This document shows positions 1-34,252 of a DNA stretch of 34,252 nucleotides, piece by piece (positions within the stretch are counted from its first letter, which is position 1; each line of letters begins with the position of its first letter). The DNA lies in the IMG/VR virus record IMGVR_UViG_3300025425_001033, positions 1-34,252 of that record. The stretch is one strand, 5' to 3'. A program made the translations under genes and the position numbers. This DNA is from a virus. Under the pieces are notes generated by a model. That model did not search any database. It saw only the letters and a program-made list of their open reading frames with translations, and had not been told where the DNA came from.

Positions 1-758
1 CAGATCGTTTTATTACTGTTGATGGTGATAATAGGATTCGTGAAGACTTTTTAAACCAAGTGATAGATTTTGAAGAACACACTGACTTACAAAATACTGT
101 AATTAGTTGGTGCGGCAAAAACGAAATAAACGGATTGATGTACGGCAATGGCGGACTTAAATGTTGGCCTAAAAAATACGTATTAAATATGCGCACACAC
201 GAAGCAGCAGATCCTAACAATGCACACGCACAAGTAGACTTTTGCTGGGATGCACAATATATTCAAATGAATAGTTGCTACTCTGATGTATATAACAATG
301 AAACGCCTGCACAAGCATGGCGAGCTGGATTCAGAGAAGGTGTAAAGCTTGCAACTGATCGTGGCGCCAGAATCTCTAAAGAAGAATTTAAAAATAATCA
401 TTGGAGATGTTTGCATTGGGTATACATTTGGACTATGGTAGGTGCAGATGTTAAAAATGCGTTGTGGGCTATTTACGGCGCAAGGCAAGGGCTATACATG
501 ACAATGTGTACAGACTGGGACTATGTGCAAGTGCGCGATTTCAAATATCTGAATGCGTTCTGGAATCAACTTGACATAACAGAACCTACTTTAATGGAAA
601 CAATTGAAAGTTTAGGCGACAAACTTATAAATGATTTAGATATTCCTATTTCAAGACATCCGCTAGACGCACAACAAAGCAAGTTCTTTAAAGCAGTTTA
701 CCAACTACCAACTAGAATTCCGCATCAACAATTTATTCAAGAATTAAAGGACGTATAA
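1..758 (+). CDS. GT-A-like glycosyltransferase-related protein, 5' truncated by window edge
   Basis: The reading frame is open from base 3, so the GTG at 60 is not a convincing start and the true N terminus lies outside the window. The first codons read DRFITVDGDN; the DGD resembles the DxD metal/nucleotide-sugar motif of GT-A enzymes. The protein is a diverged paralogue of the one at 7774-8451. Both share a block of the form N-[GD]-L-[MV]-Y-G-x-G-G-[LV]-K-x-[WF]-P-[KR]-K, then a W-R-[AS]-[GA]-F-R-E block, and a late A-I-x-G-A-R-x-G. It overlaps the next gene by one base (TAATG). What is seen is the shared motifs; glycosyltransferase activity is inferred from DxD and from the glycan-type neighbours. 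No exact family was recognised. Confidence 0.6.
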   Translation, partial: DRFITVDGDNRIREDFLNQVIDFEEHTDLQNTVISWCGKNEINGLMYGNGGLKCWPKKYVLNMRTHEAADPNNAHAQVDFCWDAQYIQMNSCYSDVYNNETPAQAWRAGFREGVKLATDRGARISKEEFKNNHWRCLHWVYIWTMVGADVKNALWAIYGARQGLYMTMCTDWDYVQVRDFKYLNAFWNQLDITEPTLMETIESLGDKLINDLDIPISRHPLDAQQSKFFKAVYQLPTRIPHQQFIQELKDV

Positions 759-2149
759 TGAAAACCGATCTCAAAAGCTGGAAAAAAGAAAACTTAGATC
801 CAATAAGCCCTACGTTTTGTACTGCTAAATGGAAGCAAGTTACTCTGCACTTGCACAATGGACACACGCATAGTTGCCATCATCCTACGTCACATAAGAT
901 ACCTCTTGAAGAATTAAAAGACAATCCTAGTGCATTGCATAACACTAAGTTTAAAAAAGAACAGCGTAAACTAATGCTTGAAGGTAAACGTCCTAAAGAA
1001 TGTGATTATTGCTGGCGTGTAGAAGATAGTGGCACTAATGAACTAAGCGACAGAACATATAAATCTGCAGAATCTTGGTCTACTCCTTATATAAAAGACA
1101 TTGTATCTAAGCCGTGGGATGATAATGTTAATCCGACTTATTTAGAAGTTAGTTTTAGTAGTGTATGTAATTTTAAATGCAGTTATTGTTCGCCGCAAGT
1201 AAGTAGTAAATGGATGGAAGAAATTAAGGAGCACGGTGCTTATAATACTTCAAGTAAATTTAATGATGTAAACTGGTTAATAAAAACTGATGCAATGCCA
1301 ATTCCTAATAAAGAGCATAATCCATATGTAGAAGCATTTTGGAAATGGTGGCCCGACGTCTCAAAAGATTTACACCATTTTAGAATAACAGGCGGTGAGC
1401 CATTACTTACTAAAGATACGTTTCGTGTACTAGATGATTTAATAGCAAATCCGAAGCCTGATCTTGAATTCTCAGTTAACAGTAATATGTGTGTACCGGA
1501 TGCAATATTCAATAAGTTTATTGAAAAGATGAAAATTATTGGCAGTGAAGGTAAAGTTAAAAACCTTAAAATATTTACTAGTGCAGAAGCATATGGAGCT
1601 CAAGCAGAATATATTCGACATGGATTAAATTATAATCAATGGTTATCTAACATACGCAGAGTATTAGAAGAAGTTCCTAATTGTACATTTACATGTATGA
1701 GTACATACAATGTGTTAAGCATATTCTCGTTTGATAAAATGTTAAAAGATTTATTAGATCTTAAATTAGAATTTGGAGGTCCTGGCAAAGCAATTCCAAT
1801 AATACTTGATACTCCGTATTTGCGATATCCTAATCATCAAGCAATGTTTATCGCCGAGCCCGAATGGCGCGACATGTATGTAAAGCCCCAATTAGAGTTT
1901 ATCCGCAATAACCTTGAAGATAGAAATGTACGTGACAAAGCAAACATGGGATTCTATTCATGGGAGGGCGATAAATTTAAGCGGTTGTACGATATTATGA
2001 ATGAAGAACACCTAGACGAAGAAACGCTAAGAAAAAATAGATCAGACTTTATTATATTTGTAGACGAGCATGACAGACGCCGCGGAACAAACTTTTTAAA
2101 GACTTTCCCAGAAATAGAGCAAGCCTATCACAAGTGGTCAAAGCTTTGA
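758..2149 (+). CDS. Radical SAM protein with N-terminal Cys cluster (twitch/SPASM-like)
   Basis: A 463-residue radical SAM enzyme. The CX3CX2C cluster motif is C137-x3-C141-x2-C144, just after the first beta strand (YLEVSFSSV), and a GGEP motif begins at residue 212, as expected for SAM binding. Ahead of the core are C40 and a C82-x2-C85 pair, with W86 following. This resembles an auxiliary cluster-binding segment placed N-terminal instead of in the usual C-terminal SPASM position. Phage proteins of this general type are often called twitch-domain radical SAM proteins. It starts on the ATG that overlaps the previous stop. It is cytoplasmic, with no signal peptide or membrane segment. The substrate is unknown; its place between glycan-type genes suggests a sugar or lipid-linked intermediate, which is inference. 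Confidence 0.85.
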   Translation: MKTDLKSWKKENLDPISPTFCTAKWKQVTLHLHNGHTHSCHHPTSHKIPLEELKDNPSALHNTKFKKEQRKLMLEGKRPKECDYCWRVEDSGTNELSDRTYKSAESWSTPYIKDIVSKPWDDNVNPTYLEVSFSSVCNFKCSYCSPQVSSKWMEEIKEHGAYNTSSKFNDVNWLIKTDAMPIPNKEHNPYVEAFWKWWPDVSKDLHHFRITGGEPLLTKDTFRVLDDLIANPKPDLEFSVNSNMCVPDAIFNKFIEKMKIIGSEGKVKNLKIFTSAEAYGAQAEYIRHGLNYNQWLSNIRRVLEEVPNCTFTCMSTYNVLSIFSFDKMLKDLLDLKLEFGGPGKAIPIILDTPYLRYPNHQAMFIAEPEWRDMYVKPQLEFIRNNLEDRNVRDKANMGFYSWEGDKFKRLYDIMNEEHLDEETLRKNRSDFIIFVDEHDRRRGTNFLKTFPEIEQAYHKWSKL

Positions 2150-3081
2150 AAAAACTGCTGCACAATAAGAATCAACCACTTCAACAATCTTTAGAAGTTG
2201 TACCAACTTTTAAAATTGCATTTTGTTTTAGTGGACAACTTCGAACATGGAGAAAATGTATACATACATGGCAAGATATGTTTAAGGATCTAAAAGAAAA
2301 GCACGGTGTAACTGAGATTGATGTGTTTTGTCATATTTGGGACCATAATACCTTACAGCAAAGTATTGCAACTAAGAAATATGGCGGTGATGCTATTGAT
2401 AATGCTATCGATAATGCTATCGATAATGCTATTGTATTATCTAATGCTGAAATAAGTAGTTATCTCGAACACCTTAATCCAATAGCTTATAAAATTAGTA
2501 ATACAACAGAATCCAAGAACACAACACAGCAACTACTTGACCAGATAGCAAAAGATACCTGTCGTATTTACGGTAAATGTAATAATGAATGGATGTCTCC
2601 GCAATTTTATTCAATTATGTACTCGACACATTTAAAAAGAATGCACGAAATAAAACATAATTTTAATTACGATGTATGTGTTCGTATGCGAAACGATCTT
2701 TATCTAGGTAACAGTTTAACAGATCGTTCTATAGATAATATGCTTCATCCAAAATTTAACACAGTATATTCTTGCCATACTGGCGTAGATAATTCACAAT
2801 GGTTTGGAAGACGACTAGGTGATATATTTTGGTATGCTGATAGTCCAACATTTGATAAGATGTCAAATTTTTATCAATGGTTGCCAACATTAGGGGCTAA
2901 ATCTTTCCGCGAAGATGATCATTGCGGACCAGAACATCTATTATATTTTTATGCAAAAATGTTTAAAATATCAATAGATGTAATATATAATGATCTTAAA
3001 ATAGCTCGAGACGATGAATATGTTAAATTAAAACAAGATTATGGCTATGGCACATTAGGAGATCATGAAATATTATGTTAG
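2134..3081 (+). CDS. FSGQLR-family putative glycosyltransferase, copy 1
   Basis: The protein of 315 residues opens with a beta strand followed by CFSGQLRTW (residues 31-39), then a VFCHIWD block, and in the middle YDVCVRMRNDLYL. The same three landmarks in the same order occur in the next gene, so the two are tandem paralogues. The FSGQxR opening and the R-x-R-x-D block look like a nucleotide-sugar enzyme, but I cannot name the family. The start is uncertain: GTG 2134 gives a 16-base overlap with the radical SAM gene, whereas TTG 2146 would overlap its stop as TTGA, an arrangement also used at 26338. A 12-base repeat (2392-2433) adds a D-N-A-I stutter to a loop near residue 90. The gene overlaps its downstream paralogue by 7 bases. 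Confidence 0.6.
   Translation: MVKALKKLLHNKNQPLQQSLEVVPTFKIAFCFSGQLRTWRKCIHTWQDMFKDLKEKHGVTEIDVFCHIWDHNTLQQSIATKKYGGDAIDNAIDNAIDNAIVLSNAEISSYLEHLNPIAYKISNTTESKNTTQQLLDQIAKDTCRIYGKCNNEWMSPQFYSIMYSTHLKRMHEIKHNFNYDVCVRMRNDLYLGNSLTDRSIDNMLHPKFNTVYSCHTGVDNSQWFGRRLGDIFWYADSPTFDKMSNFYQWLPTLGAKSFREDDHCGPEHLLYFYAKMFKISIDVIYNDLKIARDDEYVKLKQDYGYGTLGDHEILC
2392..2433 (+). repeat. In-frame 12-bp tandem repeat (3.5 units)
   Basis: The unit GCTAT[T/C]GATAAT occurs three times in full (2392, 2404, 2416), followed by a half unit. It encodes Ala-Ile-Asp-Asn repeats inside the first FSGQLR protein. The unit length is a multiple of three, so copy-number change would keep the frame. Confidence 0.9.
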
Positions 3082-3878
3082 GAAAAAAACGAGTTGCAGT
3101 TTGTTTTAGCGGGCAACTGCGAGATTGGCAATTTGCTACAAAAAATATTTTAAATTACTTTTATACATCAGGCATGCCTGATGTATCGGTAGATTATTTT
3201 ATACATACTTGGGATATAAACACATGGCGAGTTTCAAAAGAAAATCATAACGTATGCACCACTACCAGGCACAAAGATATAAAACGTATAGTAAAAGCGT
3301 ATAAGCCAGCGGCATACCACATGTCTGCGTATGACTCTGGACGCTGGCCGAGAGCATGGGATCCGCTGTTTTATAGTTTTGAATATAGTATGTTGTTAAA
3401 GCGACAATATGAACTAGAAAATAACTTTGTATATGATATTGTAATAAAAGCTCGCCCAGACACAGTATATGATCCTGCTAATCATTTTCCGTTCTATCAC
3501 GGCATACTTGATGGTTCTTGCTACACTACAACTAATATAAATAGGTTCCCTCGTGAATTTAATATGCAGTGTTTTGACGATGTTATGTTTTTTGGCGATA
3601 GTAAGACAATGGATGTTATGTCGGGTCTATATAAGTATTACAATTTAAAAAATAAAAATAGCTATATTTTAGAGAAATCACAAACTCCGCCAATTGATAT
3701 AGATACTAACATATATTTGGGCCCGGGTACACTGTTATATCAATATGCAGTAACTCATAATATTCATCCTGCTGTGTATAATATTAACTATGCAATACTT
3801 CGAAGTACCATGCGAAATAAAGGGTTAGATTCAGTTGCTGATTATGATAAAATAAGAAAACTTTGGTTAGAGTGGTAA
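3075..3878 (+). CDS. FSGQLR-family putative glycosyltransferase, copy 2
   Basis: This 267-residue protein is a paralogue of the preceding gene product. CFSGQLRDW lies at residues 10-18, followed by a YFIHTWD block, and YDIVIKARPDTVY around residues 120-132 carries the K-A-R-P-D element. It lacks the 35-residue D-N-A-I-containing segment of copy 1. The ATG overlaps the upstream stop by 7 bases, which points to translational coupling. No signal peptide or membrane segment is seen. The role is probably transfer of a sugar or modification of a glycan precursor; this is inferred from context and from the R-x-D motif, not from a recognised family. Confidence 0.6.
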   Translation: MLGKKRVAVCFSGQLRDWQFATKNILNYFYTSGMPDVSVDYFIHTWDINTWRVSKENHNVCTTTRHKDIKRIVKAYKPAAYHMSAYDSGRWPRAWDPLFYSFEYSMLLKRQYELENNFVYDIVIKARPDTVYDPANHFPFYHGILDGSCYTTTNINRFPREFNMQCFDDVMFFGDSKTMDVMSGLYKYYNLKNKNSYILEKSQTPPIDIDTNIYLGPGTLLYQYAVTHNIHPAVYNINYAILRSTMRNKGLDSVADYDKIRKLWLEW

Positions 3879-3882
3879 TAAA

Positions 3883-4743
3883 ATGAAATTAATTTTTGAT
3901 GGAGACAGTTGGGCATTTGGATCTGAAATTGCAGACCCTAAACTAGCTATGCAGTATGATAAACATCTACATCCAGGAGTATATGATTTTTTAGAAGTAA
4001 ATGATCATTACAGGATACCTAAAATTTATCCGCATCACATGGCAAAACAATTAGATTGTGATTATGTAAATTTAGGATGGCCTGCTGATGATAACAGAAC
4101 TATAATAGAAAGAACAATGTCATATATTTCTACAGAGTATTTAGATTGTAATAAACCAACTGATGACATATTTGTAATTATAGGATGGACAAGTCCTGAA
4201 AGAAATAGCTTTTGGTGGAAAAACGGTGACACTTCACGCAAATTTAGACTATGGCCGCAAGTTCCTATCTTTGATGATAAACGGATGGAAAAATTTTGGA
4301 GTCTTTATGTTCAGTATATGTGGCATCCAGAAGAATATATACCACGCCATGTAACCACGGTACTACAATTCCAAACTTTTTGTAATACTCATAATATCAA
4401 ATGGTTATGTTACAATGCATTTTATCAAACTCCAAACAATACTCCTGATAAATGGGAAGATTTAGATATGATAGAAGAATTAAAGAGCATTGATCGAAAA
4501 ATAGGCGGATACTCATACTCCGATAATGGCAACAGAAAAACAAAACAATTAAACTTTGAAACTTTATGGAACACAGTTGATCCAGTAAGATTTTATAAAA
4601 AAGACCAACTCAATAATACATTTAAAAGTTTTATTGACGCTAATGTAGATAAACCTTTAGTAGGTTGGCATCCTAGCCCCTCAGGGCACGAAGCATGGGC
4701 AACTGAGTTAGTAAGATACATAAAGGAAAATAATTTATTATGA
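3883..4743 (+). CDS. SGNH/GDSL-like hydrolase or acyltransferase, copy 1
   Basis: The 286-residue protein opens with the block I motif of SGNH enzymes, G7-D8-S9-W10, at the end of a first beta strand (KLIFDGDSW). A block V-like GWHPSPSGH lies near the C terminus (H263). The acid normally three residues before the catalytic His is not present here (V260), so activity is less certain than the fold. There is no signal peptide, so it would act in the cytoplasm, for example adding or removing an acetyl group on a glycan precursor. It starts 4 bases after the previous stop, and its last 4 bases overlap the next gene. It is the first of three consecutive SGNH-like genes. Confidence 0.7.
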   Translation: MKLIFDGDSWAFGSEIADPKLAMQYDKHLHPGVYDFLEVNDHYRIPKIYPHHMAKQLDCDYVNLGWPADDNRTIIERTMSYISTEYLDCNKPTDDIFVIIGWTSPERNSFWWKNGDTSRKFRLWPQVPIFDDKRMEKFWSLYVQYMWHPEEYIPRHVTTVLQFQTFCNTHNIKWLCYNAFYQTPNNTPDKWEDLDMIEELKSIDRKIGGYSYSDNGNRKTKQLNFETLWNTVDPVRFYKKDQLNNTFKSFIDANVDKPLVGWHPSPSGHEAWATELVRYIKENNLL

Positions 4744-5390
4744 CACGTTTAGTAGTAGCAGGATGTTCAGTTAGCGATTATACCCAAGTTGATAAAGTGT
4801 GGGGCGAATATCTTGCAGAGCAGTTATCCTACGAGTATCTTCATCTAGCAGCAGGTTGTGGATCTAATTATCGAATGTGGCGATTACTGGTATCACATGT
4901 TGTTGATAATAAAATAACTGCTGACGATACAGTAATAGTGCAATACACTACTCCAGAACGAAATGAATTTTGGTCTCCTCGGCACCGGGTCAATGGACAA
5001 GTTGTTGACGATCACATTCCCAGCGGCGGCAGTATTGTTAGAATCAAACATGACACCTATACGCAATGTGATGGCGCTGAACGCAAATTTGCAAAACTGT
5101 GGCCAAGATTTATTAACATAGAGTTTGAACTAGAAAAGTTTAGAGTTAATCATATGATGTTTCAATGCTTAATGAAAGAATACGGGATTAAAAATTTATA
5201 TTTTGTACAAGCAGGATACTACGGATGGTCGCTCGGTGATTTACAGTTATTAGAATTATACAAGAACAACAATATAATTTGTAACGATATATTTAGAGTA
5301 GAGACCTGCTTACCAAATGATTTGTCGCATTTTAATGACGCTGGGCATAAACTACTTGCAGAAATAGTAGCAACGGAACTATTACAATGA
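4740..5390 (+). CDS. SGNH-like protein with GCS nucleophile motif, copy 2
   Basis: This 216-residue protein has the SGNH layout: the first strand ends in G8-C9-S10 (GCS in place of GDS), and a C-terminal D194-L-S-H197 supplies the Asp/His pair in the DxxH spacing. The nucleophile Ser is kept while the Asp of GDS is replaced by Cys, as also seen in the protein at 8444-9058. It shares the block [TS]-x-P-E-R-N-x-F-W with the preceding gene product, so the two are diverged paralogues. The ATGA overlap with the upstream gene and the 4-base overlap downstream suggest one coupled operon. The substrate is unknown; esterase or O-acyltransferase is inferred from the fold. Confidence 0.65.
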   Translation: MTRLVVAGCSVSDYTQVDKVWGEYLAEQLSYEYLHLAAGCGSNYRMWRLLVSHVVDNKITADDTVIVQYTTPERNEFWSPRHRVNGQVVDDHIPSGGSIVRIKHDTYTQCDGAERKFAKLWPRFINIEFELEKFRVNHMMFQCLMKEYGIKNLYFVQAGYYGWSLGDLQLLELYKNNNIICNDIFRVETCLPNDLSHFNDAGHKLLAEIVATELLQ

Positions 5391-6202
5391 AAAAACTAGT
5401 AATATGCGGCGATAGTTTTGCAAAAGGGCTAGGATGCCACGATCTTAAAACTGAACCGTATGGAAGTATAGTAGCTGCTGCGTTAGGACTAGAACTTGTA
5501 AACATTGCCAAAGGGTCCAGTACAAATTATAGTATATTTTTACAAGTATTATATGCAATAGAGCATATTAATGATATTGGAATGATATTAGTTACTAATA
5601 CTAGTTATGATAGGGTAGAATGGTTTGCACACGATGCCGTTACAAATAATAAATTTCCAACCAACTTTGATATAAATTATCATCAATATCCTCCGTATCA
5701 TCCAAGAAGTTATTCACCACAGGCCAAAGGTGAGCAGCACATAATGTCAAAAAATATGTATAACGGAACCATCTTTACAGAAAACTTATTAGGTATAATT
5801 GATTATTTTGATAATGTAGTGGACACAAAACATGAAACTCCTACCGGATATTATGAAAGATTTTATAACGAGCCCAAGAGTAGAACAAAGATATTATATG
5901 ACTATGCTCAGCATATACATGATCCTCGTATAAACAAGATGCATAGTTTAGGAGCAATAGCAATGTGTCATATTGCTTTAAAAAATGCAAACATACCACA
6001 CCTTATTGGCACCGAGCCCATAGATGAGTTTAAAAAATTTGTATTAATTGATAATAATAATCATATGGAGTTAGATTGGGGAGTATTATCAGTTAAGTAC
6101 CCTGATGATATACCCAGTATGCATACTAGTGCCATAGGACATAGAGCAGCAGCAAAAATTGCATTAAAAAAAATTAAACAGAATAAGTGGAACAATGAAT
6201 AA
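5387..6202 (+). CDS. SGNH/GDSL-like protein, copy 3
   Basis: The 271-residue protein opens with KLVICGDSFAKG (G8-D9-S10), a classic SGNH block I, and the strand-turn-strand that follows (LELVNIAKGSSTN) matches the G/N blocks of the family. The C-terminal element SMHTSAIGH carries the likely catalytic His246; the DxxH Asp is not at its exact place, although D240 and D241 lie close by. It is cytoplasmic, with no signal peptide. It overlaps the upstream gene by 4 bases and the downstream nucleotidyltransferase gene by 8. Three SGNH-like genes in a row beside a sugar-activating enzyme suggest acylation of glycan building blocks, which is inference. Confidence 0.7.
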   Translation: MKKLVICGDSFAKGLGCHDLKTEPYGSIVAAALGLELVNIAKGSSTNYSIFLQVLYAIEHINDIGMILVTNTSYDRVEWFAHDAVTNNKFPTNFDINYHQYPPYHPRSYSPQAKGEQHIMSKNMYNGTIFTENLLGIIDYFDNVVDTKHETPTGYYERFYNEPKSRTKILYDYAQHIHDPRINKMHSLGAIAMCHIALKNANIPHLIGTEPIDEFKKFVLIDNNNHMELDWGVLSVKYPDDIPSMHTSAIGHRAAAKIALKKIKQNKWNNE

Positions 6203-7727
6203 ACATACAGTTATATTACCAACTGCTGGATTAGGTACTCGGATGGGCGATTATACTAAGCATCTTAATAAAGGATTATTGCCGTATAAAGAAAAGCCTG
6301 TTATTGCACATATTATAGATCAATTTCCTATAGACACACATTTTGTTATGCCAGTAGGATACTTAGCAGATCAAATTAAAAATTTTTGTGCTGTTGCATA
6401 CAGCGATAGAAATATTACATTTGTAGATGTTGATTGGGAAAGCAATAAAGCTGGCACCGGTTATTCTTTATTACAATGCAAAGATTATATTAATAGTCCC
6501 TTTTGGTATGTTACCTGTGATACTTTTTTTAACGAACCTGTAGTTACTAATACTCCTACACACGATTGCTATTATGTAAAAAATATTCCGCAAAAAGACA
6601 GTTATTTGTACACAATGTTTAAAACAAATAGTAATATAATACAAGAAATTACATTTAAAAAAGATGCACCTAAAGACTGGACAGCTTGGACAGGATTAAT
6701 GTATATTAATGAATGGGACAATTTCTTTACTAAATTGACCAAACTAGACGATAATGAATTCATACAACTAATACAGCCTGGTACTATGTGTAAAACATTA
6801 AACAGTTGGTTGGATTTTGGCAGTCCTACATTATATCAAACAGCAGTAGCAAAAAGTCAAAAGTTTGATTTTAGTAAAAAAGACGAAGTTACTTATATTT
6901 GTAATAATCGTGTAGTAAAGTGGTGGCACGATAGCACTGTTTCAAAAAAGAAAAACCGTAAGCCTGAATTAAATCCTAAAGTATTCCCTTCAAATTGTTT
7001 AGTTAAAGGGCAGTTTATGGCTTATGATTTTTTTCCCGGGCAGACTTTATACTCGTTTAACAATCCAGTAATATTTAAAGAATTATTAAATTGGCTTGAT
7101 TGCAATGTATGGAAAACTACAGATTATAATTTATCGTCTTCGGCTATGTTATTTTATAAAGACAAGACGCTAGATAGAATAAAAAAGTTCTTAGATAAGT
7201 GTCCTGTATTACAAAATATAACACACGTGAATGGTACAAAGGTAAAACCATATTCAGAATACTTAGATAATATTAATTGGCAGTATCTTTCAACTAATAT
7301 GTTGCCTAGTTTTATTCATGGCGATTTACAGTTTGACAATATTATTATAAACAACTCTGGAGACTTCTTATTAATTGACTGGAGGCATGACTTTGCTGAC
7401 GTAATTGACTACGGAGATATATATTATGACTTAGCAAAAATGGCCGGAGGATTTATAGTTAATTATGCAAGTATAAAAAAACATAATTTTGATTTTGAAA
7501 TAATCGGAACAGAAGTTACTATTAAAATTCCAAATATAGATGAGATTGATACTTACCAACAAATATTAAAAGAATTTGTGTATTTAAAAGGATGGGATTA
7601 TAAAAAAGTTCAACAATTAATACCTATTATATTTTGGAATATGAGTCCGTTACATACAGCACCATTTGATATGTTTTTGTGGTATCTTGGAATAAAACTA
7701 TTTGAAGAGTTAGAAAATGCGCATTAA
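6195..7727 (+). CDS. Bifunctional sugar nucleotidyltransferase - APH/choline-kinase-like phosphotransferase
   Basis: A 510-residue fusion. Residues 1 to about 225 form a nucleotidyltransferase: ILPTAGLGTRMG (residues 7-18) is the NTP-binding G-x-G-T-R-[ML] signature, a TCDTFF strand supplies the metal-binding Asp, and WLDFGSPTLYQTA closes the domain as in sugar-1-phosphate nucleotidyltransferases. Residues from about 235 form an APH/choline-kinase-like phosphotransferase: H375-G-D-L-Q-F-D-N is the catalytic HxDxxxxN motif, and D395 in IDWR is the second metal ligand. The enzyme would phosphorylate a sugar, choline or similar alcohol and activate it to an NDP or CDP derivative. The LicA/LicC and AmgK/MurU pairs show this logic as separate proteins. 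The exact substrate cannot be read from sequence. Confidence 0.82.
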   Translation: MNKHTVILPTAGLGTRMGDYTKHLNKGLLPYKEKPVIAHIIDQFPIDTHFVMPVGYLADQIKNFCAVAYSDRNITFVDVDWESNKAGTGYSLLQCKDYINSPFWYVTCDTFFNEPVVTNTPTHDCYYVKNIPQKDSYLYTMFKTNSNIIQEITFKKDAPKDWTAWTGLMYINEWDNFFTKLTKLDDNEFIQLIQPGTMCKTLNSWLDFGSPTLYQTAVAKSQKFDFSKKDEVTYICNNRVVKWWHDSTVSKKKNRKPELNPKVFPSNCLVKGQFMAYDFFPGQTLYSFNNPVIFKELLNWLDCNVWKTTDYNLSSSAMLFYKDKTLDRIKKFLDKCPVLQNITHVNGTKVKPYSEYLDNINWQYLSTNMLPSFIHGDLQFDNIIINNSGDFLLIDWRHDFADVIDYGDIYYDLAKMAGGFIVNYASIKKHNFDFEIIGTEVTIKIPNIDEIDTYQQILKEFVYLKGWDYKKVQQLIPIIFWNMSPLHTAPFDMFLWYLGIKLFEELENAH

Positions 7728-7739
7728 TGAAAAATGGAG

Positions 7740-7768
7740 TAGACACTCTGAACAAAAGGTGTTATAAT
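7740..7768 (+). promoter_or_regulatory. Sigma70-like promoter, possibly leaderless
   Basis: A TAGACA -35 (7740-7745) and a perfect TATAAT -10 (7763-7768) are separated by exactly 17 bases. The predicted start of transcription, about 7 bases downstream, falls on or next to the ATG at 7774, so the mRNA would have almost no leader. An A-rich AAAGG (7755-7759) lies upstream of the ATG but would not be on such a transcript. Confidence 0.65.
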
Positions 7769-7773
7769 ATATT

Positions 7774-8451
7774 ATGTATGATATTGTATTTATAAGTTAT
7801 CAAGAACCTAGTGCAGACGCTAACTACGCTGCACTAAAGGCTAGATTTCCTATGGCTAAACGTGTACATGGGGTTAAAGGAATACATCAGGCCCATATCA
7901 AAGCAGCAACAAAATGTTTTACTAAGATGTTTTGGATAGTAGACGCAGATGCAATTATATTAGACGACTTTAATTTTGATTACGAAGTTCCTGAGCATCA
8001 ATTAGATCATGTACATGTATGGCGCAGTCTAAATCCTATTAATGATTTAGTATATGGTTACGGGGGAGTAAAATTATTCCCCCGTAAACTAACAATTGAT
8101 ATGGATATTAATAAACCTGATATGACAACCAGTATCTCAAAACAGTTTATAGCAATGCCTGAAGTTGCAAATATCACTGCATTTAATACAGATGAATTTA
8201 GCACATGGCGCAGTGCATTTAGAGAATGTGCAAAACTTGCAAGTAATATAATTGACAGGCAGAATGTAGAAGAGACTGATGCAAGATTAGCAGCATGGTG
8301 TAATGCTACTAGCAGAGATCAACTGTTTGGAGATTATGCTATTCAAGGTGCAAGAGCAGGTCGAAAATACGGTATTGATAATCAATGTAACATTGAAGCA
8401 CTAAAAAAGATTAATGATTTTGATTGGTTGAAAGAACAATTTAATGTCTAG
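7774..8451 (+). CDS. GT-A-like glycosyltransferase-related protein
   Basis: A complete 225-residue paralogue of the truncated protein at the left edge. The N terminus YDIVFISYQEP resembles the first strand of a GT-A fold. FWIVDADAIILDDF around residues 52-65 carries the DAD form of the DxD motif. It is followed by the shared Y-G-Y-G-G-V-K-L-F-P-R-K block, the W-R-S-A-F-R-E block and the A-I-Q-G-A-R-A-G tail. No membrane segment is visible. It sits directly behind a strong sigma70-like promoter and overlaps the following SGNH-like gene by 8 bases. The function is inferred to be glycosyl transfer; the family was not recognised by name. Confidence 0.6.
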   Translation: MYDIVFISYQEPSADANYAALKARFPMAKRVHGVKGIHQAHIKAATKCFTKMFWIVDADAIILDDFNFDYEVPEHQLDHVHVWRSLNPINDLVYGYGGVKLFPRKLTIDMDINKPDMTTSISKQFIAMPEVANITAFNTDEFSTWRSAFRECAKLASNIIDRQNVEETDARLAAWCNATSRDQLFGDYAIQGARAGRKYGIDNQCNIEALKKINDFDWLKEQFNV

Positions 8452-9058
8452 GCTAATAGCGTTTGGTTGCAGCAATACATATGGCCACGGTCTAGAGGAT
8501 TGTCACATGTTACCCGGATTGCCAGGAAAACCAGCAAGTAAACTAGCTTGGCCGAATACTATTGGAAAATTACTTAATTGTTCTGAAATAATTAATCAAA
8601 GCATACTGGGTGCAAGTAATAAACTTATTTGGAAAACAATTGTTGACTTTAATTTTAAACAAGATGATTTAGTTTTTATAAATTGGAGTTATTTTGACAG
8701 GCATTGTTTTTTTCGAGATGATAGCTATCTAAATATTGGATCTTGGATTAAAGATAAACCTAATAAATTTTATTACAAGTTGCTTTATTCAGAAAAAGAT
8801 AGTATTTTAGATTTTTTTAATAGAACAGATCATGCTAAACGATATCTAGATTCATTAACTATTAAAAATTTCCATACAAAAATGAGTAATCTAAAAGATC
8901 GAGAAATTTATAATTTACCAAATTGGTGTTGTGTTAACTTTTTATCTACTTCGTTAGAAAATATAGGATTACTACATCCACTAGCATTAGATGGTATGCA
9001 CCCTGGACAGGGTGCCCACGATCAATTTGCAAATGATTTATATTTAGAAATATATTAA
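8444..9058 (+). CDS. SGNH-like protein with GCS nucleophile motif, copy 4
   Basis: This 204-residue protein begins RLIAFGCSNTYGHG, with G8-C9-S10 at the block I position. It ends with LDGMHPGQGAH, where D183 and H186 form a textbook DxxHP block V. N42 to N60 (INQSILGASN) fits the G/N oxyanion-hole blocks. It is cytoplasmic, with no signal peptide. The gene overlaps its upstream neighbour by 8 bases and ends convergently with the methyltransferase gene, the two stop codons sharing TTAA. Of the four SGNH-like proteins here it has the most complete catalytic set. Whether it is an esterase or an O-acyltransferase on a glycan is unknown. Confidence 0.7.
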   Translation: MSRLIAFGCSNTYGHGLEDCHMLPGLPGKPASKLAWPNTIGKLLNCSEIINQSILGASNKLIWKTIVDFNFKQDDLVFINWSYFDRHCFFRDDSYLNIGSWIKDKPNKFYYKLLYSEKDSILDFFNRTDHAKRYLDSLTIKNFHTKMSNLKDREIYNLPNWCCVNFLSTSLENIGLLHPLALDGMHPGQGAHDQFANDLYLEIY

Positions 9059-9687
9059 AGAGAACTAATTCTTCCTACAAGCATATAACGTATACCCCTA
9101 GTATCTTTTATCTCGTCTTCAAATAATACTTTTGCATGTTCTGGCATTTGGTCTTTAAACTCTTCTAAACTATTAACACAGTTTATATGCCCTTCAATAT
9201 TATACATATTATTTGAAGTAAATGCAAAATATGCTTTAGATGTTTTTAATGCATCTAACGTTTTCATAGAAGGCATGTGTTCGCAAGAAGGATTAATTAT
9301 AAGATCAGCGTTCATAATTCTTCCGTGTCTTTTTTTGTCAAACACATCACTTGCTATATAATCAACATTATTATAATGACTAAACAACCTGTTTTTTGCT
9401 ATTTTTAAAACTTGTTCGTCTAGATCAATACAAGATATACGGCTCACCTTATCACAGAGTCCAGGGATAAGAATACTTCCATACCACGATCCAAAAATTA
9501 CCACTTCTGATTTTTTAGTAACAATATTTAATTTACCAATGTAATCTAAAACTTTTGTTTTTGATTTAAATTGATTATCACTAAATGAATCAATAACATC
9601 TTGCGAACTCTCTGGTTTATCTTTTATTAAATTTAGAACATTTTTAAATAAATCTAAACTAACGGTGTTATTATCTATGTCAATCAT
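9055..9687 (-). CDS. Class I SAM-dependent methyltransferase
   Basis: A 210-residue Rossmann-type methyltransferase. Motif I is VVIFGSWYGS (residues 62-71), a variant of the glycine-rich SAM loop. The acidic end of strand 2 follows (CIDLDEQVL, residues 86-94), then YIASDVFD for the adenine contact and ADLIINPSCEHM for the strand-4 region. It is the last gene of the leftward operon and overlaps the carbamoyltransferase gene by 8 bases. In this setting it would methylate the molecule made by the operon, which is inference. There is no target-recognition domain and no clear DNA methyltransferase motif such as DPPY, so a small-molecule or sugar substrate is more likely than DNA. Confidence 0.8.
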   Translation of the reverse strand: MIDIDNNTVSLDLFKNVLNLIKDKPESSQDVIDSFSDNQFKSKTKVLDYIGKLNIVTKKSEVVIFGSWYGSILIPGLCDKVSRISCIDLDEQVLKIAKNRLFSHYNNVDYIASDVFDKKRHGRIMNADLIINPSCEHMPSMKTLDALKTSKAYFAFTSNNMYNIEGHINCVNSLEEFKDQMPEHAKVLFEDEIKDTRGIRYMLVGRISSL

Positions 9688-11191
9688 TGTCTTTCCTAAC
9701 TATATAATCATCAATTACTAGTATGTCTAATCCGCATTTTTTAAATGTAGCAACAGCATCTTCGGGAGTTTCAACAATAGGCTCTTGACAGTTGAAGCTA
9801 GTGTTAAGCAACATAGGAACACCTGTAATCTTATAAAACTCGTTAATCAAATCATAATAACGTTCATTAAACTCTCTAGTTACGGTCTGTATACGTGCCG
9901 TACCGTCTATGTGTGTCACACCTGGAATAGCCGCTGACGTAACTGGCATAATACGACTCATGTATGGTGATGGTTGATTAGTAGCAAAATATTCTTGATA
10001 ATGTTCTTCTAGTACACTAGGAGCAAATGGACGAAAGTCTTCACGCAGTTTAATCTTACTGTTTATAATATCTTTTATATTAGGATTGCGTGGATCAGCA
10101 AGTATGCTACGATTGCCTAGTGCTCTATTACCGCTTTCGCTAGCACCCTGGAACCAACCAACAATTGCACCATTTGCAATTGCACCAGCAACTTTGGTGT
10201 AGATTTCATCCATTGGCTTTTGTTGATATTGTAACCCTTCAAAGATACTAGAGCTAACCGTATATTCTTTTCCTGCATATACACTAGGTACATGGACATT
10301 ACCATTTAAAATATAATCAGCATGCATATATGTACCAAGCGACTGTCCTTCGTCACCAGCAGCGGGGGGAACGTGTATATTTGTATAATGTTTTGTAAAT
10401 TCTTCATTTATATAACCGTTATACGCAACGCCTCCTGCGATACAAAGATTATCAGATGTTTTAAGAGGATATACATGTTTCTTAACAAGTTCAAACGTAA
10501 CTTGCTGCAATGTAAACGCTACATCTTGTTTAGGCACACGTTTTAGAATATCTTTTGCACCATCTGGAAGTCTATGATTGGGATTTTCTAAATACTGATG
10601 AATCATAGTATAAATTTCAGTATTATGCTTTCCAAAGCCTACTAAGCCCATAACCTTACCAGCATCGAGATATCCAAAACCGACATCCTGTGCTAGTCTA
10701 TTCCATAGTCCGCCTATTGAGATTTTGTTGTTTAAGTTAGTAATTGTACCGTGTTTGTCAATAAAGATGCAGTTAAATTGCCATCCTCTGCCATCGATAG
10801 CAAGTATATCGCTTTCTTTATATCCTGAACTTAGATATGCATAGGTAGCATGACTTTGATGGTGATCAATATAATAGTAGCTATCTGTATGTAGTCTATC
10901 CCACAAGTTAGTTGGAGTAAACTCTAAAAAATTAGTATCGGGTAATGTTTCCTGAAGCAAGTCAATTACAAATTCTTGTCCTAGATTAGAAACAGTAAAC
11001 GCAAACACATGATCTTTATTATAGTTAGGCACAAAATGATCATGAAAAAACTCTCTGCTATAAGTAATGTCGTGCGGGTTTTCACGATTAAGATTATGCT
11101 TGCGACGGCTATGCCGTTCTACTTGATTGTGAAATACACCATCGTACGTGTTATGATCATGTATGTTTACTGCTATAGAAAAGATTTTCAT
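9680..11191 (-). CDS. NodU/CmcH-family carbamoyltransferase
   Basis: A 503-residue O-carbamoyltransferase. The N-terminal Kae1-like domain has DHHQSHA (residues 109-115), the conserved metal/substrate-binding His block, then AIDGRG and the glycine-rich CIAGGVAYN (250-258). The C-terminal YrdC-like part carries GWFQGASESGNRALGNRSIL (345-364), ADPR, RPFAPSV (387-393) and LLNTSFN (461-467). The family uses carbamoyl phosphate and ATP to carbamoylate hydroxyls on nodulation factors, antibiotics and sugars, through a carbamoyl-adenylate. Length and motifs are near normal, although the N-terminal segment lacks the usual strong H-D-x-S motif (IHDHNTY instead). It is coupled by 4-base overlap to the radical SAM gene upstream. 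The acceptor is unknown, most likely the product of this operon. Confidence 0.93.
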   Translation of the reverse strand: MKIFSIAVNIHDHNTYDGVFHNQVERHSRRKHNLNRENPHDITYSREFFHDHFVPNYNKDHVFAFTVSNLGQEFVIDLLQETLPDTNFLEFTPTNLWDRLHTDSYYYIDHHQSHATYAYLSSGYKESDILAIDGRGWQFNCIFIDKHGTITNLNNKISIGGLWNRLAQDVGFGYLDAGKVMGLVGFGKHNTEIYTMIHQYLENPNHRLPDGAKDILKRVPKQDVAFTLQQVTFELVKKHVYPLKTSDNLCIAGGVAYNGYINEEFTKHYTNIHVPPAAGDEGQSLGTYMHADYILNGNVHVPSVYAGKEYTVSSSIFEGLQYQQKPMDEIYTKVAGAIANGAIVGWFQGASESGNRALGNRSILADPRNPNIKDIINSKIKLREDFRPFAPSVLEEHYQEYFATNQPSPYMSRIMPVTSAAIPGVTHIDGTARIQTVTREFNERYYDLINEFYKITGVPMLLNTSFNCQEPIVETPEDAVATFKKCGLDILVIDDYIVRKDND

Positions 11192-12027
11192 ACAGATTCT
11201 TGCTCTACCTTTAGGATTTCAATGATGCGTTCTCGTTGTGCTTCTGGACGTTTTGGAATAATATCAAAACAACGTTCGCAATACTTTTCGTAGTCAAACA
11301 ATTGATAGTTCATCATCTTATCAATGTTTTCTTTAGTAACATCAAACTGTCTAGAACCGTTGATTACTTTTCTACTACAGTGACGAATTTTCTTAATTTC
11401 AAAATCAAATACCGGAACTAGCGGAAACTTAGCACAAACACGACGATCAATTTCGGGTGCTTGTACAGGTGTATGGTCTTTAAAGAAGTCAGGGGATCTT
11501 GAATTGTATTCCTTAAACTCGGTGTTCTTATGTTTGAGATATGACAAGTCGTGTTTATCTCGATAGTTAAAGTAACCAGGAGTCTCGATAATTAAGTTAT
11601 AATTGTTTAGATCATTTGGTTCAAAGAAATCATAATTGCCTAACTTCTCAATTCGATCTTCATAAAAGTCTAATACCAAATGTTCGATGTAAATGATTTC
11701 TGGATCTTCTAATACTTCGGGGTAAAACTTACGAATTAAAGAATTTGAAAGAACTTGGACAACAAGATTAGGATGCTTTTTAATTTCAGCAATAATTTCT
11801 TGTAAGTTTTTAACAAGAGCAGGTTCGCCTCCTAATAAACAAATGCGTGTCTTATACGGAGCAAGACCTTCTAAGATAGTTCTTACGAAATCCATATCTA
11901 CATCTAGATTCCGCATTTCTAATGTCCATGCAGTACAATAGTGACAACTCTTATTACAACTCTTTGTCATATAAAAGTCTACAGTACGATATTCTGAACC
12001 TTTTAAATCTTCAAGTGTCAATGCCAT
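11188..12027 (-). CDS. Radical SAM protein with C-terminal SPASM-like cysteines
   Basis: The 279-residue protein has the radical SAM motif C24-x3-C28-x2-C31 after the strand RTVDFYMTKS, and LLGGEP at residues 64-69. The C-terminal part has C198, C217 and the pair C250-x2-C253, consistent with an auxiliary iron-sulfur cluster like those of SPASM/twitch enzymes. It starts within the end of the upstream nitroreductase gene (17-base overlap) and its last 4 bases overlap the carbamoyltransferase gene. The chemistry is not predictable; SPASM enzymes act on peptides, sugars and alcohols. Beside nitroreductases, an aminotransferase and a carbamoyltransferase it is likely one step of the same pathway. 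Confidence 0.88.
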   Translation of the reverse strand: MALTLEDLKGSEYRTVDFYMTKSCNKSCHYCTAWTLEMRNLDVDMDFVRTILEGLAPYKTRICLLGGEPALVKNLQEIIAEIKKHPNLVVQVLSNSLIRKFYPEVLEDPEIIYIEHLVLDFYEDRIEKLGNYDFFEPNDLNNYNLIIETPGYFNYRDKHDLSYLKHKNTEFKEYNSRSPDFFKDHTPVQAPEIDRRVCAKFPLVPVFDFEIKKIRHCSRKVINGSRQFDVTKENIDKMMNYQLFDYEKYCERCFDIIPKRPEAQRERIIEILKVEQESV

Positions 12028-12745
12028 TAATAGTTACCTTTGTATATTTTTTAAAAGTTGGAAATTTCCAGTGTTCATCTAATTCGCCTGTTCTAAACTT
12101 CTCTGGTACATCTTTATTTAACACGTCTGTATGTTGAGTACGTTCAAGATGGCTATTTGGAAATCCTACACCTACAAGTAATTTAGGATTTTGTTTTATT
12201 CCTAGTATATCACGTATCGGTTTTGTATCTAATGCTGAACAAATACCTGTTGTATACCCTAACAATCCTGCTGAAAGTATAAGTTCACCAACAGAAATCC
12301 CCATTGAGTACGCGACTTGTTCTCCGTATACTTTTGCCGCATTACTATTTGGATTTTCTTTAGCAGCTCTATGTTGACTTCCTCGAGTGTCTCCGTGCTC
12401 TGCAACATATACAAATAGTGCATTAGCATATACTTGCGAGTTGGTTACTGATTTGGCATCATTCTGTATAAAGACATCGTTTTCTACACTAAAACTTTCG
12501 TCTTGATCTTGTTGATCTCTAATCATTGTAAACTTTTTTGTATGACTGTATATTTGTTTAATTATATTCTGGTCAGTGTATACGTGTAAACTATAGTGTG
12601 TTTCGTTTTGTTTTGTTGGAGAATTAATAACAGTATGTATAAGTGTATCTAAATCTTCTTGAGGTATAGATTTAGTTAGGTCATAATTACGTTGTGCCCT
12701 GTTAGTAATTTTAGAAGCATTTTTTATTTGATCTCTTATATCCAT
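12011..12745 (-). CDS. Nitroreductase-like flavoprotein, third of three
   Basis: A 244-residue protein with the nitroreductase fold signature. An N-terminal QRNYDLTKSIPQEDLDTLI helix is followed by the FMN-binding loop P-T-K-Q-N, and later AYSMGISVGELILSAGLLGYTTGICSA matches the dimer helix and flavin pocket. LLVGVGFPNSH is the usual C-terminal strand. It is the most diverged of three consecutive paralogues that share P-[ST]-K-[QN]-N. The overlap with the previous gene is 10 bases. The family reduces nitro groups, quinones or enones with NAD(P)H and FMN, or oxidises small molecules as in flavin destruction (BluB). The substrate here is unknown. Confidence 0.82.
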   Translation of the reverse strand: MDIRDQIKNASKITNRAQRNYDLTKSIPQEDLDTLIHTVINSPTKQNETHYSLHVYTDQNIIKQIYSHTKKFTMIRDQQDQDESFSVENDVFIQNDAKSVTNSQVYANALFVYVAEHGDTRGSQHRAAKENPNSNAAKVYGEQVAYSMGISVGELILSAGLLGYTTGICSALDTKPIRDILGIKQNPKLLVGVGFPNSHLERTQHTDVLNKDVPEKFRTGELDEHWKFPTFKKYTKVTINGIDT

Positions 12746-13401
12746 TTTAATATCTCTTCCAAATTTGGTTTAAGGTCATCAGCAAATCTTAATTCAGTTA
12801 CTTTATTTCTTCTTGGTACATCACAGTAGCCCATAGCCCCAATTAATATGGGATTGTGTTTAATTATTGGAAGTGTAGACCATTTTTCAACTTTACTAGG
12901 AAAGCAACCGGTGTAATTAACTTGCATTCCTTTTTCTAAAGCAAACGCAGATAAGTTAGCCGCAAACAATCCTACTTCAATTGCGGCAGGTCTTATTACA
13001 TCAGATAGTTGTGATTCATGCATTTGTTCATAGTGATTATTTTCATTATCGATAGTTTTTTGTACAAACGGATTAGGGTTACCTACTCGTTGACTAAAAA
13101 TAATTGTGTAGGGAGCGTCTTTTAAATAAAGGAAGTTTGGATTATCACCTTCCTCTGTATGCCCTTTAGTAGCATTTTGATTATGAGATTTTTTGTTTCC
13201 TCTAGCCAAATTTAATAAAGCAAGTTTTTCTTGTTTAGCATTGGGTCCTAGTATAGTAATTTCATAAGGCATAAAGTTATTCTTTGACGGCGTTACTTTC
13301 CAGGCTTTAAATAATATTTCTTCTATGTCACTCTGAGGCGGAACATCTTCTTTAAATCGGTATACATGTTTTCTTGAATCTAAAAGTTGTAACATATCCA
13401 T
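12736..13401 (-). CDS. Nitroreductase-like flavoprotein, second of three
   Basis: The 221-residue protein begins LLDSRKHVYRFKEDVPPQ, the R-[KR]-x-x-R-x-F opening of nitroreductases, and has the FMN loop P-S-K-N-N at residues 38-42. YLKDAPYTIIF and the helix AAIEVGLFAANLSAFALEKGMQVNYTGCF follow, then HNPILIGAMGYC. The start overlaps the upstream gene's stop by one base, and the end overlaps the downstream nitroreductase by 10 bases, so the three are translated as a coupled set. FMN-dependent reduction or dehydrogenation is expected of the fold. Why three diverged copies are kept together is unclear; nitroreductases are obligate dimers, so heterodimers are possible (inference). Confidence 0.85.
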   Translation of the reverse strand: MDMLQLLDSRKHVYRFKEDVPPQSDIEEILFKAWKVTPSKNNFMPYEITILGPNAKQEKLALLNLARGNKKSHNQNATKGHTEEGDNPNFLYLKDAPYTIIFSQRVGNPNPFVQKTIDNENNHYEQMHESQLSDVIRPAAIEVGLFAANLSAFALEKGMQVNYTGCFPSKVEKWSTLPIIKHNPILIGAMGYCDVPRRNKVTELRFADDLKPNLEEILKWI

Positions 13402-14189
13402 TATTTGTTAAACCTTACTACATCATCTAAATTAGGTTTGTTTTCCCAGTGTATATCATTAGGATTCATACTATTACTAGCAAAATAATCATCAACATCG
13501 GCTACATGTCCTATTTGTACAATTATAATAGGAGACTCAGTGATTTCAGGTAAACTACTCCAATCTAGCCCGTTTTTATTTTTGTCTTTACTGTATTCTC
13601 CACTATTACCTTTCCAAACCCATTCGGGAAAAGATTTAATATACGAAATTGCTAAGTCATTTTCTAAACAAAGACCGGCTAAACATTTTATAAACATACC
13701 AATCTCAACACATGCTAGTGCTTTATTAGCATTTCCTCTAAATCTTTTTGGATCAATTTGAGTAAATCTATTGTAATCGTTGTGTAGCTTAGAATATTCT
13801 TTTATAAAGTTATTTGCTTCGCATAGTCTTTGTTCAAATACTAATATCCAAGGTGATATACGCATATCATTGCCTTCGTCGTCTAATACATAATCTTTAA
13901 CATTAATAGTACCTGCTGCTGATTTAATCATACCGTCTTTATTTTCACTGTCCATGTGATTGACTGAACCAGTTTTATATAAGGAACAAATTTGTCCAAT
14001 AATTTGTTTCTTTTCTAGATCATTAGGTCCATATGCATGAATCTTGAATGGAAACATATTTTGCTTTGACGGAGCAATTTTCATTGTTCGTTCTAATATA
14101 TCCTGTATTGTTTCTTTTGACGGCAACCTTTTTTGGTCCCAGGCCGCTCTAATTTGTCTTCTTTTGCCAAAAAGTTTTTCAATACTCAT
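13401..14189 (-). CDS. Nitroreductase-like flavoprotein, first of three
   Basis: The longest of the three paralogues, at 262 residues. KRRQIRAAWDQKRLPSK is the N-terminal FMN-phosphate-binding segment and A-P-S-K-Q-N-M-F-P-F (about residues 38-47) the flavin loop. The central part has an insertion rich in N, D and K, then ALACVEIGMFIKCLAGLCLENDLAISYI as the dimer helix and SPIIIVQIGHV as the last strand. The start ATG overlaps the aminotransferase stop by 4 bases. A late-promoter-like CATAAATA lies just upstream, inside the aminotransferase gene. Its closest relative in the window is the second copy, with which it shares the PSK-N-P-[FY] loop. Confidence 0.82.
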   Translation of the reverse strand: MSIEKLFGKRRQIRAAWDQKRLPSKETIQDILERTMKIAPSKQNMFPFKIHAYGPNDLEKKQIIGQICSLYKTGSVNHMDSENKDGMIKSAAGTINVKDYVLDDEGNDMRISPWILVFEQRLCEANNFIKEYSKLHNDYNRFTQIDPKRFRGNANKALACVEIGMFIKCLAGLCLENDLAISYIKSFPEWVWKGNSGEYSKDKNKNGLDWSSLPEITESPIIIVQIGHVADVDDYFASNSMNPNDIHWENKPNLDDVVRFNK

Positions 14190-15259
14190 ATTTCTCTCCT
14201 AACAATATTTATGACCTGCTCTATTTCGTCATTTGTAAGCCAAGCATGTATGGGCAGTGATAAAACTGTATTAGAGGCCGTCTTAGACTGCGTACAAGCG
14301 TCTCTCCTGCACTCTAAGCCGTCATACATACTGTTTGCACTCAACGGTGTTTCGTAGTGTATACTAGCATTTAACGCATTCTTTACACGTTTACGGGTAT
14401 CTTTATCTTCAAATCGCACTACATACTTATGGTAGTTATGATTAAGTCCATTGGACATTAGCTGTGTTACTACGGGCAACTCTGCAAACGCTTGATTGTA
14501 TTTGTGTGCTATTTGTTGTCTACGTTCTTGATTACGATCAGCATGACGTAATCGTAGGTTAATTATTTCCGCATTAAGCACATACATACGACTGTTGTAT
14601 CCAATCATACTAAAGTCTTTATCTTTGCCATGACGCCTAGTCATCCTAACACGTTTAGCAATGTCTTCGTTATCAGTTAGTACAACTCCGCCACCATTTA
14701 TACCTGCAATTACTTTATTTGAATTAAAACTATATACACTACAGTCTCCGATAGTACCTGCCCTTATATTATGTAAACTACTACCCAAACTTTGTGCGGC
14801 ATCTTCAATAAACAGTATATTGTTATCTTTGGAGAACTGTTGTATTTCTGTAGTGTCAGTCATATTACCAAATAGGTGCGGATATATAATTGCTTTAACT
14901 TTATTACTATACATACGTTTGATGCTATTTAAACTAATATGATATGAATCTAAATCAATATCACAAAATACAGGAGTAGCACCTACCATACTTGCACAAG
15001 CTGAACTTGATATCCAACTAAAGTCTGTTACTAGAACTTCATCACTGGATCCTATGCTGTGTGCTAACAATGTAAAATGTAGTGCGTCTGTAGCACTTGC
15101 CACACTAACACAATACTTGCGACCCACGCGGTCTGCAAAGTCCCGTTCAAATTGCTCGTTGTTTTCATAATTCATTTGACTCATAAATCGATCAAATGCT
15201 TCTAAATAGTCTTGTTTGTTTTCTTGGTACTCTCGGTCCCATCCATCATATGCAGTCAT
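14186..15259 (-). CDS. DegT/DnrJ/EryC1/StrS-family PLP aminotransferase
   Basis: The 357-residue enzyme is a sugar-aminotransferase type I fold. The PLP phosphate-binding ASATDALHF segment lies at residues 54-62, the aromatic WISSSACA stacking region near 82-89, the PLP-pyridine Asp in IEDAAQSLG (D153), and the Schiff-base lysine in SFNSNKVI (K182) followed by GGGVVLT. The family transaminates NDP-keto-sugars with glutamate or glutamine to give amino sugars for O-antigens and antibiotics. It starts 1 base after the upstream radical SAM stop and overlaps the first nitroreductase by 4 bases. Loss of the lysine, which would make it a dehydratase or regulator, is not seen. It is the strongest hint that the operon makes or edits a sugar. 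Confidence 0.93.
   Translation of the reverse strand: MTAYDGWDREYQENKQDYLEAFDRFMSQMNYENNEQFERDFADRVGRKYCVSVASATDALHFTLLAHSIGSSDEVLVTDFSWISSSACASMVGATPVFCDIDLDSYHISLNSIKRMYSNKVKAIIYPHLFGNMTDTTEIQQFSKDNNILFIEDAAQSLGSSLHNIRAGTIGDCSVYSFNSNKVIAGINGGGVVLTDNEDIAKRVRMTRRHGKDKDFSMIGYNSRMYVLNAEIINLRLRHADRNQERRQQIAHKYNQAFAELPVVTQLMSNGLNHNYHKYVVRFEDKDTRKRVKNALNASIHYETPLSANSMYDGLECRRDACTQSKTASNTVLSLPIHAWLTNDEIEQVINIVRREI
14206..14213 (-). promoter_or_regulatory. Possible T4-type late promoter (CATAAATA)
   Basis: CATAAATA on the minus strand ends 17 bases upstream of the first nitroreductase ATG. It is identical to the motif before the tail fibre gene. It lies inside the coding sequence of the aminotransferase, and such 8-mers arise by chance in AT-rich DNA, so confidence is low. 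Confidence 0.3.
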
Positions 15260-15260
15260 T

Positions 15261-15995
15261 TTAATCGCTTCGTCCTAGTCTATGCCATTCTAATAATCTT
15301 GATGATTTATGTGCCCATAACTCTTTTTTAACACGTTCTTGAGTGTGCTTTTTATCTGGACTTGTAAGTTGAAAATCAACATTACTTCTAAGTAAGCGAT
15401 TGTTAGGATTGAATCCTCTGTTTGTGTTTATAAGTAACAAACTAAAGTCCTCTTCTTTTGCAATCTCAATAGCGCGGTCTATTTCGTGTTCATTGTAACC
15501 AAATATAATATATTGCCAAACAATTAGTTGTCCTAGGTCTCTGCCCTGTTTCATACGTTTCCAAACATCTTGGAAGTTAGAACCTACGCGATACAATTCG
15601 CTTTTTTCGTCAATACCGTCGACACCAAAGTACCAAGCATTTTCGCCTACACCGTAACTATATGCTTCGTCCCACCAAGCATCACTTTTCCCACTACCCA
15701 CTGTAGCAATTCTAACTCTCTTGCCTTGACCGTTACACATTTTTAAAAGATTTAAAAAATTAGGATGATAGATAGGATCAGATATTTGCCCACAAAACGT
15801 AACGCCTTCTGTATAGTAATCAAAGATCTTTTGAAAGTTTTCTTCAGTAAGATCAAATGATCGACGAATTTGATCTTGACTAATGGTTTTTTGTCTAATA
15901 CACTGAGGACACCTAAATATACAACGATGCGATGCATCAATGTTAGGTCTTACTTTACGTTGATGTATTACGTATTCATCGGTTATTCTTGGCAT
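15261..15995 (-). CDS. Radical SAM protein without C-terminal cluster domain
   Basis: The 244-residue protein has C25-x3-C29-x2-C32 after a short basic N terminus, and the strand VTFCGQISDP takes the place of the usual GGEP. Strand VRIATVGSG and WYFGVDG follow the radical SAM barrel order. It is short for a SPASM enzyme and ends soon after the barrel, with no further Cys pair. The gene just upstream encodes a 118-residue Cys-rich protein of SPASM type that overlaps this gene by 20 bases. Together they look like a radical SAM barrel and its auxiliary cluster domain made as two chains (inference). The target is unknown. Confidence 0.85.
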   Translation of the reverse strand: MPRITDEYVIHQRKVRPNIDASHRCIFRCPQCIRQKTISQDQIRRSFDLTEENFQKIFDYYTEGVTFCGQISDPIYHPNFLNLLKMCNGQGKRVRIATVGSGKSDAWWDEAYSYGVGENAWYFGVDGIDEKSELYRVGSNFQDVWKRMKQGRDLGQLIVWQYIIFGYNEHEIDRAIEIAKEEDFSLLLINTNRGFNPNNRLLRSNVDFQLTSPDKKHTQERVKKELWAHKSSRLLEWHRLGRSD

Positions 15996-16332
15996 TTTCG
16001 ATTAGTTCCTTCATTTCAATTTTTTCTTCAGCTCTAACCTCATCCATGTCTACATCTATTCCGCATTTCTTTTTACACATATAGGATGCCTTCTCAGGAG
16101 TAGTTAATAACATCTGAAAAAAGTTTTCCCATCGGTCTGATGTAAATATGTCTTCTAACTTATCATTATTTGATAACAACAACTCTTCATCTTTAAGACC
16201 ACATGCTTTAACGTGTCGATATACGGGAGGGTCATCTAACCAGCAACACGGCAGCATAAATCCGTCTGATGTGTATGCTGCTCCTTTATTGTCTCTTGCA
16301 GTATAGTTCAAGCATTTAGGGTTTATTTTCAT
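15976..16332 (-). CDS. Stand-alone SPASM-like Cys-rich protein
   Basis: The small protein of 118 residues has C7, the pair C29-C30 in GFMLPCCW, C44 and the pair C86-x3-C90. The segment D-G-x-x-x-P-C-C-W, followed by a helix with W-x-x-F and a C-x3-C-G end, is the pattern of the auxiliary cluster (SPASM/twitch) region normally fused behind a radical SAM barrel, as in phage radical SAM proteins. Here no barrel is present. The start ATG overlaps the upstream GT-like gene stop by 4 bases, and the end overlaps the radical SAM gene by 20 bases. It is probably the partner or cluster carrier of that enzyme. Confidence 0.7.
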   Translation of the reverse strand: MKINPKCLNYTARDNKGAAYTSDGFMLPCCWLDDPPVYRHVKACGLKDEELLLSNNDKLEDIFTSDRWENFFQMLLTTPEKASYMCKKKCGIDVDMDEVRAEEKIEMKELIENAKNNR

Positions 16333-17180
16333 TTAAATTTCTTTATTGCATTTATTATAGGAATAACATCTGGCTCTTTAATATTTCGCTTCCAGTAAAC
16401 GCTGCCACCGTCTACTATTGTTTTATCTCTAAGGTAAACTACATCCTTACCGTAGTACTTGCACTCTTGAAAAATTCTCGGAGCCGGATCAAATGTGTCT
16501 TTAGTGTACACATAGGTTTCAAACATTCCCATTAAATTTTCTACAGGAGCAAATACATTATTATTGCTTACATGTATATATCCTTCGTTGTAGGTTAAAA
16601 TGCCGTGGTCTGGATAATCTGCAATTACTTTTTGAATAGACGCATAGTATTTGTCGTTAGTACCTAAAAACAAATGTTTAAATTTGATGTCGTTAATATG
16701 CGGTTTGTAGATACTAAAATTAATAGTCTTTTCAAAATGTTCACCTACTCCGTTAGGATAGACTTCGGTGTCGCAAAGATCAACTATTTGTTTTGGATTA
16801 TAAAACTTAACAGCGTTGGGATATCCTTCAATATGATTTTCTGAATACACACTTATAACTTTGCTGCTAAATAATTTGCGTAATGATATCTGTTGCGCTG
16901 GGGTATAATCATTAAAACTTTGCCAACTTAGAGTCATCATACTTCTGCCCATAATAAGTGTAACATCATTATCTGAAGGCACATATGTATCTAAAAACAA
17001 ACGATTACAATGAATGTATTTGCGTGTGATAGAATTTATATAGTCAGTCTGATTATAATGTCTGTGACAAATAATAACAACTCGTGCAGGATAGCCTGCA
17101 TTGTTAAGCATATCACAATATTCATAGCTGTAGTATAACAGCCCGTCAACTGGTTTACTTGAAACTACAATATTAATCAT
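16329..17180 (-). CDS. Putative GT-B-type glycosyltransferase
   Basis: The first gene of the leftward operon encodes 283 residues. The first strand MINIVVSSKPVDGLLYYSYE and NAGYPARVVII resemble the N-terminal Rossmann domain of GT-B enzymes. The C-terminal part has KHLFLGTNDKYYASIQKVI, then FETYVYTKDTFDPAPRIFQECKYYGKD-like sequence around residues 220-246, where E239 in the P-R-x-x-x-E-x-x-x-x-G-K pattern matches the nucleotide-sugar-binding helix of GT-B proteins. No membrane segment is seen. A Shine-Dalgarno AAGGAA precedes the ATG, and the transcript from the minus-strand promoter at 17230-17258 would have a leader of about 43 bases. The sugar donor is unknown. Confidence 0.6.
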   Translation of the reverse strand: MINIVVSSKPVDGLLYYSYEYCDMLNNAGYPARVVIICHRHYNQTDYINSITRKYIHCNRLFLDTYVPSDNDVTLIMGRSMMTLSWQSFNDYTPAQQISLRKLFSSKVISVYSENHIEGYPNAVKFYNPKQIVDLCDTEVYPNGVGEHFEKTINFSIYKPHINDIKFKHLFLGTNDKYYASIQKVIADYPDHGILTYNEGYIHVSNNNVFAPVENLMGMFETYVYTKDTFDPAPRIFQECKYYGKDVVYLRDKTIVDGGSVYWKRNIKEPDVIPIINAIKKFK

Positions 17181-17202
17181 AAACTGTTCCTTTTAATTTA
17201 GG

Positions 17203-17231
17203 TTGACGAATTGTATCATACATAGTATAAT
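17203..17231 (+). promoter_or_regulatory. Sigma70-like promoter for the rightward operon
   Basis: TTGACG (17203-17208), a 17-base spacer and TATAAT (17226-17231) on the plus strand. Transcription would begin near 17238, leaving a leader of about 30 bases before the ATG at 17268. The -10 overlaps the -10 of the opposing promoter. Confidence 0.75.
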
Positions 17232-17258
17232 TATACTATCATAATAAAGAAAAGTCAA
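17230..17258 (-). promoter_or_regulatory. Sigma70-like promoter for the leftward operon
   Basis: On the minus strand, TTGACT (17258-17253), a 17-base spacer and TATAAT (17235-17230). Transcription would begin near 17223 and lead into the ten-gene leftward operon. The two -10 boxes are fused in the palindrome TAGTATAATTATACTA, so both promoters cannot be bound at once. Confidence 0.75.
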
Positions 17259-17267
17259 GACACGAAT

Positions 17268-17822
17268 ATGGAAGTATTAACACTAGAACAATTTGGCGAA
17301 GACAGATTCATGCAGGAATTAAAAACATTTAGTGAACAAAATTTTATCGGTGATAATAGAAATCGAGATTGGTTTCTGCGTATACCGCAAATATATAAAA
17401 CTCGATTTAAAGAATGGTTCTTTCTTGTAAACAATAACGAGCTAATTGCGTTTGCAACAATACAAGAGTTCTACCCAGGCTGCTATAGACTCCTGACCCG
17501 CACATACTATAATCCCGTTTATAGAAGAACCCACCTAGCATACGAACATAATAAAAAAACTCCTGCAATGTACTTGTTAGATAAACAACTAGAACATTTA
17601 ACAGATTACAAAACACTGTTTATTTCTACGCAGGGCATTAGTCGACGAAAAGTTCTTACAAAAGTTATGAATAAAGTTGGCGGAAGTTGGAAACTTCATC
17701 CTAATATGGTACAAACTTGTCAAGAAGTAGAAGATAAAAATTGTTGGCAGAATGTTATTTTTACAGGTGAATCCATCAATCTTCCTAGTATCACTATTAA
17801 TGAATGGAAGGCTAAGTTATAG
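17268..17822 (+). CDS. Uncharacterised protein, possibly GNAT-like
   Basis: The 184-residue protein is not recognised. The central part WFFLVNNNELIAFATIQEFYPGCYRLLTRTYYNP alternates in beta hairpins in the manner of a GNAT N-acyltransferase core (strand - turn with N/E - strand with FA). A helix and then TLFISTQGISRRKVLTKVMNKVG follow, where an acyl-CoA pocket would be. There is no clear Q/R-x-x-G-x-[GA] motif, so this assignment is weak. It is the first gene of the rightward operon, 30 bases behind the predicted transcription start, and is followed by a 33-base gap before the desaturase gene. Confidence 0.55.
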   Translation: MEVLTLEQFGEDRFMQELKTFSEQNFIGDNRNRDWFLRIPQIYKTRFKEWFFLVNNNELIAFATIQEFYPGCYRLLTRTYYNPVYRRTHLAYEHNKKTPAMYLLDKQLEHLTDYKTLFISTQGISRRKVLTKVMNKVGGSWKLHPNMVQTCQEVEDKNCWQNVIFTGESINLPSITINEWKAKL

Positions 17823-17855
17823 ATAAGTACATAGTATAAAGGGCAACGATATAAT

Positions 17856-18572
17856 ATGGAAAATACAACAAAGCTATTAATTAATCATACTTTTAGTCAT
17901 TTAATGCTGATACCTGCATTTATGTACGGCGAGTGGTGGATGTTCCTTGCAGCTTTTGCATGGTGGTATATAATTGCAATCGTTGCTATTAGTGGTGGCT
18001 ACCATAGATACTATAGTCATAAATCCTTTAGTGCTGGACGATGGTATGATTATGCAGTTAATGTATTAGGAATATTTAGTGGTGCAGGACCTGCAATGAC
18101 TTGGACAGGAACACACCGCCAGCATCATGCATACAGCGACACTGAAGATGATCCTCATAGCTATACCCGCAAGGGCTGGTTTGCAGTTTATGTAAACACA
18201 TGGGGATACGATTTTAAAATCAAACGTCGATTTATTAAACGCCTATTGAGTGATAAACTGTTACGATGGTTTTACACTAATTATTTTAAACTTAATATTG
18301 CTATTATTGTTGTGTTTACACTAATCGATCCGCTGTTTATGGTATTTGGTTATGCGCTGCCTGTGGTATTTGCATTCCATGGTTACGGATTACTAAATGT
18401 GTTGGGTCATCGCGACGGCAAACCTAATAACACCTGGGTAGGTAATATATTAACAGCAGGCGAAGGCTGGCATGCTAACCATCATAAACGAGGCGGCGAC
18501 TATAGAATTGGACAGACGTGGTGGCAATTGGATCCTACTGCTTGGTTTATAAGAGTAATTAGGACTGATTAA
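17856..18572 (+). CDS. Fatty acid desaturase (delta-9 acyl desaturase type)
   Basis: A 238-residue membrane di-iron desaturase. All three His boxes are present: H50-x4-H55, H87-x2-H90-H91 and H206-x2-H209-H210, plus H185 in LGHRDG, which matches the extra ligand of acyl-CoA/acyl-lipid delta-9 enzymes. Hydrophobic segments at about 20-46, 67-82, 146-165 and 166-183 give the expected paired membrane hairpins. It is a little shorter than cyanobacterial DesC proteins (about 270), mostly at the N terminus. It would add a cis double bond to host acyl chains in the membrane, needing electrons from ferredoxin or cytochrome b5. Upstream of the ATG an AAAGGG lies 12 bases away and TATAAT touches the start codon. 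It is coupled by TAATG to the next gene. Confidence 0.93.
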   Translation: MENTTKLLINHTFSHLMLIPAFMYGEWWMFLAAFAWWYIIAIVAISGGYHRYYSHKSFSAGRWYDYAVNVLGIFSGAGPAMTWTGTHRQHHAYSDTEDDPHSYTRKGWFAVYVNTWGYDFKIKRRFIKRLLSDKLLRWFYTNYFKLNIAIIVVFTLIDPLFMVFGYALPVVFAFHGYGLLNVLGHRDGKPNNTWVGNILTAGEGWHANHHKRGGDYRIGQTWWQLDPTAWFIRVIRTD

Positions 18573-19234
18573 TGCGTGAGTCATGTTTAATAAAAGCCTC
18601 CAGGAGGAGCAGAGTAAACGGCACAGGACCGCGCAGACATGAAATGCTAACTCACGGTATTGTCACTGACACTGTACCGCAAGCAGTAATTAATGAAATA
18701 TTACAAATTGCAACTAGCTATACAGGTAATGATTTAGGCGGGGACAATTATCAACTTTCGCAACACTGTGATGTAAAGAATGTATTCACATCAAGCGAAA
18801 CATATAAGCAAATTATACTTCAAGAAAGTACGGCAGAAAATACAATTGATGAAAGGAACTATCTACATTGGCGGAATGATATAAGCACTATTGCTATAGA
18901 AAACTATCTTACAACAGCATTTGTACAGCCCTATAGGACCCGTATAAGCGTTATGCATGGTGGTAATGAGTTAAACTATCACATAGACACTGATACAAGT
19001 GTACTGTGTCGTGTGCAAATACCGGCTCAAACAACAGGAAGTTTGTTTCAGTGGAAAACAAAAATAGAAGAAGTTAGTTTAGATATGAAATTAGGCGAAG
19101 CATACTTTGTTAATACAGGTTGGTTGCACAGAGTAATTAACCCAACAGATAGTATTCGTGTCGTTTTATTATTTGGAATAGACTACAACAATCTGCCAAA
19201 CAAAGAAAGTTTGTTAGTAGACGGTACACACTGA
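18572..19234 (+). CDS. Fe(II)/2OG dioxygenase-like protein (aspartyl/asparaginyl hydroxylase-like)
   Basis: In the 220-residue frame, NYHIDTDTS gives H137-x-D139 and WLHRVINPTDSIRVVLLF gives the distal H186 and R196, which together form the iron facial triad and 2-oxoglutarate arginine of cupin-type dioxygenases. The GEAYFVNTGWLH segment resembles aspartyl/asparaginyl beta-hydroxylases. The start is in doubt. ATG 18572 (overlapping the desaturase stop) gives a basic, GC-rich N terminus unlike the rest. ATG 18644 gives MLTHGIVTDTV, which reads as a natural first strand. The substrate is unknown. Confidence 0.75.
   Translation: MRESCLIKASRRSRVNGTGPRRHEMLTHGIVTDTVPQAVINEILQIATSYTGNDLGGDNYQLSQHCDVKNVFTSSETYKQIILQESTAENTIDERNYLHWRNDISTIAIENYLTTAFVQPYRTRISVMHGGNELNYHIDTDTSVLCRVQIPAQTTGSLFQWKTKIEEVSLDMKLGEAYFVNTGWLHRVINPTDSIRVVLLFGIDYNNLPNKESLLVDGTH
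18575..18656 (+). other. GC-rich segment with long-range complementarity
   Basis: CGTGAGT (18575-18581) is complementary to ACTCACG (18650-18656). Just inside, CATG (18582-18585) can pair with CATG (18638-18641). Between them lies a stretch of about two-thirds GC (18596-18637) in otherwise AT-rich DNA, with CCTCC next to AGGAGG, a perfect Shine-Dalgarno that has no start codon at the right distance. The segment spans the two candidate starts of the oxygenase gene. A structured leader is possible; I recognise no known riboswitch or ribozyme. Confidence 0.35.
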
Positions 19235-19271
19235 AACTATTATAGATATTGAATATTGGTAATTTATTAAA

Positions 19272-21059
19272 ATGAAAACACAAATCTTGCTAGGTTCAAT
19301 TTCTTTTAGTTCTTTTGAGTGGATACCGTATCCTGTCGGATGTCTTATTAGTTACGCTAAAAAAGATAGTCGTATTAATGATTTATATGAGTTCATGGAA
19401 CCTGAATATAGAAGTAAGAGTTTAGACAACGCAGACTTTCATAATAATCTTAAAAAAGCAGATATATTAGGTTTGACAAATTGGGTGTGGAATCAAAATT
19501 ATAATGATAGGATTGCAAAATTATATAAGCAGTACAATCCTAACGGTCTTGTAATTTACGGCGGAGTTAATGTTCCAGAAGATCCTAGAGCTGCAAAAGA
19601 ATACGCTAAAGTTAGAGATTTTGTAGATATATTTTTTTGTGGCCCCGGAGAAGAAAATTTTAAAAACTTTCTTCTACAATATCCTAACACTGGATTACAT
19701 AATGTAAAAGGTACATTTACACACGTTGAGAATAATGTAGTAGAGGATAGATATCAGATTACTAAGATTGATATCCCAAGTCCCTACCTAGATGGCATAT
19801 TTGAAAATATTTTTGAAAAAGAAGCAGGTAGTATTAGTGCAATTTTTGAGACTAACAGAGGATGTCCGTATGCGTGTGCATTCTGTGATTGGGGAGGTAT
19901 GACTCGTAGTAAAATTATAAAAGCAGATCCTCAATTAGTTAAAGATACTATTTCTTATATTATGAGAAAAGAGTCTGTTAACAATATATACATAGCAGAC
20001 TCGAACTTTGGAATATTTCCAAAAGATGTAGAATATACACAACATCTGATTGACGAAAAAAAGAACCGTGTAAATGATATCAATCTTACTATGGGCGGCT
20101 TTGCAAAAAATGGCACTAAGTATGTAGAAGAAATTATGAGAATGATGCATGATCATTTCAATGCATATCACGGAAGAAAATACATTAAGCTAAGTTTTCA
20201 AAGTCATGACCAAACAACACTTGACACTGTGCAGCGTTCTAATATAGATAACACAAAGTTATTTCCTATGATGGAGCGTTTTAAAGCAGATGGTGTACAA
20301 GTAGATGCTGAAATGATAATTGGTATGCCGGGCGACAATCAAGAACGCTGGTTACAAACAATTCAAACAAATATGGATTTAGGCATAAATCATCAAAAAA
20401 GTTTTACATTATATGTAGTACCTAACACTCCGATGGCATCGCCTGAGTATCAAGAAAAGTATAAAATAAAAACTAAGAAGGTATTGGTTCCATATGAGCT
20501 TGATCATATAAAAAGTAAAGAATATCACAATAAAAGAATTAACGGGGAAACAGTTACAACTACTTGTAAGTTTGACGACCCTACTGAATACCAAACACTA
20601 GAGTTTATATACGAGTGCTTTACATTTGATAGTAAAGAACTTATGAAGATTTATGATGTGTGGTTTTGGTTTAATACATTGTATAATGCCAAGGTAGCAA
20701 GGAAATGGATGTTAGCATCTAATAAAACAGCTAAAGAGCAATATAGCGATTTTATTACTGCTATAGATACTGGTAAGATGCCGTTTTGGAAAGATTTATT
20801 AGAACAGTTTAGATATGCAGTATGGAACACAATAGCTAAACCAGAACCTATAACTAAAGTAGAAACCTTATATCTTGTTAATTTTGTTACTAAGTTTGTG
20901 TTTAGAGGAAACGAACTGATAGATATATATGATAACAAAGAACTTGCAGTAAAAGAACTTAGGCAAGTTTATCCAGATATTGATTTTAATCATTTTAGAA
21001 AAATACATCAGTTAAAAGATAAATTGCGATTGTATTTTGTAGCAGCAGAAGTTGTATAA
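19272..21059 (+). CDS. B12-binding-domain radical SAM protein
   Basis: A 595-residue class B radical SAM enzyme. Residues 1 to about 150 form a Rossmann-like cobalamin-binding domain: PYPVGCLISYAKK, ADILGLTNWVWN, NGLVIYGGVNVPEDP and FCGPGEENF are the usual strand and loop landmarks. The classic DxHxxG is absent, so cobalamin would be bound base-off or not at all. The barrel motif is C198-x3-C202-x2-C205-D-W-G in ETNRGCPYACAFCDWG. Later, AEMIIGMPGD matches the G-x-P-G-[DE] strand of HemN/MiaB-type barrels. A C-terminal helical region of about 170 residues follows. Such enzymes methylate unreactive carbons or phosphorus, or rearrange rings. It is coupled by TAATG to the TauD-like gene downstream. 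Confidence 0.9.
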   Translation: MKTQILLGSISFSSFEWIPYPVGCLISYAKKDSRINDLYEFMEPEYRSKSLDNADFHNNLKKADILGLTNWVWNQNYNDRIAKLYKQYNPNGLVIYGGVNVPEDPRAAKEYAKVRDFVDIFFCGPGEENFKNFLLQYPNTGLHNVKGTFTHVENNVVEDRYQITKIDIPSPYLDGIFENIFEKEAGSISAIFETNRGCPYACAFCDWGGMTRSKIIKADPQLVKDTISYIMRKESVNNIYIADSNFGIFPKDVEYTQHLIDEKKNRVNDINLTMGGFAKNGTKYVEEIMRMMHDHFNAYHGRKYIKLSFQSHDQTTLDTVQRSNIDNTKLFPMMERFKADGVQVDAEMIIGMPGDNQERWLQTIQTNMDLGINHQKSFTLYVVPNTPMASPEYQEKYKIKTKKVLVPYELDHIKSKEYHNKRINGETVTTTCKFDDPTEYQTLEFIYECFTFDSKELMKIYDVWFWFNTLYNAKVARKWMLASNKTAKEQYSDFITAIDTGKMPFWKDLLEQFRYAVWNTIAKPEPITKVETLYLVNFVTKFVFRGNELIDIYDNKELAVKELRQVYPDIDFNHFRKIHQLKDKLRLYFVAAEVV

Positions 21060-21859
21060 TGAAAATTAATAATATTAAAAATAACTGGGTAAGTGAAGTC
21101 TTTAATGTAGATTGCGCTGCCTTAACTATATTAGAAAAAACAAAAGTATACAATTTGTTTGCTAAACGAAAAGTAATAATCTTTAAAAATCAATCTTTAA
21201 ACAACACACAACTAAAGAATTTCTGTAGTATTTTTGGGAAAGTCTGGGACAATTCGAAAGAAAAATATAGCGGCCTACAACAAAGCGTAGATAGTGGTCA
21301 TGAAGACAACTTTGTTGAAACAGTAAGTGAAGATGGATTGTTAAAGTCTGGGATTATCCCCTGGCATATTGATCTTACACATTTCCCTTCACAATTACTG
21401 CCTAATAGAATTTTATATGCTGTTGAACTAGAAGGAGAACCTGCCGGCACAACGTTTATTGATACTATTCAAGGTTTGCATTTAATTGATAATTCTATAA
21501 GAGAATTTTTAAAATCTGCTACTGCTTTATGCAAGGCACCTTACCAAACACCTTGGGATTGTTATGTTAGAAGACCGGCAATACAATGGCATCCAAAACA
21601 TAATGATTACGGATTAGTAGCTGATGAATTATTTACACAGTGGATAGAAGGAATTGAAGAAGGCACGGATTACAAACAGTGGATCAGAAATAATGTAATT
21701 AATAAGATGATGAGTGACGATACAATATACACTCATGATTGGAATATAGGAGATTTAGTTGTATACGACAATTGGAGTACTATACACTATAGAGCTGCAT
21801 TTACTGGTATACGTAAATTAAAAAGAGTTACATGGGATCAGAATTGGTTTAATAAATGA
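21059..21859 (+). CDS. TauD/TfdA-family Fe(II)/2OG dioxygenase
   Basis: The 266-residue protein has KVIIFKNQSLNNTQLKNFCSIFG (residues 38-60), the conserved N-terminal segment of TauD/TfdA proteins. The iron triad is H103-x-D105 in PWHIDLTH and H243 in WSTIHYR, with R251 or R254 in reach for 2-oxoglutarate. GTTFIDTIQGL matches the A-G-x-T-x-F-x-D block. Family members hydroxylate taurine, 2,4-D, carnitine precursors, and amino acids in antibiotic pathways. Length is normal (about 280). The start overlaps the radical SAM stop by one base and the end overlaps the sulfotransferase by 4, so the three steps are coupled. The substrate is unknown. Confidence 0.9.
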   Translation: MKINNIKNNWVSEVFNVDCAALTILEKTKVYNLFAKRKVIIFKNQSLNNTQLKNFCSIFGKVWDNSKEKYSGLQQSVDSGHEDNFVETVSEDGLLKSGIIPWHIDLTHFPSQLLPNRILYAVELEGEPAGTTFIDTIQGLHLIDNSIREFLKSATALCKAPYQTPWDCYVRRPAIQWHPKHNDYGLVADELFTQWIEGIEEGTDYKQWIRNNVINKMMSDDTIYTHDWNIGDLVVYDNWSTIHYRAAFTGIRKLKRVTWDQNWFNK

Positions 21860-22437
21860 TTTACACAAAAGACATTGCGTTTGTTCATATTCCAAAAACT
21901 TCTGGAATGAGTATTAAGAAAAGCATAAACTTAAATTGTTCTGATGCAAAGTACATGCCTGAAGATATGTTTAGTAAAGAAATTAACGGAACTGATTGGC
22001 GACAAGTTATGCATTATCCGTACAGCTACTGGGAACCATTAATAGAAAACAAATGGGTATTTTCTGTTGTAAGAAATCCATTTATCAGAGCAGTAAGTTT
22101 TTATGTGTTTTTAAAAAGCATGTATACATTTAAAGACACCCTTGCCGACTTAACTTTCGAACAACTGTATACAAAAAAGTATGACCGTTTCTATGTATCA
22201 ACTACTTCACAAACTAAATATTTAACCGGCAAAAACAGCATGGTTCCTAATATTTTTAAATACGAAGATGGATATTCCAAAATAGAAGATAAACTAGGTT
22301 TTAAGATAGATCAAAAAGAACTAATTTCTCCCAAATATAATTACCTGGACTATTATAACGAAGAAAGAGAGAAATTAATTTTAAACATCTTTGAGGAAGA
22401 TTTTGAAAACTTTTCCTATAGTACTAATGTTATATAG
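21856..22437 (+). CDS. Sulfotransferase-family protein
   Basis: The 193-residue protein has both PAPS-binding elements. The 5'-phosphosulfate loop is FVHIPKTSGMSI (residues 9-20), where K-T-S-G is the P-loop-like turn. The 3'-phosphate site is SVVRNPFIRAVSFY (R73 and S81). The HIPKTxG form is that of the heparan/carbohydrate sulfotransferase branch (Sulfotransfer_2). It would transfer sulfate from PAPS to a sugar or other hydroxyl; PAPS would have to come from the host. The length is short, so only the core fold is present. It starts ATGA on the TauD-like stop, and the next gene begins within its last codons. Confidence 0.85.
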   Translation: MIYTKDIAFVHIPKTSGMSIKKSINLNCSDAKYMPEDMFSKEINGTDWRQVMHYPYSYWEPLIENKWVFSVVRNPFIRAVSFYVFLKSMYTFKDTLADLTFEQLYTKKYDRFYVSTTSQTKYLTGKNSMVPNIFKYEDGYSKIEDKLGFKIDQKELISPKYNYLDYYNEEREKLILNIFEEDFENFSYSTNVI

Positions 22438-22882
22438 ATATTGTTTAAATCTTCCTCAAATTCCAGATAGTATTATCGATCTAACGGAAGATGAAATAAG
22501 AAAAATTCCTAATAAGTTTAACGGAGTTAACGCAAGGAAATATACATTACATGCTGCTACACACAAACTTGAAGAATTTTTAAAACCCTATTTTGATAAT
22601 GATACAAATTTTGCATTTCAATTAATTACAGACGATTTGCCTCTACATAAAGACTATGGTAGAACAAATTGTTATAATTATATTATCGAGTCAGGCGGCA
22701 ACGTCAGCACTGTTTGGTATGATGACAAAGCAAAAGAAATTGATAGGGTAGTGTTTCCTACAAATATTTGGCATAACATTGACGTAACACTGTTTCATAA
22801 TGTTATAGGTATAACTAGTACACGAATAGCTATTAGTGCTTGGGTAAAAGACGACCGTGCTACAGGAGAACTAAAACTTTAA
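22427..22882 (+). CDS. Putative Fe(II)/2OG oxygenase-like protein
   Basis: From ATG 22427 the protein has 151 residues. LPLHKDYGR gives H74-x-D76, IWHNI the distal H116, and TSTRIAIS a possible 2-oxoglutarate arginine (R133), the order of a cupin dioxygenase. It is small and its identity as an oxygenase rests on these spaced residues. An in-frame TTG at 22391 would add 12 residues; ATG 22427 is preferred because it overlaps the sulfotransferase gene by only 11 bases. The gene ends convergently with the next one, the two stop codons sharing TTAA at 22879-22882. Confidence 0.6.
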   Translation: MLYRYCLNLPQIPDSIIDLTEDEIRKIPNKFNGVNARKYTLHAATHKLEEFLKPYFDNDTNFAFQLITDDLPLHKDYGRTNCYNYIIESGGNVSTVWYDDKAKEIDRVVFPTNIWHNIDVTLFHNVIGITSTRIAISAWVKDDRATGELKL

Positions 22883-23499
22883 CCAGTTAAAAACTTTAAA
22901 GTTTCGATAACACTTTCTTGTGTTAATATAACATTAACTGCAACAAAGTAAAAAGGTGTATCGCTAGTATTAAACAGTGTGTGCATTTTTGCAGTATCGA
23001 TAAAATATAATTGACCGTTTTCAAATTCCATCTTTTTATTTTCTAAAAGGAAAATGTTTTGTACACTATTATAATTTAAAGGTAAAAACAATCTAAATGA
23101 ATCTATATTAAAGTGTCTGTTATCTCTATGAGGCGGAAAATAGCCTCCGCGATTTAGTCTGATAACATGTGTTCTGCCTAAATGCAATTCTAAAGGATCT
23201 AACCATTCTTTAAAATAATCGTAAACTGGTGTCTTAGTACTAAAATTTGCTTCGTTAAGTGCAATGCCGGTATCAGTGTAATATTCATATAACGAGTCTA
23301 GATCAGGCCTACCAGATAGTCCACCATCTAAGCTAGTAATACTTAGACCTTCTCTGTCTATTTTTTTACGAGGATTATATTGCACCCATTCAAAATTATT
23401 CTTAAGATCGTCAATTAAACTTCCTACTCTGTTTTTTAACTTCAACGGGTAGTAATCGCCGAAGCGTGTTAATGTAGAGTATAAGATAGAGTTATTCAT
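22879..23499 (-). CDS. Fe(II)/2OG oxygenase (prolyl/asparaginyl hydroxylase-like)
   Basis: The 206-residue protein has RTHVIRLNRGGYFPPHRDNRHF around residues 109-130 with H124-x-D126, then ENGQLYFIDTAKMHTLFNTSD with H173. These are the HxD...H iron ligands in the correct spacing; FYFVAVNV is the last strand of the double-stranded beta helix. The N-x-x-x-x-P-P-H-x-D form is the one seen in many phage 2OG oxygenases. A perfect late promoter TATAAATA lies 18 bases before its ATG and an AAGGAC Shine-Dalgarno sits between. It is thus expressed with the virion genes, unlike the oxygenases of the rightward operon. The substrate may be a virion or host protein. Confidence 0.82.
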   Translation of the reverse strand: MNNSILYSTLTRFGDYYPLKLKNRVGSLIDDLKNNFEWVQYNPRKKIDREGLSITSLDGGLSGRPDLDSLYEYYTDTGIALNEANFSTKTPVYDYFKEWLDPLELHLGRTHVIRLNRGGYFPPHRDNRHFNIDSFRLFLPLNYNSVQNIFLLENKKMEFENGQLYFIDTAKMHTLFNTSDTPFYFVAVNVILTQESVIETLKFLTG

Positions 23500-23516
23500 T
23501 TAATTGTCCTTGCTTG

Positions 23517-23524
23517 TATTTATA
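23517..23524 (-). promoter_or_regulatory. T4-type late promoter (TATAAATA)
   Basis: A perfect TATAAATA on the minus strand, 18 bases from the ATG of the oxygenase gene at 23499, directly behind the tail fibre terminator. T4-like phages use this single element with gp55/gp33/gp45 for late transcription. Confidence 0.7.
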
Positions 23525-23575
23525 ACAGCAAGTATTTAATATTAATAGTTTTTGGATATTTTTAGTTCAAAGAAA

Positions 23576-23606
23576 ATCACCGAAGCCAAATATAGCAATC
23601 GGTGAT
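23576..23606 (-). terminator. Rho-independent terminator after the tail fibre gene
   Basis: A perfect 8-base stem (ATCACCGA at 23576-23583 with TCGGTGAT at 23599-23606) and a 15-base loop, followed on the minus strand by TTTCTTT. It lies 25 bases past the tail fibre stop. The 131-base gap 23500-23630 holds this terminator and the late promoter. Confidence 0.75.
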
Positions 23607-23630
23607 ACTTTAAAAAATGATAAAACTATA

Positions 23631-24809
23631 TTAGTTTAAGTCTACCCAAACACCGTTAGCATATCCTTGGAATTTATGAGTCGCTGTAAGATAAATCATC
23701 TGTCCGTTTATTGGAGATGAGTGAGCTACATCACGAGCCGTAGTATCAGCATATACGCCTGGCTGTATAGAACCGCTTGCTTTAATATTTCCAACAACAT
23801 CAAGTTTTTCTGTAGGAGCATCAGTAGCAATACCTAAATTACCAAAGCGATTAAATACCATTGCATTGTCTACGCCAGTGGTTCCTGCCTCGTTGAATGT
23901 AAGGAACAAAATGCGACCTGGCATAACTCCTGTACCAATAGACGCTGTATATTTGTCTGTGCCCATTTTAATAATAGCACTGGGACTAAATGTTGTACCG
24001 TCCCATCCACTTGATATAAGGTCTATAGAAACATCACCTGCTTGTAGTACTGTCGGAGCAGCCAATGAGGATCTACTTGCTCTAAAATTAAAATTTCCTC
24101 CGCTAGCACCATCAGAAATATTAGTAAATGTCATACCGTCTGCATCTACACTATCTTGATTAATAAAAATAGTTTGAGTTGTGACTTGGTTATTATTAAT
24201 ATCGCCAACGATTTGAGAATTTATACTATCTACAAGAGTTGCACTATCATCACCAAATATACTACCATTAATATCAATAGTAGCAATGCCAGTAAGTTGC
24301 GATGCTGCAAGTAGACCAGTTGAGGCGTTAAATACTACAGTACTATCGTCTGCAATTAAATTACCATTAATTCTGCCAACAGTAAGTTGGTTTTCTACAT
24401 TAAGTTGACTAATCCATGCTTCGTTAAACTGTTTAGTAGGCGATCCTAAATTCCAAGTAATGTCAGTATCAGGAACAAGATGACCTTGAATTGCTCCACC
24501 AAACACAACAATATCACTACCAATGCCGTCACCTAGGTTAATATTTCCTGTGGCAGTAATTGTACCAGTAATATTAATATTACCTGTTCCAGTAATATCG
24601 TTTCCGTTTAAGTCTAGTGTTCCACCTAGTTGCGGAGTAGTATCAGCTAATACAGAATCAATTGTTCCTGAAATGCTAGTAATACCTCCAGCAGTAGAAC
24701 CGTCACCTACGTATAGCTGTTTTGTGTCTGTTGTATATACTAATTCACCTGCTAAGGGGGTGATTCCTAATCTTTCTGTATTAGTACCGCGTCTTACTTG
24801 TAAGGCCAT
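23631..24809 (-). CDS. Tail fibre/receptor-binding structural protein with Mtd-like N terminus
   Basis: A 392-residue virion protein. The N terminus ALQVRRGTNTER, followed by L-A-G-E-L-V-Y-T-T-D-T-K and L-Y-V-G-D-G, is the short attachment domain seen at the head of major-tropism-determinant and many tail-fibre proteins. A T/G/N/I-rich fibre shaft with L-D-L-N-G-N-D-I-T and repeated I-T-G-T-[IT] units follows, then W-N-L-G-S-P-T-K-Q-F, and a C-terminal piece that ends in a Gly/Trp-rich G-x-W-V-D tail. It acts at the tail tip, attaching to host surface glycan or protein. A strong AGGAG and a late promoter precede it, and a terminator follows. No catalytic or chaperone domain is visible. Confidence 0.88.
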   Translation of the reverse strand: MALQVRRGTNTERLGITPLAGELVYTTDTKQLYVGDGSTAGGITSISGTIDSVLADTTPQLGGTLDLNGNDITGTGNINITGTITATGNINLGDGIGSDIVVFGGAIQGHLVPDTDITWNLGSPTKQFNEAWISQLNVENQLTVGRINGNLIADDSTVVFNASTGLLAASQLTGIATIDINGSIFGDDSATLVDSINSQIVGDINNNQVTTQTIFINQDSVDADGMTFTNISDGASGGNFNFRASRSSLAAPTVLQAGDVSIDLISSGWDGTTFSPSAIIKMGTDKYTASIGTGVMPGRILFLTFNEAGTTGVDNAMVFNRFGNLGIATDAPTEKLDVVGNIKASGSIQPGVYADTTARDVAHSSPINGQMIYLTATHKFQGYANGVWVDLN

Positions 24810-24839
24810 CTATTAACTCCTGGATAATATTGTTACTAG

Positions 24840-24847
24840 TATTTATG
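24840..24847 (-). promoter_or_regulatory. T4-type late promoter (CATAAATA)
   Basis: CATAAATA on the minus strand, 30 bases before the tail fibre ATG, with AGGAG between. It lies in the gap between the tail fibre gene and the small gene upstream, as expected for a late gene. Confidence 0.65.
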
Positions 24848-24862
24848 CCTTTGACTGAAAGA

Positions 24863-25174
24863 TTAGTTACGCTTCTTCATAAATAATGCTGTACGCTTTT
24901 TAATATCGTACTTAACTTTCTCAGTATCTAGTCTAAAATCAATACTATCGATAACATCTTCGTATTGCTCGAATAGTTCTTCTAGAGCCAATTCGATGTC
25001 TACGTTCTTTTTTTCGCGAGATCTTTTAACATCAATTTCCCAGATCTTTCCATCTTTAAACTTGACATTAATGCTGTGCAAATATTCAATTGGTACAACA
25101 TCAACATTAATTTCGCTAAAAACCTCAGGCCATGTATCAACAACACCTGGTGGAAGTTTCTTACCCTTAGGCAC
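24863..25174 (-). CDS. Conserved phage protein of unknown function
   Basis: About 104 residues from GTG 25174. The chosen start makes an 8-base overlap with the upstream stop (GTGCCTAA). The longer frame from ATG 25261 would overlap the upstream gene by 95 bases and add a basic stretch that is merely the other frame of a Lys-rich tail. The protein has an N-terminal KGKKLPPGVVDTWPEVF segment, a beta hairpin HSINVKFKDGKIWEIDVK, and an acidic helix, then ends in a basic tail KKRTALFMKKRN. It lies directly upstream of the tail fibre gene, so a virion or assembly role is possible. Not recognised. Confidence 0.65.
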   Translation of the reverse strand: MPKGKKLPPGVVDTWPEVFSEINVDVVPIEYLHSINVKFKDGKIWEIDVKRSREKKNVDIELALEELFEQYEDVIDSIDFRLDTEKVKYDIKKRTALFMKKRN

Positions 25175-25796
25175 TCTCGGCAGTTTTCTTAGTTGTTTTT
25201 TTGGTAGGAGCAAGTTCTTCTGCTTCGCTGCGTAACCGCTGTGCCTCTTTAAACATTGCATCAGCTTGCGAGCGTAGTTGTTTAGCTAAACTTTCGTCAT
25301 CCAAAATACCATCATTAGTTGTAACCGCTTCGTCCATTGCTGCCATACTTGGTGTAACATATGCATCAGCTGCATTAGCTACACCCGTATTTGCTACTTG
25401 TGGTTTAGCACCACCTAGTGCAAGATCTGCAACAGTTACACCTTTTTGTTGGGCAATAATGTTATTAAGTTCTGCTAAGTTAATAGATGCATTGTTATTA
25501 GGGGTCATTTCTACCAAGTTAGTAGCAACTTTTTGCATTCTACCTGTGGTGTGGAAACGGGCAAGCATATTACTACCATCGGACAATTGTGATCTTGCCA
25601 TTGCTTCGCCAAGTTCGTATGCATCTTGTGCAGTAGCTGAATTAATTAAATTAATAAGCGAGTCATGATCAGCTGCTTCTAAACTTTCAGTCAATACTAT
25701 GACACAGTTTTCTGGTTCACCGGGTACTACTCGATATACTACGCCGCATTTTTTTCTAGTTTTAGCAATACGACCTACATGTTTTGTATCAGCCAT
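25167..25796 (-). CDS. Conserved phage protein, Ala-rich with Lys-rich tail; possible virion protein
   Basis: The 209-residue protein has two parts. The N-terminal third (residues 1-85, MADTKHVGRIAKTRKKCGVV...) is a compact domain with the strand-rich VVYRVVPGEPENCVIVL. The rest is an Ala/Asn-rich linker followed by a coiled helix LAKQLRSQADAMFKEAQRLRSEAEEL and a TKKTTKKT tail. Proteins with this opening are, from memory, common in marine T4-like phages without assigned function. It has a Shine-Dalgarno GGAG before the ATG and stands 2 bases after the small protein upstream. The late-gene setting suggests a virion or assembly role, which is inference. Confidence 0.6.
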   Translation of the reverse strand: MADTKHVGRIAKTRKKCGVVYRVVPGEPENCVIVLTESLEAADHDSLINLINSATAQDAYELGEAMARSQLSDGSNMLARFHTTGRMQKVATNLVEMTPNNNASINLAELNNIIAQQKGVTVADLALGGAKPQVANTGVANAADAYVTPSMAAMDEAVTTNDGILDDESLAKQLRSQADAMFKEAQRLRSEAEELAPTKKTTKKTAESA

Positions 25797-25798
25797 TG

Positions 25799-26026
25799 TT
25801 ATTCTCCTTTAGGTGCTTCTTGTTGTGCCGCAACTGCTGCCAAGAATGATTCTAGTTTATTGTAAATGGTGCCAACTGCTACCATTTCGCTTGTCTTAAA
25901 TGCACCGCGCTGACTTGCTACGTCAATAACTTGTTTAATTGTAGTTAAGTCATTAACTGTTAGCTCTGAGGTAGCTGCTGCTTCTTTTAAGGGGGTAGCT
26001 GCTGCTTCTTTAACTTCTTCGGACAT
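25799..26026 (-). CDS. Small acidic conserved phage protein
   Basis: A protein of 75 residues, mostly helical and acidic. A variable N-terminal end holds a duplicated KEAAAT unit from a 24-base direct repeat. The core L-T-V-N-D-L-T-T-I-K-x-x-I-D-V-A-x-x-R-G-A-F followed by G-T-I-Y-N-K-L is of a type I associate with marine T4-like phages. AGGAGAAAAATT precedes the ATG and a late-promoter-like TATAAATT lies 20 bases upstream. It begins the transcription unit of small late proteins leading to the tail fibre. No function is known to me. Confidence 0.65.
   Translation of the reverse strand: MSEEVKEAAATPLKEAAATSELTVNDLTTIKQVIDVASQRGAFKTSEMVAVGTIYNKLESFLAAVAAQQEAPKGE
25971..26011. repeat. 24-bp-period direct repeat in a coding region
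   Basis: The 17-base sequence starting GTAGCTGCTGC occurs at 25971-25987 and 25995-26011. The 24-base period is eight codons and duplicates the KEAAAT unit at the N terminus of the small acidic protein. Confidence 0.85.
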
Positions 26027-26045
26027 AATTTTTCTCCTGTTATGT

Positions 26046-26053
26046 AATTTATA
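26046..26053 (-). promoter_or_regulatory. Possible T4-type late promoter (TATAAATT)
   Basis: TATAAATT on the minus strand, one base from the consensus, 20 bases upstream of the ATG at 26026 and next to AGGAG. The spacing matches the other late-type elements in the window. An overlapping TATAAT has no -35 at 17 bases. Confidence 0.45.
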
Positions 26054-26059
26054 TTATAT

Positions 26060-26338
26060 TTAATTGTATTTCAAATACGGACACGCCAAAGTGAAATAAG
26101 AAATTTCTTTAGCTTCCTCAAATCCAACTTTAGTCATGTTCTCAATACTGTTGCTACTAGATACTGCAACAGCCTTGCCTACATAAAATCTACCTTTAAG
26201 ATGTTGTTCTATCCATTTAACTAGACTTTGGTCTAAGTTGTATCTTGTAGGCAAAAGAATGTATTCAAAATGCGGAGCAGGTAAATTTGCTCTCCGTATT
26301 TCAAAAAAGTTTAATGCATTGACTTCTTTTAGTTTCAA
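26060..26338 (-). CDS. Small conserved protein, TTG start
   Basis: The 92-residue protein is not recognised. The start is TTG, overlapping the VWA gene stop as TTGA, so translation is probably by re-initiation. The sequence has an early helix, a strand F-E-Y-I-L-L-P-T-R-Y, a helix LVKWIEQHLKGR, and a strand GKAVAVSS. No motif was identified. It follows the VWA-peptidase and MoxR genes and could be a third member of that set, but this is only from position. Confidence 0.55.
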   Translation of the reverse strand: MKLKEVNALNFFEIRRANLPAPHFEYILLPTRYNLDQSLVKWIEQHLKGRFYVGKAVAVSSSNSIENMTKVGFEEAKEISYFTLACPYLKYN

Positions 26339-27624
26339 GCCGTTTCCTCGTAATGTGCTGTTAGTCCAAACGGTGCCTGCAAGTTCTTATCACTATGACT
26401 ATGGATAATAAAGATAGTATCGCAATACGATTCATCACCCCAGCTATTCCAAGGATATCCATCTGTAAACATAATGAACTTCTTAGGTTGAATATCATTA
26501 TATTTCATGTACTCCCAGTTAGCATCAAAATCAGTACCGCCGCCGCCAATAATTTCGTAGGATGACAAATCATCGCCGCCGTCTGCACTAAAGTCTTGCT
26601 CGTTATAGACCTTAGTATCAAAGCACCACAATTTAATGTTGTAGTCTTTGTATTCGTCCATAATGCCTTTAATTTCGCTTAGGAAGTCCTTTGCTTGATC
26701 GTTACCGATTGAGCCACTCATATCAAGTGCAATACAAATATCAATAGTTTCATCAAAGTTCATTCCTGGCAAAATGGCACCAGTCATTTGTCCTTTACGG
26801 CTTGGCCGGCTAAAGGTGTAATCGTTGCGTATAGTACTTTGGATTTGTTGACGCAGTATTTCGCGCCAGTTCATCTTAGGCTCAGTAAGCTCTTTGATCA
26901 TACGCTGTACTTCGCCTGGTGTATTACCTGCACCTGATGATTGCGCCGCCGAAATCATGTTTTCTTTGATCTCGTCTTTGATCTTTTTCAGTTCTTCTTT
27001 AGAATATGTAGGACGGCTTTTGCTTTCTTTACCGTCGGCTCCGCTACCGCCAGGCTTGCCGTCTTTGCCGTCTTCACCTTCCCAGTCGATATGCTCGTCT
27101 AGTAGTTCGCCAAGTTGTTTAAGAAACTCTTCACCTTTATTCTTAGCGTCTTCAAAGATGTCGTCATATACGTCTTCTGAAGACCATTTGTCGTATTTAA
27201 AGTCTTGGTAGCAGTCAATAAATGTTGGCTTAGTACCAATACGATCTCGCACAAGCAAATTATTTACAATATAGTCTGCGGCAATATTATAAATTTTTGG
27301 AATACGGTCTTGTCTACGAGTTAAGTGGTCAAAGACGCAGTGTAGAATCTCGTGTGCAATAACAAACTCAATTTCTTTGTTTGACATTGCATTAAAGAAT
27401 TGAGTATTAAAATACAAGTTACGTCCGTCTACGGCAGCAGTACCTAACCAATCATCTGCACTTTTGATCTGCAAACGAGTTGCCATATTACCAAAAAATG
27501 GATGACGTAACAGCAATCCAACACGAGCTACAATGATACGATCAAGTACATCAACTCGCATCAATCTAAGTTGTTCTTCAGTAAGCTCTTTAGGTTGCCA
27601 ATTTTTCTTGCCTGTGACGCTCAT
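26335..27624 (-). CDS. VWA-domain protein with metallopeptidase-like N terminus (DUF2201-like)
   Basis: The 429-residue protein has two parts. An N-terminal HEILH (H91-E92-x-x-H95) in a helix, with NTQFFNAM before and AADYIVNNLL after, is the zinc-peptidase-like layout of the DUF2201/VWA-like family. A charged Gly/Lys-rich linker (about 180-205) leads to a VWA domain with a full MIDAS: D301-M-S303-G-S305, T364-D365 and T387-D388-G. MIDAS-containing proteins of this type pair with MoxR ATPases; the MoxR gene lies just upstream. It has its own sigma70-like promoter. The target is unknown; in ViaA/RavA-like pairs the VWA protein links the ATPase to a client. Confidence 0.85.
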   Translation of the reverse strand: MSVTGKKNWQPKELTEEQLRLMRVDVLDRIIVARVGLLLRHPFFGNMATRLQIKSADDWLGTAAVDGRNLYFNTQFFNAMSNKEIEFVIAHEILHCVFDHLTRRQDRIPKIYNIAADYIVNNLLVRDRIGTKPTFIDCYQDFKYDKWSSEDVYDDIFEDAKNKGEEFLKQLGELLDEHIDWEGEDGKDGKPGGSGADGKESKSRPTYSKEELKKIKDEIKENMISAAQSSGAGNTPGEVQRMIKELTEPKMNWREILRQQIQSTIRNDYTFSRPSRKGQMTGAILPGMNFDETIDICIALDMSGSIGNDQAKDFLSEIKGIMDEYKDYNIKLWCFDTKVYNEQDFSADGGDDLSSYEIIGGGGTDFDANWEYMKYNDIQPKKFIMFTDGYPWNSWGDESYCDTIFIIHSHSDKNLQAPFGLTAHYEETA

Positions 27625-27654
27625 TTTGCATTCCTTTTTAACTGTTATGTATGT

Positions 27655-27683
27655 ATTATATATTACTTTACAGGAAAAGTCAA
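27655..27683 (-). promoter_or_regulatory. Sigma70-like promoter for the VWA gene
   Basis: On the minus strand TTGACT (27683-27678), a 17-base spacer and TATAAT (27660-27655). The start of transcription would be near 27648, about 24 bases before the ATG, with AAGGAA between. Confidence 0.75.
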
Positions 27684-27691
27684 GTGAAAAT

Positions 27692-27714
27692 GGACGTTTT
27701 TATTGAGAACGCCC
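27692..27714 (-). terminator. Likely rho-independent terminator after moxR
   Basis: Reading the minus strand, GGGCGTT (27714-27708) pairs with AACGTCC (27698-27692), with one G-U pair and a 9-base loop, followed by ATTTTC. It lies 15 bases past the MoxR stop codon and just ahead of the next promoter's -35. Confidence 0.55.
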
Positions 27715-27728
27715 AAACTCTTTTATGG

Positions 27729-28814
27729 TTACGCTTGTTGAGCGGCAGTAATATACTTACCATAACGTGTATGAAACTCGTCAAAGCACTCAGTTTCATC
27801 TGGGTCAATAGGCAAAGCATACTGTGTAAGAGCAAGTTTAATACCCATAACAACTAGCTCAGTCTCAAAGTTATCCATTGCAAAGCGCAGGAAGTTATTT
27901 ACTTTGGCATCAAACTTTTTATCGTTCTTGTCGCATGCTTCTTTAAGCTCATAGCACAAAGACACAGTTAAAGAGTACATAGCACTAATTTCTTTTGACT
28001 TCATCTCTTTAACTTTGCCCTCTAAAATATCAGTAGGATTAGGCATTGTTGCCGACACTCGACGATGTGCCATAAATTTTACAGCAAGACCTTCGCCTAC
28101 TGCGCCACTAACTAAATCAGTAGTAGTGGTGTCATCGTCATCATCTTCAAGCAATTCACTAACAAACATCCATGAACGAGGAGTAGCAAACGAACGACTT
28201 GGGCTCTTAGGATCAAAGTCGTACAAGTCTTTCTTTGCAAATGTCAAGTAACCTACAACATCGCGGTGTACTTTGTTATCAACTGCCCACTGGAACCAGT
28301 CATCAAATGATACTGCAAGTTCTAAGTGTACAAAGCGGTTAGCCAACGGAGCAGGCATACGGTACGTAACGCCCTTATCAGCTTCACGGTTACCAGCGGC
28401 AATAATAAGAACATTATCTGGTAATGTATACTGTCCAACTTTGCGATTCAAAATCAACTGATATGCTGCCGCTTGTACACTAGGAGCCGCTGAGTTCATT
28501 TCGTCTAGGAAAAGAATAATGAATTTATATTTAGATGCCATTTCAGCATCTGGCAACTCGCTAGGAGCACCCCAAACCATTTTGTGCTGATTTGGATCAA
28601 AGTACGGAATACCTTTGATGTCTGTAGGTTCCCAAAGGCTCAAACGAATATCAATAACTTTGGCTTCCATTTGTTCACCAATCTGATGAACAATATCTGA
28701 TTTACCAATACCTGGAGGACCCCAAAGGAACAACGGACGCTTTTTCTTAAAAGCACGTACAATGCTTTTCTTTGCGCTGTTAGGAGTAACGGTACGAAGT
28801 GTGGAGATTTCCAT
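27729..28814 (-). CDS. MoxR-family AAA+ ATPase
   Basis: The 361-residue ATPase has Walker A WGPPGIGKS (G32 to S39), Walker B IILFLDEMN (D104, E105), sensor 1 in VLIIAAGN and the arginine-finger region PAPLANRFVHLEL, as in MoxR/RavA proteins. The MoxR hallmark of an inserted helix before Walker B is consistent with the spacing. These chaperone-like ATPases act with VWA proteins to remodel or activate a partner such as a metal enzyme. The paired VWA/HExxH gene follows downstream, though each has its own promoter. The gene has AAGGAA before the ATG. Confidence 0.92.
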   Translation of the reverse strand: MEISTLRTVTPNSAKKSIVRAFKKKRPLFLWGPPGIGKSDIVHQIGEQMEAKVIDIRLSLWEPTDIKGIPYFDPNQHKMVWGAPSELPDAEMASKYKFIILFLDEMNSAAPSVQAAAYQLILNRKVGQYTLPDNVLIIAAGNREADKGVTYRMPAPLANRFVHLELAVSFDDWFQWAVDNKVHRDVVGYLTFAKKDLYDFDPKSPSRSFATPRSWMFVSELLEDDDDDTTTTDLVSGAVGEGLAVKFMAHRRVSATMPNPTDILEGKVKEMKSKEISAMYSLTVSLCYELKEACDKNDKKFDAKVNNFLRFAMDNFETELVVMGIKLALTQYALPIDPDETECFDEFHTRYGKYITAAQQA

Positions 28815-28862
28815 TTTGTGTTCCTTAAAGGGTTATAAGTGCTTGTGTCTAACTATGTATAT

Positions 28863-28891
28863 ATAATAACACTGATAACAGCAAAGGTCAA
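28863..28891 (-). promoter_or_regulatory. Sigma70-like promoter for moxR
   Basis: On the minus strand TTGACC (28891-28886), a 17-base spacer and TATTAT (28868-28863). The -35 overlaps the stop codon of the gene before. A leader of about 42 bases would precede the MoxR ATG. Confidence 0.65.
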
Positions 28892-29295
28892 CCACTATTG
28901 GAGTCTAAATCGTCTTTTTTATGTCTGTTTAGGGCCTTTGTTAGGCCATACTTGCGTATATCGCCGCTAAACAGGTGTAATTCCATGGCTTTTTTCTCGT
29001 TTGTAACAATAATGCCATGCCTACCTAAGTAATACGGACAGTCGATAAAGTTGTCCATCCAAATTATTACATTAGTAGTAAGCTCAAAATCTCTAGGATA
29101 CGGAACTTCATAGGTAGTAAGTTCTATATCTTCTGTAATAAAGCGAAAGCCTTCATCAGTAAGACGCAGCCCGCCTGTATCTTTTGCTCGTGTGTTCTTC
29201 CACCACACCGGAAAATACTCCTTTACAGCAGACTCACCGATACTTTTGTCAGCAGCCTTAAGGAATATTTTAGTGTAGGTTTCTTTCCAGTTCAT
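28888..29295 (-). CDS. Conserved phage protein of unknown function
   Basis: The 135-residue protein has an N-terminal MNWKETYTKIF, then GLRLTDEGFRF, and a conserved-looking stretch FIDCPYYLGRHGIIVTNEKKAMELHLFSGDIRKYG. I associate this last block with small proteins of marine T4-like phages, but no function is known to me. No enzyme motif or membrane segment is visible. It starts 4 bases inside the end of the next upstream gene. It precedes the moxR/VWA pair but is separated from it by that pair's own promoter. Confidence 0.65.
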   Translation of the reverse strand: MNWKETYTKIFLKAADKSIGESAVKEYFPVWWKNTRAKDTGGLRLTDEGFRFITEDIELTTYEVPYPRDFELTTNVIIWMDNFIDCPYYLGRHGIIVTNEKKAMELHLFSGDIRKYGLTKALNRHKKDDLDSNSG

Positions 29296-29579
29296 TCGAA
29301 GATCGTTTCGCCTGTGGTAAGTTTAACCACAGAAAATTCGTCACTATTAAACAAATTGTTTAATTTTTTGGCTAGATTAAATGCATGCCCAGGATTTGAG
29401 AAGCTGGTCTTTTTATACTTAGGTCCTGGATAGCTAGTAAGCATATTTGCACTTTTAAGATTAAAAGGCTGATTTTGGAAAAACACAGCCCAAATGGCAT
29501 CAGAATGTAAGACTTGTTCAGTTTTATAAGTCTTTTTATCTACATGTTCTTTTAATATGGTAGGCTTGGGTCTGCTCAT
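29292..29579 (-). CDS. Small conserved phage protein
   Basis: The 95-residue protein is basic and not recognised. It has WAVFFQNQPFNLKS, then a Pro/Tyr/Lys-rich turn YPGPKYKKTSFSNPGHAFNLAKKLNNLF and an end strand VVKLTTGETIFE. AAGGAC precedes the ATG and a late-type GATAAATA lies 30 bases upstream. It overlaps the following gene by 4 bases. Nothing in it points to a function. Confidence 0.6.
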   Translation of the reverse strand: MSRPKPTILKEHVDKKTYKTEQVLHSDAIWAVFFQNQPFNLKSANMLTSYPGPKYKKTSFSNPGHAFNLAKKLNNLFNSDEFSVVKLTTGETIFE

Positions 29580-29608
29580 ATACGTTGTCCTTTAGTTAAC
29601 TACGCATA

Positions 29609-29616
29609 TATTTATC
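29609..29616 (-). promoter_or_regulatory. Possible T4-type late promoter (GATAAATA)
   Basis: GATAAATA on the minus strand in the short gap 29580-29632, 30 bases before an ATG. It fits the NATAAATA form used by marine T4-like phages. Confidence 0.5.
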
Positions 29617-29632
29617 TCTTTTTAGAGTAGAT

Positions 29633-29875
29633 TTACCACTTGCTTCCGCCATCCATATTAATTTGAATCACATCGTCCGCACCGCTATTCTTACGTGCAA
29701 GCAACTGCTCAAGGTCGCCGTTTAATCTTGCCATAACTTCGCCTAGAGTAAATGCAAGGCGTCGAGCTTGATCAATATTCATCTTCAGCTCTTTTTGGTT
29801 AGATGCATCAGCGCCCTTAACTTGACTAATAAACTGCTGAATAGGATTAGTGTTTAAAGGTTCAACGGTTGACAC
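29633..29875 (-). CDS. Small conserved helical phage protein
   Basis: The 80-residue protein is helical: PIQQFISQVKGADASNQKELKMNIDQARRLAFTLGEVMARLNGDLEQLLAR, with a tail ending GGSKW. It has no signal peptide or metal motif. The L-T-x-x-L-G-E-V-M-A-R-L segment could form a coiled coil. It overlaps the upstream gene by 14 bases. Function unknown; small proteins of this form are common in the replication/early region of marine T4-like phages (from memory). Confidence 0.6.
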   Translation of the reverse strand: MSTVEPLNTNPIQQFISQVKGADASNQKELKMNIDQARRLAFTLGEVMARLNGDLEQLLARKNSGADDVIQINMDGGSKW

Positions 29876-30320
29876 AGCTTAACTCCTGACGCATCTCAAT
29901 TTCACTTTTGAATGGACCTTTAGTAGTGTAACGTTCTACTGTAATAAGTTTAGGACAAAAGCTCTTAACCCAACCTTTTTCAAACTGAATAATATAGTAT
30001 CCTGCACAGTACAAACTCTTGCTCTTATCGCTTTTAGTAAACAAAGGAAGTTTACGTTTTACGTCAAACATAGGGTTAAAAGGAGTTGAGTTAGTTGCAT
30101 AACCGTGTACTTCTTTTGTACTGATTTCAGTTATTGCTAACTCAGTCCAACTTAGTTTTTGATCTAATGCTTTAGTAAGTTGGTTTTCAGTATGATAAAA
30201 TTTAGTACCTGTCGGAGTACTTAAAATATACTGATCCTCATTTAAACTAATAGTGCCAAATTTAACACCTTTGTCTTCAACAATCCAAAACTTATTTTTA
30301 ATAATTTCTTTTGCATTCAT
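29862..30320 (-). CDS. Conserved phage protein of unknown function
   Basis: From ATG 30320 it has 152 residues and overlaps the exonuclease stop as ATGA. The longer frame from 30389 overlaps the exonuclease gene by 73 bases and adds a stretch that looks like read-through of the other frame. The protein is rich in strands: KFWIVEDKGVKFGTISLNED, QYILSTPTGTKFYHT, then YCAGYYIIQFEKGWVKSFCPKLITVERY. No known motif was found. It is cotranscribed with the T4 RNase H homologue and may serve replication, which is inferred from position. Confidence 0.6.
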   Translation of the reverse strand: MNAKEIIKNKFWIVEDKGVKFGTISLNEDQYILSTPTGTKFYHTENQLTKALDQKLSWTELAITEISTKEVHGYATNSTPFNPMFDVKRKLPLFTKSDKSKSLYCAGYYIIQFEKGWVKSFCPKLITVERYTTKGPFKSEIEMRQELSCVNR

Positions 30321-31306
30321 ACCGGATACCTCGCATTTAATGGCTCTGCATAATAAGTAGCTTGATCTGCAATACGTTGCATATCCCACTTAGCACAGAA
30401 TTTCATAAGACGCATGCCTACTTGATCTACTGTCTTAGGCACAGCATGCTCTTTAATTGTAGTAGTAATTAGTTCTTTAATGTGTTCGGGTTGTGCAGTT
30501 AAGTCACACAGTACTACATTACGCTGATAATCATCTAGCACACGATGTTCGACACCTTCATGATCAGTCCAACGCTGTAGCATCATGTTATTCCAGTTAA
30601 AGCCTTTTGTAACTTTATCTTCAAACGCTTCTGTAAGGCCAACTTTGTTCTTAGTGCCTTTTGTACGCACACCGGGATATGCACTAAACACATTATCACT
30701 AGTGTCGCCACGCATACACTTTTCAAAAATTTGCCACTTAGGATTAGGAGCAGGTTTTACTTCTTTGGTCTTCTTGTCAATAATAGGCTCACGCTTCTTA
30801 TCGTCAAAGTATCCTTTGTGTGTAATAATTGTATTACTCACACCGTTGTACTGCTGTACATTAGGTGCAATAAGTTGTGCAAAGTCGCCATCTGTACTAA
30901 TAATAATATGAGTGTCATTCGGGTGCATTTGTACCCAACCTGCAATAAGATCATCTGCTTCTAGTTGCTTGTGTTGCATAACAGTACAGTTAGTCTTTTC
31001 TGTAACAAAGTTTTTAAACTCGTCAAAGATTTCCCAAAACGCTGTATCTTCTGCAGATTCAGTAGGAGTAAGTTTATCACGTGCAACTTGTCTGTTACGC
31101 TTGTAAGGAGCATAAAAGTCCTTACGCCAGCTACGACCTTCTAAACAGAACACAACGTGATCTGCTTTAAAGTCAGTCCATGCTTTCTTTACACTGTTTA
31201 GCGTAATGTGTAGTGCCATGCCTACCTTTGTGTCGATATCGCCGCGTACTACGTGACGAGCTCTAAAGAACGTATTTGCTGTGTCTACCAGAATGTATGT
31301 ACTCAT
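30317..31306 (-). CDS. rnh: 5'-3' exonuclease / T4 RNase H homologue
   Basis: A FEN-1-type nuclease of 329 residues. The metal ligands can be placed: D8 in ILVDTANTFFR, the Y-K-x-x-R bridge at residues 68-72, E116 with D118-D119 in EADDLIAG, D139 and D141 in STDGDF, and D201/D204 in RGDTSDN, followed by the helix-hairpin-helix-like YPGVRTKG. Length is close to T4 RNase H (305). In T4 it removes RNA primers from lagging-strand fragments, working with gp32 and the gp45 clamp. It has its own consensus promoter and starts close behind it. A DNA-polymerase-like or ligase domain is absent. Confidence 0.93.
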   Translation of the reverse strand: MSTYILVDTANTFFRARHVVRGDIDTKVGMALHITLNSVKKAWTDFKADHVVFCLEGRSWRKDFYAPYKRNRQVARDKLTPTESAEDTAFWEIFDEFKNFVTEKTNCTVMQHKQLEADDLIAGWVQMHPNDTHIIISTDGDFAQLIAPNVQQYNGVSNTIITHKGYFDDKKREPIIDKKTKEVKPAPNPKWQIFEKCMRGDTSDNVFSAYPGVRTKGTKNKVGLTEAFEDKVTKGFNWNNMMLQRWTDHEGVEHRVLDDYQRNVVLCDLTAQPEHIKELITTTIKEHAVPKTVDQVGMRLMKFCAKWDMQRIADQATYYAEPLNARYPV

Positions 31307-31332
31307 ATTATATATGTGCCTTTAGTGTTATC

Positions 31333-31361
31333 ATTATAGCATATGATTGATAGAATGTCAA
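31333..31361 (-). promoter_or_regulatory. Consensus sigma70 promoter for the exonuclease gene
   Basis: On the minus strand a perfect TTGACA (31361-31356), a 17-base spacer and a perfect TATAAT (31338-31333). It fills the 55-base gap 31307-31361 and would give a short leader of about 20 bases with AAAGG before the ATG. Confidence 0.85.
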
Positions 31362-31751
31362 TCATGATACTTCGCTTTTGCTTTTATTAATAGGCACTAC
31401 GTTAATGTACCCCATTTCTCGCGCTGTGTTAAGACCTTCTTCGCCTAACACTTGCATAGCAATAGTTCGAAACCATCCATCTACAATCTGTTCGTTTGAC
31501 TCACCGCTATAACCAGCATCAAGTAGTTCTTCAATAAACTGATTATTCCAATCAAGCTCAAAGAAACCGTTCTTAATATTCTTTGGATTAATTTGTGTAT
31601 CTAACACAGCAACCCATGCTTCGCCTTTAGCAGTAGCAGCTTCTTTTTCTTTAGCAAGAATTGCTCTGCGTAAATATTCATTAGTAGATTCTACAGGCAT
31701 TTCTTGTTGTACTTTTTCTTCTCTGCCTAGTAGCTTATTGAGCCATTTCAT
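31362..31751 (-). CDS. Conserved phage protein of unknown function
   Basis: The 129-residue protein begins MKWLNKLLGREEK with an amphipathic helix, followed by a long helix NEYLRRAILAKEKEAATAKG, then WVAVLDTQINPKN and GFFELDWNNQFIEELLDAGYSG. It has no known catalytic motif. The ATG overlaps the stop of a tiny upstream frame (TATGA). It lies between the queE/folE genes and the exonuclease gene, and ends just before the exonuclease promoter. Function not known. Confidence 0.65.
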   Translation of the reverse strand: MKWLNKLLGREEKVQQEMPVESTNEYLRRAILAKEKEAATAKGEAWVAVLDTQINPKNIKNGFFELDWNNQFIEELLDAGYSGESNEQIVDGWFRTIAMQVLGEEGLNTAREMGYINVVPINKSKSEVS

Positions 31752-31840
31752 ATGTGTTTCCTTAGTTTATCGATTTGTTCATCTTTGTGTACGCCCTGCC
31801 TAAGGGCGTTAAGCGCATCGTCATCAAGTCCCCCAGGCAT
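31748..31840 (-). CDS. Possible 30-residue coupled peptide downstream of queE
   Basis: An ATG at 31840, inside the last 17 bases of queE, opens a 30-residue frame starting MPGGLDDDALNALRQG and ending DKLRKHI. Its stop overlaps the ATG of the next gene. The 72-base stretch between queE and the next gene has no other use, and the sequence reads as one acidic helix. The larger frame in this phase, up to 32242, is a shadow of queE. The evidence is position and composition only. Confidence 0.4.
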   Translation of the reverse strand: MPGGLDDDALNALRQGVHKDEQIDKLRKHI

Positions 31841-32696
31841 TTCCGAATAAGCTAATGTGGAGTCTCGGAGTGAATCGGTATCCTTTTGCCATAGCAAGTT
31901 TTGCAACTTCTTGTACGGTAAGGTTATAACCTTCTGTACGACCGCCCATCGGCATAAGATATACTGGAACATTGATCCCAATTTTTCTGTAAGCCTCGAC
32001 AGCTCGATCAACTTCTTCAACGTCAACGCTGTCAGCAACAACAAATTTAAAATACATGTCAGCATTAAGTATAGAGCGGTAATTGGCAGCAACAGCAGGC
32101 TTAATAGCGTCTGTCCAAGATTCACCAGATACGGAGAGCTTGGGCGAACAACTAAACGTTGTTTTAAATCTTGCCTGATTCTTAAGGTAATCGGCAAACT
32201 CCGTGTGTAAAAATTGTGTAGTGTTTGTTTCAAATGTAACATTCTTTAAGTCCTTCATTCTAGGATGCTCAAACAACTCAATATACAAACGCTGCCAAGC
32301 AAGTAGCGGTTCACCGCCAGTGAGAATCAAATGGACATCCTGTCCATTATCCATAGTCCACTTACCTTCTGGAGTAAGCGACAGTATATGTTCTACAACT
32401 TCGTCGATAGTCTTGTCCATTACAAGATGTTTGAACTCAGGATAGATACTTGCGTAAGTGTCGCAGCCAGTAAACACCAGCGGCAAGTCTTCAAATACTT
32501 TTGCAGTTAGATGCACACCGGAGTCAATAAGTTTTTTAACTTCTGGATTATATTTAGCTTTAGGAGTACCACGAGGAAGTCCAAAGTTTTGACAACGGAA
32601 GTTGCAACCATATGTACGTAGGAATACACTAGGTACACCTACATATGCACCTTCGCCTTGTATACTGTAAAAGGCTTCGCTATATCTCAATTTCAT
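31824..32696 (-). CDS. queE: 7-carboxy-7-deazaguanine synthase (radical SAM) with insertion in the cluster motif
   Basis: A 290-residue QueE of the phage type. SIQGEGAYVGVPSVFLRTYGCNFRC has the family's opening: Q-G-E-G at residues 13-16, then C31-x3-C35. Usual QueE proteins have C-x3-C-x2-C-D-[ST]. Here the third Cys with its Asp-Thr comes 42 residues later (C78-D79-T80), after a Lys/Pro-rich insertion. LILTGGEPLLAWQ binds SAM, and FETNTTQFL and SCSPKLSVSGE follow as in QueE. The reaction turns 6-carboxytetrahydropterin into 7-carboxy-7-deazaguanine, the step that forms the 7-deazaguanine core. It overlaps folE by 4 bases. The product serves 7-deazaguanine DNA modification or queuosine. QueD and QueC are not in the window. 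Confidence 0.92.
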   Translation of the reverse strand: MKLRYSEAFYSIQGEGAYVGVPSVFLRTYGCNFRCQNFGLPRGTPKAKYNPEVKKLIDSGVHLTAKVFEDLPLVFTGCDTYASIYPEFKHLVMDKTIDEVVEHILSLTPEGKWTMDNGQDVHLILTGGEPLLAWQRLYIELFEHPRMKDLKNVTFETNTTQFLHTEFADYLKNQARFKTTFSCSPKLSVSGESWTDAIKPAVAANYRSILNADMYFKFVVADSVDVEEVDRAVEAYRKIGINVPVYLMPMGGRTEGYNLTVQEVAKLAMAKGYRFTPRLHISLFGNAWGT

Positions 32697-33385
32697 CGTG
32701 CAAACTCCTGTTGCAGTTTAATATTGTCAAAGAATTCTTTCTTTGTACCAGCATCGTGTTTAAAGCTACCTTCAAGTACAGTAGTTTGTGTAAGACTACT
32801 ATTTGCCATGATGCCGCGATTCTCACAGCATCCGTGTGTTGCTTGAATATACACTCCTAAGTTACTAGTACCTGTAGCAGCTTTAATCTCACGTGCGATG
32901 TCATTACACAGTTCTTCTTGTAATGTACCACGTCTAGCACACCACTGTGCAATACGAGTATATTTGCTAAGACCAATTAACTTTTGAGAAGCAATAATGC
33001 CAATATAAGCAATGCCACTAACGGGCTGGTGATGATGACTGCACATGCTACGCAACTCACTGCGAACAACCAACATGCCTTCATATCTATCCTCGCTGTC
33101 ATTTGGGAACGCCGTTGCACTAGGCATAGGATCATAACGTCCGCTCATAATCTCATTGTAGTACATTTTAGCAAGGCGCTTTGCAGTACCTTTGCTGTTA
33201 GGATCATTTTCACGATCAATTAGCAGTGTGTCAAGTACACTTTCAAATGCTTGTGCAGCTTCGTTGATAAGGATGTCTTTTGTATCATTGGAAATATATT
33301 CGCTGATGTTATCGCCTGCCCAAAAGCGTTTATTTTCCGAGTGCATCTTCTCACGAAGCACTTGAGATAAGTTTTTTTCTGTCAT
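32693..33385 (-). CDS. folE: GTP cyclohydrolase I
   Basis: A 230-residue type I GTP cyclohydrolase. The zinc ligands are C115 and H118 in SMCSHHHQPVSG and C186 in THGCCENRGI. IGLSKYTRI (around 137-145) and ARRGTLQEEL match the GTP pocket, and ANSSLTQTTVLEGSF the C-terminal core. GTP is turned into 7,8-dihydroneopterin triphosphate, the first step toward 6-carboxytetrahydropterin and so toward QueE in the next gene. Folate supply is the alternative, but coupling to queE favours 7-deazaguanine. The length is normal (about 220). GGAGA precedes the ATG and a strong promoter lies just upstream, inside the end of the HIT gene. Confidence 0.95.
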   Translation of the reverse strand: MTEKNLSQVLREKMHSENKRFWAGDNISEYISNDTKDILINEAAQAFESVLDTLLIDRENDPNSKGTAKRLAKMYYNEIMSGRYDPMPSATAFPNDSEDRYEGMLVVRSELRSMCSHHHQPVSGIAYIGIIASQKLIGLSKYTRIAQWCARRGTLQEELCNDIAREIKAATGTSNLGVYIQATHGCCENRGIMANSSLTQTTVLEGSFKHDAGTKKEFFDNIKLQQEFAR

Positions 33386-33428
33386 TTATTTCTCCGAGTT
33401 ATTGACGTGGATGTCTTATATACTATTA

Positions 33429-33457
33429 AGTATACACTGTTATTTAGGCTTTGTCAA
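33429..33457 (-). promoter_or_regulatory. Sigma70-like promoter for folE-queE
   Basis: On the minus strand a perfect TTGACA (33457-33452), a 17-base spacer and TATACT (33434-33429). The -35 lies inside the last codons of the HIT gene. The 58-base gap 33386-33443 would hold a leader of about 37 bases. Confidence 0.75.
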
Positions 33458-33800
33458 GTAGTTTCTTATAATTTCCTTTTTCAGGAATTACGTGCCTTAC
33501 GCCACCTCGAGGATCCGCCATGTCCTCTTTGCGTCGTGGAATCAAATGTACATGAGCATATTCTACAGTTTGTCCTGCCGCTTCGCCTACATTCTGTCCT
33601 ATGTTAAACGCTTCACAATATCCACGTTCTGTCCAATCGTATCCCCACTTGTATGCTGCTTCCCAGCATTTTACAAGATGTTGCCAATCTTCTACTTTAG
33701 GAACAAAAAGAACGTGACCTTCTGTTACCGGAAAGTCGTCCTTATATACTGTAAAGTCTTTTGTATCTACTAATACTTCAGTCCAAGGTTTAGTATTCAT
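33444..33800 (-). CDS. HIT-family hydrolase
   Basis: A histidine-triad protein of 118 residues. FPVTEGHVLFVPK (about 24-36) is the strand with the first conserved His, and VEYAHVHLIPRRK carries the catalytic H-V-H triplet ahead of the usual L-I-P-R. HIT proteins hydrolyse or transfer nucleoside-phosphate groups (AMP-lysine, Ap4A, GDP-sugars). Length is near the family's usual 110-130. The target is unknown; beside folE, queE and a phosphoribosyltransferase it fits nucleotide metabolism. Its start overlaps the upstream phosphoribosyltransferase gene by 11 bases. Confidence 0.88.
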   Translation of the reverse strand: MNTKPWTEVLVDTKDFTVYKDDFPVTEGHVLFVPKVEDWQHLVKCWEAAYKWGYDWTERGYCEAFNIGQNVGEAAGQTVEYAHVHLIPRRKEDMADPRGGVRHVIPEKGNYKKLLDKA

Positions 33801-34252
33801 TAACAGTTTCCCAAGGATAAACTAACCAAACGTCATCTTCTGCTTTGTTAATTTCGTGACAAGTATAATCTACGGTGCCGTTAAACCCACTTGCTAGATT
33901 ATCTGTAAGTGTAGCAAAGCGAACATTCTTATGCCAAACTGTATTCCAAGTTTCTTCATCGGGCAAACAACTGCTCTGCCAATCTTCTTTAATCCAATTG
34001 AATGTAGCACCGCTATTGTTGATATCATCTACAATAAGAATATTCTTACGCAGTGACAGGTCCCATCTTGCACCAGTAATGCCAGTTTCTTCAGCATTAT
34101 TATATCCAAACGCTTCCTCGCTCATCCAAAGATTACTCTCAGGTCCGCATTCACTATCGCGCAAACTAACTTTAAGTGCTTCGCAGCGAACGTTAAGCAT
34201 GTTACTAATGATAGTAGCAGGAATATTGCCGCCACGAGTAATTCCTACAATA
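33790..34252 (-). CDS. Phosphoribosyltransferase, 5' truncated by window edge
   Basis: The frame is open to the right edge: codons from 34251 read IVGITRGGNIPATIISN before the internal Met at 34200, so the true start is outside. ITRGGNIPA is the loop after strand 1 of type I phosphoribosyltransferases (the PPi loop), and NILIVDDINNSGATF is the PRPP-binding motif, with two Asp followed by N-S-G-A-T. About 60 residues follow, including the hood end WLVYPWE. The pattern fits xanthine/guanine/hypoxanthine transferases that make nucleoside monophosphate from a base and PRPP. It overlaps the HIT gene by 11 bases. The base used cannot be decided. Confidence 0.85.
   Translation of the reverse strand, partial: IVGITRGGNIPATIISNMLNVRCEALKVSLRDSECGPESNLWMSEEAFGYNNAEETGITGARWDLSLRKNILIVDDINNSGATFNWIKEDWQSSCLPDEETWNTVWHKNVRFATLTDNLASGFNGTVDYTCHEINKAEDDVWLVYPWETVNEY

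Follow-up and report, generated by a model that had tools for sequence, protein, structure and literature searches.

Radical SAM enzymes, nitroreductase-like proteins, an aminotransferase, a carbamoyltransferase and a methyltransferase lie side by side in one operon of a marine phage, which raises the question of whether they form a biosynthetic pathway and what it would make. The DNA analyzed here (the window) is the whole 34,252-nt stretch of IMG/VR record IMGVR_UViG_3300025425_001033, in which ten minus-strand ORFs run from 17180 down to 9055. A sequence-only reading had described a coupled operon, and we found families and overlaps exactly as described, with catalytic motifs intact.

Layout and protein families of the operon

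In transcription order, the genes are joined by overlaps of 4 and 20 bases, a 1-base gap and overlaps of 4, 1, 10, 17, 4 and 8 bases. The features are:

17181..17267, both strands: predicted divergent sigma-70-like promoters with a common palindromic -10 (TATAATTATA), each matching 11 of 12 positions
16329..17180, minus: g10, predicted GT-B fold glycosyltransferase, GT4-like; first gene of the cassette and scaffold gene 1
15976..16332, minus: g9, free-standing SPASM/twitch-like Fe-S protein, putative half of a split radical SAM/SPASM enzyme
15261..15995, minus: g8, radical SAM core protein, putative partner of g9; interchangeable module
14186..15259, minus: g7, DegT/DnrJ/EryC1/StrS sugar aminotransferase (AT); scaffold gene 2
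13401..14189, minus: g6, nitroreductase-like predicted flavoprotein 3; variable module
12736..13401, minus: g5, nitroreductase-like predicted flavoprotein 2; variable module
12011..12745, minus: g4, nitroreductase-like predicted flavoprotein 1; variable module
11188..12027, minus: g3 (R2), radical SAM enzyme in which four additional Cys are invariant; scaffold gene 3
9680..11191, minus: g2, NodU/TobZ/GdmN-type O-carbamoyltransferase (CB) with both domains; scaffold gene 4
9055..9687, minus: g1, predicted class I SAM methyltransferase (MT); scaffold gene 5

The minus-strand promoter (TTGACT-17-TATAAT, 17258-17230, 11 of 12), 49 nt upstream of the first ATG, would drive the operon, and the plus-strand promoter (TTGACG-17-TATAAT, 17203-17231, 11 of 12) uses the same palindromic -10 region. 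The single promoter proposed earlier is present as a near-consensus sigma-70-like site, but it stays a sequence prediction because the divergent promoter shares its -10 and promoter-like matches overall barely exceed the shuffled expectation (66 versus 52.6). A strong promoter upstream of g10 was found in this phage and in loci L002, L013, L071 and L079, but it is not general because g10 is not the first gene in every operon.

The ten proteins were assigned to families with Pfam, NCBIfam and PHROG profiles, supplemented for g10 and g1 by AlphaFold models and Foldseek. The aminotransferase g7 matches Pfam DegT (E = 1.8e-83), and its closest solved relatives are mostly sugar aminotransferases (including QdtB, perosamine synthase and WbpE), with scyllo-inosose and inositol aminotransferases also among the matches. 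The PLP lysine motif SFxxxK occurs in 58/58 DegT relatives, and g7 groups with the nucleotide-sugar aminotransferases. For g2, both Carbam_trans domains, N and C (PF02543 and PF16861), exceed the cut-off (E = 1e-17 and 6e-67); a Kae1-like N domain with the metal motif HHxxHA and a YrdC-like C domain place it in the NodU/CmcH family, and its PHROG is phrog_1601 (E = 2.7e-111). It matches GdmN/TobZ at E values of about 1e-49 to 1e-54 and, by sequence alignment, has W, G and R lined up with TobZ W408, G421 and R423. Among 62 relatives, HHxxHA is kept in 57 and the W-G-R motif (W..G.SE.G.RALG.R) in 55.

The Pfam search called neither the glycosyltransferase nor the methyltransferase. The g10 model (pLDDT 91) aligns with PimA over 252 aa (Z 15.9, rmsd 4.0; VIA-align), which is a GT-B fold; its structural matches also include T4 AGT, which glucosylates DNA (Z 13.4). 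A PDB sequence search with g10 returned no match, so that its placement came only from the fold search; D231-P-A-P-R and E239 are invariant in an alignment of 26 members. By its modeled fold, g10 is a GT-B glycosyltransferase, a fold that names neither donor nor acceptor. The g1 model (pLDDT 94) gave 819 PDB matches at E ≤ 0.001, and almost all of the best 50 are SAM methyltransferases or have a closely related fold; NodS comes top (2.4e-8), first among many nearly equal methyltransferase matches. The model thus predicts that g1 is a class I methyltransferase with a Rossmann-type fold.

Pfam Radical_SAM was detected in two operon proteins at E = 5e-9 and 5e-8 (g8, 4.6e-8), and the CX3CX2C cluster motif is present in 58/58 sequences of the R2 family and 69/69 of the g8 family. 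In an alignment of 18 R2 members, CX3CX2C, GGEP and the auxiliary Cys 198, 217, 250 and 253 are all invariant; against solved structures, the R2 profile match is confined to the radical SAM core of viperin-like structures. R2 has 96 viral relatives and was seen here only in viral or virus-like contigs; phage HTVC008M gave no match to it. We call g9 SPASM-like only, because PF13186 falls below its cut-off (E = 0.05, 14.2 versus 21.5 bits), though its Cys7, 29, 30, 86 and 90, in the pattern G-x4-CC and C-x3-C, are invariant in 17 homologs. Of the nitroreductase-like proteins, all predicted flavoproteins, g4 and g5 exceed the PF00881 cut-off of 23.5 bits (48.9 bits, E = 1.1e-12, and 28.3 bits, E = 2.4e-6). 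The third, g6, lies below it (17.3 bits, E = 0.0056) but is homologous to g5 at 4.6e-19 and keeps a PSKQN motif; most relatives of g5, and every relative of g6, have an N-terminal PS-K-N. The g5 profile matches solved nitroreductases and a BluB-like flavoprotein.

Nitroreductase-fold dehydrogenases occur in RiPP pathways, and the split radical SAM plus SPASM proteins are similar to RiPP maturases. Such pairs and the nitroreductase-like enzymes might modify a peptide or a tail fiber, and fiber-like genes lie nearby (tail fibers in the SAR11 phage Mosig; 23631-24809 in this phage, judged by sequence). We nevertheless regard a RiPP-like role as very unlikely: the genes of this operon overlap tightly, no short precursor-like ORF was seen within it, and neither NodU-type carbamoyltransferases nor sugar DegT proteins are RiPP enzymes.

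A constant five-gene scaffold with interchangeable modules

Three independent IMG/VR scans, anchored on R2, the GT-B protein and the methyltransferase, recovered the same constant order: GT-B, DegT AT, R2, NodU-type CB and MT. Loci anchored on GT-B contained AT in 52/58, R2 in 48/58 and CB in 47/58 cases; those anchored on MT contained CB in 47/49, R2 in 46/49, AT in 43/49 and GT in 40/49. The inserts between scaffold genes vary and comprise pairs of radical SAM and free-standing SPASM proteins, zero to four nitroreductase-like genes and SGNH hydrolases, such that 44 surveyed loci displayed 35 architectures, most with a g9-type gene beside a radical SAM gene. The cassette is therefore a five-gene scaffold with interchangeable modules. 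The earlier proposal of a biosynthetic unit holds in that this is a conserved multi-gene unit of marine phages whose genes are linked in relatives and keep their active-site motifs at the frequencies given above. It does not hold for the ten genes as one fixed pathway, since the SPASM/radical SAM pair and the nitroreductases are interchangeable, and 'pathway' itself is our interpretation.

The cassette is present in PA5oct-like jumbo phages, this phage's group among them, and in T4-like phages including the cultured Mosig (EXVC030M), whose copy has been annotated gene by gene, without discussion. There it sits between tail fibers and VrlC, with a GT8-like gene after MT (Mosig_00091, E = 3.5e-5, just below cut-off); locus L077 has a GT8 gene (PF01501) over the cut-off. 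A 6.2-kb block from DegT to MT is ~99.9% identical in a second phage (L001), while the flanks are ~67-80% identical or unrelated, showing at the sequence level that this segment moved between phages as a block. A chimeric assembly would need two independent misjoins, which seems unlikely because the switch points fall immediately inside the places where DegT starts and MT ends, and little sequence is shared beyond them.

The region has been described as a hypervariable island of assorted genes (PMC7029224), and the operon could be a chance pile-up of host-acquired auxiliary genes without joint function. This is extremely improbable and already contradicted: the five-gene order recurs across lineages in many independent contigs, the DegT-to-MT block was transferred, and the eight operon genes that could be compared are under purifying selection (pN/pS 0.08-0.24). 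The matching host cluster that had been suggested did not emerge. A search of genome contigs for a bacterial parent returned only three MAG contigs. Each has this cassette, and two have phage tail-like genes as neighbors; at that sensitivity, the collection thus yielded no host version.

Proposed product and rival readings

On balance, we think it probable that this mobile modular cassette of marine myoviruses synthesizes a decorated amino sugar and transfers it to an acceptor; we infer the chemistry and acceptor, as well as the substrate, reaction order and benefit. The decorated amino sugar proposed earlier remains the best-supported chemistry, suggested by the nucleotide-sugar-type DegT with its PLP lysine, the TobZ/GdmN-type O-carbamoyltransferase, the GT-B enzyme within the operon and the borderline GT8-like gene in Mosig. 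The DegT enzyme would transaminate a keto-sugar nucleotide, R2 may act on that sugar by radical rearrangement, deoxygenation or a C-C step, the NodU/TobZ-type enzyme would add a carbamate to a sugar hydroxyl, g1 would add a methyl group to N or O, and transfer of the sugar onto a glycan or glycolipid would fall to the GT-B enzyme. The core operon has no nucleotide-sugar dehydratase, epimerase or pyrophosphorylase, and 0/10 operon proteins match keto-sugar-nucleotide-making families in Pfam or NCBIfam. Because there is no dehydratase, the keto-sugar nucleotide would come from the host, and we liken the cassette to an amino-sugar or surface-glycan cluster and do not file it as a complete one. 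The split radical SAM/SPASM pairs, nitroreductase-like flavoenzymes and SGNH hydrolases may be swappable tailoring steps, and the final decoration would therefore differ per phage, as in O-antigen clusters. We know of no standard role for nitroreductase-like enzymes in amino-sugar pathways. SGNH genes occur in some cassettes and were counted in favor of the glycan reading. The most likely acceptor is a host surface glycan, which would change the receptor and block superinfection, and the phage's own fibers are less likely; to our knowledge, SAR11 surface glycans are poorly known. In MetaGPA, carbamoyltransferases of unmodified contigs neighbor glycosyltransferases (PMC8670742).

The same enzymes might instead produce a diffusible small molecule, aminocyclitol- or nucleoside-like or redox-active, directed at the host or at rival phages. 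Having several flavoenzymes and radical SAM modules is characteristic of secondary-metabolite tailoring; the carbamoyltransferase has relatives, TobZ and GdmN, that work in antibiotic synthesis; and inosose and inositol aminotransferases are among the DegT matches. We consider this rather unlikely, given the GT-B gene in most reciprocal loci, the GT8-like neighbors and an operon with no visible scaffold-forming enzyme (PKS, NRPS or cyclitol synthase), exporter or resistance gene.

A hypermodified base, carbamoylated like 5-carbamoyloxymethylcytosine and with the GT-B enzyme acting like T4 AGT, is very unlikely, on a par with the RiPP-like role. Phage NodU-type enzymes can carbamoylate 5hmC (PMC8670742), AGT is among the g10 matches and QueE is also encoded in the window. 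However, ThyA/dCMP hydroxymethylase (PF00303) was found in 0/18 cassette-bearing records, many of them fragments, though Mosig (141 kb) and a contig of 261 kb were among them; the control for this search responded in 9/14. Where g2 and most relatives have the TobZ-like W, G and R, the enzyme proven to act on 5hmC carries I, C and T. These two results disfavor a role on 5hmC-DNA, and tailoring modules that vary between phages would be unexpected if a base were modified genome-wide.

Returning to the decorated amino sugar, a broader view, plausible though short of likely, is virus-borne combinatorial biosynthesis. With radical-SAM/SPASM and flavoenzyme modules plugged into a conserved chassis of five enzymes, and with the whole set passing between jumbo and T4-like marine phages as one unit, module shuffling might yield phage-specific, chemically new carbamoylated amino-sugar products, either surface decorations or released metabolites.

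Comparison with known systems

Phages alter host glycans with one or few genes, and we found no description of this gene combination in a literature search mostly limited to openly accessible papers. NodS and NodU, of Nod-factor synthesis, act on an amino sugar, and the cassette resembles rhizobial nodS-nodU in placing a NodU-type carbamoyltransferase beside a methyltransferase whose top fold match is NodS. It differs in having no Nod backbone synthase, in its low sequence identity and in scoring 131.7 bits against the NodU equivalog NF041651 (NCBIfam; cut-off 1000). Desosamine-type pathways (DesI, a DegT; DesII, a radical SAM enzyme; DesVI, a methyltransferase) follow the same logic of DegT, radical SAM, methyltransferase and glycosyltransferase, whereas the DesI model scores 142.7 against a cut-off of 650, R2 has no DesII among its best NCBIfam matches, and the cassette adds a carbamoyltransferase and nitroreductases. 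The 5hmC carbamoyltransferase (MetaGPA, PMC8670742) is likewise a phage enzyme of the NodU/TobZ superfamily, but the three discriminating residues differ and no 5hmC-making gene was found in the cassette records. Nol-like carbamoyltransferases of T4-like cyanophages belong to the same phrog_1601, with about 30-38% identity among the matches listed; R2 and g10 had no match in these phages at the sensitivity used.

The cassette would account for part of the hypervariable islands adjoining phage fiber genes and offers radical SAM enzymes for study that are new to the laboratory; with Mosig and its host both cultured, the island's product is directly testable. The closest precedent is the pelagimyophage host recognition cluster, where a 2020 study (Zaragoza-Solas 2020, PMC7029224) recorded glycosyltransferases and also radical-SAM cassettes, and for which a change of the host O-chain and superinfection exclusion were proposed (PMC7029224). 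Mosig's copy lies inside this cluster, a position counted in favor of the glycan reading, so the initial impression that the operon was unlike any known phage module has to be given up. The cassette nonetheless differs in its nitroreductase, carbamoyltransferase and aminotransferase genes, which by text search PMC7029224 does not mention, and in extending beyond pelagimyophages to PA5oct-like jumbo phages.

Operon content, selection and predicted folds

The ten minus-strand ORFs described in the sequence-only reading (window 17180 to 9055) agree in strand, order and overlaps with those we found. Based on Pfam, NCBIfam and PHROGs, the proposed families were clear for the DegT aminotransferase (AT), the NodU/CmcH-type carbamoyltransferase (CB), both radical SAM proteins (the second termed R2) and two nitroreductases. 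In contrast, the third nitroreductase (17.3 bits versus a Pfam cut-off of 23.5) and the SPASM-like protein (14.2 versus 21.5) fell short, and these databases gave no family call by sequence for the GT-B protein (GT) encoded first or the methyltransferase (MT) encoded last. AlphaFold models of these two, built on alignments of 26 and 25 relatives (pLDDT of 91 and 94, respectively), place the first in the GT-B fold along its whole length (Z = 15.9, rmsd 4.0 over 252 residues versus PimA; Foldseek E = 3e-6) and give the last a class I methyltransferase fold, for which the top structural match is NodS. The single promoter claimed for the operon is present as a candidate sequence, TTGACT-17-TATAAT, 49 nt upstream of the first ATG; a plus-strand match diverges from it. 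The surroundings include:

758-2149: radical SAM protein with a twitch domain (347 bits to NF033640, whose cut-off is 170)
3883-6202 and 8444-9058, plus strand: four SGNH-hydrolase-like genes adjoining the operon, by sequence reading
6195-7727: MobA-like nucleotidyltransferase fused to an APH-type kinase domain (weak Pfam matches)
17181-17267, both strands: two divergent near-consensus sigma-70-like promoters with one palindromic -10 in common
17856-21859: fatty-acid desaturase, B12-binding-type radical SAM protein and TauD-like oxygenase
31824-32696: QueE-like radical SAM gene (phrog_2076)

The first protein fuses twitch and radical SAM domains, which is notable next to the operon's split g8/g9 pair, and the MobA-like fusion recalls LicC/LicA by analogy. 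The desaturase group is a second auxiliary gene cluster, transcribed divergently, while the QueE-like gene possibly serves 7-deazaguanine DNA modification in the window's phage group.

Using relatives with 75-92% protein identity, which were available for eight genes (g2, g3, g4 and g6-g10, where g10 is transcribed first), pN/pS was 0.08-0.24. The CX3CX2C motif was present in 58/58 and 69/69 relatives of the two radical SAM families, the DegT Lys motif in 58/58 and the carbamoyltransferase HHxxHA motif in 57/62; four extra Cys of R2 were invariant. At the sequence level, low pN/pS and retained catalytic motifs indicate that the operon is not a chance product; a random gene pile-up is contradicted, and we consider it extremely improbable.

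Order and modularity of the cassette

An R2-anchored scan of IMG/VR found 96 relatives, of which 80 were retained. Among the 90%-non-redundant loci (n = 37), a carbamoyltransferase lay downstream of R2 in 34 of the 35 with room for one and a methyltransferase in 33/33, with DegT upstream in 28/28 and the GT-B gene in 23/28. Typing ORFs with BLAST and profiles revealed a single order, GT-AT-R2-CB-MT, and 35 architectures over 44 loci, a set that includes some close relatives. Inserts were radical SAM/SPASM pairs in either order, zero to four nitroreductase-like genes and SGNH genes, positioned between AT and R2 (n = 97), GT and AT (n = 55), CB and MT (n = 11) or R2 and CB (n = 8). Reciprocal scans with other anchors removed the bias from R2 anchoring: GT-anchored loci that extended 7 kb or more downstream (n = 58) contained AT in 52, R2 in 48, CB in 47 and MT in 40, and MT-anchored loci (n = 49) contained CB in 47, R2 in 46, AT in 43 and GT in 40. 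Exceptions were L010/L011, in which GT-SP-rS-AT and R2-CB-MT occupy opposite strands (SP, SPASM-like; rS, radical SAM), and four GT loci (L162, L164, L168 and L169) with a GT-nitroreductase-SP-rS set lacking AT and CB.

Two further genes were observed within cassettes. In contig L059 (9810-10178), a FeS_assembly_P (SufT/MIP18-type) gene sits between R2 and the carbamoyltransferase, consistent with an Fe-S assembly requirement. Several phages carry a large protein like that of L046 (4493-6802), with a weak QueC-like PP-loop region, a radical SAM domain and a SPASM-like tail.

Transfer between phage lineages

The terminase of G003, the largest contig of the window group (261 kb), is 55% identical to those of PA5oct-like Pseudomonas jumbo phages, and the window's ATPase and metallopeptidase/VWA-like genes also point to that group. 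This ATPase is present in most window-group records and missing or weakly matched in records on the side of Mosig (EXVC030M; Kyanoviridae, host Pelagibacter HTCC1062). Although the terminases of G003 and Mosig are merely 33% identical, both phages have the scaffold, in Mosig at an identity of 53-56% (GT, AT, R2 and CB) and 48% (MT). A third, T4-like lineage (G013) also carries it, with a terminase 74% identical to phage C48C1 and 44% to Mosig. Sequence comparison thus indicates a cassette mobile between phage lineages.

From 9055 to about 15250, the window is about 99.9% identical to contig L001 (4700-10960) over 6.2 kb, including 5,306 bp free of differences. The break points lie barely within the start codon of DegT and in the final methyltransferase codons; upstream, identity falls to about 67-80%, and downstream the sequences are unrelated. 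Such a near-identical block inside divergent or unrelated flanks indicates recent transfer of a seven-gene unit running from DegT to MT. Two contigs binned as Rhodobiaceae and Gammaproteobacteria MAGs (L083 and L085) both carry tail-like genes and are therefore phage fragments contaminating bacterial MAGs.

Proposed product and known systems

The DegT protein belongs with the nucleotide-sugar aminotransferases (relatives QdtB, perosamine synthase and WbpE), and the carbamoyltransferase is nearest to GdmN/TobZ. In Mosig, the cassette lies between tail fibres and VrlC, inside the 'host recognition cluster', and is followed by a borderline GT8-like gene. O-chain alteration and superinfection exclusion have been proposed for this cluster, whose radical-SAM gene cassettes were mentioned in passing (PMC7029224). 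Together with the GT-B protein, these features suggest that the cassette is, on balance, probably a pathway making and transferring a decorated amino sugar. The variable radical-SAM and flavoenzyme modules would give each phage its own decoration. The analysis establishes the cassette's gene content, order, modularity, selection, transfer and folds; its substrate, the order of its steps, its acceptor and its benefit are inferred.

DNA modification of the 5hmC type is disfavored and improbable: a PF00303 gene was absent from all 18 cassette records checked, and at the positions discriminating by MetaGPA (TobZ W408, G421 and R423; PMC8670742), our own alignment of the window, TobZ and 5hmC enzyme sequences gave W, G and R in the window enzyme versus I, C and T in the proven 5hmC enzyme. 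A released small molecule is an unlikely product, and a peptide-modifying system is quite improbable.

The deposited Mosig record annotates the cassette genes one by one, its genome announcement does not discuss them, and we found no description of the combination in the literature searched. A sugar-decorating cassette would belong to an already known kind, phage glycan modification; what is new is that several lineages share a scaffold of five genes in fixed order, combined with split radical SAM/SPASM and nitroreductase-like modules that are interchangeable.
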